From contig NZ_JACGWS010000023.1 in NCBI RefSeq assembly GCF_014397005.1, forward strand, positions 1 to 54,277: a DNA stretch of 54,277 nt, written 5' to 3'. Made by a program: the position numbers and the translations under genes. Of the stretch, positions 1 to 54,277 are shown piece by piece (the stretch's first letter is position 1; each line of letters starts with the position of its first letter). The notes beneath the pieces were generated by a model. The model ran no database searches. It was not told the DNA's origin and saw nothing but the letters and a program-made list of their open reading frames with translations. The DNA comes from Kordia aestuariivivens (lineage in GTDB: Bacteria; Bacteroidota; Bacteroidia; Flavobacteriales; Flavobacteriaceae).

Positions 1-319
1 AACTTACAACATTGCGTGCGTCTTGCAGACTTCTCAATGTTGAGTTAGAACTATTGATTCTTGAGATCCCGTTATGCAACGGGATTAATTCAACTTACAA
101 CATTGCGTGCGTCTTGCAGACTTCTCAATGTTGAGTTAGAACTATTGATTCTTGAGATCCCGTTATGCAACGGGATTAATTCAACTTACAACATTGCGTG
201 CGTCTTGCAGACTTCTCACTATTGAGTTAGAACTATTGATTCTTGAGATCCCGTTATGCAACGGGATTAATTCAACTTACAACATTGCGTGCGTCTTGCA
301 GACTTCTCAATGTTGAGTT
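1..319 (+). repeat. 91-bp tandem array of structured units (array 1)
   Basis: Three full units (1-91, 92-182, 183-273) and a partial fourth (274-319) repeat with an exact 91-bp period. Each unit folds into two hairpins. Hairpin A in unit 1 nests three stems: AACT/AGTT (1-4 with 43-46), AACATTG/CAATGTT (8-14 with 35-41) and GTCT/AGAC (20-23 with 27-30). Hairpin B pairs ATCCCGTT (66-73) with AACGGGAT (78-85) around a 4-base loop. Unit 3 has two substitutions in the 3' arm of the middle stem (near 218-222); otherwise the copies look identical. The array starts at the window edge, so it may be longer. There is no ORF in it, and it is not CRISPR because the whole unit repeats. A second array at 47814-48029 has the same plan with different bases. 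Confidence 0.9.
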
Positions 320-329
320 TCATTAAGGT

Positions 330-357
330 AAAAGAGGAGTTTTGCAACTCCTCTTTT
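330..357. terminator. Strong hairpin terminator closing array 1
   Basis: A perfect 12-bp stem (AAAAGAGGAGTT with AACTCCTCTTTT) encloses a 4-base loop. It lies directly after the last repeat unit and 46 bases beyond the stop of the minus-strand S8 protease, so it could end transcripts from either side. The sequence leading into it (TTTCATTAAGGTAAAAGAG) is echoed before the terminator of array 2. Confidence 0.75.
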
Positions 358-403
358 GAATAGTCTAAATGCAAGATTACCTAAACCTAATTTAAACTAT
401 AGG

Positions 404-1705
404 TTAGTCCGGAATGTGTTTTGAGTATTGTATTTCTGATAAATTTATATCGTAGATACTATTTTCTATAACTGTCATTTTTAAAGCAATTCCAGACATT
501 CCATTTGTATATAGTGTTCCACTATATCCAGAGGTTAATGCTGCTGAATATGAAGTTCCGTTTACATATAGTATTTCATTGTTATAAGTGAAAGGAATAT
601 TTTCGCCTGGTGCGGCAATATCTACAGAAATGGTTCCTCTGTTAGAGAAAGCTGCCAAGCCAGAATTACTGTTTGGCGAATTAGCTACATCCCACACAGA
701 TGCATTGGGATTGTTATATCCAGAATTTCCATTTCTTAATGCGGCAATTGCCAAGATATTTTCACTTTCATAGGAAGAAGGAAAGTGTGGTGTTGTATCA
801 TTATTAAACCCTTTGTTTCCTGCAGATGTTACTACCAATATATCTACTGCTTCGTCTATGAACTTTTCTAGCAATTCACGATTATGATGATCCCAACCAA
901 AACTCATGTTGATTATATTTACATCTGGTTTATTTGCTGCAAATTGGAATCCGCATAAGGCATCAAAATAGCGAATGTTTCCTGTTTCGTCTGCCACTTT
1001 TACGGGTAATATTTGGTAATTTATAGTTGCTTGTTCAAATTTAGAAGCAATTAGTTTTGAAACAATCGTTCCATGCCTTCCCTGATGATCATCGTATGGA
1101 TTGTTATTATCTCTCACAAAATTCCAACCAAACAGTTCGGTGTATCCATTATTGTTACAACCATTTTGATCACTATTGTATAAAAAAGGTTGTGTAAAAC
1201 CTTCGTAATCATACATGATCCCTGTATCTAAGACTGCCACGGTTACGCCTTGATTGGTTGCAACACGTTTGAGTAATCCATCATCAGTACTTGCGATACC
1301 TGCAAAATCGACAAACATAGTTTCACTTATTTTAATGTTTGGATTAAGTTCTGCACCTTCAATTTCTTCATCTGATTTAGCTGTTGCCTTTTTCTCTTCC
1401 AAACCGCCACCACTAGACTGTTGTTTACTAAAAACCCAAAGTTCTAAGTTTGGATCAGCGCATTCGCATTTTTTATATTCTAAAATATTGTATTGGGCTC
1501 TTTTTATTATTTTTTCAGCTTCCGTAGTTCCTTCTGGATATAAGATAACCAGTTCGTTCCCTACTTCGTTTGCACTTGACGCGCCTCCTTTTTGTGTAAT
1601 TTCTTCTTTTGCAATTTCAGTTTCTTCGGTATTGATTGCTTCTTTTTGACAACTAACAAACGTCATCAATAGCAATGCAAAACAGTATACTACTACTTTT
1701 TTCAT
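404..1705 (-). CDS. S8 family serine protease (subtilase), lipoprotein
   Basis: A 433-aa subtilisin-like endopeptidase. The triad is visible as Asp160 (VAVLDTGI), His211 (GRHGTIVSKL) and Ser385 (NGTSYSAAL), with the oxyanion Asn296 in TSAGNKG. The N-terminus (MKKVVVYCFALLLMTFVSC) is a lipoprotein signal with Cys19 as the lipidation site, so the enzyme is probably anchored in the envelope. Residues 20-130 are a variable, charged prodomain-like region. There is no T9SS tail, unlike the neighbouring metalloprotease. It is monocistronic or co-transcribed with the upstream metalloprotease gene, although a terminator-like hairpin at 1757-1786 separates the two. The substrate is unknown. The family assignment is firm; the role (peptide processing, nutrition) is open. 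Confidence 0.9.
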   Translation of the reverse strand: MKKVVVYCFALLLMTFVSCQKEAINTEETEIAKEEITQKGGASSANEVGNELVILYPEGTTEAEKIIKRAQYNILEYKKCECADPNLELWVFSKQQSSGGGLEEKKATAKSDEEIEGAELNPNIKISETMFVDFAGIASTDDGLLKRVATNQGVTVAVLDTGIMYDYEGFTQPFLYNSDQNGCNNNGYTELFGWNFVRDNNNPYDDHQGRHGTIVSKLIASKFEQATINYQILPVKVADETGNIRYFDALCGFQFAANKPDVNIINMSFGWDHHNRELLEKFIDEAVDILVVTSAGNKGFNNDTTPHFPSSYESENILAIAALRNGNSGYNNPNASVWDVANSPNSNSGLAAFSNRGTISVDIAAPGENIPFTYNNEILYVNGTSYSAALTSGYSGTLYTNGMSGIALKMTVIENSIYDINLSEIQYSKHIPD

Positions 1706-1756
1706 AATTCTTTACGTTTAAATTAATTAATGTAATAATGGTTTAGGTATGATAAA

Positions 1757-1786
1757 AATTCCAGCCAACCGAAATTGGCTGGAATT
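1757..1786 (-). terminator. Terminator after the metalloprotease gene
   Basis: Stem AATTCCAGCCAA paired with TTGGCTGGAATT around a 6-base loop. Read on the minus strand it is followed by a T run, 22 bases after the stop of the M12-type protease. Confidence 0.75.
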
Positions 1787-1808
1787 CTCTTGCATTATTT
1801 ATATATGT

Positions 1809-4800
1809 TTACTCTATAATAACTTTCTTAGTGATGGTTTCTTTGTCTGTAGTGATCACGAAGAAATACATTCCTTTGCTTAATACAGATTTACCATTCC
1901 AAGATATTGTAATTGATTGATTTTCAATACGATTTTCATTGAAAGTTTTGATTAGTACTCCATCAAAACGATATACTTTTACAGTAAATGGCGTTTTGTC
2001 GTTTCCTGAAATTTCAATGTTCATATTACCGTCATTTGGATTCGGCGAAATCTTAGCAGACGTTTTCACGCTAGTACCTGGGCCTGGTTCTTGTGGTCTT
2101 GTATCACAACTTCCACATGCTAAATCAGACCAAACAATTTCGTCCTTACATTTAACTCCAACTCTCCAGCTAAAGCATCCTGATTGGTTGATGAATGGTA
2201 ATTGGAACGAAGTTCCTGTAACTTCCCATCGACTTGAAGTCGGGTTAGCACCACCTCTACAACATGCAGGATCGTCCCAATTTACTTCTACAGTATATGT
2301 TTGCGTAGCATCACCTGTCCAAGTTAGATTTGCTCTTCTACAGTCGTATTGTAAGTTTGTAGGTACTCCACATGGATCTTCACATTCGTAGAAGAAACAG
2401 TCTTGGTACACACATTCTTTTCCATACTCTATATTTGTAGCTGTAAAACAAACTGGTCCAGCCATTGGTAATGGAAATGCTCTCATAGCTCCAAATCCAC
2501 CATCTGACCAACTGAATGTATCATAAATACTTAAATCAATTGGATCTCCGTTAGCATCTACCAATTCTATGAATACAATTCCTAATTCACACGGATCACA
2601 ATCTTCACCATCAACACGAGCGTTCATATACGCATGTAAAAGATCTAATTCATCTTGCAACTGACTTACAGCCTTCGATTCTATTGATTTTTCCATTCTT
2701 TCTTTTATAGACGCTTCATACGTTAGTAATTGATCATCTGAAGGACATTCTAGTACTTTGATAAAGATATCTTCATCACAGCAATCTTCAAGGTATGTGA
2801 TTATATACTCACATCCATTTGGATAGGTAATGGTTGCTTGCCAATGTTCTCCTGGAGATGCATAAATCCAATCTGCAAGAATATTTTCATTTACCGCAGT
2901 ATCTAAATTATCCCAAGAGATAATAACTCCACCAGCTGAGGTAATAGGTGTTCCGTCTGCACTCAGTACATGTATTGGCCACTGATCAGCAGTACATACT
3001 ACTTCTGGACAGTTTGGATGTTGCCAATATGGAACAATTTCAGGTTCGTCATCACAACAAGTAGAAATTACAATATCATCAATACTCATTTCTGATTGGC
3101 TTGTACCATCAGAAGCATTTGCCATGAATGGGAATATCCATAAATGAGTATAATCTGCATCTGGTGTAAATTTAAGTGTTACATTTTGCCAATTGTTTAG
3201 ATAATCTCCCATAGTATTTTGGAAAATAATTTGTCCATTAGGCGTTGCAGTAACATTTCCTGGGCTATTTGTAGCCACTAAATTTACAGTTGCATTATTT
3301 GCTACATTAGGATCTCCTGTATTTCTATCATCTGTAAGAAGTCTGAAACAAATATCATACGTTACACCTTCTTCGAAGTTAAAGTTAGCTTCAATAGCTT
3401 CTCCACCGCCGCCATACGACCACATCCAAGCAAAACGATCTACTCCATGTAATGAAGGAGAACCAGCTACTGCTGTCCAATCTACCACACAACCGTCTCC
3501 GAATGCTGTACTTCCTGTACAAGATGCGTTATCAAAGTTTCCGTTAGATAATAAGTTATTATCTGCATCACAACAGTTTTCATGTGTACAAGGAGTTACA
3601 TTAATCGTTACCGTTTCATTAAAAGGATCATCACAAGTATCAATACCTGCGATATCTACAGTAAATGAATTAGTTCCTCCTGGCTGTACACAAAATACAC
3701 CTGCAGAAGGACTTGTAACATTCCCATTGCTTGTGTAAGTTACAGACGAAACATCGCCATTTGCAGCTACCGTTACACATTGGAAAAGACATTCTTCAAT
3801 TGTATAAGAACCTGGAGATGTAATTGGTGCTCCGTTAATTGTATAAGAAACTTCTGCTGTACAATTACCTTCACATTCATCTATACAATCTGCATTGGCA
3901 ACAGTATTTCTGATAACATTTCCTGGTTGCGTTCCAAATCCATTACTCATAGGAAAAGTACCATGCCCATAGCTATCAAAATAACTCATAATAGTTGGTG
4001 TCACGTTTGTGATTCCTGGCGCTGTAAAACAAGGTTGTGGATTGTTTGGCGTTCCACTTGGTAAAACACTTCCGTAATCATCAATCTGTGTACTGTTTCC
4101 ATTCCAAACACAATCATGTGTATGTCTTGATCCTAGATTGTGACCAATTTCATGTGTTACTACTTTTACTTGACGAGAGTACGTTGGGTAACTCGCAAAA
4201 GATGGAAATAATGAAGTATGTCCATACGATGCATTTTCACTACATAATCCGTTAACAAACGCTACTCCACCTGCAGAACTACTTCTGTAAGTTAGTAAAT
4301 GAGCCAAGTCGCCATTATAAGCCGGTCTCGTTGTTCTAAATGTAAATAAATTTGTCACAGAAGATGAACTTGTATATGGATCTTGTGTATCCCATACAAA
4401 GATTTCAGAAATTTCAACATTGACACTTTCATTTAGATAGATGGTTGCTGTTTGATTGAACAATCCTATTACAAAATTTTCAACATCAGCTGTATTACTA
4501 CTAAAGTGCTGATAAATATCATAATCTACTTCAAAGTATATTTTAATACACTTATCCATAGAGTCACTTGGGTTAGAAGTCATTATATCTCCAACAGTAT
4601 ATGGTAAAGCATCTCCACCACCAGCATCTACTTCATCACAAGCAAACGATTCGTTTTGTACATTTTCTGAATTGAAAATGATATGCGAATCTTTATTTCT
4701 TAATTTTCCAATGTTGTAAGATCCTTTTCCTTCTATGGAAACAGTTCCCATCATTTGAGAATTAAAAAAACTAACTGCAACAATACTTGTACTTTCTTTC

Positions 4801-5213
4801 CCTCTAACAATTCCTCGATAATGCTTTGCAATATCATTTTTAGAATGCTCTTTTCCAGAAAGTGTGGTAACTGTGTAATCGTAAAAAGATTGAGAAACTT
4901 CTACAAGATCAACAACCACTGAGAAGTTTGTCTCTAATGGAAGTGTCATTGAAATCGCTCTCTTTTTCTGATTGGCTAAGGAATTTTGGAAAAAATCCTG
5001 ATTGTACATAAATAAGGAAACTTTTGAAGCGTCCTTGAGACCTGTTAATTGCTCTTTGTTTTCCTGTAGTTGTATAAGACTACTAACATCTGTAAATGAT
5101 GTTCCTTTTGCCTTAGTATTGACTACTTCTGCAGCCACAGGTTTTAACGTTTGAGCAACCATGAATGTCATTCCAAATAATAGGAGCAACATTGAAACAT
5201 AAACTTTTTTCAT
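1809..5213 (-). CDS. Secreted M12-type (reprolysin-like) zinc metalloprotease with T9SS sorting domain
   Basis: A 1134-aa secreted protease. Residues 1-20 are a signal peptide (MKKVYVSMLLLLFGMTFMVA), followed by a propeptide of about 180 residues. The catalytic domain carries the extended zinc motif HEIGHNLGSRH near residue 354 and a Met-turn (TIMSYFDSYG) about 55 residues later. Beyond it are Cys-rich and beta-rich modules, one resembling a jelly-roll binding domain (about 555-720) and a fibronectin-like segment (about 955-1040). Residues from about 1050 form a type A T9SS C-terminal domain (ISPNPNDGNMNIEISG ... KKVIIE). The protein is expected outside the cell. It diverges from the ECF sigma gene, with 165 bp of shared upstream DNA, so the sigma/anti-sigma pair may control it. 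Family assignment is strong; the target is unknown. Confidence 0.9.
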   Translation of the reverse strand: MKKVYVSMLLLLFGMTFMVAQTLKPVAAEVVNTKAKGTSFTDVSSLIQLQENKEQLTGLKDASKVSLFMYNQDFFQNSLANQKKRAISMTLPLETNFSVVVDLVEVSQSFYDYTVTTLSGKEHSKNDIAKHYRGIVRGKESTSIVAVSFFNSQMMGTVSIEGKGSYNIGKLRNKDSHIIFNSENVQNESFACDEVDAGGGDALPYTVGDIMTSNPSDSMDKCIKIYFEVDYDIYQHFSSNTADVENFVIGLFNQTATIYLNESVNVEISEIFVWDTQDPYTSSSSVTNLFTFRTTRPAYNGDLAHLLTYRSSSAGGVAFVNGLCSENASYGHTSLFPSFASYPTYSRQVKVVTHEIGHNLGSRHTHDCVWNGNSTQIDDYGSVLPSGTPNNPQPCFTAPGITNVTPTIMSYFDSYGHGTFPMSNGFGTQPGNVIRNTVANADCIDECEGNCTAEVSYTINGAPITSPGSYTIEECLFQCVTVAANGDVSSVTYTSNGNVTSPSAGVFCVQPGGTNSFTVDIAGIDTCDDPFNETVTINVTPCTHENCCDADNNLLSNGNFDNASCTGSTAFGDGCVVDWTAVAGSPSLHGVDRFAWMWSYGGGGEAIEANFNFEEGVTYDICFRLLTDDRNTGDPNVANNATVNLVATNSPGNVTATPNGQIIFQNTMGDYLNNWQNVTLKFTPDADYTHLWIFPFMANASDGTSQSEMSIDDIVISTCCDDEPEIVPYWQHPNCPEVVCTADQWPIHVLSADGTPITSAGGVIISWDNLDTAVNENILADWIYASPGEHWQATITYPNGCEYIITYLEDCCDEDIFIKVLECPSDDQLLTYEASIKERMEKSIESKAVSQLQDELDLLHAYMNARVDGEDCDPCELGIVFIELVDANGDPIDLSIYDTFSWSDGGFGAMRAFPLPMAGPVCFTATNIEYGKECVYQDCFFYECEDPCGVPTNLQYDCRRANLTWTGDATQTYTVEVNWDDPACCRGGANPTSSRWEVTGTSFQLPFINQSGCFSWRVGVKCKDEIVWSDLACGSCDTRPQEPGPGTSVKTSAKISPNPNDGNMNIEISGNDKTPFTVKVYRFDGVLIKTFNENRIENQSITISWNGKSVLSKGMYFFVITTDKETITKKVIIE

Positions 5214-5272
5214 AATTAAAATGTTTGGTTTTTGGTTATCCCTACTCTATTTTGGTTAAAGGCTTTTCGGGT

Positions 5273-5315
5273 TTCCGCCCATGAAATGAATTAATTCATG
5301 AGATAGTTCCGCCCA
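5273..5315. promoter_or_regulatory. Palindrome and direct repeats between protease and sigma genes
   Basis: The 165-bp divergent intergenic region holds a perfect 14-bp palindrome, ATGAATTAATTCAT (5286-5299). It is flanked by two copies of TTCCGCCCA (5273-5281 and 5307-5315) 34 bp apart. Such a layout is consistent with a regulator site serving both directions. No experimental motif is known to me for it. Confidence 0.35.
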
Positions 5316-5378
5316 AGATGTTTTGTTACCCGATTTATTTCATTAAATTTAGAACTGCCTTTTGCAAACCCTATTTTT

Positions 5379-5936
5379 ATGTCAAATGATGCTTATTTTA
5401 TTGAAGGTCTTCGCTCTGGAAAAGAGACTGTATTGCAAGAAATATATGATCAGTTTTTTTCAAAGGTTAAAACGTTTGTTTTACAAAACAAAGGGACTAT
5501 TACTGATGCCGAAGATGTTTTTCACAACGCCCTAATACAATTGTATATCCGTCTAAAAAACAGGCAACTAGTAATTAAATCTTCTTTTGAAGCGTATCTT
5601 TTTACTACTTGCAAAAACCTTTGGCGAAGAGAATTAAATAAAAAACGGGTAACAAAATCCAATGTTGTTGAACTTGAAGACAAAGAAACAGAAAATGCTT
5701 ATGCATTGCTAGAGCAAGAACAGTGGGAATTGTATATTGAAAAGTTTCAATTACTCTCTGAAAATTGCAGAAAAGTATTGACATTATTGTTTGGTGGTAC
5801 TTCGTATGAAGAAATCGTGGAAACGTTTTCGTATGCATCAAAAGTAGTTGCTAGACAACGTGTTTTTAAATGTAAAGCTAAATTAACCAAGCTAATTAAG
5901 GAAGACACTAAGTTTTCCAAAATAAAGAAATTATGA
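5379..5936 (+). CDS. ECF-type RNA polymerase sigma factor
   Basis: A 185-aa sigma-70 family protein of extracytoplasmic-function type. Region 2 (about residues 20-85) contains DAEDVFHNALIQLYIR and the -10-binding stretch with FTTCKNLWRRELNKK. Region 4 (about 120-175) has the helix-turn-helix LLFGGTSYEEIVETF...RVFKCKAKL. Its stop overlaps the start of the next gene by 4 bases (ATGA), a sign of translational coupling to a cognate anti-sigma protein. It diverges from the secreted metalloprotease and may drive it. Length and domain order are normal for the family. Confidence 0.88.
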   Translation: MSNDAYFIEGLRSGKETVLQEIYDQFFSKVKTFVLQNKGTITDAEDVFHNALIQLYIRLKNRQLVIKSSFEAYLFTTCKNLWRRELNKKRVTKSNVVELEDKETENAYALLEQEQWELYIEKFQLLSENCRKVLTLLFGGTSYEEIVETFSYASKVVARQRVFKCKAKLTKLIKEDTKFSKIKKL

Positions 5937-6748
5937 GTTTTGATGACCAAACCTATTCCCGAATTGCGTCATATTTGAACAATGAGATGAATGAAGCTGA
6001 AAAAGCTGCCTTTGAAGTCCAACTTGAAAATGACGCCGAACTTGCTTCGTTTGTTGATACGTTTTCGACACTAGAAGGTGTGTACAACGAAGACAAATGG
6101 ACTGTAAAAAGTAATGCAACAATTGCAGAAGTGAAAGCACTTGCCAATGCGTTTAGAGCCGATGATGTTGCTGATGTATCTAAAAAGATTCGTGCTATTC
6201 AGCAACACACAACAAATCAAGAAACAACTTCAAGAAGCAGAAAGTCTTACTTCTATTATATTTCATCTGCTGTTGCGATCGCCGCAGTATGTACGTTGTT
6301 TTATTTCTCGTTTATGCAATCTATCACCGCAGATGATGCGTTTGAGCAATACCACGATTGGGCGAGTTTACCTTCGTTTCAAACAAAAAGTGACACCAAC
6401 AACAATCTAGCGAAAGCGAGCACTTTATTTCAAGAAGAAAAATACCAAGAAGCTTTATCAATTTTTACAACATACGCACAAGAAAGTGCCACTTACAATC
6501 CGCAAATACAATTGTATATCGGAGTTTCACACATGGAACTTGAGAATTATCAAGAAGCTCTTCAAACATTTAACCAATTACAAAACAGTAATACCGTAGA
6601 TGATCATAAAGCATATTGGTACACAGCTTTGACGTATTTGAAACAAAATGATGCTGAAAATGCTAAAAAAGTATTGAAGACTTTAGTTGAAAATCCAAGC
6701 AATTATAATTACGAAAAAGCCAAAGAATTGCTCAAAAAGTTAAAATAA
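5933..6748 (+). CDS. Membrane anti-sigma-like protein with periplasmic TPR domain
   Basis: A 271-aa protein coupled by a 4-bp overlap to the ECF sigma gene. Residues 1-75 resemble the helical N-terminus of Bacteroidota anti-sigma factors (YSRIASYLNNEMNEAEKAAFE). One transmembrane helix lies at about 103-125 (YFYYISSAVAIAAVCTLFYF). The C-terminal half (about 155-271) has two or three tetratricopeptide-like helical pairs (FQEEKYQEALSIFTTYA, MELENYQEALQTFNQL, LKQNDAENAKKVLKTL). The expected topology puts the sigma-binding part in the cytoplasm and the TPR sensor in the periplasm. I infer the anti-sigma role from position and topology; the TPR assignment is clear. Confidence 0.75.
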   Translation: MSFDDQTYSRIASYLNNEMNEAEKAAFEVQLENDAELASFVDTFSTLEGVYNEDKWTVKSNATIAEVKALANAFRADDVADVSKKIRAIQQHTTNQETTSRSRKSYFYYISSAVAIAAVCTLFYFSFMQSITADDAFEQYHDWASLPSFQTKSDTNNNLAKASTLFQEEKYQEALSIFTTYAQESATYNPQIQLYIGVSHMELENYQEALQTFNQLQNSNTVDDHKAYWYTALTYLKQNDAENAKKVLKTLVENPSNYNYEKAKELLKKLK

Positions 6749-6884
6749 TACAAAAATCTTCCTCATTTTTATAAATTTCGATAACATATTCGGTTTTTTA
6801 TAGGTGATACTCATCCATACACTTGTAAGAAAATAAAAAAAGCCTTTAATTTGAGTAGACCAAAACTTGAATTACTTAAAAATT

Positions 6885-8102
6885 ATGAATAAAGAGCTCT
6901 TAGAAAAAAAGTTAAAAGAAATTGATCAAATTATTAAATCGAAATATAAAGAAGAAACGCAAATAGGAGTTTTAGCAGGACTCGCTGGTGTTTCGTTATT
7001 TCAGTTTTATTATTCCAAATATCTTGATATTGACGATCACGCTGATATTGGTGTAGAAATGTTAACCGATTGTATTGATAAAATTAATGAAGGATATAGT
7101 TATCCAACATTCTGTACAGGAATTGCAGGAGCAGGTTGGGTTTTAGATCATTTGGAGCAAGAAGAATTTATGGATGCTGATAATGACGATTTACTTCCTG
7201 AGTTAGACCAGTATATTCACACATTTATGGTGACTGATATGAAAAATGGAAATTACGATTTCCTTCATGGTGCCATTGGATATGCTTTTTACTTCTTAAA
7301 TCGATACCGAAATACAAAATCAGACGAATTAAAAGCTAAATACGTCACGTTCCTTAATGAATTTATGGAATTGCTAGAAGGCTTGTCTGAAGATGATGGC
7401 GATGGAAAAACTAAATGGGAATCTGAATTAAGCATCGAAACCAAAGAAAGAGGATACAATTTGAGTCTTTCTCATGGAATGTCGAGCATTGTCGGAATCT
7501 TAACAAAACTCCATGTATACGACGATTTCAAAGCGAAAGCTGAGCCAATGTTAAAAGGCGCTATCAAATACATCATGAGTCATAAAAGTCCTGAAGAAAA
7601 GCCATACTCTATCTTTCCAAGTTGGGTAACTGATGAAAAAGAAGCTGAAAACGGGCAAAGCCGTTTGGCATGGTGTTATGGTGATCTTGGTGTTGGGATG
7701 CGTTTTTGGTATGCTTCAAAAACATTAAATGATAAAGAATTAGGAGCTACTGCACTTGAAGTACTAAAACATTCTGCTGCAAGAATCAAGCAAGAAGATA
7801 GTTTGGTAAGAGATGCGGGAGTTTGTCATGGTTCGTACGGAAATGCACAAATGTTCTTACGTATGTACCGAGAAACTGGTGAACAAGAATTTAAAGATGC
7901 TTTTGAATTTTGGATGCAGGACGGAATCGACAGAGGAATCCATGAAGATGGATATGCAGGATACATGCAATGGAAAGGTGTTGATAAAAGTTGGGCGCCA
8001 GAAACATCACTGCTCGAAGGAATTGCAGGAATTGGACTTTCCATCCTTGATTATTTAGCAGATTACAATACAAATTGGGATGAATGTTTAATGATAAGTT
8101 AA
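6885..8102 (+). CDS. LanC-like lanthionine synthetase (cyclase)
   Basis: A 405-aa LanC family zinc enzyme, which adds Cys thiols to dehydrated Ser/Thr to close (methyl)lanthionine rings. The zinc ligands are visible as Cys264 (AWCYGDLG), Cys314 and His315 (VCHGSYGNA). The repeated GxxG/HG elements of the alpha-toroid also appear (LSHGMSSIVGIL, LEGIAGIGLSIL). I start at ATG 6885 (MNKELLEKKL); a longer reading from TTG 6867 adds six residues with no family support. It is the first gene of the lanthipeptide operon, 10 bp before the LanB gene. The length is normal for stand-alone LanC. Confidence 0.9.
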   Translation: MNKELLEKKLKEIDQIIKSKYKEETQIGVLAGLAGVSLFQFYYSKYLDIDDHADIGVEMLTDCIDKINEGYSYPTFCTGIAGAGWVLDHLEQEEFMDADNDDLLPELDQYIHTFMVTDMKNGNYDFLHGAIGYAFYFLNRYRNTKSDELKAKYVTFLNEFMELLEGLSEDDGDGKTKWESELSIETKERGYNLSLSHGMSSIVGILTKLHVYDDFKAKAEPMLKGAIKYIMSHKSPEEKPYSIFPSWVTDEKEAENGQSRLAWCYGDLGVGMRFWYASKTLNDKELGATALEVLKHSAARIKQEDSLVRDAGVCHGSYGNAQMFLRMYRETGEQEFKDAFEFWMQDGIDRGIHEDGYAGYMQWKGVDKSWAPETSLLEGIAGIGLSILDYLADYNTNWDECLMIS

Positions 8103-8112
8103 CAAGAAACAG

Positions 8113-10368
8113 ATGAGTAAAAATCCATATAAGAATTTTTCAAAATATATATTACGAACACCGCTTTTCTCATTCACTTCCTATCAAGAATTGACAGCCA
8201 AAAAAGAAATCTCAGAAGAAGATTTTAGAACGGTTTGTACAAATCCTATTGTGAGAGAAGCATTATTTTTAGCTTCGCCTTCTTTATTTGAAGAAATAGA
8301 CAGATGGCTCAACGGCGAAATGGACGATGCTAAAAAAGAACAAAAACTACGTTATTCTATCTTAAAATATATCTCAAGAATGTCTTCCAGGTGTACACCA
8401 TTTGGATTATTTGCAGGATGTTCGGTAGGTGAATTTGGCGAAGAAACAGATATCAAACTCAAAGGTTCGGATCAAAATAAGCGTCATACGCGACTAGATA
8501 TGAATTATTTGGTAGCACTTTCGCAAGATTTGATAACGAATAAAAAAATTAGAGAGCAATTATTATTCTTTCCAAACTCAAGTATTTATAAAGCCGGACC
8601 GCAATTACGTTATATAGAATATAAATATTTTAACAGTAGAAGACATCACCATATTGTTGCGGTTGATGATACGGAATACTTAGCCATCGTTTTAGAGAAA
8701 GCTTCTCATGGAGCTTCTTTATCACAACTAGCAGCTTTATTAGTTGATGATGAAATTTCAATGGAAGAAGCTACAGAGTTCATTGAAGAATTAGTATCAA
8801 GTCAGTTGCTAATTAGTGAACTAGAACCTTCGGTTTCTGGTCCTGAATTCTTAGATCAAATTTGTAATGTATTGGAACGCTTGCAAGGTGTTGAAGATAT
8901 ATTGGCAGCGTTGAAAGAAGCCGATAAAAAAATTACTAAAATTGATCAATCTATTGGGAATAATCCAAAAGTATACTTAGAATTAAGTGAATTTTTACAG
9001 CAATTAGATACTGATTTTGAGTTGAAGTTTATGTTCCAAACCGATATGGTGTTGGAAAACACAAAAAATACACTAAGTCAAACTGTTGTTGATGACATTC
9101 AAAAAGGATATGCATTATTAAACCGATTGACGTTTCCACAATCAACAACAACGCTTACGAAATTTAGAGATGCTTTTCACGAACGTTTTGAAGAACGTGA
9201 AGTTCCGCTTTCGACGGCTTTAGATGTTGAAATTGGAATTGGCTACAAGCAAGATCAAGGTGCTGGAGACGTAAATCCGTTAGTAGATAACATTATGATT
9301 CCAGGAAGGCAATCTAAAAATCCTGTCATGGAAATTCGTTGGTCTTCTATCAATTCATACTTTCAAGATAAACTGATTGAAGCTTTTAAAAACGACGATT
9401 ATATTATTAAGATTGATGCAGCCGATTTTAAAGATTACGACCTCAACTGGAACGATCTTCCAGATACAATGTCGTGCATGATTGAAATTTTAGAAGATAA
9501 AGACGGCGCACAGAAAATTAAGTTTAGCGGTGGTGGCGGATCTAGTGCAGCAAACTTATTAGGTCGTTTCTGTCATGGTGATCCTGAACTTTTCAAGTAT
9601 ACACAAGAAATGGTGGATATGGAAGCAGAGATGAACAAAGACAAAATCTTAGCCGAAATTGTGCATCTTCCAGAATCGAGAGTTGGAAATATTTTAATGC
9701 GTCCAGATTTACGTAAATACGAAATTCCGTATTTGGCAAAATCGATCAAAGACGAAGAAGATCAATTGCCAATTGACGATTTAATGGTTTCTGTAAAAAA
9801 CCACAGCAAAGTATTATTGCGTTCTAAAAAAAATAACAAAGAAATCGTTCCGCATTTAACCAATGCACATAACTATTCTGCAAATTCATTGCCTATTTAC
9901 CACTTCTTATCAGACATGCAAACGCAAGGAATTAGAAGTGGCGTTGGTTTCGGATTAGGACCTTTTGCCAATGAATATCCGTTTTTGCCACGTGTTGAGT
10001 TTAATAACTTAATCTTACACGATGCTACTTGGAACTTAAAGAAAAGTCACATAGAGCCATTAATAAAAAGTAAAAATGACAATGATAAACTAACGGAAGC
10101 GATACAAGCATTGCGCGATAGCTTAAAAATTCCGCAATATGTAATGCTTGCCGATGGTGATAATGAATTGCTTATCAACTTTGGAAACCTTACTTCTACA
10201 CGCATGTTACTAGACACTGTAAGCAAGCGAGGCTCGTTTAAACTTACCGAATTCCTATTTAGCGAACGCGGTGTTGTAAAAGAAGGAGATGAATATTACA
10301 CAAACCAAGTAGTAGTTTCATTTTATAATGAAGAAAAATTAACTCAAAGCAAGCAGCCCAATGAATAA
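8113..10368 (+). CDS. Lantibiotic dehydratase, glutamylation domain (split LanB, N part)
   Basis: A 751-aa protein matching the N-terminal (glutamyl-transfer) part of class I lantibiotic dehydratases. These use Glu-tRNA to glutamylate Ser/Thr of the precursor before elimination. The hallmark SRMSSRCTPFGLFAGC is at about residues 88-103. The C-terminal elimination domain of canonical LanB (about 1000 aa) is missing here and is encoded by the next gene, which overlaps by 8 bp. This split arrangement is known from the Bacteroidota lanthipeptide pinensin. It sits between LanC and LanB-C in a tight operon. Confidence in family is high; the leader recognised is probably the LxLxKxxIxxL motif of the downstream peptides. 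Confidence 0.9.
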   Translation: MSKNPYKNFSKYILRTPLFSFTSYQELTAKKEISEEDFRTVCTNPIVREALFLASPSLFEEIDRWLNGEMDDAKKEQKLRYSILKYISRMSSRCTPFGLFAGCSVGEFGEETDIKLKGSDQNKRHTRLDMNYLVALSQDLITNKKIREQLLFFPNSSIYKAGPQLRYIEYKYFNSRRHHHIVAVDDTEYLAIVLEKASHGASLSQLAALLVDDEISMEEATEFIEELVSSQLLISELEPSVSGPEFLDQICNVLERLQGVEDILAALKEADKKITKIDQSIGNNPKVYLELSEFLQQLDTDFELKFMFQTDMVLENTKNTLSQTVVDDIQKGYALLNRLTFPQSTTTLTKFRDAFHERFEEREVPLSTALDVEIGIGYKQDQGAGDVNPLVDNIMIPGRQSKNPVMEIRWSSINSYFQDKLIEAFKNDDYIIKIDAADFKDYDLNWNDLPDTMSCMIEILEDKDGAQKIKFSGGGGSSAANLLGRFCHGDPELFKYTQEMVDMEAEMNKDKILAEIVHLPESRVGNILMRPDLRKYEIPYLAKSIKDEEDQLPIDDLMVSVKNHSKVLLRSKKNNKEIVPHLTNAHNYSANSLPIYHFLSDMQTQGIRSGVGFGLGPFANEYPFLPRVEFNNLILHDATWNLKKSHIEPLIKSKNDNDKLTEAIQALRDSLKIPQYVMLADGDNELLINFGNLTSTRMLLDTVSKRGSFKLTEFLFSERGVVKEGDEYYTNQVVVSFYNEEKLTQSKQPNE

Positions 10369-11269
10369 CGAAATACAAAGAAATTTTATTTTAGGAGATA
10401 GTTGGCTGTATTATAAAATTTATACAGGACCAAAAACCTCAGATGCTGTGCTAACGGAAATTATAAAACCCATAGCAGAGCAGCTTATAGAACACGGAAT
10501 TATTGACAAATGGTTCTTTATACGATATGCCGATCCAAAACATCATGTGAGAGTTCGTTTTCACTATACAAAGCCTGAAAATATTGGAATGATCATTAAC
10601 GGATTGTATCCAAAATTTAAAGAATTTATCGATCAAGATTTAATTTATAAAATTCAGATTGATACGTATCAACGAGAAATTGAACGTTACGGAATCAACA
10701 CCATGGAATTGGGTGAAGATTTGTTTTACCATGATAGTAAAATGATGGTAGACTTCATTGACATGATTGAAGGTGATGAAGGTGAAGAATTGCGTTGGTT
10801 ATTTTCTATCAGAGCCATGGACTCACATTTATCAAGTTATAAATATACCGATGATGAGAAGTTGGAGCTCATGGATCGTTTAAAAACTGGATTCGGAAAT
10901 GAATTTGGAATGTCGCGCCCGTTAAAAAAGCAGTTAGATGATAAATTTAGAGCGGAGCGTAAAAAAATTGAAGAATTTATGGTATTTACCGCTGAGGAAA
11001 ATCCAGATTACGAACCAATTTTAGACGTTTTAACCGAGAAAGAAGAAGGAATTGTAGATATTGCTGCTGCCATTTTAAAGCACAACGAAGACGGAACGTT
11101 AGTTATGCCGCTTAACGACCTTATGGGGAGTTACATGCACATGCTCATGAATCGTTTATTCAAGTCTAAAAACCGTATTCACGAAATGGTGTGTTACGAT
11201 TTCTTATATCGCTATTACAAATCAATGATTGCGCGTAAAAAGCACATGAATAAAGCCAAGAAGAAATAG
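10361..11269 (+). CDS. Thiopeptide-type/LanB C-terminal elimination domain protein
   Basis: A 302-aa stand-alone elimination domain (SpaB_C/thiopeptide-type biosynthesis family), which removes glutamate from glutamylated Ser/Thr to give dehydroamino acids. The N-terminal signature GDSWLYYKIYTGPKTSD and FFIRYADPKHHVRVRF (about residues 10-60) is typical. The start overlaps the LanB-N gene by 8 bp, so both are probably made together and act as one bipartite dehydratase. It is followed after 88 bp by the first precursor peptide gene. The length is normal for this domain. Confidence 0.9.
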   Translation: MNNEIQRNFILGDSWLYYKIYTGPKTSDAVLTEIIKPIAEQLIEHGIIDKWFFIRYADPKHHVRVRFHYTKPENIGMIINGLYPKFKEFIDQDLIYKIQIDTYQREIERYGINTMELGEDLFYHDSKMMVDFIDMIEGDEGEELRWLFSIRAMDSHLSSYKYTDDEKLELMDRLKTGFGNEFGMSRPLKKQLDDKFRAERKKIEEFMVFTAEENPDYEPILDVLTEKEEGIVDIAAAILKHNEDGTLVMPLNDLMGSYMHMLMNRLFKSKNRIHEMVCYDFLYRYYKSMIARKKHMNKAKKK

Positions 11270-11357
11270 TATTCTTAACATATAATTATAAGAAAAGCAA
11301 CAATATCCTAGTTTTAAATTACGTTATATGAGTGTATAAATTAAAACTTTATAAATT

Positions 11358-11492
11358 ATGAAAAAACAACATTCAAAACTACGTTTAGCAAAAAAAGTAA
11401 TTTCTACTTTGAAGACACAATCAATTAAAGGTGGTACTAACACAGGTACATTAAGAACTGTAGGGGTTAATGATTCAAACGATAATTGTTAA
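11358..11492 (+). CDS. Lanthipeptide precursor P0 (44 aa)
   Basis: A short gene encoding 44 aa. The leader, MKKQHSKLRLAKKVISTLK followed by TQSIKGG, contains the LxLxKxxIxxL-like motif of Bacteroidota class I lanthipeptide leaders and a Gly-Gly at residues 25-26 for C39-type cleavage. The predicted 18-residue core (TNTGTLRTVGVNDSNDNC) is rich in Thr/Ser and has one Cys at the very C-terminus, enough for one ring. It sits 88 bp after the LanB-C gene and is followed by a rho-independent terminator, so it closes the biosynthetic operon or has its own transcript. It is easily missed because it is so short. Confidence 0.8.
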   Translation: MKKQHSKLRLAKKVISTLKTQSIKGGTNTGTLRTVGVNDSNDNC

Positions 11493-11513
11493 TATTAATT
11501 TTTAATAATCACA

Positions 11514-11546
11514 AAAAAGTCTAGCAAATTGCTAGACTTTTTTTTG
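11514..11546 (+). terminator. Terminator after precursor P0
   Basis: Stem AAAGTCTAGCAA with TTGCTAGACTTT, followed by a run of T. It lies 21 bases after the stop of the 44-aa precursor gene. Confidence 0.9.
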
Positions 11547-11614
11547 TTACAACCCTTTTGTACTAAAGGAATCGTCTTTTACCGCGCATATTTTTTTTCT
11601 ACACATAAAACCGT

Positions 11615-11622
11615 TATACTTG
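11615..11622 (+). promoter_or_regulatory. Putative -7 box of regulator R1
   Basis: TATACTTG, one mismatch from the Bacteroidota -7 consensus TAnnTTTG, lies 31 bases before the ATG at 11653. It is conserved in the paralogous promoter at 13885-13892. No clear -33 TTG is seen. Confidence 0.4.
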
Positions 11623-11652
11623 TATAAACCGATTCGCCCAAACATTTCAATA

Positions 11653-13386
11653 ATGCGTCTTAAAAAACCATCTTTTTCAACATTTTATTTTACATCAGTT
11701 GCGATTCTATTTTTATTTTCGCTTTCGCTGAATGCACAAACCGATTCTTTACAAGGAAAATCGTATAAAGAGTTGATTAAATTATATCAAACTGTTTTAT
11801 TTTCAAATCCATCTGATGCAACAGTATACGCAACAGAAGCAAAACGTGTTGCCCAACAAAAAAACGATCAAGGAAAAGTAGCAGAAAGTTTATATTGCAT
11901 TGCATTTTCAACCTATTACCTTGCTGAATACGATGCGTCTTTACATGCTATCGAGCAATCCATACAGATTTCAAAAAAGCGAAACAACTACTATTTGCTA
12001 TTTGAAAATTATAATCTTAAAGGAAATATTCTTTCCGATTTGGAAAAAGAATTTGAAGCTCTTGACGAATATCTTTTAGCTAAAAAATATGCGGATTTAA
12101 CAGGCAAACCTATTCACTCCATTACCGTATCTGTTAATATTGCTCACCTTAAAAAATCGCATAATAATCCCCAAGAAGCACTTGTTATTTTAAAAGAAAG
12201 CTTAGCACTACTTGAAAAAGTAGCTGATGGAAATAGAGAAAAATTGAGGTACAAGCGGATTATATTAATGAACATTGCAGATACGTATCTAAGAATGAAA
12301 AACATTACTGATGCGGAGAACTACAATAATTTAGCAATGGAATCGTGTGTTGGAGCACAAACTAATCTCGCTTGCCTAATTATCTTAATGAATGATGGCA
12401 TTATAAATTATCAAAAGAAAAACTACGATAAAACGATTATCATTTCTAAAAAAGTAGAAAAAGGTTTTATAGAGCTTAAAAATGAAAATCAACTTGTAAC
12501 ACCTTATTTTTACTTGGGAAAAAGCTATTTTCAGAAAGAGGAATATACAGAAACCATTACCTATCTTGAAAAAGCGTTGGCTATTGTCAGTGAAAATAAA
12601 ATGGCCTTTTCTGATCAAAAAGAAGTGCATCAACTATTACGTAAATCATATATCAAAGTTGGTGATGAAAAGAAGGCAGAAGAACATTTTAACTATTATG
12701 ACCAAATTGACCGCAAAGATGACAGTATTAATACTCAACTAAATAATACGATTTATAAAAAATATGAAATTGACCCACTAAAAGAAGAAATAACTTCTTT
12801 AGGAAATGACAATCTTAAACAACAAAAACGAGCAAAATACCTATATGCTTTATTAGGTGTATTGGCGATCACTTTTATAGGATTTTTTATCTGGTTTAAA
12901 CAAAAGCAAAAACAGAATAAAAAACGTTTTCAAGAATTATTAGTAACTATTGAAAAGCTAGAACAACCTAAAGAAAAAATAACTTCAGATGTGTTGGCAA
13001 AAGAAAATTCCAATCCTGTAACGGATAAAAATGCACTACAAATTTTAAAAGATTTAGAAATTTTTGAAGAAAAAGAATTGTATTTACGACAAGATTGCAC
13101 GTTGAGTTATGTTGCCAAAAAACTAAAAACAAACACTTCCTATTTATCAAACGTAATTAATACCTATAAAGAAAAATCATTTAAAGCATACCTATCAGAA
13201 TTGCGTATCAATGCAGCATTAATTAAACTTAAAAATGACAGTAAATTACGTTCATATACTATCAAAGCGATTGCGAAAGAATTTGGTTTTAAGCGTTCAG
13301 AAACCTTTTCAAGAGCATTTAAATCCCAAACAAGCATGTACCCGTCATATTACATCAAAAACCTTCAAAATCAGAAAGATACATAA
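11653..13386 (+). CDS. Periplasmic-TPR / transmembrane / AraC-type regulator R1
   Basis: A 577-aa one-component membrane regulator. I start at ATG 11653 because it gives a clean signal peptide (MRLKKPSFSTFYFTSVAIL ... SLNAQ); the longer TTG reading from 11620 runs through the promoter. Residues ~35-370 form tetratricopeptide helices (periplasmic sensor). A transmembrane helix spans about 394-416 (YLYALLGVLAITFIGFFIWF) and is followed by a basic linker. The C-terminal ~100 residues are an AraC/XylS double helix-turn-helix (LSYVAKKLKTNTSYLSNVIN ... AIAKEFGFKRSETFSRAFKS). This topology would let an envelope or peptide signal act directly on transcription. The gene is followed by precursor P1. 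The paralog R2 has exactly the same length. The ligand is unknown. Confidence 0.85.
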   Translation: MRLKKPSFSTFYFTSVAILFLFSLSLNAQTDSLQGKSYKELIKLYQTVLFSNPSDATVYATEAKRVAQQKNDQGKVAESLYCIAFSTYYLAEYDASLHAIEQSIQISKKRNNYYLLFENYNLKGNILSDLEKEFEALDEYLLAKKYADLTGKPIHSITVSVNIAHLKKSHNNPQEALVILKESLALLEKVADGNREKLRYKRIILMNIADTYLRMKNITDAENYNNLAMESCVGAQTNLACLIILMNDGIINYQKKNYDKTIIISKKVEKGFIELKNENQLVTPYFYLGKSYFQKEEYTETITYLEKALAIVSENKMAFSDQKEVHQLLRKSYIKVGDEKKAEEHFNYYDQIDRKDDSINTQLNNTIYKKYEIDPLKEEITSLGNDNLKQQKRAKYLYALLGVLAITFIGFFIWFKQKQKQNKKRFQELLVTIEKLEQPKEKITSDVLAKENSNPVTDKNALQILKDLEIFEEKELYLRQDCTLSYVAKKLKTNTSYLSNVINTYKEKSFKAYLSELRINAALIKLKNDSKLRSYTIKAIAKEFGFKRSETFSRAFKSQTSMYPSYYIKNLQNQKDT

Positions 13387-13408
13387 GTGATGTTTTATAA
13401 AATGTCAC
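13387..13408. promoter_or_regulatory. Candidate operator upstream of P1
   Basis: Directly after the R1 stop, a 22-bp imperfect palindrome reads GTGATG-TTTTATAAAA-TGTCAC. An equivalent (GTGACG-TTTTATAAAA-TATCAG) follows R2 at 15657-15678. Both lie about 70 bases upstream of a precursor start. It could bind the AraC domain of R1/R2; conservation may also just reflect the recent duplication. Confidence 0.4.
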
Positions 13409-13476
13409 AAGCATCGTTAAGAAGTTAGCTATTTTTTTTAGATATTTAGATTGTTAAACTAAAACAAATAATTATT

Positions 13477-13698
13477 ATGAAATCACTAAAATTAAAAAAA
13501 GTAAAAATTTCAAAAATAAATAATCTTCATACAATATTTGGAGGAGGAGATACAGTAGGAGCAAACCCTCAAAGGACTGTAACAATTGACGCTGCTTGTC
13601 TCAAGACAAGAGATGCTGATGATACAGATTGTAACACGGTAACCAATAATGGGACATTAAAAACCGCTGGCACACCTACTAATACTGGAATTGAGTAA
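13477..13698 (+). CDS. Lanthipeptide-type precursor P1 (73 aa)
   Basis: A 73-aa peptide. The leader MKSLKLKKVKISKINNLHTI carries the LxLxKxxIxxx motif and ends in FGGG (residues 21-24), a double-Gly-type site for the C39 exporter. The core of about 49 residues has many Thr and two Cys (AACLKT at ~42; TDCNTVTN at ~52). The pair CLK ... (D)C(N)TVTN is shared with P2 (ECIK ... ECDTVTN), so this part of the core is conserved while the rest differs. The gene lies 90 bp after regulator R1 and is followed by a terminator at 13724-13758. The modification state is inferred from the neighbouring LanB/LanC genes; with only two Cys, at most two rings would form. Confidence 0.75.
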   Translation: MKSLKLKKVKISKINNLHTIFGGGDTVGANPQRTVTIDAACLKTRDADDTDCNTVTNNGTLKTAGTPTNTGIE

Positions 13699-13723
13699 TT
13701 AAAACAATCAAGCCAATATACTG

Positions 13724-13758
13724 AAAAGCCCTCATATTATAAATGAAGGCTTTTTTTT
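13724..13758 (+). terminator. Terminator after precursor P1
   Basis: Stem AGCCcTCAT with ATGAaGGCT followed by T8, 25 bases after the P1 stop. Confidence 0.75.
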
Positions 13759-13764
13759 GTTAAT

Positions 13765-13815
13765 TGTCCCGTCCTGAAATAAGTCGATTTTGTGTCAACT
13801 TATTTCAGAACGACA
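13765..13815. mobile_element. Inverted-repeat remnant, probably insertion-sequence ends
   Basis: The motif CCTGAAATAAGT (13773-13784) faces ACTTATTTCAG (13798-13808) across 13 bases, with outer TGTC/GACA at both edges. It resembles two terminal inverted repeats of an insertion sequence brought together with the body lost, or a tiny MITE. It lies exactly between the two duplicated regulator-peptide modules. No transposase is present. The family cannot be named from this fragment. Confidence 0.45.
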
Positions 13816-13884
13816 CATGCAGCCCTTTTATACTAGATGAATTGTCTTTTACCGCGCTTATTTTTTTTCTACACATAAAACCGC

Positions 13885-13892
13885 TATACTTG
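13885..13892 (+). promoter_or_regulatory. Putative -7 box of regulator R2
   Basis: TATACTTG at the same distance (31 bases before ATG 13923) as in the R1 promoter. The surrounding 60 bases are nearly identical to those of R1. Confidence 0.4.
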
Positions 13893-13922
13893 TATAAACC
13901 GATTCGCCCAAACATTTCAATA

Positions 13923-15656
13923 ATGCGTCTTAAAAAACCATTTTTTTCAACATTTTATTTTACATCCGTTGCGATTCTATTTTTATGTTCACTTTCGCTA
14001 AATGCACAAACCGATTCTTTACAGGGGAAATCGTATGAGGAGTTAGTGACGCTTTTCGATGCAACCATACGTGAAGATGCTTCTGAGTCTAGATCGTATG
14101 CCACAAAAGCATACCAACTAGCCAAACAGGAAAATGATTTAGAAAAAATGATGCGAGCAAAATACAATATTGCGCGCTCCAATTATGCTATGGCTGAGTA
14201 TACAACATCTATTAAAAATCTTGATGAGGTTATTCATATTGCCACAGGGCTAAAAAATAATTTATTACTATTCAGAAGTTATAACTTAAAAGGAAACAAT
14301 CTATGTGAGCTAAATAAAAACAATGAAGCTTTTGACGAATATTTGGAAGCTAGAGAATATGCTAAACTTACAAAAAATCCTATACACATATCTTCGGTTG
14401 CTATTAATATTGTACTCATAAAAAAAATACACAAAGATTATCAAGAATGCATTGATATCTTATTAGAAAATTTACAGCTTTTAAAAAATTTAGATGATCC
14501 GAGTGAAGAAAAAATATATAATGAACGAATTATTTTATTGCAGCTTGCTGACACATATCTTAGAATTAAACAACCTCAAAAAGCTGAAGATTACAATAAA
14601 CTAGCCTTAGCAATAACTCCTAAGGAAGAATTTCCAAATACTTACTACTTTATTTTAATGAATGATGCCATTATTCAATATCAAATAAAGAACCACCAAC
14701 AAAGTATAGACATCTGTAGAGAAATAGAAGGTTATTATATTAGCACAAATGAAACTTCTAGATTAATGACACCTTATCAATACATAGGAAAAAATTATTA
14801 TGAGCTAAAAGAATTTCCCAAAGCAACTAACTATTTAGAAAAAACTATTGCTATTTCTGATCAGTTCAAATTAGATTTTTCCGAACGAAAAGAAATATAT
14901 CATTTTTTACAGTTGTCACATACACAAATAGGAAATAAAGAAAAAGCATCAGAATATTCAATTAAACAGTATGAATTAGATGAAAAAAATGACAGCCTTG
15001 ATATTTCATTAAATAACAGAATCAATAAAGAGCATGATATTATTCCGCTTCAAGAAGAAATAACTTCTTTAGGGGATGACAATCAAAAACAAAAAAAACG
15101 AGCAAAATATTTATATGCAATATTAGGCGTGTTGGGTATTACTTTGATAGGATTTTTCATTTGGTTTAAGCAAAAACAAAAACTGAATAAAAAGCGTTTT
15201 CAAGAATTATTAGTAACGATTAAAAAGTTAGAACAACCGAAAGAAAAAACAATGCTTGAAGTAATTGCAACAGAATCTTCCAATCCTATAACCGACGAAA
15301 ATGCCTTGCAAATTTTAAAAGATTTGGGGAAATTTGAAGAAAAAAAATTATACTTACGACAAGACTGCACACTAGGGTATGTTGCCAAAAAACTAAAAAC
15401 AAATACTTCTTATTTATCAAACGTCATCAACACCTACAAAGAAAAATCATTCAAAACATACCTTTCAGAGTTGCGCATCAATGCAGCATTGATTCAACTT
15501 AAAAATGATTCTAAATTACGTTCGTATACCATTAAAGCCATTGCAGAAGAGTTTGGTTTTAAGCGCTCAGAAACCTTTTCAAGAGCCTTTAAATCACAAA
15601 CAGATATGTACCCATCACATTACATCAAAAGACTTGAAAATCAGAAAGATACATAA
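13923..15656 (+). CDS. Periplasmic-TPR / transmembrane / AraC-type regulator R2
   Basis: A 577-aa paralog of R1, starting at ATG 13923 (MRLKKPFFSTFYF...). A longer upstream reading from 13764 would run through the insertion-sequence remnant and promoter and is rejected. The domains match R1: signal peptide to about residue 28, TPR sensor to about 370, transmembrane helix at about 394-416, and AraC double HTH at the C-terminus (AIAEEFGFKRSETFSRAFKS). By eye, the first ~40 and last ~200 residues are nearly identical to R1, while the TPR region is strongly diverged. So the DNA target is probably shared and the sensed signal probably differs. It is followed by precursor P2. Confidence 0.85.
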   Translation: MRLKKPFFSTFYFTSVAILFLCSLSLNAQTDSLQGKSYEELVTLFDATIREDASESRSYATKAYQLAKQENDLEKMMRAKYNIARSNYAMAEYTTSIKNLDEVIHIATGLKNNLLLFRSYNLKGNNLCELNKNNEAFDEYLEAREYAKLTKNPIHISSVAINIVLIKKIHKDYQECIDILLENLQLLKNLDDPSEEKIYNERIILLQLADTYLRIKQPQKAEDYNKLALAITPKEEFPNTYYFILMNDAIIQYQIKNHQQSIDICREIEGYYISTNETSRLMTPYQYIGKNYYELKEFPKATNYLEKTIAISDQFKLDFSERKEIYHFLQLSHTQIGNKEKASEYSIKQYELDEKNDSLDISLNNRINKEHDIIPLQEEITSLGDDNQKQKKRAKYLYAILGVLGITLIGFFIWFKQKQKLNKKRFQELLVTIKKLEQPKEKTMLEVIATESSNPITDENALQILKDLGKFEEKKLYLRQDCTLGYVAKKLKTNTSYLSNVINTYKEKSFKTYLSELRINAALIQLKNDSKLRSYTIKAIAEEFGFKRSETFSRAFKSQTDMYPSHYIKRLENQKDT

Positions 15657-15678
15657 GTGACGTTTTATAAAATATCAG
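15657..15678. promoter_or_regulatory. Candidate operator upstream of P2
   Basis: GTGACG-TTTTATAAAA-TATCAG, the counterpart of the palindrome at 13387-13408, directly after the R2 stop codon. Confidence 0.35.
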
Positions 15679-15745
15679 TAGTATCTTTTAAATATTCGCT
15701 TTTTTTTTCAGACATTTATATTGTTAAATTAAAACAAGAATTATT

Positions 15746-15970
15746 ATGAAATCACTAAAACTGAGAAAAGTAAAAATTTCTAAAATAGGAAATCCCCATA
15801 TCCTATTTGGAGGAGCAACCAATGGTTGCCCAACGACGACCCCACCGCCTATATCGGTGGATGAAGAATGTATCAAGTCATTACGTAATGAATGTGATAC
15901 CGTAACTAATACACTCCCTACTCAACGAACGAGTGCTATTGGAGGTGATAATACTGACAGTGGTGATTAA
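15746..15970 (+). CDS. Lanthipeptide-type precursor P2 (74 aa)
   Basis: A 74-aa peptide whose leader (MKSLKLRKVKISKIGNPHIL then FGGA) is nearly the same as that of P1. The core has three Cys (NGCPTTTPPP, EECIKS, NECDTVTN) and many Thr/Ser, with the P1-like CIK ... ECDTVTN element. It follows regulator R2 by 89 bp, as P1 follows R1, and ends at a terminator (15993-16027). The pairing suggests that each regulator controls, or is fed by, its own peptide. Whether the product is an antimicrobial or a signal cannot be told from sequence. Confidence 0.75.
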   Translation: MKSLKLRKVKISKIGNPHILFGGATNGCPTTTPPPISVDEECIKSLRNECDTVTNTLPTQRTSAIGGDNTDSGD

Positions 15971-15992
15971 ACAACATCACCAATATAATTTT

Positions 15993-16027
15993 AAAAAGTC
16001 TTCTGCTAACTACGGAGGACTTTTTTG
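15993..16027 (+). terminator. Terminator after precursor P2
   Basis: Stem AAAAGTCTTC with GGAGGACTTTT (one G-U-type pair) followed by T, 22 bases after the P2 stop. Confidence 0.7.
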
Positions 16028-16139
16028 TTAATTAACATTTTATTTATAAAGTCGCTGCGGTTTCTTCTTATCTTTATAAGTGTATAAAGTTTCCCAAATG
16101 CCTAATGTTGTATTTTTTATTAACTAAAAAAAATAGATC

Positions 16140-16406
16140 ATGAAAAAACAAAAATTAGGATTGAACAAATTAAGCTTGACCAAGTCAAGAATTGCAGAAT
16201 TAAACACATCAAATGTAGTTGGTGGAACCAGAAGAAGAGAAACTACCAATCCACAATGTATTATTACAGGTATTTATGATGGTTGCGAAGTAACGGCAAA
16301 CGAATGCCAAACAAACATTGCTTGTACAAATAATAACTGTGGCGGCGGTTCTGGAACAACAACAGATCAAACACAACAATTTATTTCTTGCTATGAAGCA
16401 TGTTAA
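16140..16406 (+). CDS. Lanthipeptide-type precursor P3 (88 aa, seven Cys)
   Basis: An 88-aa peptide. The leader MKKQKLGLNKLSLTKSRIAE ... NVVGG has the KLxLxKxxIxxLN pattern and VVGG (residues 26-29) expected for Bacteroidota class I lanthipeptides exported by C39 transporters. The core has seven Cys (PQC, DGC, NEC, IAC, NNC, SC, AC) plus many Thr/Ser and a Gly-rich insert (CGGGSG). It differs in leader and core from P1/P2 but is a close tandem copy of P4. It has its own short upstream region and no terminator before P4, so P3 and P4 may be co-transcribed. Confidence 0.8.
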   Translation: MKKQKLGLNKLSLTKSRIAELNTSNVVGGTRRRETTNPQCIITGIYDGCEVTANECQTNIACTNNNCGGGSGTTTDQTQQFISCYEAC

Positions 16407-16468
16407 TCTAGTATAATTTCCCCTAAATTCTTTGAACTGTATTTTTTATTAACCGAAAAATATAGATC

Positions 16469-16717
16469 ATGAAAAAACAAAAATTAGGATTGAACAAATT
16501 AAGCTTGACCAAGTCACGAGTTGCAGAATTAAACAAATCAAATGTAGTTGGTGGTGGTGAATCTACAAATCCACAATGTATCTTTACAGGATATTTAGAT
16601 GGATGTGATGTTACCGCAAATACTTGTACTGGCGGCGGTGGCGGAACTAACAATTGTGGCACTAATGACCCAACATGTAATACGCAAGCTATTTTATCTT
16701 GTTTATTTGCTTGTTAA
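16469..16717 (+). CDS. Lanthipeptide-type precursor P4 (82 aa, seven Cys)
   Basis: An 82-aa tandem paralog of P3. The leader is almost identical (MKKQKLGLNKLSLTKSRVAE ... NVVGGG). The core is TNPQCIFTGYLDGCDVTANT ... and keeps all seven Cys, ending in LSCLFAC as P3 ends in ISCYEAC. Length changes are confined to the loops between the Cys, where Gly and Asn vary. This suggests that ring topology is under selection. It is followed by a strong terminator and faces the exporter genes convergently. Confidence 0.8.
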   Translation: MKKQKLGLNKLSLTKSRVAELNKSNVVGGGESTNPQCIFTGYLDGCDVTANTCTGGGGGTNNCGTNDPTCNTQAILSCLFAC

Positions 16718-16738
16718 ACAGCAAAATACTTTAAAACA

Positions 16739-16775
16739 AAAGCCTCAAACAGTAAGGTGTTTGAGGCTTTTTTTA
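16739..16775. terminator. Terminator between P4 and the exporter operon
   Basis: Perfect stem AAGCCTCAAAC with GTTTGAGGCTT, an 8-base loop and T tract. It ends the P4 transcript; on the minus strand it may also serve the HlyD gene that ends at 16802. Confidence 0.9.
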
Positions 16776-16801
16776 ACTAATATAATTATATAATCATGAA
16801 T

Positions 16802-18178
16802 TTATTTTCTGCTGAATACTTCTCGCAATTGATAGAAAATTCGTTGCATTACGGTTAATTCTTCCACCACAATTTCTGCGGTTCCTTCCATTTCTTGTTT
16901 AAAATCGATCGGTTTTTCAAAAGAACTATTTAAAGAATCTACTTTTAAATAGGCAACATACATTGCAGGTCCACCTTGTGTACTCAACTGCGGAACACCC
17001 GATATATTGATGATTTCTCCTGATAAACTTCCCCATTCTTGATACGGATAACTATCAAGCTTGATCAATACACTTTGTCCTATTTTTATTTTTCCCGAAT
17101 TCTGTACTGGAAATGATACTCTTCCTATAATTCCTTGTATTTCATCTGGAATTACGGTAAACAAATCTTGTCCAATCGTTACATTTTGGTATTGTGACCA
17201 AATATCAAATACAGTAACTTCTCCTTTGATAGGCGATTTCAATAAAAATTGTTGTTCCCACTGTAAAATTTGATTTTCTAAATCTTGCTTGGCTTGTTCT
17301 AAGTTTTGATCGGTTGATATTGCCGAACTTTTATCACCTACAGAAGCTTGACGCAAACTGTTTTGTAACCCAAGTATTGAGTTACGATCATTTTCTATAC
17401 TAGATAGTAAACCTTCATACGCACGTTGTGAACTTAAGTATAAATTTTCCTGATCTTTATATTCACGTTCAGAAACACTTTGGTTGGCAAACAATCGCTT
17501 AAACTTTTCGTATCTCTTTTTTGAGTTTGCTAATTCTGTTTTGTAAAACCCTAGTTGATTTTGACTGTTTTGTAATCGATTCCGAACTCTACTTAATTGC
17601 AAACGTATGTTTGTTGCTTGATTTTTGTCTTCGTTGAAGATTGCATAATTCAAATACGTTAAGTATTGTGCTCTAAACGCATTGTAAACCGATTGTACTT
17701 GCCCCAATTTTAATTTTGAAGGGAATGTGTCATTCAACGAATCAAAGTCGTTTTTATTAGGTATAAAATCGGCTAACTTTTTTTTGAGTAATTGTACATC
17801 GTCAAAGTTGGCTGTATTTTCAATAACCGCCAACACTTGATCTGCTTCTACTTTTTGACCCGCTTCTACAAAAATACTCGTCAGTTTCCCAGAAGCTTTC
17901 GCCGTTAAATGTGCTGGTGGATTTTCAGAAGTAATAGTCACTCGCGCTGGAATGATATCATTGTAACTAAGCATAGCCGAACCCGCAATGAAAATAACAA
18001 TAATTATTAATACTACTGAGATTCCCCATTGGATTACCCAATTTGGTGCCTGCCCCAAGATTTCCTTCACCTGATCCGATCTTTCGTCGAGATCATTGAT
18101 CTTTCTGCGTAGTTCTTGCGCTTTCTTCTCCTTCTTCTCTTCCTTTTTTCCCTTTTTTTCTTCTTCTTTCTTCGCCAT
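16802..18178 (-). CDS. HlyD-family periplasmic adaptor of the peptide exporter
   Basis: A 458-aa membrane-fusion protein. A highly charged N-terminus (Lys/Glu-rich, ~30 residues) precedes one transmembrane helix at about 47-72 (WVIQWGISVVLIIIVIFIAG). A biotinyl-lipoyl-like half follows (LTAKASGKLTSIFVEAGQKV), then a long coiled-coil hairpin (~140-310), the second lipoyl half (LKSPIKGEVTVFD) and a beta-barrel. It links the inner-membrane ABC transporter to an outer-membrane channel, which is not encoded here. It starts one base after the stop of the C39 ABC gene, so both form one operon, convergent with the precursor genes. Confidence 0.9.
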   Translation of the reverse strand: MAKKEEEKKGKKEEKKEKKAQELRRKINDLDERSDQVKEILGQAPNWVIQWGISVVLIIIVIFIAGSAMLSYNDIIPARVTITSENPPAHLTAKASGKLTSIFVEAGQKVEADQVLAVIENTANFDDVQLLKKKLADFIPNKNDFDSLNDTFPSKLKLGQVQSVYNAFRAQYLTYLNYAIFNEDKNQATNIRLQLSRVRNRLQNSQNQLGFYKTELANSKKRYEKFKRLFANQSVSEREYKDQENLYLSSQRAYEGLLSSIENDRNSILGLQNSLRQASVGDKSSAISTDQNLEQAKQDLENQILQWEQQFLLKSPIKGEVTVFDIWSQYQNVTIGQDLFTVIPDEIQGIIGRVSFPVQNSGKIKIGQSVLIKLDSYPYQEWGSLSGEIINISGVPQLSTQGGPAMYVAYLKVDSLNSSFEKPIDFKQEMEGTAEIVVEELTVMQRIFYQLREVFSRK

Positions 18179-18179
18179 A

Positions 18180-20390
18180 TTAGTTTCCTAGCTCTAATTG
18201 ATTCTTTACTAATGTATAATATGCTCCACGTTTAGCGGTCAATTCTTCGTGACTTCCTAGTTCAATGATTTTACCTTTGTCTAGTACAATAATTTGATCT
18301 GCATTTTTTACCGTACTCAAACGGTGTGCTACCACAACTACTGTTTTCCCTTTATAGAATTCCTTTAGGTTTTCCATAATTACTTTTTCATTATTTGCAT
18401 CTAAAGCACTCGTTGCTTCATCAAAGAAAATATACTTTGGATCTTTGTATACCGAACGTGCAATTAAAATACGTTGCTTCTGTCCTCCAGAAACATTTAC
18501 ACCACTTGACCCAATTTTTGTATTGTACCCTGAAGGTAATTCTTCAATGAAATCTTCAATATTGGCAACTTTCACCGCATGAATCAAACGTTGCTTGTCT
18601 ATAATTCCTTCAGAATCAGATTCCGTTATGTTTCTGGCAATTGTATCTCCAAATAAGAAACCATCTTGCATTACTGATCCACACGATTTACGCCAAACTT
18701 TGGTACTGATATCTTTTAAATTGCTACTTTTTCCAATAGAAATTGAACCTTCGTTAAAGTCATAGAATTTAAGTAATAACTTAATTAACGTCGTTTTTCC
18801 ACTACCACTGGCACCAACAATGGCGGTTACTTTTCCTTCCGGAATGTCCACATTCAAATCGTCTAAGATTAATGGCGAACTTTTTCCTCCATAACGGAAA
18901 CTTGCATTGGTTAATGTAATTGTTTTGTCTTCTGGAAGTTCTTTAATATTATCTTCAAAACGATCTTCTTCATCATCTTTATTGTGAATTTCAGATAAAC
19001 GCTCTAAACTAATTTTTGCATCTTGTCCAGATTGAATGAACGTAATAAAGTTGTTGATTGGTAAGTTTAACTGCCCAATGATATATTGCACCGAAAGCAT
19101 CATCCCCAACGTAAATAATGGATCGTCAATTACAGCAGTTGCCGCGATAAAGGTTATTAAGATATTTTTTAATTCGTTAATAAATCGTCCACCTGTATTT
19201 TGTGTTTGCGAAAGTGTCAATCCTTTAATGGAGATTTTGAACAATCGTACTTGAATTGCTTCCCATTCCCAACGTCTTCTACGTTCCGAACCGTTTAGTT
19301 TAATTTCCTGCATTCCAGAAATTAATTGGTATAAACTACTTTGGTTGTCCGAAGACTGATCGAATCGTTTGTAATCGAGTTCGGCTCTCTTTTTCATGAA
19401 CAGTAACGTCCAACCGATATATAAGGCAGATCCAATAAAGAATACTGCGAATATTTGCATGTTGTAGTAGGCTAATACAGCTCCAAAAATAACCATGTTA
19501 AAAGCAGAAAACAGTGTATTTAATGTTGTAGACGACAAGAAACTCTGAATTCTGTTGTGATCGTAAATACGCTGAATAATATCTCCTGTATTTTTAGAAT
19601 CGAAAAATGCAATAGGCAATCGCATCAACTTGATTAAGAAATCGGAAATCAGGTTGATGTTTATTCGACTCGTCATGTGGAGCAGAATCCAACCTCGAAT
19701 CAATTCTACGGTAGTTTGCGATATAAATAGCGTTAATTGGGCAATTAATATCAAGAATACAAAGTTTTTATTCTCATAATTAATACCATAATCGACCACG
19801 GACTGCGTTAAGAACGGAAATATAAGTTGCAGCAAACTCCCGACCAGTAGTCCTAATATTAACTGAACTATATATTTTTTATACGGTTTGAAATACCAGA
19901 ATAGGAACTTAAAGCCATATTCTTTCTTTTCTTCTTTCTCTAGTTCATAAAACTCTGGCGTTGGCTCTAATAATAATAAATAGCCTTCTGCATTTTCAGG
20001 ATCGGCACTACTACCTATCCAACCTTTTATGAAATCTGCTTTTGAATATTTTACAAGTCCGTGCGCAGGATCTGCAACGTATACTGTGTTTCTTCTTATT
20101 TTATAGACTACAACGAAGTGACGCTGTCTCCAGTGTGCAATACATGGATATGGAACTTCATCTACCAAGGTTTTAAAATCAACACTCACGGCTAGTGTGT
20201 GCAATCCTATATCTTCAGCAGCTTCGGCAATTCCTCCTAAAGAAACTCCTTCCCTGGTAATGTTTGCTTTCTTTCGTAGAAAGTCAATTGTATATGCACG
20301 TCCAAAATGTTTTGCAACCATACGTAAACATGTAGGCCCGCAATCCATTTGATCTAATTGTCTATAAAAAGGAAATTCTCTTTTTACCAT
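18180..20390 (-). CDS. C39-peptidase-containing ABC exporter (leader-cleaving)
   Basis: A 736-aa bifunctional bacteriocin-type exporter. The N-terminal peptidase C39 domain has Cys17 (QMDCGPTCLRM), His91 (HWRQRHFVVVY) and Asp107 (YVADPAHG). It cleaves leaders after Gly-Gly, which fits all five precursors nearby. Six transmembrane segments follow (~165-440), then the ABC domain with Walker A GASGSGKTTL, signature VSGGQKQR, Walker B IFFDEATSALD and the switch His in VVAHRLSTV. No separate LanP or LanT gene is seen, so this protein probably does both jobs. It is first in the operon, with the HlyD gene next. Confidence 0.93.
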   Translation of the reverse strand: MVKREFPFYRQLDQMDCGPTCLRMVAKHFGRAYTIDFLRKKANITREGVSLGGIAEAAEDIGLHTLAVSVDFKTLVDEVPYPCIAHWRQRHFVVVYKIRRNTVYVADPAHGLVKYSKADFIKGWIGSSADPENAEGYLLLLEPTPEFYELEKEEKKEYGFKFLFWYFKPYKKYIVQLILGLLVGSLLQLIFPFLTQSVVDYGINYENKNFVFLILIAQLTLFISQTTVELIRGWILLHMTSRININLISDFLIKLMRLPIAFFDSKNTGDIIQRIYDHNRIQSFLSSTTLNTLFSAFNMVIFGAVLAYYNMQIFAVFFIGSALYIGWTLLFMKKRAELDYKRFDQSSDNQSSLYQLISGMQEIKLNGSERRRRWEWEAIQVRLFKISIKGLTLSQTQNTGGRFINELKNILITFIAATAVIDDPLFTLGMMLSVQYIIGQLNLPINNFITFIQSGQDAKISLERLSEIHNKDDEEDRFEDNIKELPEDKTITLTNASFRYGGKSSPLILDDLNVDIPEGKVTAIVGASGSGKTTLIKLLLKFYDFNEGSISIGKSSNLKDISTKVWRKSCGSVMQDGFLFGDTIARNITESDSEGIIDKQRLIHAVKVANIEDFIEELPSGYNTKIGSSGVNVSGGQKQRILIARSVYKDPKYIFFDEATSALDANNEKVIMENLKEFYKGKTVVVVAHRLSTVKNADQIIVLDKGKIIELGSHEELTAKRGAYYTLVKNQLELGN

Positions 20391-20501
20391 TAACTTTTTT
20401 TCTGGTGTGATTTATATTAAAACAAACTCATACAGAGGATGTTATTTTTTTGAGATTTGAATTGTAATTCTTCATAGTAAAGAGCAATTTTGACTCATTT
20501 A

Positions 20502-20640
20502 GTACGATATTTACGATTATTTCGCTCAAATCTTTCGTTTTCTCTTCAAAAAAATGTCTTTTATGAGAAGAATACGTACAAATATATACTTTTATTTTTC
20601 TCAACCAAAACTTATTTGCCTTTTCGTACGATATTTTCGT
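20502..20640. promoter_or_regulatory. Direct repeats in the divergent intergenic region
   Basis: The 295-bp gap between the exporter and the AAA ATPase gene holds GTACGATATTTACG (20502-20515) and GTACGATATTTTCG (20627-20640), one mismatch apart. TATATTTG at 20650-20657 matches the TAnnTTTG -7 box and lies 28 bases before the ATPase ATG. The repeats could be sites for a regulator acting on either gene. No convincing gene lies in this gap. Confidence 0.35.
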
Positions 20641-20685
20641 ATATATTGCTATATTTGTATTGAGAAACATCAAAAATTAACCTAA

Positions 20686-21978
20686 ATGCTCGTAAAATTC
20701 ACAGTAGAAAACTATTTATCTTTAAAAAATAGAACTTCTATTGATTTAACCGCTACTTCTTTGACTGAACTACGAAGCAGCAATCTTCATGCAACTCCAT
20801 TGAAAAATTTGTCGTTGTTGAAGAGTATGGTTATTTATGGAGCAAACTCAAACGGGAAGAGTAATTTATTTAAAGCCATTAATTTTGCACGAAAGTTTAT
20901 TATAAATTCCTCGAAAGATTCACAATCAGATGAACCGATAGAGATTCAACCTTTTTGTTTGTCAACAGAAACGATGGATCAACCTAGTTTTTTTGAATTG
21001 GTGTTTATTCATGATACCATTAAATATAGATATGGTTTTGAAGTAGATGACGAACAGATACAGAAAGAATGGTTGTATGTCACTACCAAAAATAAAGAGC
21101 AGCTTTTATTTGAACGCGATTTTCAAGAGATTACGATTACAAAAAAGTTTGATGCTGCGAGTTCTAATTTAACAACTATCACACGAAAGAATGCCTTGTT
21201 TATTTCTGTGTGCGCACAATTTAATATTCCTACCGGAATGGCTATTCTGAAAGCCTTGAATGGGATTCAATATGTTTCTGGATTGCAAGATCGATTTACG
21301 GTGAACTTCACCATTGATATGATGGACGATCCTGTAAAGAAAAAATACATTGATAATTTTATTGCAGGTGCTGATTTAGGTTTTACCGAAACAAAAGTGG
21401 AGCGATTTAAACTTACCGAAGAAATTTTAGAGAAAGGAAAAGTTCCAAAGGAAATTAGAAAACTCATTTTGGAATCTGACGAAGAGAATGTTGTGGTCAG
21501 CACAAAACATATTGTGTATGATGAAAATAATGAAGAAGTAGATAATATTTACTTTAATTTATTTGTGAATGAATCTTTGGGAACAGGGAAATATGTAGCA
21601 CTTTCGGGTCCTATTATTGACACGCTATTGCATGGAAAGACATTGATTATTGATGAATTTGACGCGCAATTGCATCCGCATTTGAGTAAATCTATTATAG
21701 AATTGTTTAACTCCAAAGAGAACAATCCGCATGGCGCACAACTTATTTTTGCGTCGCACAATTCTGCTTTAATCAATCCGAAACGAAAGTTATTTAGAAG
21801 AGATCAAATCATCATTGCTGAGAAAGACAAATACGGTGTGACTACTGTAGAATCGTTGTACGATAAGAAGGTCCGCAAAGATGCTTCCTTTGAAAAAGAT
21901 TATTTGGAAGGAAAATACGATGGACTTCCAGATTTAGAGATTGGAAAAGAGTTAAGGTTGTTTGGTGATGGTGAATGA
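20686..21978 (+). CDS. AAA15/OLD-type ATP-binding protein
   Basis: A 430-aa SMC/ABC-like ATPase of the AAA15 (COG1106) type. The N-terminus LVKFTVENYLSLKN leads into Walker A GANSNGKSN (~residues 53-61). The C-terminal half has Walker B LIIDEFDAQLHPHL and the switch motif FASHNSAL. There is no Toprim nuclease domain as in true OLD enzymes. Members of this family often lie in phage-defence loci, sometimes with an RloB-like nuclease partner, which I do not see here. It sits next to a decayed restriction operon and ends 21 bp from it, convergently. A defence role is an inference from family and context. Confidence 0.75.
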   Translation: MLVKFTVENYLSLKNRTSIDLTATSLTELRSSNLHATPLKNLSLLKSMVIYGANSNGKSNLFKAINFARKFIINSSKDSQSDEPIEIQPFCLSTETMDQPSFFELVFIHDTIKYRYGFEVDDEQIQKEWLYVTTKNKEQLLFERDFQEITITKKFDAASSNLTTITRKNALFISVCAQFNIPTGMAILKALNGIQYVSGLQDRFTVNFTIDMMDDPVKKKYIDNFIAGADLGFTETKVERFKLTEEILEKGKVPKEIRKLILESDEENVVVSTKHIVYDENNEEVDNIYFNLFVNESLGTGKYVALSGPIIDTLLHGKTLIIDEFDAQLHPHLSKSIIELFNSKENNPHGAQLIFASHNSALINPKRKLFRRDQIIIAEKDKYGVTTVESLYDKKVRKDASFEKDYLEGKYDGLPDLEIGKELRLFGDGE

Positions 21979-21999
21979 GGTTTTGGTTTATCGGTTTAA

Positions 22000-22785
22000 T
22001 TAAATTGCAGAAACTTTTGTATTAGTTACGTTGGCTGACACACATAATTTTATCAATTTACAATCCATTAATTTAGCAGGATTGTTCGGGTCTTTTAGTT
22101 GTTTATTTTCAATACTAAAACCTATTTCACTCATACCTTCAAGTTTAATTCTACTTTCATTAGGAAAACTATTGTATTTATCAGTTGGAATGATACAAAC
22201 TAACTCAAAATCTTTGCCAGTCGGTTCGTGTAAATAATTGAAAACTTTTCTTGGATTTTCAATTTGCCACATTCCTCTAATTCTCAGATTTGTTATTCCT
22301 AAAGGGTCGACTTGATTAACTCTTCCTAATTCTTTAGTGTCAGCGAAAACAACATCTGGAATAGTTTTTATTCCATCCGAAATTGTTGTTTTAATTCTTT
22401 GATATGTTTCGTGTTTAGCTGCATAAGAATTACCATAAACCATCCACAATGATTTTATATTTGTATCAGTTGTATGTCCAACGCAATAAATTAAATCTTT
22501 GACTGTCCAATTTTCACATTCCTTACATTCCTTTGTGATCATTGGACTCGTTTGTCTTAAATCAGTTTTTGGATAGCTACTGTTTAAAGCTAAGCTTGTA
22601 TTTGCACTTTGCGTTTTTTTTACTTCAATCGCATCTCCTCCTTTTATCATAATATCAGGTGGATTATTTTGAGAACCCAACCAAGAAAATTTTTGATTAA
22701 AAGTCTGCATCTTCTGTAATTCATCCGTTATTCCGAAGGTTCCAGCAAAAGCATCTTTAATATAACTTTCAAGAGCTTCACCCAT
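22000..22785 (-). CDS. NgoPII-like type II restriction endonuclease
   Basis: A 261-aa protein that I recognise as NgoPII-like (family cutter of GGCC) from NNMGEALESYIKDAFAGTFG and the PD-(D/E)xK core PPDIMIKGGDAIEVKK (~residues 42-57). Family members usually have about 20 more N-terminal residues. Here an in-frame TAA lies 8 codons before the ATG, and the short upstream reading (IKNRTNN) looks like the family sequence, so the N-terminus may be lost. It is the last cistron of a minus-strand operon and follows the 170-aa gene by 16 bp. The operon's methyltransferase is almost wholly deleted, so the host would need this enzyme to be inactive or its sites protected otherwise. Specificity is inferred. 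Confidence 0.7.
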   Translation of the reverse strand: MGEALESYIKDAFAGTFGITDELQKMQTFNQKFSWLGSQNNPPDIMIKGGDAIEVKKTQSANTSLALNSSYPKTDLRQTSPMITKECKECENWTVKDLIYCVGHTTDTNIKSLWMVYGNSYAAKHETYQRIKTTISDGIKTIPDVVFADTKELGRVNQVDPLGITNLRIRGMWQIENPRKVFNYLHEPTGKDFELVCIIPTDKYNSFPNESRIKLEGMSEIGFSIENKQLKDPNNPAKLMDCKLIKLCVSANVTNTKVSAI

Positions 22786-22801
22786 ATTATTTGTTCTATT
22801 T

Positions 22802-23314
22802 TTAATATCCGATTAACAAAATTCCTTTTAAAGGAAGATGCAATCTACTTGAAATATAAAGTGTTTCAAGAAATGTATAGACTATATTGAAATCTTTGTG
22901 ACCACGATACGTATTCCTAACTGCGACTATAAGATATTCTACTTCGAACATCATACAAGCTTGAAAGATATCTTTCATATATTGATTGTTTTCGGTGGCT
23001 CTTCCTGCCTCAACTTCAATAACAATTTTCCCATCTTCACTTAAAGCATCTGCATTATAACTCTTGTCTATTTGATTTCCTAAACCGAACAAAACAGGAA
23101 CATTAATTTTATCATCTTTTGCTTTACTTGTCTCTACTGAATAGCGGATTCTTTTCAAAGGTTTATACAACTCTTTTAGAACTTCGTTACTTTTCAAGTT
23201 ATGATTTTCAGAATTTATTTTATCTTCGACTTCTATGAAACAATCTATTACTTTTTTTATTTCAGAAGTTATACCTTGTGACCTTGGAAAGAACTGATAA
23301 TTAATTTTACCCAT
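22802..23314 (-). CDS. Putative PD-(D/E)xK-like protein of the restriction operon
   Basis: A 170-aa protein I do not recognise by name. It contains YNADALSEDGKIVIEVEAGRA (~residues 88-108), a D...ExE arrangement like the catalytic core of PD-(D/E)xK nucleases. This is followed by alternating helix/strand elements (FEVEYLIVAVRNTY, LPLKGILLIGY) typical of that fold. The start overlaps the preceding 60-aa cistron by 8 bp. Its place between the methyltransferase remnant and the NgoPII-like gene suggests a second nuclease or an accessory restriction subunit. The function is uncertain. Confidence 0.55.
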   Translation of the reverse strand: MGKINYQFFPRSQGITSEIKKVIDCFIEVEDKINSENHNLKSNEVLKELYKPLKRIRYSVETSKAKDDKINVPVLFGLGNQIDKSYNADALSEDGKIVIEVEAGRATENNQYMKDIFQACMMFEVEYLIVAVRNTYRGHKDFNIVYTFLETLYISSRLHLPLKGILLIGY

Positions 23315-23489
23315 AATTCGTTATTTCAAATTCTATTTCTTCTATCCAATTTTCAATATCAATTCTTTTTTCTTCAAACTTGTTAGATAATTCTTGTCCT
23401 ACATTTGAGTATAGCAAAAGTGAAAGTTCTTCTAATATAGACTTTACTTCTTCACATTTATCTAAAGTTTTAGGGTAATTTACATTCAT
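23307..23489 (-). CDS. Small hypothetical protein of the restriction operon
   Basis: A 60-aa acidic, mostly helical peptide (LDKCEEVKSILEELSLLLYS ... IDIENWIEEIEFEI). Its ATG overlaps the TGA of the methyltransferase remnant and its end overlaps the 170-aa gene by 8 bp, so it is translationally coupled on both sides, which supports a real cistron. I recognise no family. Confidence 0.5.
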   Translation of the reverse strand: MNVNYPKTLDKCEEVKSILEELSLLLYSNVGQELSNKFEEKRIDIENWIEEIEFEITNYG

Positions 23490-23563
23490 TCTACCTTCTG
23501 TTTTATTTTAATGTATGTATATGAATCGTCACCTGCTCCTGCAAAAAACGATACTATTTTCAT
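23486..23563 (-). pseudogene. Remnant of a C5-cytosine DNA methyltransferase (internal deletion)
   Basis: A 25-codon reading frame begins MKIVSFFAGAG, which is the start and motif I of DNA cytosine-5 methyltransferases (normally SFFAGAGGLDLGF). It then jumps to DDSYTYIKIKQKVE and stops. The start overlaps the stop of the XRE gene (ATGA) and the stop overlaps the start of the 60-aa gene (ATGA). Both operon junctions are intact, so about 300 codons appear to have been removed internally. The product cannot methylate DNA, since the catalytic PC motif and target-recognition region are absent. The motif reading is direct; the deletion history is inferred. Confidence 0.7.
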
Positions 23564-23901
23564 GTTGTTTTTAATTTCTTCGATTTTTTATTAATTTCTC
23601 TACGATATTCCGCTTTTTCTTCTGCAAGCTCTAGAAGTTGCTTTGAACAATTTGTCTCATAAATTTTTTTGGCAATTTGATCGGTTATGTATTCATTTCG
23701 TAGTTCGTTCAGGTTCAAGTCAAATATTTTGGCTAATATAATTAGTCGTTTTTCATCGAAATCACGTTTTCCGTTCTCAATTTTACTCAGATTAGCAGAA
23801 TCTAAATTTAATTTAGCCGCAAGTTGTGTTAGAGTAAATGCTTTTTCAGTTCTCAAAAATCTTATATATTCTCCAAATGTAGTTTTCATTTGACTTGTCA
23901 T
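23560..23901 (-). CDS. XRE-family HTH regulator, probable restriction controller
   Basis: A 113-aa Cro/C1-type DNA-binding protein. The HTH covers about residues 10-66 (FGEYIRFLRTEKAFTLTQLA ... NLSKIENGKRDFDEKRL). The C-terminus is a short charged helical extension. It is the first gene of the restriction operon and overlaps the methyltransferase remnant by 4 bp. An inverted repeat (TTGTCA-N5-TGACAA, 23896-23912) covers its first ATG, as expected for an autoregulated controller. The alternative start at 23889 (MKTTFGEYIRF) would lie clear of most of the repeat and looks more family-like; I cannot decide between them. Confidence 0.8.
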   Translation of the reverse strand: MTSQMKTTFGEYIRFLRTEKAFTLTQLAAKLNLDSANLSKIENGKRDFDEKRLIILAKIFDLNLNELRNEYITDQIAKKIYETNCSKQLLELAEEKAEYRREINKKSKKLKTT

Positions 23902-23912
23902 TTTTTGACAAA
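23896..23912. promoter_or_regulatory. C-box-like inverted repeat at the XRE start codon
   Basis: TTGTCATTTTTTGACAA is a 6-bp inverted repeat with a 5-base spacer that includes the ATG at 23901. It is a candidate operator for the XRE protein. Confidence 0.45.
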
Positions 23913-24009
23913 TTTATAAATTTTAATTGAGATATTCAATATAAGTATAATGAAATTTTAACCCTTTTGAATATAAAAAACTAAACTTCAAAAAAAATCA
24001 CAGAAAAAC

Positions 24010-24042
24010 AAAAAGCCGCTACATACATAGCGACTTTTTTAA
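24010..24042. terminator. Terminator between T9SS amylase gene and restriction operon
   Basis: Stem AAAAAGCCGCTA with TAGCGACTTTTTT around a short loop. It lies 100 bases past the amylase stop (minus strand) and upstream of the XRE operon, so it most likely ends the amylase transcript. Confidence 0.6.
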
Positions 24043-24141
24043 GAACATTTTTTTCGTGATTTTTAATTATAGCAACACGAGCTACAAACAAGTTTAGTCA
24101 AATAATAATACTATAGCCGATTCATTTACTAGAAAAAAATG

Positions 24142-27018
24142 TTATTCTACAAGCAATCTTTTTGTTGCTGTTCCTTCGTTAGAAATTATCTTCACTAAGT
24201 ATAAAGCTTTTGATAATTCTGAAATATCAAACGTTTGTCCCGCAGTAAATCCGCCTTCAAACGCTTTGATTTGTTTTCCTGTGATATCGTAAATTAATAC
24301 TTCTTCTACTCTTTTGTCAAGTTTGAAACTGTCCGAAGCAGGGTTTGGATATAACGAAATGGTGTTTGCTACATTTTGGAATTCCTCTGTACTTAATACG
24401 GTTTGTTGATTTCCGAAAATTCTAAATTGTCCCGCAGGAATCAAAATTGGATCTGCCGTATTGGTTACATTGATATTTGTCGTTCCTGTTTCGTCCATTA
24501 AATCATACCAAGTTCCTGTGTATGGAAAATCGGGAACAATGTTTAAATCTGCCACAGAGAAATTACACAAAACCACCACATTTTTTAATGAGGTTGAAGG
24601 TATGTTATCATCCCAGATGTAAATACGTTGACGAATATCATTGATGTATGGACTGATTGAATAGTTCCCTTCAAATACAGGTTCTTGTACTTTTAGATCG
24701 ATGATTCGTGCCCAATCATTATAGATTTTAGCTCTGTTTGCATCGCCCAACCAATTGTTTGTCCATTGTGGTTGCGGTTTTGTGTCTAACTTACAATCGC
24801 CCGGAGTTGGGTCACTTGGTGTATTTACACTTCCGTTGTTACAGGTGAAAATTGAATTTTCCATTCCTAATGCGCCAAAGTGCCAAATCATTTTTGGTCC
24901 TGGAATCGTTAGTGAAGCCGCGCCTAACGCAGACATTCTTGACAATGCCGTATTTAAGTCTTGTACATTGTGAGAAGATAATGCTGTATTTCCAAATTCC
25001 AAGTTTCTATACATTAATCGTTCTTCATCATGACTTTCTGCATAGCCCATTAATCGTGGTCCGTTAAAACCTCTACTAGTATGTCCCATACGAGAAATAT
25101 CTGCATTTGAAGCAAATCCCATCGTTAGTTGGTTGTATTCGTTGGTCATTTTTCCCCACATCATAATTCCTTTTCCTTCGCCTAAACGATAATCTGCCCA
25201 TTCTTTTTCTTCGTTGTCTTGACCTAAATGTTCAAAGATTACATAATGATCTGCATCTAAACTCCAAGAATAATCAGCATATTGCTTTAATATTGCTACA
25301 CGATCATTTCTGTAGCCATTGGTACAACCATCATCACCTGAAGTACATTCTTGAGTGAATCCTTTGGTTAAATCCCAACGGAAACCATCAATATTGTATT
25401 CTTCAATCCAATGTTTTACTACGCGTTCTGTATAGTATTGTGTGCGTGATTGCTGGTGATTGAAATCAGATCCAACACTGTAACTGTGTGTTGCAACTTG
25501 ATTGAAGTATGGGTTTTCCGAACTAGGCTCTCCCCAACCGTCATTGTCTGGATCGTTCATCCACATACGCACCATTGGGTTTCTTCCAAATGCATGGTTT
25601 AAGGCAACATCCAAAATTACCGCAATTCCATTTTGATGGCATAAGTCAACAAATTCTTTGAATTTATCAGCTGTTCCATAGTATTTGTCTAATGCTAAGT
25701 GGAAAGATGTGTTGTATCCCCAGCTTTCATTGCCTTCAAATTCCATGATTGGCATTAACTGAATTGCATTTACGTTTAGGTTTTTAAAGTAATCAATACG
25801 ATCAATTAAGTTTTGATAATTTCTATCAGCATCAAAATCACGAATTAATACTTCGTATACAATTAAGTCTTCTTCGTTTGGCTTTGCAAAGTTGGTTACT
25901 TGCCAAGGATATGGCGTTTGTCCTGTTTGCAATACGGTAACTTCTCGTTCTTGTCCCGCAGGATATGTTGGAAGGTTTGGATACGTAGTTGCTGGAATGA
26001 AAGGATCATCAAACGGAGATAATACAAGTGTTGAGTATGGATCAGCCGTTTTTACTAATGATGGTGAGTTTGCAATCGGAGTTTGATCTACTACCCAATA
26101 TTGATAGGTATAGTTTTGTCCTGGCGTTAATCCTGAGATTTCTAACCAAAATTTACCTGTAGTACCATCTTTTTTCATTGCATACGTTCCATCTGGTTGC
26201 CAGTTATTGAAACTTCCCGCTAGGTATACAAAATCTTTGTTTGGTGCATCTAATACTAAGGTTGCTTTAGATGTATCTGCATCGTAGTTGATACCATCTT
26301 CCATTCCTGCTGGCAATGCTTGCGTAGCTGTTCCTGGATTGATGATTACATTGAAATTTTTGGTAATGGTGGTTCCACTTAGGGTAACTTCAAGTACATA
26401 GTTTTTGTTTGCAGTGATGTTCATATCTGTGTATGCATATGAAGTTCCACTGTTTGAGTTTATGGTTGCTCCGTTTGCTTTTAAAACATACGCAGCGCTT
26501 CCACCTGTATTGTTTGCTGTAATGGCTAGGTTTGATCCAGAAGCTAAGATTGTTGTGCTTCCATCACCTGGTGTTACTAGTGTTGATTGGAATGCTCCTA
26601 CATCAAAGAAGAAATCTGAACAGCCAGTTGCTTTTAGTTCTTGGCTTCCTGTTTCATTTCGGAATACCATTCCCATTTTGGTAATGGTTGCGGCTTGTGC
26701 TGTTGTTAATCCATAATGAGTTTCGGGAATAATTTGGATTTGCCATAATCCGCCACCCATATCTGTCATTTCTCCAACGCCATCATCTTGTCCCCAATTT
26801 CCTGTAACATACGTCCAAGGATTGCTATCGGTTCCAGCTCCTGAGTGCATGTATACTTTGTTAGGATTTGACATTCCGTTACAATCCGTTGCCGAACTGT
26901 TGATGTCTACTGTTATTGTAATCATATTACTAACTTCAAAAGGAGTTGGTGTTATGGTTACTTGACTGTATGCAATACTAGCAAACAGTAAGAATAATAA
27001 GTGTAATTTTTTTTTCAT
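24142..27018 (-). CDS. Secreted GH13 alpha-amylase with T9SS sorting domain (SusG-like role)
   Basis: A 958-aa starch-degrading enzyme. I start at ATG 27018 (MKKKLHLLFLLFASIAYSQ), which gives a signal peptide; a 25-residue extension upstream has none. N-terminal beta-sandwich modules (~25-330, including FVYLAGSFNNWQPDG, a glycogen-binding/E-set type module) precede the GH13 barrel. Region I is DVALNHAF, the nucleophile is Asp549 (GFRWDLTKG), the acid/base Glu596 (VIFEHLG) and the third acid Asp664 (ESHDEER). The last ~80 residues are a T9SS type A tail (SLYPNPASDSFKL ... KRLLVE). It lies downstream of the susCDE genes, behind a terminator, so it has its own transcript. It probably starts starch breakdown at the cell surface. 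Confidence 0.92.
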   Translation of the reverse strand: MKKKLHLLFLLFASIAYSQVTITPTPFEVSNMITITVDINSSATDCNGMSNPNKVYMHSGAGTDSNPWTYVTGNWGQDDGVGEMTDMGGGLWQIQIIPETHYGLTTAQAATITKMGMVFRNETGSQELKATGCSDFFFDVGAFQSTLVTPGDGSTTILASGSNLAITANNTGGSAAYVLKANGATINSNSGTSYAYTDMNITANKNYVLEVTLSGTTITKNFNVIINPGTATQALPAGMEDGINYDADTSKATLVLDAPNKDFVYLAGSFNNWQPDGTYAMKKDGTTGKFWLEISGLTPGQNYTYQYWVVDQTPIANSPSLVKTADPYSTLVLSPFDDPFIPATTYPNLPTYPAGQEREVTVLQTGQTPYPWQVTNFAKPNEEDLIVYEVLIRDFDADRNYQNLIDRIDYFKNLNVNAIQLMPIMEFEGNESWGYNTSFHLALDKYYGTADKFKEFVDLCHQNGIAVILDVALNHAFGRNPMVRMWMNDPDNDGWGEPSSENPYFNQVATHSYSVGSDFNHQQSRTQYYTERVVKHWIEEYNIDGFRWDLTKGFTQECTSGDDGCTNGYRNDRVAILKQYADYSWSLDADHYVIFEHLGQDNEEKEWADYRLGEGKGIMMWGKMTNEYNQLTMGFASNADISRMGHTSRGFNGPRLMGYAESHDEERLMYRNLEFGNTALSSHNVQDLNTALSRMSALGAASLTIPGPKMIWHFGALGMENSIFTCNNGSVNTPSDPTPGDCKLDTKPQPQWTNNWLGDANRAKIYNDWARIIDLKVQEPVFEGNYSISPYINDIRQRIYIWDDNIPSTSLKNVVVLCNFSVADLNIVPDFPYTGTWYDLMDETGTTNINVTNTADPILIPAGQFRIFGNQQTVLSTEEFQNVANTISLYPNPASDSFKLDKRVEEVLIYDITGKQIKAFEGGFTAGQTFDISELSKALYLVKIISNEGTATKRLLVE

Positions 27019-27042
27019 CTGTTTTCTTTTTTGTGTCAGATG
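27016..27042 (-). promoter_or_regulatory. Start-codon-sequestering repeat in the amylase 5' leader
   Basis: In the mRNA, CAUCUG (27037-27042) can pair with CAGAUG (27016-27021), which contains the start codon. The same arrangement precedes the susE-like gene (28240-28276), with the shared sequence TTCCATCTGAC. It could hide the start codon or be a regulator site. Confidence 0.4.
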
Positions 27043-27132
27043 GAACTTGTTATGCAACGTACGGTTTTGAATGTGTAGTGTATCATAACGCATTTCATAG
27101 CTATTACTTTGTGTACTCTTATTTGAAAAGAT

Positions 27133-27167
27133 AAAAAAGGCTGTAATGATATCATTACAGCCTTTTT
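27133..27167. terminator. Terminator after the susE-like gene
   Basis: A perfect palindrome GGCTGTAATGAT/ATCATTACAGCC flanked by A6 and T5. It lies 14 bases past the susE-like stop on the minus strand and separates the susCDE operon from the amylase gene. Confidence 0.9.
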
Positions 27168-27180
27168 AAGTGATCGTTGT

Positions 27181-28242
27181 TTAGTTAAGTGTCAGTGTAT
27201 ATGTATACGCTCTAGGGTTGCTAAAGTCTAATACAACTGTATAGTTTCCTGCTGCTGGCACTGCAATGTTGTCTCCTCCATTGTCTAAAGATCCATCAGC
27301 TCCTGTATCTCCATAGTTCCAGTCCCAACCATCATTTGCTCTAAATTTGATTTCTTCTGCAGTTAAATCAATTGTGATTGAAAAAGTTTGCGTTGCTGGA
27401 TCATACGTCATGTCGTTATCACTATCCCAACCTGTTGGTGTTCCTGATCCGATGAGTCCCCAATTGGTATATTGAGAAGCGCTGTATGTTAGGTTTTCAG
27501 TATCTACTTGTACGTAGTAGTACCCTGGTGTAGCTGGCACATTAGATTCTCCATCGTCTGTTAATACTCCAGAGAAACTTCCGTCATCTCCCCAATCTAA
27601 ATTTCCCCAAGCAAAGTTTCCTGTTTCGTCTGGTGCTACAAATTTGTATTCAGTTTCTAACCAAAGGTATCCTTCATAGTCAGAAGCTCCAAATTCAGAA
27701 GAAGCTAATCTTGGTGCTGTTCCTGGATCCCACCCTTGGTGATCTCCTGGTACTGCAATTTTAGGTAATGAAGTTGTATATGGTGTAATGTTTAGTGTAA
27801 TTGGTGCTGAGATTTGTTGTTGCGCATCTTGTGTTCCAATTGAAGAAACTACACGAAAGTCTAAATCACCTGCTACAAATGGACTTAATCCTGCTCCGAT
27901 AGAAGCATCATTTAGTTGTTGATTTGTCCAAGAAATGAAACGTTCATTAGTTGATCCGGCTGAAATTGGTGTTGCAAAATCTGTTCCTGATAAAGCAATT
28001 TGCACATCATAGTTAATGGCAACACTTGCGTCATAATCTGCATCATTCCAAACAAGTGTTGTTGCTAGGTTTTGTTCATTTGCTGCACTAAGAACGATTG
28101 CTGTTCCTGTTGCTGGTGTAACTAATTCTGGTCCGCCTTGAGCTGAAGCAATGATTAAATTATCATCATCACTACATGCGTTGAATCCAACGAACGCGAC
28201 TACTGCTAAAAAGCCTGCTGATATTTTATTTAGTTTTTTCAT
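27181..28242 (-). CDS. susE: SusE/SusF-like outer-membrane starch-binding lipoprotein
   Basis: A 353-aa surface lipoprotein (MKKLNKISAGFLAVVAFVGF then NACSDDDN, lipid on Cys23). Residues ~35-150 resemble the SusE N-terminal fold (VLSAANEQNLATTLVWNDADYD). Two C-terminal beta-sandwich modules with aromatic residues (PGDHQGWDPGTAPRL; GWDSDNDMTYDPATQTFSI ... EIKFRANDGWDWNYGD) are typical starch-binding repeats. It is the third gene after susC and susD and would help hold maltodextrin at the surface. Family assignment rests on motif style and locus position. Confidence 0.85.
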   Translation of the reverse strand: MKKLNKISAGFLAVVAFVGFNACSDDDNLIIASAQGGPELVTPATGTAIVLSAANEQNLATTLVWNDADYDASVAINYDVQIALSGTDFATPISAGSTNERFISWTNQQLNDASIGAGLSPFVAGDLDFRVVSSIGTQDAQQQISAPITLNITPYTTSLPKIAVPGDHQGWDPGTAPRLASSEFGASDYEGYLWLETEYKFVAPDETGNFAWGNLDWGDDGSFSGVLTDDGESNVPATPGYYYVQVDTENLTYSASQYTNWGLIGSGTPTGWDSDNDMTYDPATQTFSITIDLTAEEIKFRANDGWDWNYGDTGADGSLDNGGDNIAVPAAGNYTVVLDFSNPRAYTYTLTLN

Positions 28243-28276
28243 CTGTTTTTTTCTATTTTATTAATTCGGTCAGATG
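28240..28276 (-). promoter_or_regulatory. Start-codon-sequestering repeat in the susE-like 5' leader
   Basis: CAUCUG (28271-28276 read on minus) can pair with CAGAUG (28240-28245), which contains the start codon. It shares TTCCATCTGAC with the amylase leader. Confidence 0.4.
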
Positions 28277-28339
28277 GAATTCGCCAATAACTCTATTCGT
28301 TAATAACAAGTGATTGTTATGGCTCATTTCATCTTTTTT

Positions 28340-29923
28340 TTAGTAACCTGGGTTTTGAGTTAAGTTAGGGTTTGCGGTAATATCCGTAGATGGTATAGGA
28401 AATAAGTCTCTAAAAGCTTCTGTTGTGGTTCCACTTTCTACATTTCCTTTCCAAGGCCAAATACCTTGGTCAGAGAATTGTCCGAAACGAATTAAATCTG
28501 TTCTTCTATGTGCTTCCCAGTGTAATTCTTTTGAACGTTCTGCTAATAAGAAAGCATCTGTGATGTCTCCGAAACCACCAATTGGTGTTGCGTTTGAACG
28601 CTGTCTTACTAAGTTTACATATTGTACAGCCAATCCTTGATCGCCAGTTGCACTTCTTTTTACAGCTTCCGCATACATTAAGTACGCATCTGCTAATCTG
28701 AATACAGGGAAATCTGTATCGATGAAGTCTCCTGAAGCGTCAGATCCTGGAACTCCGTTACTTGTTACGTTTCTGAATTTTTCAACCGCATATCCATCAT
28801 TAAAATTGAATACATCTGCAATTTCTAATTCTTGTCCGTCAGTAAAAAAGTTTGCTCTTTCGTCAGTAATAAGTTCTGATGCTGAGAATTTGTTTACGAA
28901 CGCGCTTGTCGTTCTGATTCCGCCCCAACCTCCGTTGATACCGAAGTCAGCTGCACTCATGTTTCCTCCAACTGGTGCATGTACTAGGAACGTCATTGCT
29001 CCAAATCCTTGTGTGTTTAATCCATCAGAATTAAATGTAAAGATAAATTCGTTTTGCGCACCGTTCGTATTATTGTCTGCTAAGAATAATTCATCATAGT
29101 CATCATGAAGTGTATAACCTGCTCCAATAACGTTTTCTAAATATGGAATTGCTTGTGCACTTTGATCTGTTCCAGTGTATACTTCAGCATTTAAGTAAAG
29201 TTTAGCTAGTAACATCCAAACCGCAGCTTTGTCTGATCTTCCGTATACATTTTGGCGAGCATCAATCATTATTGGTTCAATTTCTGTTAATTCAGAAATA
29301 ATGAAGTCAAAAACTTCTTGTCTACTTCCTTGTACTGGTAAGAAAGCTCCAATTGGATCAGCGTCTGTTACAAAAGGAACATTTCCAAACATATCAATGG
29401 CATGCCAGTAGCTTAATGCTCTTAAGAAACGTACCTCAGCTTTGTAAGCTGCTGGTAAGAATTCTGATTCAGGAACATCTGCTGTTGCTCTTAAGAATTC
29501 ATTAGAGATCGAAATCTGAAAATAAATTCTGTTATACATTGCTGTGATAAACTCGTTTGCTGGCGTCCATACTTGCCAGTTAAGGTCGTGAATTGTACCA
29601 TCATTCCAAGCAATTAACGCTTCGTCAGTAGTTAATTGTTGGTGTTTCCAGTATTGTCTTAAGTAGTTTGAGAATCCTTCGTCAATTCCTGTAATATCAG
29701 GATTTCCCGCAGGACCTTGTTGTCCACTCACTACAAAACCTGCATAGATTCTTGCAAGAAATTGTTCGTACGCCGCAGGATCGTCGAATACATCCGCTGC
29801 CGACTGCTCTACTATTGGCTCTAAGTCAAGCTCGCTTTCGCAAGACGTAAATCCGATGCTTGCTATGAGCAATAGCAGTACAATACCTATACGATTTGAT
29901 TGTTTTCTAATTGTTTTCATCAT
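28340..29923 (-). CDS. susD: SusD/RagB family nutrient-binding outer-membrane lipoprotein
   Basis: A 527-aa SusD-like protein, the lid of the SusCD import complex. The lipoprotein signal is at residues ~12-28 (GIVLLLLIASIGFTSCESEL). TPR-like helices include YKAEVRFLRALSYWHAIDMFGNVP, and the C-terminal signature is ERSKELHWEAHRRTDLIRFGQF ... LFPIPSTDITANPNLTQNPGY. It lies 24 bp downstream of susC in the same operon. Length and motifs are typical. The substrate is inferred to be starch or maltodextrin from the whole locus. Confidence 0.95.
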   Translation of the reverse strand: MMKTIRKQSNRIGIVLLLLIASIGFTSCESELDLEPIVEQSAADVFDDPAAYEQFLARIYAGFVVSGQQGPAGNPDITGIDEGFSNYLRQYWKHQQLTTDEALIAWNDGTIHDLNWQVWTPANEFITAMYNRIYFQISISNEFLRATADVPESEFLPAAYKAEVRFLRALSYWHAIDMFGNVPFVTDADPIGAFLPVQGSRQEVFDFIISELTEIEPIMIDARQNVYGRSDKAAVWMLLAKLYLNAEVYTGTDQSAQAIPYLENVIGAGYTLHDDYDELFLADNNTNGAQNEFIFTFNSDGLNTQGFGAMTFLVHAPVGGNMSAADFGINGGWGGIRTTSAFVNKFSASELITDERANFFTDGQELEIADVFNFNDGYAVEKFRNVTSNGVPGSDASGDFIDTDFPVFRLADAYLMYAEAVKRSATGDQGLAVQYVNLVRQRSNATPIGGFGDITDAFLLAERSKELHWEAHRRTDLIRFGQFSDQGIWPWKGNVESGTTTEAFRDLFPIPSTDITANPNLTQNPGY

Positions 29924-29947
29924 TGTGTGTATTTGGTATTACTTTTA

Positions 29948-32875
29948 TTATAAGTTCAAGTTAAGTCCCATCAATATGTTTCTCGATCTTGGGTAGAAGT
30001 TGTTGTCAATTCCACCGTTGATTTCAGGATCTAATCCATCGTAATCTGTAATTACAAATAAGTTTTGTCCAGTTGCGTACACTCTTATTCGCACATCTTT
30101 AAAGATATTGTCTAAGTTGTAACCTATCGTTAAGTTGTCTAATTTTAAGAAAGAAGCATCTTGCACATAGTAATCAGAGAATAATTGTTGATTTTGAAAT
30201 CCTGTGTCTAATATTGATGAATTCACGTTGTTGATTGTGTTTGCACCAAATAATGCCTGTACGTTTCCTGTGTTAGACGCTACGTTATTATATGCAAAGT
30301 TACCTAAACTTGCGCGGAATGTAAATCCGAAGTCAAAATTTCCGTATTGCATGTTTGATGTAAAACCAAATACAGCATCTGGATTTGGACTCTTGTATCT
30401 GTATCTGTCATCTGTATCAACAACTCCATCTCCGTTAATATCTACATACGCTCCTTCAATTGGCGCACCTTGTGCATCGTATACTTGTTTGAATACGTAG
30501 AAAGAGTTTGCTTCAAATCCTACAGAGTTGATTTGGATTGTGTTACCAACTCCTCCTGCAACTCCTCCTGTTGGAGAACCTGGCGATGTTGGATCGTCCG
30601 TTAAGAATAGTTTCGTGATTTTATTCTCGAAGAAAGAAACATTAAAGTTTGTGTTCCAAGAGAATTTATCATTTTCAACAATGGTAGCGTTTAAGTTTAT
30701 TTCTAAACCTCTGTTTTCTAAGTTACCAACGTTTGTAAATAATGCGTTTGATAAGTTGGTTCCTGCTGGTACTGGAATAAAGTTGATTAAGTCTTCTACT
30801 TTACGTTCGTATACTTCCACAGAACCTGTTAAACGATCGTTGAAAAATCCGAAGTCTAAACCAATGTTGAATGTTTTAGAACGTTCCCAACGTAAGTTTT
30901 CGTCATATTCTTCTGGACGAATTGTGGTTACAAAACGTGGTGATCCGTCAGTATTGTATCCAAATTGATATTGTACTTGTCCGTCTCCTGTTGTATAACG
31001 TGGAATGTATCCGTAATCTTGTCCAAATTCTTGTTGTCCAGTTTCACCGTATCCAGCTCTAAGTTTTAATTGAGAGAATACTTTAGAATCTTTCATGAAG
31101 TTTTCATCGATAATGTTCCATCCTATTGAAAGTCCTCCAAAAAAGTCAGAACGATCATCCGGGTTTAAACGTGATGAACTATCGTTTCTTAAGTTGAACG
31201 TTAGTAAGTATTTATCATCATACGAAAAGTTTAATCTACCAAAGTAAGATTCTAATGCATTTTCAGTTTTGAAAACATTTCCTGTAGCTTGCCCAACACC
31301 TGTTAGGTTATTAAATCTATTAGATCTGTAAAAGTTTTGGAAAGAATGCCCAACTGTTAAGTCAATTGTACTTTTAATACTTTCAATATCTTTCTTATAG
31401 TTAGCATACAAGTCTATTAATTTACTTCTGTTTAATGTACTATAAGTTCCAACTAAACCTTCATCGTTAAAGTTTGATGCTGCTTCTCGTGGAATATTTA
31501 AGTTTCCATCTACTTCAAAATAGTCGTATCCACCTTTTGCTGTTAATTTTATATCTCTAAAGAAAGGAAGTGTATAATCAAACTTGATACTTCCTGTACT
31601 TCTTTTTGTATCAGCTGTGTTGCTGTATAATTCTAATAATGCAACTGGATTACGTACCGCAATGGTATTGATTGTACCATCATTGTTTACATTTTCAGTA
31701 TATCCACCAAAAGGACTTGTTGGATCGAATACTGATTGTGTTGGATCAAAAGAAACGGCTGCTCCAATAGCGCCAGTGTTTCCAAAAGTATCATCTAACA
31801 AAGCACCTAATACGTTTGCTTCAATTTTAAGATCATCATTTAATAGGCGTTGGATGAACTTTACAGAACCTGTCCAACGTTGTACTTGTGAATTTCTCAA
31901 TGTTCCTTCTTGACTTACATATCCGATGGACGCTCTGTAATTAGAATTATCAAATCCTCCAGAAAGCGTTACGTTTGTATCCGTTGTTAATGAACCTCTG
32001 TAAATTTGATCTTGCCAGTTTGTACTTGTATTTCCTAATTGTGAAATTTGATTTGCATTTCCATTAGCCAATACTAAATCTCTAAATTGAGTTGATGACA
32101 ATACATCTACTTCATTTACATTACTTCCAACAGATGTGTAATGGTTTACACTTACATTAAGTGGTTGATTTGATTTTCCAGTTTTTGTTGTAATTAAGAT
32201 AACTCCACCTGTTGCTCTTGAACCATAAATAGAAGCTGCAGAAGCATCTTTTAATACTGTAAATGATTCAATGTCATTTGCGTTGATGTAGTTAAGTCCA
32301 CTATTTCCTTGATCTAATGGAACACCGTCTACTACAATTAATGGACTTGAACTTGCAGATAACGAAGAAACTCCACCTCTAATCTTAATGGCAGAACCAG
32401 AACCTGGCGCTCCACTTGGTGGCGTTACTTGTACTCCGGCAGTTTTACCAGAAATTAATTGTTCGGGAGAAACAATAGCTCCACCGTTAAAGTCATCAGA
32501 CGTTACAGACTCAACAGCTCCTGTTACATCTTTCTTTACAGCAGAACCATATCCTACTACGACTACTTCATCAAGTGTAGACGCATCTTCTTCAAGTGCT
32601 ACATTAATAGTAGCTTGTCCACTATATAAAATCTCTTGGCTTTTGTATCCTACATAGGTAAATTCCATGGTTTGTCCATTACTTACCTTTAATTGATACT
32701 TACCATCAAAGTCTGTTGTGGTTCCAGTTGTTGTCCCTTTTATGATCACATTCACTCCTAACAATGGAGTTCCTGTACCTTTTTCAGTAACAACACCTGT
32801 CACATTTGTTTGGGCAAGCATTCCAAGTGGAATCAAAAAAGCCAAAAACAAAATAAATTTTTGCATTTTCTTCAT
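29948..32875 (-). CDS. susC: SusC/RagA family TonB-linked outer-membrane transporter
   Basis: A 975-aa SusC-type barrel importing oligosaccharides with SusD and TonB energy. A signal peptide (MKKMQKFILFLAFLIPLGML) is followed by a carboxypeptidase-regulatory-like domain (~23-100, GTPLLGVNVIIKGTTTGTTT). The TonB-box region (LDEVVVVGYGSAVKKDVTGA), the plug (~120-230) and a 22-strand barrel ending in NILMGLNLNL complete it. It is the first gene of the minus-strand susCDE operon. It diverges from the LacI regulator, with a palindromic operator at 33058-33071 between them. Confidence 0.95.
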   Translation of the reverse strand: MKKMQKFILFLAFLIPLGMLAQTNVTGVVTEKGTGTPLLGVNVIIKGTTTGTTTDFDGKYQLKVSNGQTMEFTYVGYKSQEILYSGQATINVALEEDASTLDEVVVVGYGSAVKKDVTGAVESVTSDDFNGGAIVSPEQLISGKTAGVQVTPPSGAPGSGSAIKIRGGVSSLSASSSPLIVVDGVPLDQGNSGLNYINANDIESFTVLKDASAASIYGSRATGGVILITTKTGKSNQPLNVSVNHYTSVGSNVNEVDVLSSTQFRDLVLANGNANQISQLGNTSTNWQDQIYRGSLTTDTNVTLSGGFDNSNYRASIGYVSQEGTLRNSQVQRWTGSVKFIQRLLNDDLKIEANVLGALLDDTFGNTGAIGAAVSFDPTQSVFDPTSPFGGYTENVNNDGTINTIAVRNPVALLELYSNTADTKRSTGSIKFDYTLPFFRDIKLTAKGGYDYFEVDGNLNIPREAASNFNDEGLVGTYSTLNRSKLIDLYANYKKDIESIKSTIDLTVGHSFQNFYRSNRFNNLTGVGQATGNVFKTENALESYFGRLNFSYDDKYLLTFNLRNDSSSRLNPDDRSDFFGGLSIGWNIIDENFMKDSKVFSQLKLRAGYGETGQQEFGQDYGYIPRYTTGDGQVQYQFGYNTDGSPRFVTTIRPEEYDENLRWERSKTFNIGLDFGFFNDRLTGSVEVYERKVEDLINFIPVPAGTNLSNALFTNVGNLENRGLEINLNATIVENDKFSWNTNFNVSFFENKITKLFLTDDPTSPGSPTGGVAGGVGNTIQINSVGFEANSFYVFKQVYDAQGAPIEGAYVDINGDGVVDTDDRYRYKSPNPDAVFGFTSNMQYGNFDFGFTFRASLGNFAYNNVASNTGNVQALFGANTINNVNSSILDTGFQNQQLFSDYYVQDASFLKLDNLTIGYNLDNIFKDVRIRVYATGQNLFVITDYDGLDPEINGGIDNNFYPRSRNILMGLNLNL

Positions 32876-33057
32876 TTGTTTAATTTTTTGTTTTCAAAAT
32901 TGTCGTAAAAAAACTACCTGATTTTCAAACATTTTGTAAAATTTTTGCCTGATTTTTTGTAATTTTTTCTGTTTAAATACTTTATATTTTTACCTCTCGA
33001 TGTTAAAACTATGTAAATTTTAGGTAAATCAAAATATCGGCATAAGTTTTGCAGCTA

Positions 33058-33071
33058 CGCAAACGTTTTCG
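33058..33071. promoter_or_regulatory. LacI-type operator between susC and lacI-family gene
   Basis: CGCAAACGTTTTCG is a 14-bp palindrome with one mismatched pair (CGmAAACGTTTkCG) and the central CG typical of LacI/GalR operators. It is 183 bases upstream of susC and 108 bases upstream of the regulator gene. It is the only clear copy I found in the intergenic DNA of this locus. Confidence 0.65.
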
Positions 33072-33178
33072 TGTTGACAACTTTTATAAACATTGGGTTT
33101 TATCTAATTAAAACAGTGTATTTTTATCAAAAAAATAGAAAATCACAGCTTTAATTATTGATCTTATAATGAACCCTC

Positions 33179-34219
33179 ATGAAACGAAAAGTAACTCTTA
33201 AACAAATAGCGAGAGAATTAGATGTTTCTGTCTCAACAGTTTCGAAAGCATTACGAAATAGTAAAGAGATAAGTTTGGATACCAGAACCAAAGTTCAGGC
33301 ATTTGCAAAACTCTATAATTACCGCCCAAATAATATCGCGTTAAGCTTAAAAAACAAGCGAACAAAAACCATCGGTGTTATTATTCCTGAAATTGTGCAT
33401 CATTTTTTCTCTAAAGTAATTAGCGGAATTGAAAAAGAAGCGAATAGCAGAGGTTATAATGTGATTATTGGATTATCGAATGAATCGTTTGACAAAGAAG
33501 TCATCAACATTGAAATGCTTGCCAACGGAAGTATTGACGGATTTATCTTGTCAGTTTCCAAAGAAACCTTGCTTTTACAAGATTATCATCACTTTTACGA
33601 AACCATCAATCAAGGAATGCCAATTGTAATGTTTGATAGAGTTGTAAACGAAATTGCGTGTGATAAAGTAGTCGTTGATGATAAACTAGGTTCTAAAAAA
33701 GCAGTCACTAAACTATTGGATAGCGGTTGTAAAAACATTGCGCTCATCACTACAAAAGATTATGTAAATGTTGGAAAACTTCGTACGCAAGGTTATTTGG
33801 AAGCCTTAGAAGAACATAAAATCTATCCAAAATCTTCATTAATTATAAAAGTAGAAGAAAATAAAGACAAAGAAGTTGAAATTGAAACCTTAGAAGAAGA
33901 AATTTCTGCGTTGCTTGATAAAGAAAAAACAATCGACGGAATTTTTGCAGTCAACGAACTCTATGCAATTACCGCAATGAAAATTGCCATTAGCAAAGGA
34001 TATAAAATTCCTGATGATATTTCTATCATTGCCTTTACAGACGGTGTTTTATCCAAACATTCCATTCCATCATTAAGCACCATAAGTCAACATGCAGTGG
34101 AAATGGGCGAGAAATCAGCAACGATGTTAATTGACAAATTAGAAGAACTCGTAGAAGAAGAAAAATACCATACGGAAGTTATAAACACCACATTAATAGA
34201 ACGCGATACCACGCGTTAA
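33179..34219 (+). CDS. LacI-family transcriptional regulator of the starch/maltose locus
   Basis: A 346-aa LacI/GalR regulator. The N-terminal HTH is at residues ~4-27 (VTLKQIARELDVSVSTVSKA), followed by the hinge helix (RPNNIALSLKNKRTKTIGVI) and a periplasmic-binding-protein-like effector domain (~60-335). It lies between and divergent from susC, next to the maltose catabolic operon, so it probably senses maltose or a phosphorylated sugar. A palindrome at 33058-33071 fits its binding site. Whether it activates or represses cannot be told. Confidence 0.92.
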   Translation: MKRKVTLKQIARELDVSVSTVSKALRNSKEISLDTRTKVQAFAKLYNYRPNNIALSLKNKRTKTIGVIIPEIVHHFFSKVISGIEKEANSRGYNVIIGLSNESFDKEVINIEMLANGSIDGFILSVSKETLLLQDYHHFYETINQGMPIVMFDRVVNEIACDKVVVDDKLGSKKAVTKLLDSGCKNIALITTKDYVNVGKLRTQGYLEALEEHKIYPKSSLIIKVEENKDKEVEIETLEEEISALLDKEKTIDGIFAVNELYAITAMKIAISKGYKIPDDISIIAFTDGVLSKHSIPSLSTISQHAVEMGEKSATMLIDKLEELVEEEKYHTEVINTTLIERDTTR

Positions 34220-34224
34220 ACAAC

Positions 34225-34245
34225 TGATTTTCAGACAGAAAATCA
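34225..34245 (+). terminator. Weak hairpin after the LacI-family gene
   Basis: TGATTTTC and GAAAATCA enclose a 5-base loop, starting 5 bases after the stop. There is only a weak T run, so this is a candidate terminator. Confidence 0.45.
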
Positions 34246-34331
34246 TCATTTATTCAAGAAATTAATTAGCAGATTAATAATTTTATAGTGGCTGTTTCAA
34301 AAAAACTACTATATTTACAGCATAAAAATCG

Positions 34332-34416
34332 AAACTTATATTTTTATCTCTCAAATTAAAAATAAGTTTTGATAAGTCATCGCGCTTATCGTAGTATTAA
34401 CTAATTACTATACGAT
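34332..34416 (+). promoter_or_regulatory. Three successive inverted repeats in the MFS gene leader
   Basis: AAACTTATATTTTTA/TAAAAATAAGTTT (34332-34369), GATAAG/CTTATC (34371-34390) and ATCGTAGTA/TACTATACGAT (34388-34416) follow each other up to the base before ATG 34418. The last two overlap, so they are mutually exclusive folds, as in attenuators or start-site masking. No T tract follows. The role is inferred. Confidence 0.4.
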
Positions 34417-34417
34417 A

Positions 34418-35992
34418 ATGGAAAAGCGTAAGTTAAGTTTTTGGGAAATTTGGAACATGAGTTTCGGTTTCTTAGGAATACAATTCGGGTTTGCCTTGCA
34501 AGGTGGATTCATGTCTAGAATATTTCAAACTCTTGGTGCCGCTAAAGATGACATTCCGATGTTATGGATTGCTGCTCCGCTAACAGGTTTAATAGTTCAA
34601 CCTATTATTGGATATCTGAGTGATCGTACTTGGCATTCCAGACTGGGAAGAAGGAGACCTTATTTCCTCATTGGAGCTATTCTGAGTTCACTCGCATTAT
34701 TCTTTGTTCCACATTCACCAGCTTTATGGATGGCAGCAGGTTTCCTTTGGATTCTTGATGCTTCTATTAATATTTCAATGGAACCTTTTAGAGCATTAGT
34801 TGCCGATAAATTAACTGAATCACAACGATCGTATGGTTTTGTCGTGCAAACACTAATTATCGGAATTGGAACTTGGGTTGCTAGTAACTTACCTTGGATG
34901 ATTTCTAAGCTTGGTGTCAGTGATGCAGCAGCAACAGGAGTTGTTCCTATGTCTGTAAAAGTAGCGTTTGCTATTGGAGCTTTTGTATTTATGATCAGTA
35001 TTCTGTACACCATTTTTACAACAACAGAATATCCTCCTGAAGATATGGAGGAATTTGAAAGAGAGAAAAAGCAAAAAAACAGATTCATTCCCGATATTCT
35101 TGAAAATATTGGAAGCATGCCCACAACGATGAAACGTTTAGGTGTCATTCAATTTTTTAGTTGGTTTGCTTTCTTTACGATGTGGAGTATGGCAAATCCT
35201 GCACTAACGGAACATGTATTCAATACGCCAAATCCAACAGCAGAAGTCTACGAAAAAGCAGAAAAAAACAATCGCTTCAAAAATACAAACACAAGTGCTT
35301 TTTTAGCAATTGCTGCAAAAGACAGTGTATTTGTAAAAAATGCGATCAAAGACACATTAATTGCAGATGCTACCATAGCTAAAGAAGTTCTTACTTCGTA
35401 TAGTGCATTAAAAAGTGAATCTGAAAAGCTAAATTACTTAAAAACCAGAGCAACTTCTTTTCAAAGTAAAAAAGTATGGTATTGGGTAAGCAATGATAAA
35501 TTTCAAAAATCATCAAACTTAGTCGGTTCTTACATGGGAACGTATGGATTATCATCTATGGTTTTTGCTTTAGTACTTGTCCTCTACACTTCAAGAAGGC
35601 GAATCAATAGAAAATTTGTACATATGGGTTCCTTAATTCTTGGTGGAATCGGATTCATCATGATGTATTTTGTTCCTTCTCCCGATTACCTTTTCATTAG
35701 TTTCATACTTATTGGTTTTGCTTGGGGAAGTATTCTATCTATGCCGTATGCAATGCTATCAAGTTCGGTTGATCCAAAGAAAATGGGTGTTATCATGGGA
35801 ATCTTCAATATGTTTATTGTCATTCCTCAAATTATTGCCGCTTTGGGTGGAATCAACTTTATCACAGGACTTTTTGGTGAAGGCGCTATCAATGCGATGA
35901 TCTTAGCTGGAGTCAGTTTAATCATTGCTGGACTCTGCAATTTCTTAATCACCAACAAAAACGCTATTAGTTACCAATCAGAAGAATCATAA
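34418..35992 (+). CDS. MFS sugar transporter (SLC45/maltose-type)
   Basis: A 524-aa major-facilitator symporter with about 12 transmembrane helices. The start (MEKRKLSFWEIWNMSFGFLGIQFGF) and the loop GYLSDRTWHSRLGRRRPYFLIGA (~65-90) are typical of the glycoside-pentoside/SLC45-like maltose carriers of Bacteroidota. An unusual soluble insert of about 100 residues (~270-370, rich in Lys/Glu and Ala) lies between helices 7 and 8. It is first in the plus-strand maltose operon, 5 bp before the beta-phosphoglucomutase gene, and probably moves maltose from periplasm to cytoplasm for phosphorolysis. Confidence 0.85.
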   Translation: MEKRKLSFWEIWNMSFGFLGIQFGFALQGGFMSRIFQTLGAAKDDIPMLWIAAPLTGLIVQPIIGYLSDRTWHSRLGRRRPYFLIGAILSSLALFFVPHSPALWMAAGFLWILDASINISMEPFRALVADKLTESQRSYGFVVQTLIIGIGTWVASNLPWMISKLGVSDAAATGVVPMSVKVAFAIGAFVFMISILYTIFTTTEYPPEDMEEFEREKKQKNRFIPDILENIGSMPTTMKRLGVIQFFSWFAFFTMWSMANPALTEHVFNTPNPTAEVYEKAEKNNRFKNTNTSAFLAIAAKDSVFVKNAIKDTLIADATIAKEVLTSYSALKSESEKLNYLKTRATSFQSKKVWYWVSNDKFQKSSNLVGSYMGTYGLSSMVFALVLVLYTSRRRINRKFVHMGSLILGGIGFIMMYFVPSPDYLFISFILIGFAWGSILSMPYAMLSSSVDPKKMGVIMGIFNMFIVIPQIIAALGGINFITGLFGEGAINAMILAGVSLIIAGLCNFLITNKNAISYQSEES

Positions 35993-35997
35993 ATAGA

Positions 35998-36657
35998 ATG
36001 ATGAACAAAAAAGGATTTATATTTGATTTAGATGGTGTCATTGTTGATACTGCAAAATATCATTACCTATCGTGGAAATCACTTGCCAACGAATTAGGTT
36101 TTGACATCACGCTAGAACAAAACGAACAACTCAAAGGAGTCAGTAGAGTCCGTTCCCTAGAAATTATATTAGGCTGGGGAAACAAAACACTCACCGAAGA
36201 AGCGTTCGCAAAATACATGGCAGAGAAAAACGATAACTACTTATCACATATTGCACAAATGGACGCAGGAGAAATTCTTCCTGATATCCCAAAAACACTC
36301 AACTATTTACAAGAAACACAGCAAGGAATTGCTTTAGGATCTGCAAGTAAAAACGCGCGTAAAATTTTACAAAAAGTAAACTTATACGAAACGTTTCAAG
36401 CTATTGTTGACGGAAATGATGTCAGCAAAGCAAAACCCGATCCGGAAGTATTTCTCATTGCTGCACAACAACTAAACACAGTACCAACGGATTGTATTGT
36501 ATTTGAAGATTCTGTCGCTGGCGTTACTGCCGCAAATGCCGCAGGAATGATTTCTATCGGAATTGGTTCCGACGAAACACTCGGTCATGCAGACTATGTC
36601 TTCAACGATTTTACCGAAATACAAACCCGTTTTATAGAAGAATTAATAAATAGATAA
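35998..36657 (+). CDS. pgmB: Beta-phosphoglucomutase
   Basis: A 219-aa HAD-family mutase converting beta-glucose-1-phosphate to glucose-6-phosphate. The nucleophile loop is FDLDGVIVDTAKYH (Asp10, general acid/base Asp12), with the helical cap motif LKGVSRVRSLEIIL, motif II GSASKNA, motif III KAKPDPEVF and motif IV FEDSVAGVTAANAAG. The first two codons are both ATG; either could start. It takes the product of the GH65 phosphorylase encoded 79 bp downstream. This pairing is the classic maltose phosphorolysis route. Confidence 0.95.
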   Translation: MMNKKGFIFDLDGVIVDTAKYHYLSWKSLANELGFDITLEQNEQLKGVSRVRSLEIILGWGNKTLTEEAFAKYMAEKNDNYLSHIAQMDAGEILPDIPKTLNYLQETQQGIALGSASKNARKILQKVNLYETFQAIVDGNDVSKAKPDPEVFLIAAQQLNTVPTDCIVFEDSVAGVTAANAAGMISIGIGSDETLGHADYVFNDFTEIQTRFIEELINR

Positions 36658-36736
36658 TAGAAAAGGTGAACGCTTAGCGAGAAAAGTCTAAAAGCGCAGC
36701 GATCTAGATTCTAATATCTTACATCTCAAAAAAGAA

Positions 36737-39043
36737 ATGAATCAGAATTATATACAACCAGATAACTGGTCTATCATCGAAGAAGGATTTGATACCGAAA
36801 GTGTCAAATCTTCCGAAAGTCTCTTTAGCATCGGAAACGGCGCTATGGGACAACGAGCTAATTTTGAAGAATACTACTCTGGATCAACATTTCAGGGAAG
36901 TTATATAGCAGGCGTATACTATCCAGACAAAACAAAAGTTGGTTGGTGGAAAAACGGGTATCCCGAATACTTTGCCAAAGTACTAAACGCACCCAATTGG
37001 ATCGGAATCAACGTAACCATCAATGATGAAATCTTAGATTTAAACACGTGTAAAAAAGTAGCAAACTTTCGCCGTGAACTCAACATGAAAGAAGGTTGGT
37101 ACGAGCGTACATTTACTGCAACCTTACAAAACGACATAGAAATAGAAATTGCTTCAAAACGATTTCTAAGTTTGGACATTGACGAAGTTGGTGCCATTGC
37201 ATACAGTGTCAAACTAATCAATAGTAATGCAACTATAAAATATACACCGTATTTAGATGCCGGAATCGAAAATGAAGATACCAACTGGGAAGAAAAATTC
37301 TGGGAAACTATTCAAGTAAAAGAAGATGAAAATCAAGCATTTATAGTTGCCAAAACACTAAAAACAGACTTTCACGCGTGTACATTCATGCAAACAGAAG
37401 TAAATCTCAACGGAAAGTCACTAGATGTACCAACGAATGTTTCTGAAAAATCTGCTGAAATTGCATTTCACTATACACAAGAAGTCAAAGCAAACGAAAC
37501 CTATACCATTTACAAATACGGAGGCTATACGGTTTGTACAAATCACGATAAAAACGAACTCATTACTGCTGCCCAAAAAGCGTTACAAAATGCTACTTCA
37601 CTAGGATTTAATGCGCTACTTGAAAAGCAAAAAGAAGCTTGGGCAAAAATCTGGGAAATGGCAGACATTACCATTGAAGGTGATGTAAAAGCACAACAAG
37701 GAATTCGTTTCAACATCTTTCAACTCAATCAAACCTACTTAGGAAAAGATTCGCGACTCAACATTGGTCCAAAAGGATTCACTGGCGAAAAATATGGCGG
37801 AAGCACCTATTGGGACACGGAAGCGTATTGCATTCCGTTTTACATGACCACGAAAGATCAGCAAGTAGCCCGAAACCTATTGCAATATCGCTACAATCAC
37901 TTAGAAAAAGCGATTGAAAACGCGCAAAAACTTGGATTCAACAATGGTGCAGCACTCTATCCAATGGTAACGATGAATGGCGAAGAATGTCATAATGAGT
38001 GGGAAATCACCTTTGAAGAAATTCACCGAAACGGCGCCATCGCATTTGCAATTTACAACTACACACGCTACACGGGCGACTACAGCTACATTCCAGAAAT
38101 GGGCTTAGAAGTCATGATCGGAATTGCACGTTTTTGGCATCAAAGAGCTACGTTTTCCACAGCAAAAGACAAATACGTAATACTTGGAGTTACAGGTCCA
38201 AACGAATACGAAAACAACGTCAACAATAATTGGTACACTAACTACATTGCACAATGGTGTATCAAATTTGCACAAGAAAACATTCAAAAAGTAAAACAAA
38301 AATACGCTTCTGATTACGATCGCATCATGCAAAAAGTACGCTTGTCCGAGCAAGAAATCTCATCGTGGATGGAAGTTGCCGAAAACATGTACTTTCCATA
38401 CAGCGAACAATACGGCGTGTACTTACAACAAGATGGTTTTCTAGACAAAGACTTGGTTAGTGTTGCCGATTTAGATCAATCACAGCGACCAATCAATCAA
38501 AAATGGAGTTGGGATCGCATCCTACGTTCACCATACATCAAACAAGCCGATACATTGCAAGGTTTCTACTTCTTTGAAGATCATTTCACCAAAGAAGCAC
38601 TCGAAAAACATTTCGATTTCTACGAACCATTTACGGTACATGAATCGTCACTTTCGCCTTGTGTACATAGCGTTCAAGCGGCAAAACTAGACAAAATGGA
38701 TCTCGCATATACGTTCTATCTCAGAACATCGCGACTCGATTTAGACGATTACAACAAAGAAGTGGAAGAAGGTTTACACATTACCTCTATGGCAGGAACT
38801 TGGATGAGTATTGTTGAAGGATTTGGCGGCATGCGAATGAAAAACGACACACTTTCCTTTGAACCACGAATTCCATGGCAATGGAAAGGCTATTCGTTCA
38901 AAGTAAACTTTAGAAATCACATTCTAAAAATAAACGTTACACACAAAGGCACTTCCTTCGAACTCGAAAAAGGCGATGATTTAATCATTCTTGTCGATGG
39001 AAAAAAAGTAGCCGTTTCACCAAACGATTTGGTTACGGTGTAA
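36737..39043 (+). CDS. GH65 maltose phosphorylase
   Basis: A 768-aa glycoside hydrolase family 65 enzyme that splits maltose with phosphate into glucose and beta-glucose-1-phosphate. The catalytic Glu490 is in TGPNEYENNVNNNWYTNY, and the phosphate-binding stretch is SSLSPCVHSVQA (~640). The N-terminal beta-sandwich (~1-270), the (alpha/alpha)6 barrel and the C-terminal jelly roll are all present. There is no signal peptide, so it is cytoplasmic. It acts with the adjacent pgmB. Related activities (kojibiose, trehalose phosphorylase) cannot be ruled out, but the locus favours maltose. Confidence 0.92.
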   Translation: MNQNYIQPDNWSIIEEGFDTESVKSSESLFSIGNGAMGQRANFEEYYSGSTFQGSYIAGVYYPDKTKVGWWKNGYPEYFAKVLNAPNWIGINVTINDEILDLNTCKKVANFRRELNMKEGWYERTFTATLQNDIEIEIASKRFLSLDIDEVGAIAYSVKLINSNATIKYTPYLDAGIENEDTNWEEKFWETIQVKEDENQAFIVAKTLKTDFHACTFMQTEVNLNGKSLDVPTNVSEKSAEIAFHYTQEVKANETYTIYKYGGYTVCTNHDKNELITAAQKALQNATSLGFNALLEKQKEAWAKIWEMADITIEGDVKAQQGIRFNIFQLNQTYLGKDSRLNIGPKGFTGEKYGGSTYWDTEAYCIPFYMTTKDQQVARNLLQYRYNHLEKAIENAQKLGFNNGAALYPMVTMNGEECHNEWEITFEEIHRNGAIAFAIYNYTRYTGDYSYIPEMGLEVMIGIARFWHQRATFSTAKDKYVILGVTGPNEYENNVNNNWYTNYIAQWCIKFAQENIQKVKQKYASDYDRIMQKVRLSEQEISSWMEVAENMYFPYSEQYGVYLQQDGFLDKDLVSVADLDQSQRPINQKWSWDRILRSPYIKQADTLQGFYFFEDHFTKEALEKHFDFYEPFTVHESSLSPCVHSVQAAKLDKMDLAYTFYLRTSRLDLDDYNKEVEEGLHITSMAGTWMSIVEGFGGMRMKNDTLSFEPRIPWQWKGYSFKVNFRNHILKINVTHKGTSFELEKGDDLIILVDGKKVAVSPNDLVTV

Positions 39044-39046
39044 TCT

Positions 39047-39121
39047 GAATTATTTGGAGTTATTCCCTGCTTTCCGCTGTATCTTTTTTTGCCATATAGC
39101 AAAGCAAAAAAAGGATGCCGC
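39047..39121. repeat. Degenerate dispersed element after the GH65 gene
   Basis: The stretch containing GCTTTCCGCTGTATC, a T7 run, an inverted AAAAAAAGG and GCCGCTGCAATCAGG looks like a gene-end repeat I associate with many Flavobacteriia genomes. It may be distantly related to the elements at 47609 and 49034 (shared TTTCCGCnGTAT). Confidence 0.4.
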
Positions 39122-39190
39122 TGCAATCAGGACTAGGGCGTTGATAGTATTGAGTAATTAGATATTAGTATTGAGATATTTCATATTTTC

Positions 39191-39250
39191 ATTCCGCACT
39201 TAATGCGGAATCCACTTAGATTTTCAGTAGATTCCTGCCTGCGCAGGAAT
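39191..39250. repeat. Paired palindromes including a dRS3-like repeat
   Basis: ATTCCGC/GCGGAAT (39191-39211) is followed by ATTCCTGC-CTGC-GCAGGAAT (39231-39250) and GAC. The second fits the 20-bp ATTCC(N)GGAAT plan of neisserial dRS3 repeats with one changed pair. It sits between the GH65 and GH13 genes. Confidence 0.6.
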
Positions 39251-39289
39251 GACATCTAGAATTTAAGTTTCACTAAAAAATAAATTTCG

Positions 39290-41254
39290 ATGAAAAAAAT
39301 AATCATAGTTACACTACTTACGTTTTTCTTCTCTTGCAATACAAAAGAAGAAAAAACAGCTATAAACTCAACTAAAATTTCATCATCAGAAGCGATAACA
39401 GTTGCAAATGAAATTGAACGTATAGAGCCACCACATTGGTGGGTTGGTTTCAAAAACACCAAACTGCAACTGCTTATAAAACATCCTGAGATTTCAAAAG
39501 CAACACCCAAAATTTCATACGAAGGTGTTTCCATTGAAAAAATTACCAAAGGAGAAAGTCCTAACTATCTATTCATTGACCTAACAATTGCTGAAAATAC
39601 CGCAGCAGGAAAATTCAATATCGTTTTTGAACAAAAGGACGGTTCAACATTGACACAAACCTACGAACTCAAAACACGCACAAAACCAGCAGAAAACTAT
39701 ATTGGTTTTGACAGTTCGGATGTATTGTACTTAATCACGCCCGATCGTTTTGCAAATGGAGATACTACAAATGACATTCCGCGAAAACGTTCAAGAATTA
39801 CGGAATCTGGAGAAAAAGTAACCATGCTCAAAGAAGCAACGATCAATCGTAAAGACGATTATGCGCGTCATGGCGGCGATATCAAAGGAATCACACAACA
39901 TCTCAATTACATTGACGATATGGGATTTACAGCAATTTGGTCGTGTCCGTTACTCACGAACGATATGCCACAATCTTCCTATCACGGCTACGCAATCACA
40001 GATTATTACGAAGTAGATCCGCGTTTTGGAACATTTGCCGAATACAAAGAATTGGCAGACAAATCCAACGATCGCGGTATAAAACTCATCATGGATCAAG
40101 TGGCAAATCATTGCGGCTTGGAACATTGGTGGATGAAAGATTTACCGTTTAAGGATTGGGTAAACTTTCAAAAAGAATTTGAAAATGGCGAAAAACTAAA
40201 CCATTCAAATCACCGAAGAACATCCAATCAAGATGGTTACGCTTCCAAAAGTGACAAAGCAGGAATGGCAAACGGTTGGTTTGTACAAGCAATGCCCGAT
40301 CTCAATCAGCGAAATCCATTCATGGCAACGTACATTATTCAAAACAGTATTTGGTGGATTGAATCCATAGGATTAAGTGGCATTCGCCAAGATACCTATC
40401 CGTATCCTGACAAAGAATTTATGAGCAAATGGGCAGGTGCCATCATGACGGAATATCCTAACTTTTCAATTGTTGGCGAAGAATGGAGTTACAATCCGTT
40501 ACTCATTGGATATTGGCAAACAGGCGCAAACAACAAAGATGGTTATGAAAGTAATCTAAAATCTACGATGGATTTTGCCATGCAACGCAAAACGGTGGAA
40601 GCGCTATCGGAAGAAGAATCGTGGGACAAAGGTTTGGTGAAAATCTATGAAGGTTTGGCAAACGACTTTCATTATGCAAGTCCAAAAGACATCATGATAT
40701 TTCCAGACAATCACGATATGAGTCGCATCTTTACACAATTCAACGGCGATGTAGCAAACACAAAAATGGCGCTGAGTTATCAATTAGTATTACCTAGAAT
40801 TCCACAACTCTATTACGGAACGGAAATCTTAATGAACGACTTTGCAAAACCGGGCGATCACGGATTAATTAGAACCGATTTCCCTGGCGGTTGGCAAGGT
40901 GATACGGCAAATGCATTTACTGGTGAAGGTTTAACTGCCGAGCAAAAAGACATGCAAAACTATCTCAAAAAAGTATTGAACTTTCGTAAAACCAGCAAAG
41001 CCATTCACGAAGGGAAAACAACACATTTTGCACCTTTCATGGGAACATATTTTCTATTCAGAACGTTAGGCGATAAAACAGTGGTGCATATCATCAACAA
41101 AAACGAAAAAGAAATTACAATTGATCTCAAGCGCTATGCAGAAATGAATTTAAAAGGAAAAACGCTGACAAATATCATCACAGGCAAAACATTCACATGG
41201 AATGATGCCATTCTATTAAAGGAAAAAGGAAGTTTGATACTAACAACGAAATAA
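39290..41254 (+). CDS. GH13 neopullulanase/cyclomaltodextrinase-like lipoprotein (SusA-like)
   Basis: A 654-aa periplasmic or envelope enzyme that hydrolyses maltodextrins or cyclodextrins. The lipoprotein signal is MKKIIIVTLLTFFFSC (Cys16). An N-terminal cyclomaltodextrinase-type beta domain (~45-135, IEPPHWWVGFKNTKLQLLIK) precedes the barrel. The catalytic residues are Asp368 (GIRQDTYPYP), Glu397 (IVGEEWSYN) and Asp476 (PDNHDMSR). A C-terminal beta domain ends at ILTTK. It is preceded by palindromic repeats and followed by a dRS3-like repeat. In function it parallels SusA of Bacteroides. Confidence 0.92.
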   Translation: MKKIIIVTLLTFFFSCNTKEEKTAINSTKISSSEAITVANEIERIEPPHWWVGFKNTKLQLLIKHPEISKATPKISYEGVSIEKITKGESPNYLFIDLTIAENTAAGKFNIVFEQKDGSTLTQTYELKTRTKPAENYIGFDSSDVLYLITPDRFANGDTTNDIPRKRSRITESGEKVTMLKEATINRKDDYARHGGDIKGITQHLNYIDDMGFTAIWSCPLLTNDMPQSSYHGYAITDYYEVDPRFGTFAEYKELADKSNDRGIKLIMDQVANHCGLEHWWMKDLPFKDWVNFQKEFENGEKLNHSNHRRTSNQDGYASKSDKAGMANGWFVQAMPDLNQRNPFMATYIIQNSIWWIESIGLSGIRQDTYPYPDKEFMSKWAGAIMTEYPNFSIVGEEWSYNPLLIGYWQTGANNKDGYESNLKSTMDFAMQRKTVEALSEEESWDKGLVKIYEGLANDFHYASPKDIMIFPDNHDMSRIFTQFNGDVANTKMALSYQLVLPRIPQLYYGTEILMNDFAKPGDHGLIRTDFPGGWQGDTANAFTGEGLTAEQKDMQNYLKKVLNFRKTSKAIHEGKTTHFAPFMGTYFLFRTLGDKTVVHIINKNEKEITIDLKRYAEMNLKGKTLTNIITGKTFTWNDAILLKEKGSLILTTK

Positions 41255-41368
41255 ATATACAGTATTGAGAATTGAGATATTAGTAATGAGATTTACTTAT
41301 TAATTCAATTAAAATGCTCAACACGTCACTTCGAGTGATTTTTTGAAGAAAAATAGTATAACAAATAG

Positions 41369-41388
41369 ATTCCCGCCTGCGCGGGAAT
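41369..41388. repeat. dRS3-like repeat upstream of the esterase gene
   Basis: ATTCCCGCCTGCGCGGGAAT followed by GAC is identical to the 20-bp core plan of the dRS3 repeat known from Neisseria (ATTCCCN8GGGAAT), where such sites are targets of filamentous-phage integration. It lies 12 bases before an ATG, inside the maltose operon. Confidence 0.7.
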
Positions 41389-41400
41389 GACAAAAATGTC

Positions 41401-43467
41401 ATGAAAACAAAACTCACAATCATATTACTTTCGCTACTTTTCCTTTCCTGCAAAGGACAACAAAAAGATGACCATACTGATGGAAAAAAGTCTGTCACGC
41501 TGGTTATAACTAATTTTCCAAGCGATCATGATTTTTCAAAAGACATCTATATTTCAGGCGATTTTGAAGGTTGGTCTGGCGGAAAATCAGAGTTCAAACT
41601 AGAAAAAAAGGATAGCACCTACTACAAAATAACACTTCCAAACCATCTGGAAACAATCAATTTCAAATTTACATTGGGAAGTTGGGAAACTGTTGAACTC
41701 AATAAACAACAGGAAAATATTGAAAACAGAACGTATAGTTTTAAAGAACATCCAGAAATGATACAAGTTTCTATTGGTGCTTGGTCAAACGGAAATACAA
41801 ACAAAACAGCTGCTACCAAACAACAAAATGTACAAACATTTTCGGAAGATTTCAAAATTCCACAACTTGATCGAAATAGAAATATCTTAGTCTATTTGCC
41901 ACCAAACTATGAAAGTTCCAACGATTCATATCCTGTATTGTACATTCATGATGGACAAAATATATTTGACAAAGCAACTTCGTATGCAGGCGAATGGGAA
42001 GTAGATGAAACCTTAAACAAACTTCATCAAACACACGGTTTGGATCTTATTGTGGTTGCGGTTGACAATAGCGAAAAACGCATGCAAGAATATTCGCCTT
42101 GGGAACACAAAAAACATGGAAAACCAGAAGGAAAACAATATATAGATTTTATTGCAAATACACTAAAACCTGCAATTGACAAAACATACAGAACCAAAAA
42201 AGATTCACAAAATACCGCAATCATGGGAAGTTCTATGGGCGGATTGATCTCGCATTATGCCGCTTTTAAATATCCGAATGTATTTGGAAAAGCGGGCGTT
42301 TTCTCGCCGTCGTTTTGGTTTTCAGATAAAATTATTCCGTTCACTAAGGAACATCTGGCAGAAGCCAAAAAATCCAAACTCTACTATTTAATGGGCGGAA
42401 AAGAAGGCGGAAATATGGTGAAAGACTTAAAAAACGTCATAAATTCAATGCAAACAAACGGTTTTCCAAATGATCATTTTTATGTGAAACTTGTGCCAAG
42501 TGGTTCGCACGGTGAAGCATTTTGGCGCTCCGAATTTAAAGAAGCTGTGCTTTGGTTATTTTCAGAAAATGTAAAGATTCAACCGAGCGAAAAACCTGTG
42601 GCAAAAGAAGTCAAAACAGCAAAACTCGCTGGCGGAAAACTCATGCGTGTTGTCGATTTTCCATCAAACTATATCAAACCAAGAAATGTAGATGTTTGGT
42701 TGCCCGAAAACTATTCCGCAACCAAAAAATACAGCGTTTTATACATGCACGATGGACAAAATCTGTTCGACGAAACCACTACTTGGAACAAACAAGAATG
42801 GAAAGTAGATGAAGTGGCTTCAAAATTGATGCTAGCAGGAAAAGTTCAAGATTTTATCGTAGTTGCGCCGTACAATATTCCTGCAATTCGTTGGCAAGAT
42901 TATTTCCCACAAAAAGCATTTGACTACTTAAATGTCGAAACACAAAAGGACATTCACGCGAAAGCAAAAGAAAACAAATTCAGTTTAGCATTTAACGCGG
43001 ATAACTATTTAAAGTTCCTTACGGAAGAACTGAAACCGTATATTGACCAAACCTACGCAACCAAAACCGATCGCGAACATACGTTTGTGGCTGGTTCAAG
43101 TATGGGCGGATTAATTTCGATGTACGCCATGTGTGAATATCCAGAAATTTTTAGTGCAGCAGCGTGCATTTCTACACATTGGGTTGGTTTAATGCCGATG
43201 GAAGACAATCCAATTCCGGATACATTTTTTGCATATATGAGTGAAAACTTGCCTTCGCCAGAAACACACAAATTCTATTTTGATTACGGAACAAAAACGC
43301 TCGATCAGTATTATCCACAATATGCCGAAACGGTGGATATAATTTTTAAGAAAAAAGGATATACAGATACGAATTATAAAAATCTATTGTTTGAAGGTGC
43401 CGATCATTCGGAAAATTCTTGGCAAAAACGATTGGATATTCCGTTTACATTCTTATTAAAGAAATAA
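41401..43467 (+). CDS. Lipoprotein with glycogen-binding module and two tandem esterase domains
   Basis: A 688-aa protein with three parts. Residues 1-17 are a lipoprotein signal (MKTKLTIILLSLLFLSC). Residues ~30-125 form a CBM48/AMPK-like glycogen-binding module (ISGDFEGWSGGKSEFKLEKK ... FKFTLGSWE). Two homologous esterase-D-like alpha/beta-hydrolase domains follow. The first has YPVLYIHDGQNIFD and Ser278 in MGSSMGG, the second YSVLYMHDGQNLFD and Ser567 in AGSSMGG. Each also has its late His (SGSHGEAFW; GADHSENSW). The duplication in one chain is unusual. It may deacylate substituted or bacterial carbohydrates, though no substrate can be named. The GH31 gene starts 3 bp after it. Confidence 0.85.
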   Translation: MKTKLTIILLSLLFLSCKGQQKDDHTDGKKSVTLVITNFPSDHDFSKDIYISGDFEGWSGGKSEFKLEKKDSTYYKITLPNHLETINFKFTLGSWETVELNKQQENIENRTYSFKEHPEMIQVSIGAWSNGNTNKTAATKQQNVQTFSEDFKIPQLDRNRNILVYLPPNYESSNDSYPVLYIHDGQNIFDKATSYAGEWEVDETLNKLHQTHGLDLIVVAVDNSEKRMQEYSPWEHKKHGKPEGKQYIDFIANTLKPAIDKTYRTKKDSQNTAIMGSSMGGLISHYAAFKYPNVFGKAGVFSPSFWFSDKIIPFTKEHLAEAKKSKLYYLMGGKEGGNMVKDLKNVINSMQTNGFPNDHFYVKLVPSGSHGEAFWRSEFKEAVLWLFSENVKIQPSEKPVAKEVKTAKLAGGKLMRVVDFPSNYIKPRNVDVWLPENYSATKKYSVLYMHDGQNLFDETTTWNKQEWKVDEVASKLMLAGKVQDFIVVAPYNIPAIRWQDYFPQKAFDYLNVETQKDIHAKAKENKFSLAFNADNYLKFLTEELKPYIDQTYATKTDREHTFVAGSSMGGLISMYAMCEYPEIFSAAACISTHWVGLMPMEDNPIPDTFFAYMSENLPSPETHKFYFDYGTKTLDQYYPQYAETVDIIFKKKGYTDTNYKNLLFEGADHSENSWQKRLDIPFTFLLKK

Positions 43468-43470
43468 CTT

Positions 43471-45855
43471 ATGAAATCATTTAAAATTCTATTCATATCA
43501 CTTTTATGCTGGCAATTTTCTATTGCGCAGAATGCAGATCGAACGTTTATTGACTTTAAAGAAGGTGGAAATATACATCTCGTTAGTGTCTCTGATGGCG
43601 TATATTTCTTTCGCTTGGTAAGTGATGATATTATTGGAACAACTTTTATTCCTAAGGGACAAAAAATCAACTCTCCAAGTCATGCAGTTGTTTTAAAAAC
43701 TGCTGAAAAATGGAATTCTGCTGTTGAAACCGATACCGCTATAGATTTAGTTTCTGATGGAATTTCAGTGCATATACAAAAATCACCATTTCAGATTTCA
43801 TACAGCTACAAAGGAAAACCCATCATTTCTGAGAAAAACGGTTATCAAAAAGTGGAAGGCGGTGAAGCTATTGATTTTAATTTGACAAACGATGAAATTC
43901 TCATGGGCGGCGGTGCAAGAGCGTTAGGAATGAATCGACGTGGAAATCGATTGAAACTCTACAACAGAGCACATTATGGCTACGAAACACGTTCGGAGTT
44001 GATGAATTTTACCTTGCCAATTGTGATGTCTTCCAATATGTACATGGTTCATTTTGACAATGCGCCAATTGGCTATTTGGATTTAGACAGCAAAAAAGAC
44101 AATACTTTGACCTACGAAACCATTTCTGGACGCAAAACCTATCAAGTTATTGCGGGCGATTCTTGGGAAAATATTATTGATAATTATACAAATTTGACAG
44201 GAAAACAGCCGTTGCCACCACGTTGGGCGTTTGGAAACTTTTCAAGTCGATTTGGATATCATTCACAAGCAGAAACCGAAGCTACTATTAAAGCTTTTAA
44301 AGATGAAAAAATTCCAGTGGATGCAGTGATTTTAGATTTGTATTGGTTTGGAAAAGACATCAAAGGAACGATGGGAAATCTGAAAGCGCATAAAGATTCT
44401 TTTCCTGATGCGAAGCAAATGATTAAAGATTTTAACGATCAAGGTGTAAAAACAATTTTCATAACCGAACCATTTGTGTTGACGACTTCCAAACGTTGGT
44501 ATGAAGCTTCTAACTTAGGAGTTTTAGCGAAAGATTCTGTTGGGAATCCATTTAAATTCGACTTCTATTTTGGGAATACAGGCTTGATTGATATTTACAA
44601 TCCGAAAGGTGAAAAATGGTTTTGGGGAATTTACAAAGAACTCGCAGATTTGGGCGTAGCTGGAATTTGGGGCGATTTAGGTGAACCTGAAGTCCATCCC
44701 GAAAAGTTATTGCATCACACAGGAACGGCAAACGAAAAACACAATATTTACGGACACGATTGGGCACGATTAATAAAAGAAGGTTATGATAGAGATTTTC
44801 CAGATACACGACCGTTTATTTTAATGCGTGCAGGCTATTCAGGTTCGCAACGTTACGGACTCATTCCGTGGTCGGGCGACGTAAATAGAACTTGGGGCGG
44901 ATTGCAATCGCAACCAGAAATTGCCCTGCAAATGGCAATGCAAGGTTTGGGCTATATGCATTCGGATTTAGGTGGTTTTGCTGGCGCGAATTTGGACGAT
45001 AATTTATACATCCGTTGGTTGCAATACGGCGTTTTTCAACCAATTTACCGTCCGCATGCGCAAGAAGAAGTTCCTAGTGAGCCTGTGTTTCGTTCCGCAA
45101 GAGCGAAAAAATTAGCGAAACAAGCCATTGAATTGCGTTATCAATTATTGCCGTATAATTACACGATCGCTTTTGAAAATAACCAAAAAGGAACGCCGTT
45201 AATGCGTCCGCTATTTTTTGAAGAAACCGACAATAAAGTTTTGTATACAAATGCTTCCACCTATTTATGGGGAAATGATTTCTTGGTGACACCAATTGTA
45301 AAAGATAGCGTGGAAACAAAAGAAATCTATTTTCCGAAAGATGTCGTTTGGTTTGACTTGTATACGGATGAAAAAGTGCTTGGTGGACAAACAAAAATAG
45401 TTTCAACACAAGAAGCTTCCATTCCTACATACATTCGCGGCGGCGCGTTTATTCCGATGGCGAAACCGATGCAAACGACTGCAAATTATGACCAGAATGC
45501 TTTCGATTTACATTATTATCATGATAAAACTATCCTAAAAAGTACGGGGAAAATGTATACTGATAATGGCGAAACAAAACATGCTTTTGAAAAAGGAAAC
45601 TACGAATTGTTAGCCTTTGAAAGTGAGTTTGAAAAAGGTGAATTGGAAATTGATTTGGAAGCAGAAACTGGCTCAAATTTTTCAACGAGCACAAAAGAAA
45701 TCACAGTAGTAATTCACAATATTGACAAGAAACCTAGAAAAGTGAAATTTCGCGGAAAGCGCATTCATTTTGATTGGAATGCGACTAAAAACACGCTCAC
45801 ATTTTCTGTTGTTTGGAATACCAAAAAAGAACGAGAAATTACCATTAAACTATAA
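43471..45855 (+). CDS. GH31 alpha-glucosidase
   Basis: A 794-aa periplasmic family-31 enzyme (signal peptide MKSFKILFISLLCWQFSIAQ) that removes glucose from maltodextrin ends. An N-terminal beta-sandwich (~20-230) precedes the barrel. The nucleophile is Asp402 (GIWGDLGEPE), the general acid Asp470 (IPWSGDVNRTW), and a typical GLGYMHSDLGGFAG follows. C-terminal beta domains reach residue 794. It is coupled to the esterase gene (3 bp) and lies 41 bp before the last GH13 gene. It is an alternative to the GH97 SusB of Bacteroides. Confidence 0.92.
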   Translation: MKSFKILFISLLCWQFSIAQNADRTFIDFKEGGNIHLVSVSDGVYFFRLVSDDIIGTTFIPKGQKINSPSHAVVLKTAEKWNSAVETDTAIDLVSDGISVHIQKSPFQISYSYKGKPIISEKNGYQKVEGGEAIDFNLTNDEILMGGGARALGMNRRGNRLKLYNRAHYGYETRSELMNFTLPIVMSSNMYMVHFDNAPIGYLDLDSKKDNTLTYETISGRKTYQVIAGDSWENIIDNYTNLTGKQPLPPRWAFGNFSSRFGYHSQAETEATIKAFKDEKIPVDAVILDLYWFGKDIKGTMGNLKAHKDSFPDAKQMIKDFNDQGVKTIFITEPFVLTTSKRWYEASNLGVLAKDSVGNPFKFDFYFGNTGLIDIYNPKGEKWFWGIYKELADLGVAGIWGDLGEPEVHPEKLLHHTGTANEKHNIYGHDWARLIKEGYDRDFPDTRPFILMRAGYSGSQRYGLIPWSGDVNRTWGGLQSQPEIALQMAMQGLGYMHSDLGGFAGANLDDNLYIRWLQYGVFQPIYRPHAQEEVPSEPVFRSARAKKLAKQAIELRYQLLPYNYTIAFENNQKGTPLMRPLFFEETDNKVLYTNASTYLWGNDFLVTPIVKDSVETKEIYFPKDVVWFDLYTDEKVLGGQTKIVSTQEASIPTYIRGGAFIPMAKPMQTTANYDQNAFDLHYYHDKTILKSTGKMYTDNGETKHAFEKGNYELLAFESEFEKGELEIDLEAETGSNFSTSTKEITVVIHNIDKKPRKVKFRGKRIHFDWNATKNTLTFSVVWNTKKEREITIKL

Positions 45856-45896
45856 AATACTATTCAATTTAAAAACTATTCGTAAACTAATTTATA

Positions 45897-47333
45897 ATGA
45901 AAAAAACCGCTTTATTTTTAATGACCATACTTCTTTTTGTTTCGTGTAAGACGGAAAAGAAAGAAGCTGAGAAAACTCCTGATGTAAAAAAAGTTACGAT
46001 CGCTGATGTGTCGGACGCGATGCTGGAAAACGCAGTTATTTACGAAGCAAACATTCGTCAATATTCAAAAGAAGGTTCTTTTGATGCGTTCACGAAAGAT
46101 ATTCCACAGTTGAAACAATTGGGCGTAAAAATCATCTGGCTGATGCCAATTTTCCCTATTTCAGAAACAAAACGTAAAGCTACAGGTGGCGATTTCGCAA
46201 GTAAGATTGAAGATCCTGAAGAACGTAAAAAGCATTTAGGAAGTTATTACGCAGTGTCAGATTTCACCAAAATTAATCCTGAGTTTGGAACGATTGAAGA
46301 TTTCCGCGAACTGATACAAACGGCACACGATAATGATATTTATGTCATTTTGGATTGGGTTCCAAATCATACAGGTTGGGATCATACATGGTTAAAAACA
46401 AATCCTGAATTCTACACCAAAAATGCAAAAGGTGAAATTACAGATCCGTTAAATGAAGACGGGATTCCTGTAGGTTGGGCTGATGTTGCCGATTTGAATT
46501 ATGACAATCAGGAATTGCGCAAAGCAATGGTAAAAGACATGAAATACTGGTTAACCGATGAAGATGTTGATGGTTTCCGTTGTGATGTTGCTGGTTCTGT
46601 TCCCACAGATTTTTGGCAAGAAGCCATTCCGCAATTGCGTGCAAAGAAATCTATTTTTATGCTTGCCGAAGCTTGGGAACCTGAATTGTTGAAAGGTGAA
46701 TTGTTTGATATGGCGTACGGATGGGACACACATCACCGCATGAATCATATTGCAAAAGGAGAAGAAACAGTTGCTGATTGGGACAAACGCATGCAACAGG
46801 TAGATTCTTTGTATGAACCTGATGATATTTTAATGAATTTTGTCACCAATCATGATGAGAATTCTTGGAATGGATCGATTGAAGAACGCATGGGCGACGG
46901 CGCAGAAGCATTTACTGCATTGAGTTATGTTGCACCAGGAATGCCATTGATTTATTCGGGACAAGAATACGATATGAAACATCGCTTGAAGTTCTTTGAG
47001 AAAGACGAAATTCCGAAAGAGAAAGGAAAAACATGGCCTATTTTAGAAAAACTAGGCGCTTTAAAGAATTCACACGTTGCATTACACGGTGGAAAAAATG
47101 CCGCTTCGTACACAAAAGTTTCAACAAGTGACGCGAACGTTTTAGCATTTAAACGTGAAAAAGATGGAAAAGCAGTGTATTACATTGCAAACCTTTCAAA
47201 AGAAGCAGCACTCACAAAAATTGAACTTACAGGAAGTTTTTCAAATTATATGAACGATGGAAATGTGACTTTTAGAGAAGGACAAGATGTTGCATTACAA
47301 CCTTGGCAATATATGATTTTGGTTGCTGAGTAA
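45897..47333 (+). CDS. GH13 alpha-amylase lipoprotein
   Basis: A 478-aa compact alpha-amylase. The lipoprotein signal is MKKTALFLMTILLFVSC (Cys17). The barrel has region I LDWVPNHTGWDH, Asp230 (GFRCDVAG), Glu258 (LAEAWEP) and Asp320 (TNHDENSWNG), with a small C-terminal beta domain (NVTFREGQDVALQPWQYMIL). It is the last gene of the maltose operon and is followed by a terminator. It has no extra binding domain, so it probably works on short oligosaccharides in the periplasm. Confidence 0.92.
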   Translation: MKKTALFLMTILLFVSCKTEKKEAEKTPDVKKVTIADVSDAMLENAVIYEANIRQYSKEGSFDAFTKDIPQLKQLGVKIIWLMPIFPISETKRKATGGDFASKIEDPEERKKHLGSYYAVSDFTKINPEFGTIEDFRELIQTAHDNDIYVILDWVPNHTGWDHTWLKTNPEFYTKNAKGEITDPLNEDGIPVGWADVADLNYDNQELRKAMVKDMKYWLTDEDVDGFRCDVAGSVPTDFWQEAIPQLRAKKSIFMLAEAWEPELLKGELFDMAYGWDTHHRMNHIAKGEETVADWDKRMQQVDSLYEPDDILMNFVTNHDENSWNGSIEERMGDGAEAFTALSYVAPGMPLIYSGQEYDMKHRLKFFEKDEIPKEKGKTWPILEKLGALKNSHVALHGGKNAASYTKVSTSDANVLAFKREKDGKAVYYIANLSKEAALTKIELTGSFSNYMNDGNVTFREGQDVALQPWQYMILVAE

Positions 47334-47359
47334 GTTATAACAGAAATATATAAATTTAG

Positions 47360-47387
47360 ACTCCGCTGCATGGCGGAGTTTTTTTAT
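47360..47387 (+). terminator. Terminator of the maltose operon
   Basis: Stem ACTCCGC with GCGGAGT followed by T7, 26 bases after the GH13 stop. Confidence 0.85.
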
Positions 47388-47608
47388 TGAAAAATTTTTA
47401 AAGTTTGCTCTTTATACTAAAACAACGTGAGTTCGACATAAGTTTCATTCAAATCAAATTTAGCAAACACTTATTGTATAAGCTTTAAAATTCTGAAAAA
47501 TTAGATTTCTATTTTAGTTCGTATCATTTTTATTTCAAATTACGGAACTCATGAAATGAATCATTTGCTTGCCAAATGTGAATTCGGCGAAGCCAATCTT
47601 CGATTTCG

Positions 47609-47772
47609 TTTTCTTTGCTCGCACAAAGAAAAGAAACAAAAGAAAGTGCGCTTTTCCAGAGGTATTTTTAGTTTTTCTCTTATTGAAAAACTAAAACCGC
47701 ATGAATTTTTCTAAATTTTTTCCAAGGCTTCAAAAATTCTTAACGAAAAATTCCTGCTATACTGCGGAAAAG
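47609..47772. repeat. Dispersed element, copy A (upstream of msrA)
   Basis: It begins TTTTCTTTGCTCGCACAAAG, continues with AGAAACAAAAGAAAGTGCGC, AGAGGTATTTTTAGTTTTTC and ACTAAAACCGCA, and ends CTGCTATACTGCGGAAAAG. The same blocks in the same order occur at 49034-49240. Short inverted segments (TTTCTTTG/CAAAGAAA; GTTTTTC/GAAAAAC) are present. No ORF is seen. Confidence 0.75.
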
Positions 47773-47813
47773 AAGAAATCGGCTTTCAGATTTTATATCG
47801 AACTAAGGTTAGA

Positions 47814-48029
47814 AACTAGCTGGAAAAGATAATGATATTCCCATATACAGGGGAATTAGTTCAACTACACTTTTGAATGCGCTTTAGCAAGCTTTTCAAA
47901 ATAGTTGCTTCAAAGGAAGATTCATTCTCTAAAAACTAACTGGAAATGGACTATAAGATTCCCCTTTACAGGGGAATTAGTTCAACTACACTTTTGAATG
48001 CGCTTTAGCAAGCTTTTCAAAAGTTAGTT
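47814..48029 (+). repeat. 121-bp structured repeat pair (array 2)
   Basis: Two units with a 121-bp period share ACTARCTGGAAA, hairpin B (ATTCCC/GGGAAT at 47837-47856; ATTCCCC/GGGGAAT at 47958-47977), the linker TTAGTTCAACTA and hairpin A. In hairpin A, AACTA pairs with TAGTT, TTTTGAA with TTCAAAA, and GCTT with AAGC around a TAGC loop. The plan matches array 1 (hairpin B, TTAATTCAACT, nested hairpin A), but the paired bases differ on both sides. Confidence 0.85.
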
Positions 48030-48039
48030 TCACTAATCA

Positions 48040-48072
48040 AAAAGAGCCTCCTTACGGAAGCTCTTTTTTTTA
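48040..48072. terminator. Terminator closing array 2
   Basis: AAAAGAGCcTCC with GGAaGCTCTTTT followed by T8. It follows TTTCACTAATCAAAAAGAG, which parallels TTTCATTAAGGTAAAAGAG at the end of array 1, so both arrays share a 3' module. Confidence 0.85.
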
Positions 48073-48425
48073 CCAAAATTGGTTATTATTATTTGGGGTC
48101 TTAGGGTAATAAGGGAAATAATTTATAACCAATAAATTACTTTAACCATGAAAAAAAGTTAAGTCCAAATATAATATCTCTATCTCATAAAACCCTATAT
48201 ATTAGACAATAACTACTAAACCTTCGATGAATGAATGAATTTTGTAGGTGAATGTTATTTGTACTGACGATTTGCTGCTGAAATACTTGATTTTATTGGG
48301 TTAAAGATGTAATAATAATCATGTTAATACCACTGAAATGTCCTTACGTAAGTTTTTTTTGAGATTACGACTACTTTGATGCAGCAACTATAAAAAACGA
48401 AACGTAAAATAATAGGTTTTATAAG
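48073..48425. other. Non-coding spacer before msrA
   Basis: About 350 bases of AT-rich DNA without a credible gene. It contains a tiny ATGAAAAAAAGTTAA reading (five codons) at about 48148 and no strong hairpin. I see nothing else in it. With arrays and dispersed element it makes 47334-48457 the largest gene-free stretch of the window. Confidence 0.6.
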
Positions 48426-48433
48426 TATCTTTG
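48426..48433 (+). promoter_or_regulatory. Putative -7 box of msrA
   Basis: TATCTTTG matches the Bacteroidota consensus TAnnTTTG exactly and lies 24 bases before the ATG at 48458. Confidence 0.55.
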
Positions 48434-48457
48434 CAGTGCTATTATTAAGAACAAACT

Positions 48458-48997
48458 ATGAAAATGAATAATATACAAACCGCAACTATTGGTGGCGGAT
48501 GTTTTTGGTGTACAGAAGCCGTTTTTCAGGAAGTAAAAGGTGTAGAAACGATCGTTTCAGGATATACTGGCGGAACAGTTCCGGGAAGACCAACATATAG
48601 AGAGATTTGCTCAGGACGTACAGGACATGCAGAAGTGATTCAGTTGACGTTTGATGCAGATATTGTTTCGTTTGAAGAAATTCTAATCATGTTTATGGCA
48701 ACACACGATCCAACTGCTTTAAATCGTCAAGGTGCAGATGTTGGAACGCAATATCGTTCTGTTATTTTTTATCATGATGAAACTCAGAAGTTAGTTGCAG
48801 AAACTGTGATTAAAGAACTTGCTGAATATTACGACGAACCTATTGTCACGGAAGTTACTGCCACAGAAACGTTTTATGAAGCGGAAGCAGAACATCAAAA
48901 TTATTATAAAGAAAATACACAACAAGGATATTGCAGTTATGTGATTACACCAAAGTTGACAAAGCTTCGCAAGTTGTTTGCTGATAAGTTGAAGTAG
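48458..48997 (+). CDS. msrA: Peptide-methionine (S)-S-oxide reductase
   Basis: A 179-aa MsrA that repairs oxidised methionine. The catalytic motif GGGCFWCTEAVF places the nucleophile at Cys15. YTGG, GRTGHAEV, HDPTALNRQGADVGTQYRS and AEAEHQNYY are the standard conserved blocks. There is no signal peptide, so it is cytoplasmic. It stands alone between two copies of a dispersed repeat, with its own TAnnTTTG box. Confidence 0.96.
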   Translation: MKMNNIQTATIGGGCFWCTEAVFQEVKGVETIVSGYTGGTVPGRPTYREICSGRTGHAEVIQLTFDADIVSFEEILIMFMATHDPTALNRQGADVGTQYRSVIFYHDETQKLVAETVIKELAEYYDEPIVTEVTATETFYEAEAEHQNYYKENTQQGYCSYVITPKLTKLRKLFADKLK

Positions 48998-49033
48998 TGG
49001 CTTTCTAATATTAACTTAAACTTCTAATTTTCA

Positions 49034-49240
49034 TTTTCTTTGCTCGCACAAAGAAAACAGAAACAAAAGAAAGTGCGCTTTTAGAGGTATTTTTAGTTTT
49101 TCTATCGAAAACTAAAACCGCAGCCATTTTTCTGAATTTTAGCTAATTAAACCCTATTTTCTATAAAAAAGATTATTGATGATTTCTCGAAAACTTCGTG
49201 AATATCAAACGAAAACATGTCTGCTATACTGCGGAAAAAG
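49034..49240. repeat. Dispersed element, copy B (downstream of msrA)
   Basis: Second copy of the element at 47609-47772 in the same orientation, with the same start and the same end (CTGCTATACTGCGGAAAAAG) but a longer, diverged middle. It fills most of the gap between msrA and the receptor gene. Confidence 0.75.
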
Positions 49241-49263
49241 ACTTTGTCACCCTTTAATCTTTG

Positions 49264-51930
49264 TCACTTGGGTTTGGGTCGTCGCTTGAAGGAATTGAAT
49301 TTCCAATCGAGAGAAAGCATCACAAAACGCCTTAATACCAAACTTTGTGTATTTTGAATGAAATCAGTACTTACAATCCGCCGCGTGTTAATGTTTTGAT
49401 TGAGCAAATCGTATACTTTCAACGATAAATTGGCACTGTCATTTAAGAAACTAAAGGTCAACGAACTGTTCCACGACCACGCGTATTTGTCAAAACCGTT
49501 GGAAACATTCGGATTGTAGATGTAGCGGACTTTATTTTCCCAACTCAGATTCCTAAAAAGCTGTGTTGCTGTATAAAAATTTAGTTCGTGCGTAATGATT
49601 TCTTCATCGTTAAAACCTTCAATGGAAGCATTGGTTCGTATGTAATTCCAATTGTAATCCATGTTGAAATCGAATGCATTTTCCCACTCAAAATCAAATC
49701 CTAAAGAAGGACTATAGTTTGTCGTTTTCACATCGTAACGGATGTCATTATTAAAATTAATTCGTTTGGTTGTACTTATGGAACTATTCAGATTGATCCG
49801 CATGACGCGTACTTCATCAAACTTTATTTTTTTGTATATATTGAAATAACTGTGATAGCCATAATTTCCATCTACGTTTACATAAGTCGTTTCTCGGACT
49901 AAATCGTCATTGATTGTATATCTTGATACAACTCGATTGTTATCAAAATCAGCTTTGAGTCTGCTATACAATCCAAATCCTTTTTGGAAATTATTGGTTC
50001 TAAAATCTACATGAATGCTGTATCGATTCTGCGGTTTTAAGTTTGGGTTTCCCCGAATAATATTCAGCGGATCGGAAACATTGGTAAACGATTGCAATTG
50101 CGATAGTGACGGAATCATGTTTGTGAGACCAATTCCCGAATTTACCACTGTTTTTTTACTGAATCTATAACGAAACCCTGCGGAATACGTCGCGATTTCA
50201 AAACGTCTTTTAATGTCCAATTCGGGTCGCAATCGATCTTGATTTTCCAAGGTTCGGAACGCATAATCGAAATTGAAAAACGCTTTTATTTTTTTGTTTT
50301 TATAATTAATTCGTAGACTCGGAATCATCGCGTTGTTTCTGTATGTAAAGTCAGAACTCAATATTGTATTGAGTTCATCGAAGGTTTGCTGGCCTGTATC
50401 AAAATCAAAAACAGCTTTGTCACTTTCTTCTTTTCGGTTGTAGCTATCGTATTTAAAGTCTATAAATAGTTTTTTTGCTAAAATGGGCAATCGAAAGGTC
50501 AATCCGGCATTCATGGTATTCGATTGATCATCTGTATTTGTAAATTGATTTCGAATGATATCTTCTGTGGACGAATTGAGAAATAGTAATTCCGAAGTTG
50601 TAAAATCATCACTTTCAAAATCAGTTGAACTTTGATTGAGCCTTAGCTTTAAGAATGCGCCTTTGTCACCTATTTTTTTGGTTAGATTTAAAGCGTTTGT
50701 AAATTCTTTTTGTGTCTCTGTACTGTTAGAGTTAATACTTGATGTATTGGTCAATTCTTGAAATTCATCTAAGGTTTCTGAAGCGCTGCTAAAACTACTT
50801 TCACCAGGCAAATAGGTGAAGTTTGAAATTAAATCAATATGAAATGTAGTTCCAATTGTTGCTTCATATTGCAGGTCTACGGCGTGTTGTTTGTCATCAA
50901 CCTGAGAGTTTGATGTTGCATTGGAAAAGTACGGTGCATCGGGCACAATGTATTCTGTTTCTTGTATTCGTCTGTTTTCAAATTGCGTTTCAGAATACAA
51001 GTAATTTACCGATAATGATTGATTTTTAAAGAGTTCGTCTGCATACGTAATTCCACCTTTTCGAGAGGTTCGAATTCCTTTGGTGCCAAAACCAACTCTT
51101 GGCGCATTGATATTATTACCAGTTCCTATTAAACTGACATTTCTATTGTTGTTGAATTTATTGTAGTTTCCTGAAAATTCATACCGATCGTTGTCGCCAA
51201 CTCCTGTTGATAGTTTTCCAAACGAACCTTTGTTGTTTTCTTCTTTAATGACCAAATTGATCGTTTTGTAATTGCTATCGCCTGTTTCTCCAGTAAACGC
51301 TTCTGAGTTTGTCTTTGAATCGGTAATTTGGAGTTTTTCTATGATTTCTTTGGTCAAATTGTGTGTTGCAATCGTAGGATCATTTGCAAAAAATGGTTTT
51401 CCATTGACCAGTATTTTATCTACTTTTTTTCCATTGACTGTAATATTTCCATCATTGTCAACTTGCGCACCAGGTAGTTTCTTGATAAAGTCTTCCACCG
51501 TAGCATTCCGCTTCGTTTTGAACGAATTAGGATCAAACTCCAACGTGTCTTGTTTTATCGTAACTGGCGCTCTCGATTCAATCATAACGGCATCTAACAT
51601 AGAACTGTTTTCTAAATAGATTGATTTTAGATTTATTTTTGCTTGTAGCGTAATTTTTTTGGAATAGGTTTTACTTCCAACGTAAGAAATAAAAAGTGTG
51701 GCATTTTTTTGAGATGTTTTTCCGCTTAACGAAAACTCTCCTTTTCGATTGGAAGTTGTATAGGTTATTAGTGAATTGTCTTTGCTGTTTTGCAAGTATA
51801 TTGTTGCTGATTCTAAAGGAATACTGTCCATGACACCGCTAACCATACCTTTGATTTCGTACGATGTGTTTTGCCCAACAGCAATCGTTACGAAAAATAA
51901 TAAGTATAATATGAGTATCATCCTTTTCAT
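49264..51930 (-). CDS. TonB-dependent receptor-like outer-membrane beta-barrel protein
   Basis: An 888-aa outer-membrane protein. A signal peptide (MKRMILILYLLFFVTIAVGQ) is followed by a carboxypeptidase-regulatory-like domain (~25-110). A plug-like region (LDAVMIESRAPVTIKQDTLE ... VDNGNITVNGKKVDKILVNG) and a long barrel follow, ending in LDWKFNSFKRRPKPK. It belongs to the receptor group without an adjacent SusD (outer membrane beta-barrel family), often linked to peptide or metal uptake. It has its own transcript, convergent with msrA. The substrate is unknown. Confidence 0.85.
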   Translation of the reverse strand: MKRMILILYLLFFVTIAVGQNTSYEIKGMVSGVMDSIPLESATIYLQNSKDNSLITYTTSNRKGEFSLSGKTSQKNATLFISYVGSKTYSKKITLQAKINLKSIYLENSSMLDAVMIESRAPVTIKQDTLEFDPNSFKTKRNATVEDFIKKLPGAQVDNDGNITVNGKKVDKILVNGKPFFANDPTIATHNLTKEIIEKLQITDSKTNSEAFTGETGDSNYKTINLVIKEENNKGSFGKLSTGVGDNDRYEFSGNYNKFNNNRNVSLIGTGNNINAPRVGFGTKGIRTSRKGGITYADELFKNQSLSVNYLYSETQFENRRIQETEYIVPDAPYFSNATSNSQVDDKQHAVDLQYEATIGTTFHIDLISNFTYLPGESSFSSASETLDEFQELTNTSSINSNSTETQKEFTNALNLTKKIGDKGAFLKLRLNQSSTDFESDDFTTSELLFLNSSTEDIIRNQFTNTDDQSNTMNAGLTFRLPILAKKLFIDFKYDSYNRKEESDKAVFDFDTGQQTFDELNTILSSDFTYRNNAMIPSLRINYKNKKIKAFFNFDYAFRTLENQDRLRPELDIKRRFEIATYSAGFRYRFSKKTVVNSGIGLTNMIPSLSQLQSFTNVSDPLNIIRGNPNLKPQNRYSIHVDFRTNNFQKGFGLYSRLKADFDNNRVVSRYTINDDLVRETTYVNVDGNYGYHSYFNIYKKIKFDEVRVMRINLNSSISTTKRINFNNDIRYDVKTTNYSPSLGFDFEWENAFDFNMDYNWNYIRTNASIEGFNDEEIITHELNFYTATQLFRNLSWENKVRYIYNPNVSNGFDKYAWSWNSSLTFSFLNDSANLSLKVYDLLNQNINTRRIVSTDFIQNTQSLVLRRFVMLSLDWKFNSFKRRPKPK

Positions 51931-52056
51931 GGAAAACAGTGTTGTTTTTTGTGTTATCTGAACAGTTTTTAGATCAAATTAACGTGTACAAGTCCTCGAA
52001 AATGAGCGTTTGCTATTTTTTTAATTTGATTGAACTTCTGTTGAAAATGTTATTCT

Positions 52057-52464
52057 TTATAGAAAGAAGTGTTCTTCTTCTTTAGATATTAGCCTGCAAT
52101 GTTGCCGTGCTAATTTGTACCTGTATTTTGATACGATCGTATACAGAAAGTCAGTAATGAATGTTGGAATGATTTGCAAATACCGTAAGTACTTCCATGG
52201 ACTTCCAAGTTGTTTCATGAGTTTAAAAATCGCGGTGGATTTTTTGTAATATTGATCGTTTTGTACGACAATTATGGAGGTCGCATATCCTTGAATGTTG
52301 AGCAGATTGATCAGTTGTTGTCCTGCTTCTGATTGTGACGAAACAAATTTTAGTTGCTGCGAGGGATTTCGATCCAAAATAAATTGAATGTATTCGTTGC
52401 AAAATCCGCAGGTTCCATCATACATTACAATTGTATGGTTTTTTAGTTCCGTCCACATGATCAT
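52057..52464 (-). CDS. DCC-family thiol-disulfide oxidoreductase-like protein (DUF393)
   Basis: A 135-aa DUF393 protein, a thioredoxin-like fold with the hallmark DGTCGFCNEYIQFIL (residues ~16-30, CxxC at Cys20/Cys23) and a C-terminal YxxVSKYRYKLAR segment. The family is named for its DxxCxxC motif. It ends the operon behind the HTTM gene (9 bp apart), a pairing that recurs in Bacteroidota. The reaction is not established. Confidence 0.85.
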   Translation of the reverse strand: MIMWTELKNHTIVMYDGTCGFCNEYIQFILDRNPSQQLKFVSSQSEAGQQLINLLNIQGYATSIIVVQNDQYYKKSTAIFKLMKQLGSPWKYLRYLQIIPTFITDFLYTIVSKYRYKLARQHCRLISKEEEHFFL

Positions 52465-52473
52465 TTGTTGTGT

Positions 52474-53454
52474 TTAAATTTCTTCTACTTTTAGTTTTCT
52501 TGGTAGTATGTTTCTTCTTTTGAAGAATGACGTAAAATACGTTGACAAGTCTAGTTCTGGCATTGGCTTTGAGATGTAGAATACCGTTACGTTCCAAAAC
52601 ATCATAAAGGAAGCAAAGAAGTATAGATCTAAGAATAATCCTATTCCGACGTGCATTGCTAAGGTGCTAAACAACCATATTTTTCTGGTTTTCGGAATCC
52701 ATATAAAGATTGGATATAAGGTTTCTATGAGTAATACGCTCCAACCCATAATCATTAGTATGTATGAATTTTCTGCAAAGAATGTATAGTCAATATCAAA
52801 AATGCTGTTTGCGCTCCATAAGTGAACAGATTTCCATATTGCTTCTCCGTTCCACCAGGTAATTCCCATCATTTTAGAAAGTCCTGCATAAAAGTATACC
52901 ATGCATACATTGAATTGTAAGAGTCTTTTAAATAAGGTTACATTTAGGTTGTTTCGATTTCTGTTTTTAAAGATGATATTGTCTATGGAATGAAAATATC
53001 CTGAAGGAAATATTATTAAGTAGAATAATGATGTCACCATGAAACCATCAATCCCATAAATATATGTTCCTGAGTATATTGCTTTGTATAAGAGTAAGGT
53101 CATTATAGCAGAGAATCGTGTACACAATCCAAACATTAACGCCAATAGAAAGAAAATAAACGTACCTATAAAGCCATTTGTTGTAACGCTTTCTGGAATT
53201 CCGTAACCTTCAAAAAAGGTAATGATTTGCGTAAATGAAATCATTTGATTCGACATTAAGAATTCGCGAATATCAGAAGGAATGATTCCTTGTTTTCCAA
53301 ATAGTTTACTGAAATCCAAAATGATACTCATTAAGTGGATAAGAATAAAGGCGCTTGTTCCTATTCTGAAAAAGGCGATAAAGGAACCTTTCGTATTGTC
53401 TTCCTTGAAGAAAAATGTCTGTATTTTTGATTTGATTAACTGCAAAGTATTCAT
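52474..53454 (-). CDS. HTTM-domain membrane protein (vitamin K-dependent carboxylase-like)
   Basis: A 326-aa polytopic membrane protein with about eight helices, matching the HTTM (horizontally transferred transmembrane) domain related to the membrane part of gamma-glutamyl carboxylase. Conserved features are FIAFFRIGTSAFILIHLMSI, FNVCMVYFYAGLSKMMGITW and AMHVGIGLFLDLYFFASFMM. The lumenal carboxylase half is absent. It lies between the 193-aa gene and the DCC gene, spaced 15 and 9 bp. The role is unknown, perhaps an envelope redox or modification step with the DCC protein. Confidence 0.82.
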   Translation of the reverse strand: MNTLQLIKSKIQTFFFKEDNTKGSFIAFFRIGTSAFILIHLMSIILDFSKLFGKQGIIPSDIREFLMSNQMISFTQIITFFEGYGIPESVTTNGFIGTFIFFLLALMFGLCTRFSAIMTLLLYKAIYSGTYIYGIDGFMVTSLFYLIIFPSGYFHSIDNIIFKNRNRNNLNVTLFKRLLQFNVCMVYFYAGLSKMMGITWWNGEAIWKSVHLWSANSIFDIDYTFFAENSYILMIMGWSVLLIETLYPIFIWIPKTRKIWLFSTLAMHVGIGLFLDLYFFASFMMFWNVTVFYISKPMPELDLSTYFTSFFKRRNILPRKLKVEEI

Positions 53455-53469
53455 GGTGTAGTAGTTTTT

Positions 53470-54051
53470 TTAGAATCTAAATGTGTAACGCTCTAATAGC
53501 GCAAGTTTTTCGGTTTTACCATCTAAAGCTTCTTGAATTTGAGCAGGTTGGTGAATGTATATTTCTGAGACCACCTTATTTCCTGTTTCATAAGAATCAT
53601 TGATGTTTTTTGCAATTTGATGCATCATGACTTCAAAATACTTGTCGTAAATTTCGTTTGGTTCTCCTAACATGATTCTTTCCATCATTGGAAATGTACA
53701 GAGATTAAAACGTGCTTTACTTTCTTTTTGTCGTAAGCTAATCGGAGCTTGATGTTCTCCTAATAGTTTACCGTCACAATCAACAACTGCAAAGGACATT
53801 ACAAATTCGCTACCTACATTTGGAGAGTAAAAACCGTAACCGGCATCTGTTCCCGTGTAGTTCGCATACGTTTTAAAAATAGGGCTGCCTTCTATGGCAT
53901 GCCCTATTTTTAATACCTCAACATCTTTCACATCTGGATTTGTCAGTGTGTAATAGTCTCTTATTAGTCCATACGTATTGATAAACAATAGGCAAAACAA
54001 TTGGATGACAATTAGTGTGATACATACGAAGGTATTTTTGAAAGGATTCAT
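53470..54051 (-). CDS. Hypothetical membrane-anchored protein of the HTTM operon
   Basis: A 193-aa protein with one N-terminal transmembrane helix (FVCITLIVIQLFCLLFINTY, residues ~9-28) and a periplasmic beta-rich part. Recognisable bits are YFDKYxEVMM-like helices and GYGFYSPNVGSEFVMSFAVV. I recognise no family. It lies 26 bp downstream of the partial gene at the window end and 15 bp before the HTTM gene, so it belongs to that operon. Confidence 0.6.
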   Translation of the reverse strand: MNPFKNTFVCITLIVIQLFCLLFINTYGLIRDYYTLTNPDVKDVEVLKIGHAIEGSPIFKTYANYTGTDAGYGFYSPNVGSEFVMSFAVVDCDGKLLGEHQAPISLRQKESKARFNLCTFPMMERIMLGEPNEIYDKYFEVMMHQIAKNINDSYETGNKVVSEIYIHQPAQIQEALDGKTEKLALLERYTFRF

Positions 54052-54077
54052 CGTTCTATAGTTTTTAGATCCGTTGA

Positions 54078-54277
54078 TTATCTTTGCATGTAACGTTGCA
54101 TCATTTCGTTGATTTCACCTTGAGCTTGTTCAACAACTTGTAAGTCTTCACCAGTTAATTCTGCACTGATAGAACTTCCGATGAATGTTTTTTGTGTAAA
54201 CTTAGTATCATCATGTGTTTTGTTTCTGAAAATCCAGATTCCACGTGCTGCAGTTTCTTCATTAATATGACCGCTAA
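54078..54277 (-). CDS. Partial gene at window end (C-terminal 65 codons)
   Basis: An open frame enters from the window edge and ends with TAA at 54078-54080. The visible part includes ETAARGIWIFRNKTHDDTKF and ends in EINEMMQRYMQR. It is upstream of, and co-directional with, the HTTM operon. The family is not recognisable from this fragment. Confidence 0.55.
   Translation of the reverse strand, partial: SGHINEETAARGIWIFRNKTHDDTKFTQKTFIGSSISAELTGEDLQVVEQAQGEINEMMQRYMQR

Follow-up and report, generated by a model that had tools for sequence, protein, structure and literature searches.

Peptide pheromones are well known in Gram-positive bacteria. ComC-ComDE, BlpC-BlpRH and the nisin system NisRK are two-component circuits that work with peptides of double-glycine or lantibiotic type, and ToxR and CadC are membrane-anchored one-component regulators. 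The RRNPP criteria, as set out in the part of PMC10075063 available to us, comprise an intracellular TPR receptor of 250-500 aa and an adjacent propeptide with a Sec signal or of the SHP/PrgQ type. Regarding the peptides themselves, the accessible parts of the respective sources describe LxLxKx5L/GG leaders and C39 proteases for class I lanthipeptides of Bacteroidota (PMC7268733), 29 precursors served by one enzyme for the prochlorosins (PMC12328550), and RiPP clusters of Bacteroidales with PCATs, GG motifs and TPR or signal-transduction genes nearby, some products of which may act in signalling according to the authors (PMC10352776). No described receptor-peptide pair of the TPR-AraC/GG-peptide layout in Bacteroidota was found in searches of the open PMC literature.

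The window analysed here, that is, the whole stretch of DNA, spans 54,277 nucleotides of the marine bacterium Kordia aestuariivivens (NZ_JACGWS010000023.1, positions 1-54,277, forward strand; assembly GCF_014397005.1). Beside the sole LanB of the genome it carries two paralogous modules in tandem, all genes on the plus strand: the TPR-TM-AraC regulator R1 (11653..13386, 577 aa) with the 73-aa peptide P1 (13477..13698), and the regulator R2 (13923..15656, also TPR-TM-AraC and 577 aa) with the 74-aa peptide P2 (15746..15970). The preliminary description had attributed a like promoter, regulator length, spacer and leader to both modules, and this is confirmed: the region upstream of R1 (11550..11653, plus strand) is repeated before R2 (13820..13923, plus strand) with 97 of 104 aligned bp identical, the regulators are equal in length and align without gaps at 60% identity, the spacers between regulator and peptide gene (90 bp for R1-P1, 89 bp for R2-P2) are alignable over their entire length, and 18 of 23 leader residues are shared.

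Both regulators fall within AraC/XylS by their HTH_18 domain (49.4 bits in R1 and 52.2 bits in R2; Pfam cut-off 33.6 bits), and TPR_12 also scores above its Pfam cut-off in the two proteins. Hydropathy predicts a hydrophobic N-terminus (residues 8-26) and, further in, a single hydrophobic segment at 397-415 with basic residues after it. An AlphaFold model (mean pLDDT 88.4) is in line with this layout, showing eight TPR hairpins, a single helix across the membrane and the AraC domain. R1 would accordingly be partitioned into a hydrophobic N-terminus (~1-29), TPR hairpins (38-335), a membrane segment (397-415) and HTH_18 (488-569), so that domain matches, hydropathy and model concur with the predicted order of signal peptide, TPR, one TM helix and AraC domain that had been proposed. 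In Foldseek, the best type of match is to peptide-bound LGN TPR domains, and Rap proteins with bound peptide appear at ranks 30, 31, 33 and 45. Greater variability of the inner TPR helices was sought in nine R1/R2-type proteins and not found (entropy 0.74 for the inner helices A, 0.95 for helices B), which speaks against the reading favoured below.

These features place the modules close to the RRNPP systems of Firmicutes without making them members. In common with these are a TPR receptor gene directly adjoining a small propeptide gene, at the 90 and 89 bp given above, TPR repeats of the peptide-binding type (TPR_12; eight modelled hairpins), a DNA-binding output as in many RRNPP receptors, and the presence of Rap among the Foldseek matches. 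In contrast, R1 and R2 exceed the range of 250-500 aa given in the accessible part of PMC10075063, are predicted to have a signal peptide and, between TPR and HTH, a single TM segment instead of being intracellular, have an AraC-type HTH_18 output domain in a Gram-negative host, and adjoin peptides whose short leader of GG type apparently takes the place of a Sec signal. RRNPP membership was rejected on length and on the intracellular location, the latter judged from hydropathy and the AlphaFold model. With ComC-ComDE, BlpC-BlpRH and NisRK the modules share a leader peptide, presumably exported by a C39-ABC transporter, near a presumed receptor; unlike in those circuits, presumed sensor and DNA binder are one protein, with no histidine kinase or response regulator. 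ToxR and CadC have the same periplasmic sensor, single TM and cytoplasmic DNA-binding domain as predicted here, whereas R1 and R2 have a TPR sensor, a C-terminal AraC output and a dedicated peptide gene.

The pairing extends well beyond the window. A gene for a peptide with a GG-type leader lies 68-205 bp downstream of 30 of the 34 TPR-TM-AraC regulators that this genome encodes with a length of 450 aa or more, compared with 1 of 111 control genes, and the single control peptide has no leader by eye. It had been suggested to look for the association in other genomes, and it is conserved there: the pair is kept in 32/32 Kordia and 10/10 Aquimarina loci examined, and in other genera of the family the best match has a partner peptide in 11 of 26 cases. 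In one of these 11, L319, a stop lies inside the regulator frame. The pair is absent from the 14 Chryseobacterium and two Aequorivita relatives examined; a class-wide search, with nine candidates scored per genome, gave matches at E<=1e-70 in 5 of 149 genomes; and the leader model A3 found nothing at E<=0.01 in a Nonlabens genome, though its regulator has a filter-defined peptide. Chance neighbours were rejected on the control frequency and the conservation across Kordia and Aquimarina loci. Adjacency could also mean no more than that two functionally unlinked genes were duplicated and carried along together. R1/R2 is plainly a tandem duplication, as such an origin would have it; the pairing persists, however, even where regulators share as little as 24-40% identity with R1, and across genera, and a positioned palindrome occurs also at unlinked leader-peptide genes, so that we regard this explanation as very improbable.

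This palindrome, 22 bp long, starts directly after the stop codons of R1 (13387..13408, centre ~79 bp before the P1 ATG) and R2 (15657..15678, centre ~78 bp before the P2 ATG, matching the pattern except at one position), and is treated here as a candidate operator without assigned strand. Taken singly, neither copy is significant in a shuffle of its spacer (p=0.31 for R1, p=0.64 for R2), and 48 of 74 spacers fail p<=0.05 in the same test; the pattern as such has 0.01 chance matches expected in the window. Genome-wide it occurs at nine places, the two modules and seven others, and its reversed control at none. At four of the seven extra sites (C5:130477, C9:94058, C11:19677 and C14:6236) an unlinked leader-peptide ATG lies 87-95 bp from the palindrome start, a placement with a chance of ~2e-11 if sites were uniformly placed; at the other three no leader peptide was found. 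A reading of the palindrome as terminator of the regulator gene was rejected, because the leader-peptide genes behind these four copies have no such regulator in front of them.

The shorter element TTTATAAA, centred 70-95 bp before the ATG, accompanies 24 of 183 unlinked precursors, 9 of 30 module peptides and none of 111 control genes; the exact 8-mer is missing from most precursors. It is only this fixed 8-mer at a fixed position that separates precursors from control genes, unlike a general palindrome score, which at >=7 is hardly above control (37/213 versus 8/53) and at >=8 gives 20/213 versus 3/53. On these sequence patterns, operator control is well supported, and the palindrome at the peptide gene, together with its recurrence before unlinked precursors, supports local control. 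We consider it highly probable that the adjacent peptide gene is controlled through the palindrome, and likely, at a somewhat lower degree, that unlinked precursors are controlled as well. That modules and unlinked peptide genes have one DNA sign in common points to an extensive network of peptide control, perhaps of peptide signalling.

R1 and R2 have not diverged evenly. Identity is 93% in the signal peptide, 86% in the TM and 91% in the HTH, and only 42% in the TPR part, while in P1 and P2 the leader is conserved and the core diverged. Synonymous divergence is likewise unequal (dS 1.37 for TPR, 0.78 for HTH, 0.16 for the signal peptide), and recombination is therefore part of the pattern. 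Across 74 modules, core distance tracks TPR distance more than HTH distance, in a comparison confounded by common descent (partial Mantel 0.36 versus 0.22). Where a module has a second peptide, this is closer to the first core of its own module than to first cores elsewhere (29 pairs, p=0.0002). The many diverging receptors that one genome has side by side would also suit regulators that read the peptides of other strains, the own peptide being the answer; such eavesdropping does not require one-to-one pairing with an own peptide, and we hold it to be improbable.

The peptides are next to a biosynthesis and export locus. Upstream, on the plus strand, lie a LanC-like cyclase (6867..8102; PF05147, 150.7 bits), a split LanB with its glutamylation part (8113..10368; the sole PF04738 match in the genome) and elimination part (10361..11269; PF14028, 242.5 bits), and the 44-aa leader peptide P5 (11358..11492; NF038153 10 bits, cut-off 22), the core of which resembles by eye the C-terminal half of the P1 core. 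Downstream are the lanthipeptide-type precursors P6 (16140..16406, plus strand; NF038153 24 bits, above the cut-off of 22) and P7 (16469..16717, plus strand; 17.7 bits, below it), followed on the minus strand by an HlyD-type export adaptor (16802..18178; PF13437) and a C39-peptidase ABC transporter (PCAT; 18180..20390; PF03412, PF00664, PF00005), the candidate leader protease and exporter. In a second C39-ABC cluster (C1:570281), no modifying enzyme was found among nine ORFs scanned.

P1 and P2 have short, basic leaders ending in GG, and cores with two Cys each and several Thr; with LanB and LanC at the locus, two features of class I lanthipeptides are present. The lanthipeptide leader model NF038153 does not match either peptide even at E<=1, and their description as modified is thus an extrapolation from the neighbouring LanB/LanC. 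By eye, both leaders read LxLxKx5I plus GG where the accessible part of PMC7268733 gives LxLxKx5L, to which P5 fits exactly. A leader of similar type, as read by eye, and the joint occurrence of LanB/LanC and C39 at one locus agree with what is described there for Bacteroidota, in contrast to the missing NF038153 match and to the ~30 regulator-linked and ~183 unlinked leader-peptide genes facing one LanB. A single enzyme that would modify many dispersed precursors recalls the prochlorosins, as far as the available text of PMC12328550 goes; Kordia differs in having a class I LanB instead of LanM, and ~213 leader-peptide genes tied to regulators and an operator. GG precursors with PCATs are shared with the Bacteroidales RiPP clusters, whereas no TPR-TM-AraC/peptide pair or operator was found in the accessible part of PMC10352776.

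An alternative to signalling is a switch for peptide production. The TPR domain could sense the state of the envelope, or an algal or competitor molecule, and the regulator would then turn on the adjacent and dispersed peptides, these being effectors, e.g. antimicrobials. Such a production switch would explain pairing and operator equally well, and agrees with Cys in 211 of the 213 leader-peptide cores of this genome and with a LanB near an R1-type regulator in 7/7 named Kordia genomes. By itself, however, it predicts neither the joint divergence of TPR and core nor an own regulator for each peptide, and 4 of the 11 partner cores from other genera (L315, L329, L331, L338) are free of Cys. Lanthionine is therefore impossible in these four, and they are more in keeping with a signal than with a product of lanthipeptide type. 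We regard the production switch as a serious minority possibility.

The reading that we favour, with a probability of about one half, is that of RRNPP-like regulator-peptide pairs with a membrane-anchored, periplasmic sensor. Each module would be a one-component circuit, its regulator sitting in the inner membrane with the TPR superhelix in the periplasm and the AraC domain in the cytoplasm. The regulator, probably as a dimer, would bind the palindrome ~80 bp upstream of the adjacent peptide gene and switch that gene, we infer by activation and not repression; the shared operator would let it also switch unlinked leader-peptide genes. A C39-ABC transporter would export the peptide, which in Kordia may first be modified by the one LanB/LanC, and remove its leader; the core, perhaps its C-terminal half, would be the ligand of the TPR domain. 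With the core as ligand, each pair would therefore form its own private feedback channel, subject to duplication and divergence. Export by C39-ABC/HlyD systems is usually to the cell exterior, so the core would need to re-enter the periplasm, which speaks against this last step; we rate a peptide that is the ligand of its own regulator at slightly below even odds. Of the earlier notion of a RiPP-based signalling pair, local control stands on pairing and palindrome, while sensing, export and modification stay conjectural, with the Cys-free partner cores in mind. The epithet self-contained was too narrow, because ~30 modules share one LanB and two C39-ABC transporters and the operator is found also at unlinked genes.

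A further-reaching reading, with the balance somewhat against it, is a third class of peptide-pheromone receptors, in addition to the cytosolic RRNPP proteins and the membrane histidine kinases. Its members would be inner-membrane TPR-AraC proteins that detect exported GG-leader peptides on the periplasmic side and themselves act on the DNA. Each cell would have tens of such channels, parallel and diverging, which would gate ~200 lanthipeptide-like precursors at dispersed loci that share a single LanB. If the peptides are ligands, a Kordia cell would run ~30 private peptide channels, which would be a rich natural set on the duplication and divergence of receptor-ligand specificity. Whatever the ligand, the candidate operator would offer a handle on the expression timing of the lanthipeptide-like genes, which are very numerous and dispersed.

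R1 (11653-13386) and R2 (13923-15656), two TPR-TM-AraC regulators of 577 aa each, are followed after 90 and 89 bp by the leader peptide genes P1 (13477-13698) and P2 (15746-15970), on a complete contig of a 5.46 Mb genome whose closest named relatives are Kordia species. Their preliminary description as tandem paralogous modules with like promoter, regulator length, spacer and leader is borne out: the DNA upstream of R1 and R2 is identical at 97 of 104 bp, as counted on the alignment, the aligned spacers are alike, and the leaders of P1 and P2 agree at 18 of 23 positions. In both regulators, HTH_18 and TPR_12 each score above the Pfam cut-off. The modules are flanked by LanC, a split LanB (the sole PF04738 match of the genome), three further leader peptide genes, a HlyD protein and a C39-ABC transporter. 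Directly before LanC lie an ECF-type sigma factor and then a TPR protein whose anti-sigma match is weak (5379-6748), which, we suggest in passing, might form a further control layer for the LanBC genes. Beside the cluster, 404-5213 encodes a subtilase and a metallopeptidase of the reprolysin type that carries a Por secretion tail; at 22000-23901 the gene for an NgoPII-type restriction endonuclease has a gene for a small HTH_3 protein close by.

The genome contains 51 matches to R1, counting partial ones. The regulator set comprises the 34 of at least 450 aa; AraC proteins below this length were excluded, as was one of 559 aa whose match is confined to the HTH. In 30 of the 34, a same-strand gene for a GG-type leader peptide follows at a distance of 68-205 bp (28 found by filter and two more, starting MREN, by inspection; all 30 were recovered in a later analysis); 24 of these leaders end in GG and six in AG, GS or GK. 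One of the other four has a peptide at 317 bp, and three have no leader peptide within 700 bp. A comparable test of 111 ORFs from nine random 20-kb stretches yielded one match, by eye no leader peptide. Under uniform placement of the 213 leader peptide genes in the genome, the probability of such pairing by chance is negligible; regulator plus leader peptide is a genome-wide unit.

The precursor set derives from two leader searches, one with NF038153 (33 of 147 matches above its own cut-off, among the matches listed) and one with a model built from the module leaders. With a permissive E<=10 and at most 150 candidates scored in each, the two together yielded 217 distinct places among the matches listed, and further genes may be missing from the set. 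About 213 of these, spread over the genome, pass simple checks (ATG, <=130 aa, GG-like site, basic leader); the core contains Cys in 211 of 213 and two or more Cys in 205. Possibly, the single LanB serves them all. Seven other named Kordia genomes carry one LanB each; their leader matches at E<=0.01 number 77-132 per genome, and an R1-type regulator lies less than 2 kb from LanB in all seven, judging from coordinates and assuming that contig numbers correspond to the named contigs. Six Aquimarina genomes have 1-2 LanB and 9-26 leader matches, and Chryseobacterium genomes 1-7 and 0-6, respectively. A second C39-ABC and HlyD cluster (C1:570000-589900) also encodes two subtilases, two M23 peptidases and a short AraC protein of 244 aa with HTH_18; none of its scanned ORFs is a modifying enzyme.

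The preliminary description had staked its proposal in part on conservation of the association in other genomes. Among 62 loci from a scan of named genomes, a peptide within 210 bp is kept in Kordia (32/32), Aquimarina (10/10), Nonlabens (1/1) and one Bacteroidia MAG (1/1), but not in Chryseobacterium (0/14, one locus having a peptide at 277 bp), Aequorivita (0/2), Moheibacter (0/1) or one Flavobacteriaceae MAG (0/1). Mapped onto a tree of 95 regulators, the pairing label requires 7 changes vs 20.1 in shuffles (0 of 500 as low). Ten further genomes of the genus hold 20-63 R1 matches each, the two best standing in tandem in three. In a family sample, with six candidates per genome scored, E<=1e-100 is reached in 28 of 199 genomes; the best match in each of the 26 outside Kordia has a peptide in 11 cases, among them L319, whose regulator frame is interrupted by a stop. 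Four of these 11 partner cores (L315, L329, L331, L338) are without Cys, so lanthionine cannot be general for the partner peptides.

Directly after the regulator stop codons lie 22-bp palindromes, candidate operators, at 13387-13408 and 15657-15678. Against shuffles, 26 of 74 spacers reach p<=0.05, and 48 miss it, those of R1 (p=0.31) and R2 (p=0.64) included. Among the 26, the centre lies 75-87 bp before the peptide ATG in 13 of 18 from Kordia and 88-101 bp before it in six of eight from Aquimarina and MAG; the arms vary symmetrically between subfamilies (e.g. GTGA..TCAC vs TTGA..TCAA). We consider recurrence across the genome the stronger test: with <=3 mismatches the R1/R2 form occurs at nine places and its reversed control at none. 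Two are the R1 and R2 modules; at four of the other seven (C5:130477, C11:19677, C9:94058, C14:6236) an unlinked leader peptide gene, outside any module, has its ATG 87-95 bp from the start of the palindrome, as in the R1/R2 modules (about 2e-11 under uniform placement). At C43:100575 a perfect copy precedes an ORF of 359 aa and no leader peptide, and may mark a non-peptide target; near the remaining two no leader peptide was seen. The 8-mer TTTATAAA, centred 70-95 bp before the ATG, is present at 24 of the 183 unlinked genes and 9 of the 30 module peptides, against none of 111 control genes. Its flanks, when so positioned, are self-complementary at 3.97 of 7 positions (3.85 without the six R1-pattern genes) vs 2.03 at random genomic sites and 3.07 at other upstream sites. 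The exact 8-mer is absent from most precursors, therefore other operators must exist; scoring palindromes in general fails to tell precursors apart from control. We put at roughly 0.8 the probability that the adjacent peptide is controlled through the palindrome, and the unlinked precursors are probably under control of the regulators as well. The operator data fit equally well a signalling pair and its main rival, a production switch in which the regulator senses something other than its peptide.

In the AlphaFold model of the regulator, eight TPR hairpins start at residue 38 and are followed by one membrane-crossing helix (339-437) and the AraC domain. Foldseek matches the model best to LGN TPR domains complexed with peptide, with peptide-bound Rap proteins at ranks 30, 31, 33 and 45; TPR arrays being widely alike, this indicates a peptide-binding kind of fold and not kinship. 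Identity between R1 and R2 amounts to 93% (signal peptide), 86% (TM) and 91% (HTH) vs 42% (TPR), and P1 and P2 have close leaders and diverged cores, as would be expected if TPR and core were matched to each other; recombination is part of this pattern, because dS also varies (0.16 to 1.37). In partial Mantel tests, confounded by shared ancestry, the core tracks TPR more than HTH (0.36 vs 0.22) over 74 modules, and the palindrome tracks HTH slightly more than TPR (0.23 vs 0.19) over 66. In some modules (L110, L116, L142) a second small peptide, 415-476 bp past the regulator, has a core that duplicates the C-terminal half of the first one and co-varies with it; over 29 pairs, full-length duplicates counted, second and first peptides score 42 within modules vs 26 between them (p=0.0002). 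P5, a 44-aa leader peptide gene at 11358-11492 (+), is by eye similar to these second peptides. Inner TPR helices are no more variable than outer ones, which lends no support to a groove-specific ligand. Topology is the main obstacle: export by C39-ABC/HlyD systems usually releases the product outside the cell, so the core would need to re-enter the periplasm. We place slightly below even the chance that each peptide would be the ligand of its own regulator.

RRNPP pairs resemble these modules in layout; the Kordia regulators differ in length and location from the criteria in the relevant portion of PMC10075063, and membership was rejected on both counts. Two-component GG-peptide circuits differ in that the Kordia system uses a single protein. 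A Bacteroidales survey, in its pertinent sections, describes GG precursors with PCATs, some with TPR or signalling genes nearby, and its authors suggest a signalling role for some products (PMC10352776). The earlier statement of knowing no described system of this layout agrees with our searches of the open literature, in which we found no such regulator-peptide pair. As for precursor numbers, an excerpt of PMC12328550 gives 29 precursors for one enzyme in the prochlorosins vs about 213 leader peptide genes and one LanB here, possibly far more per enzyme. It is possible that the Kordia regulators constitute a categorically new receptor class.
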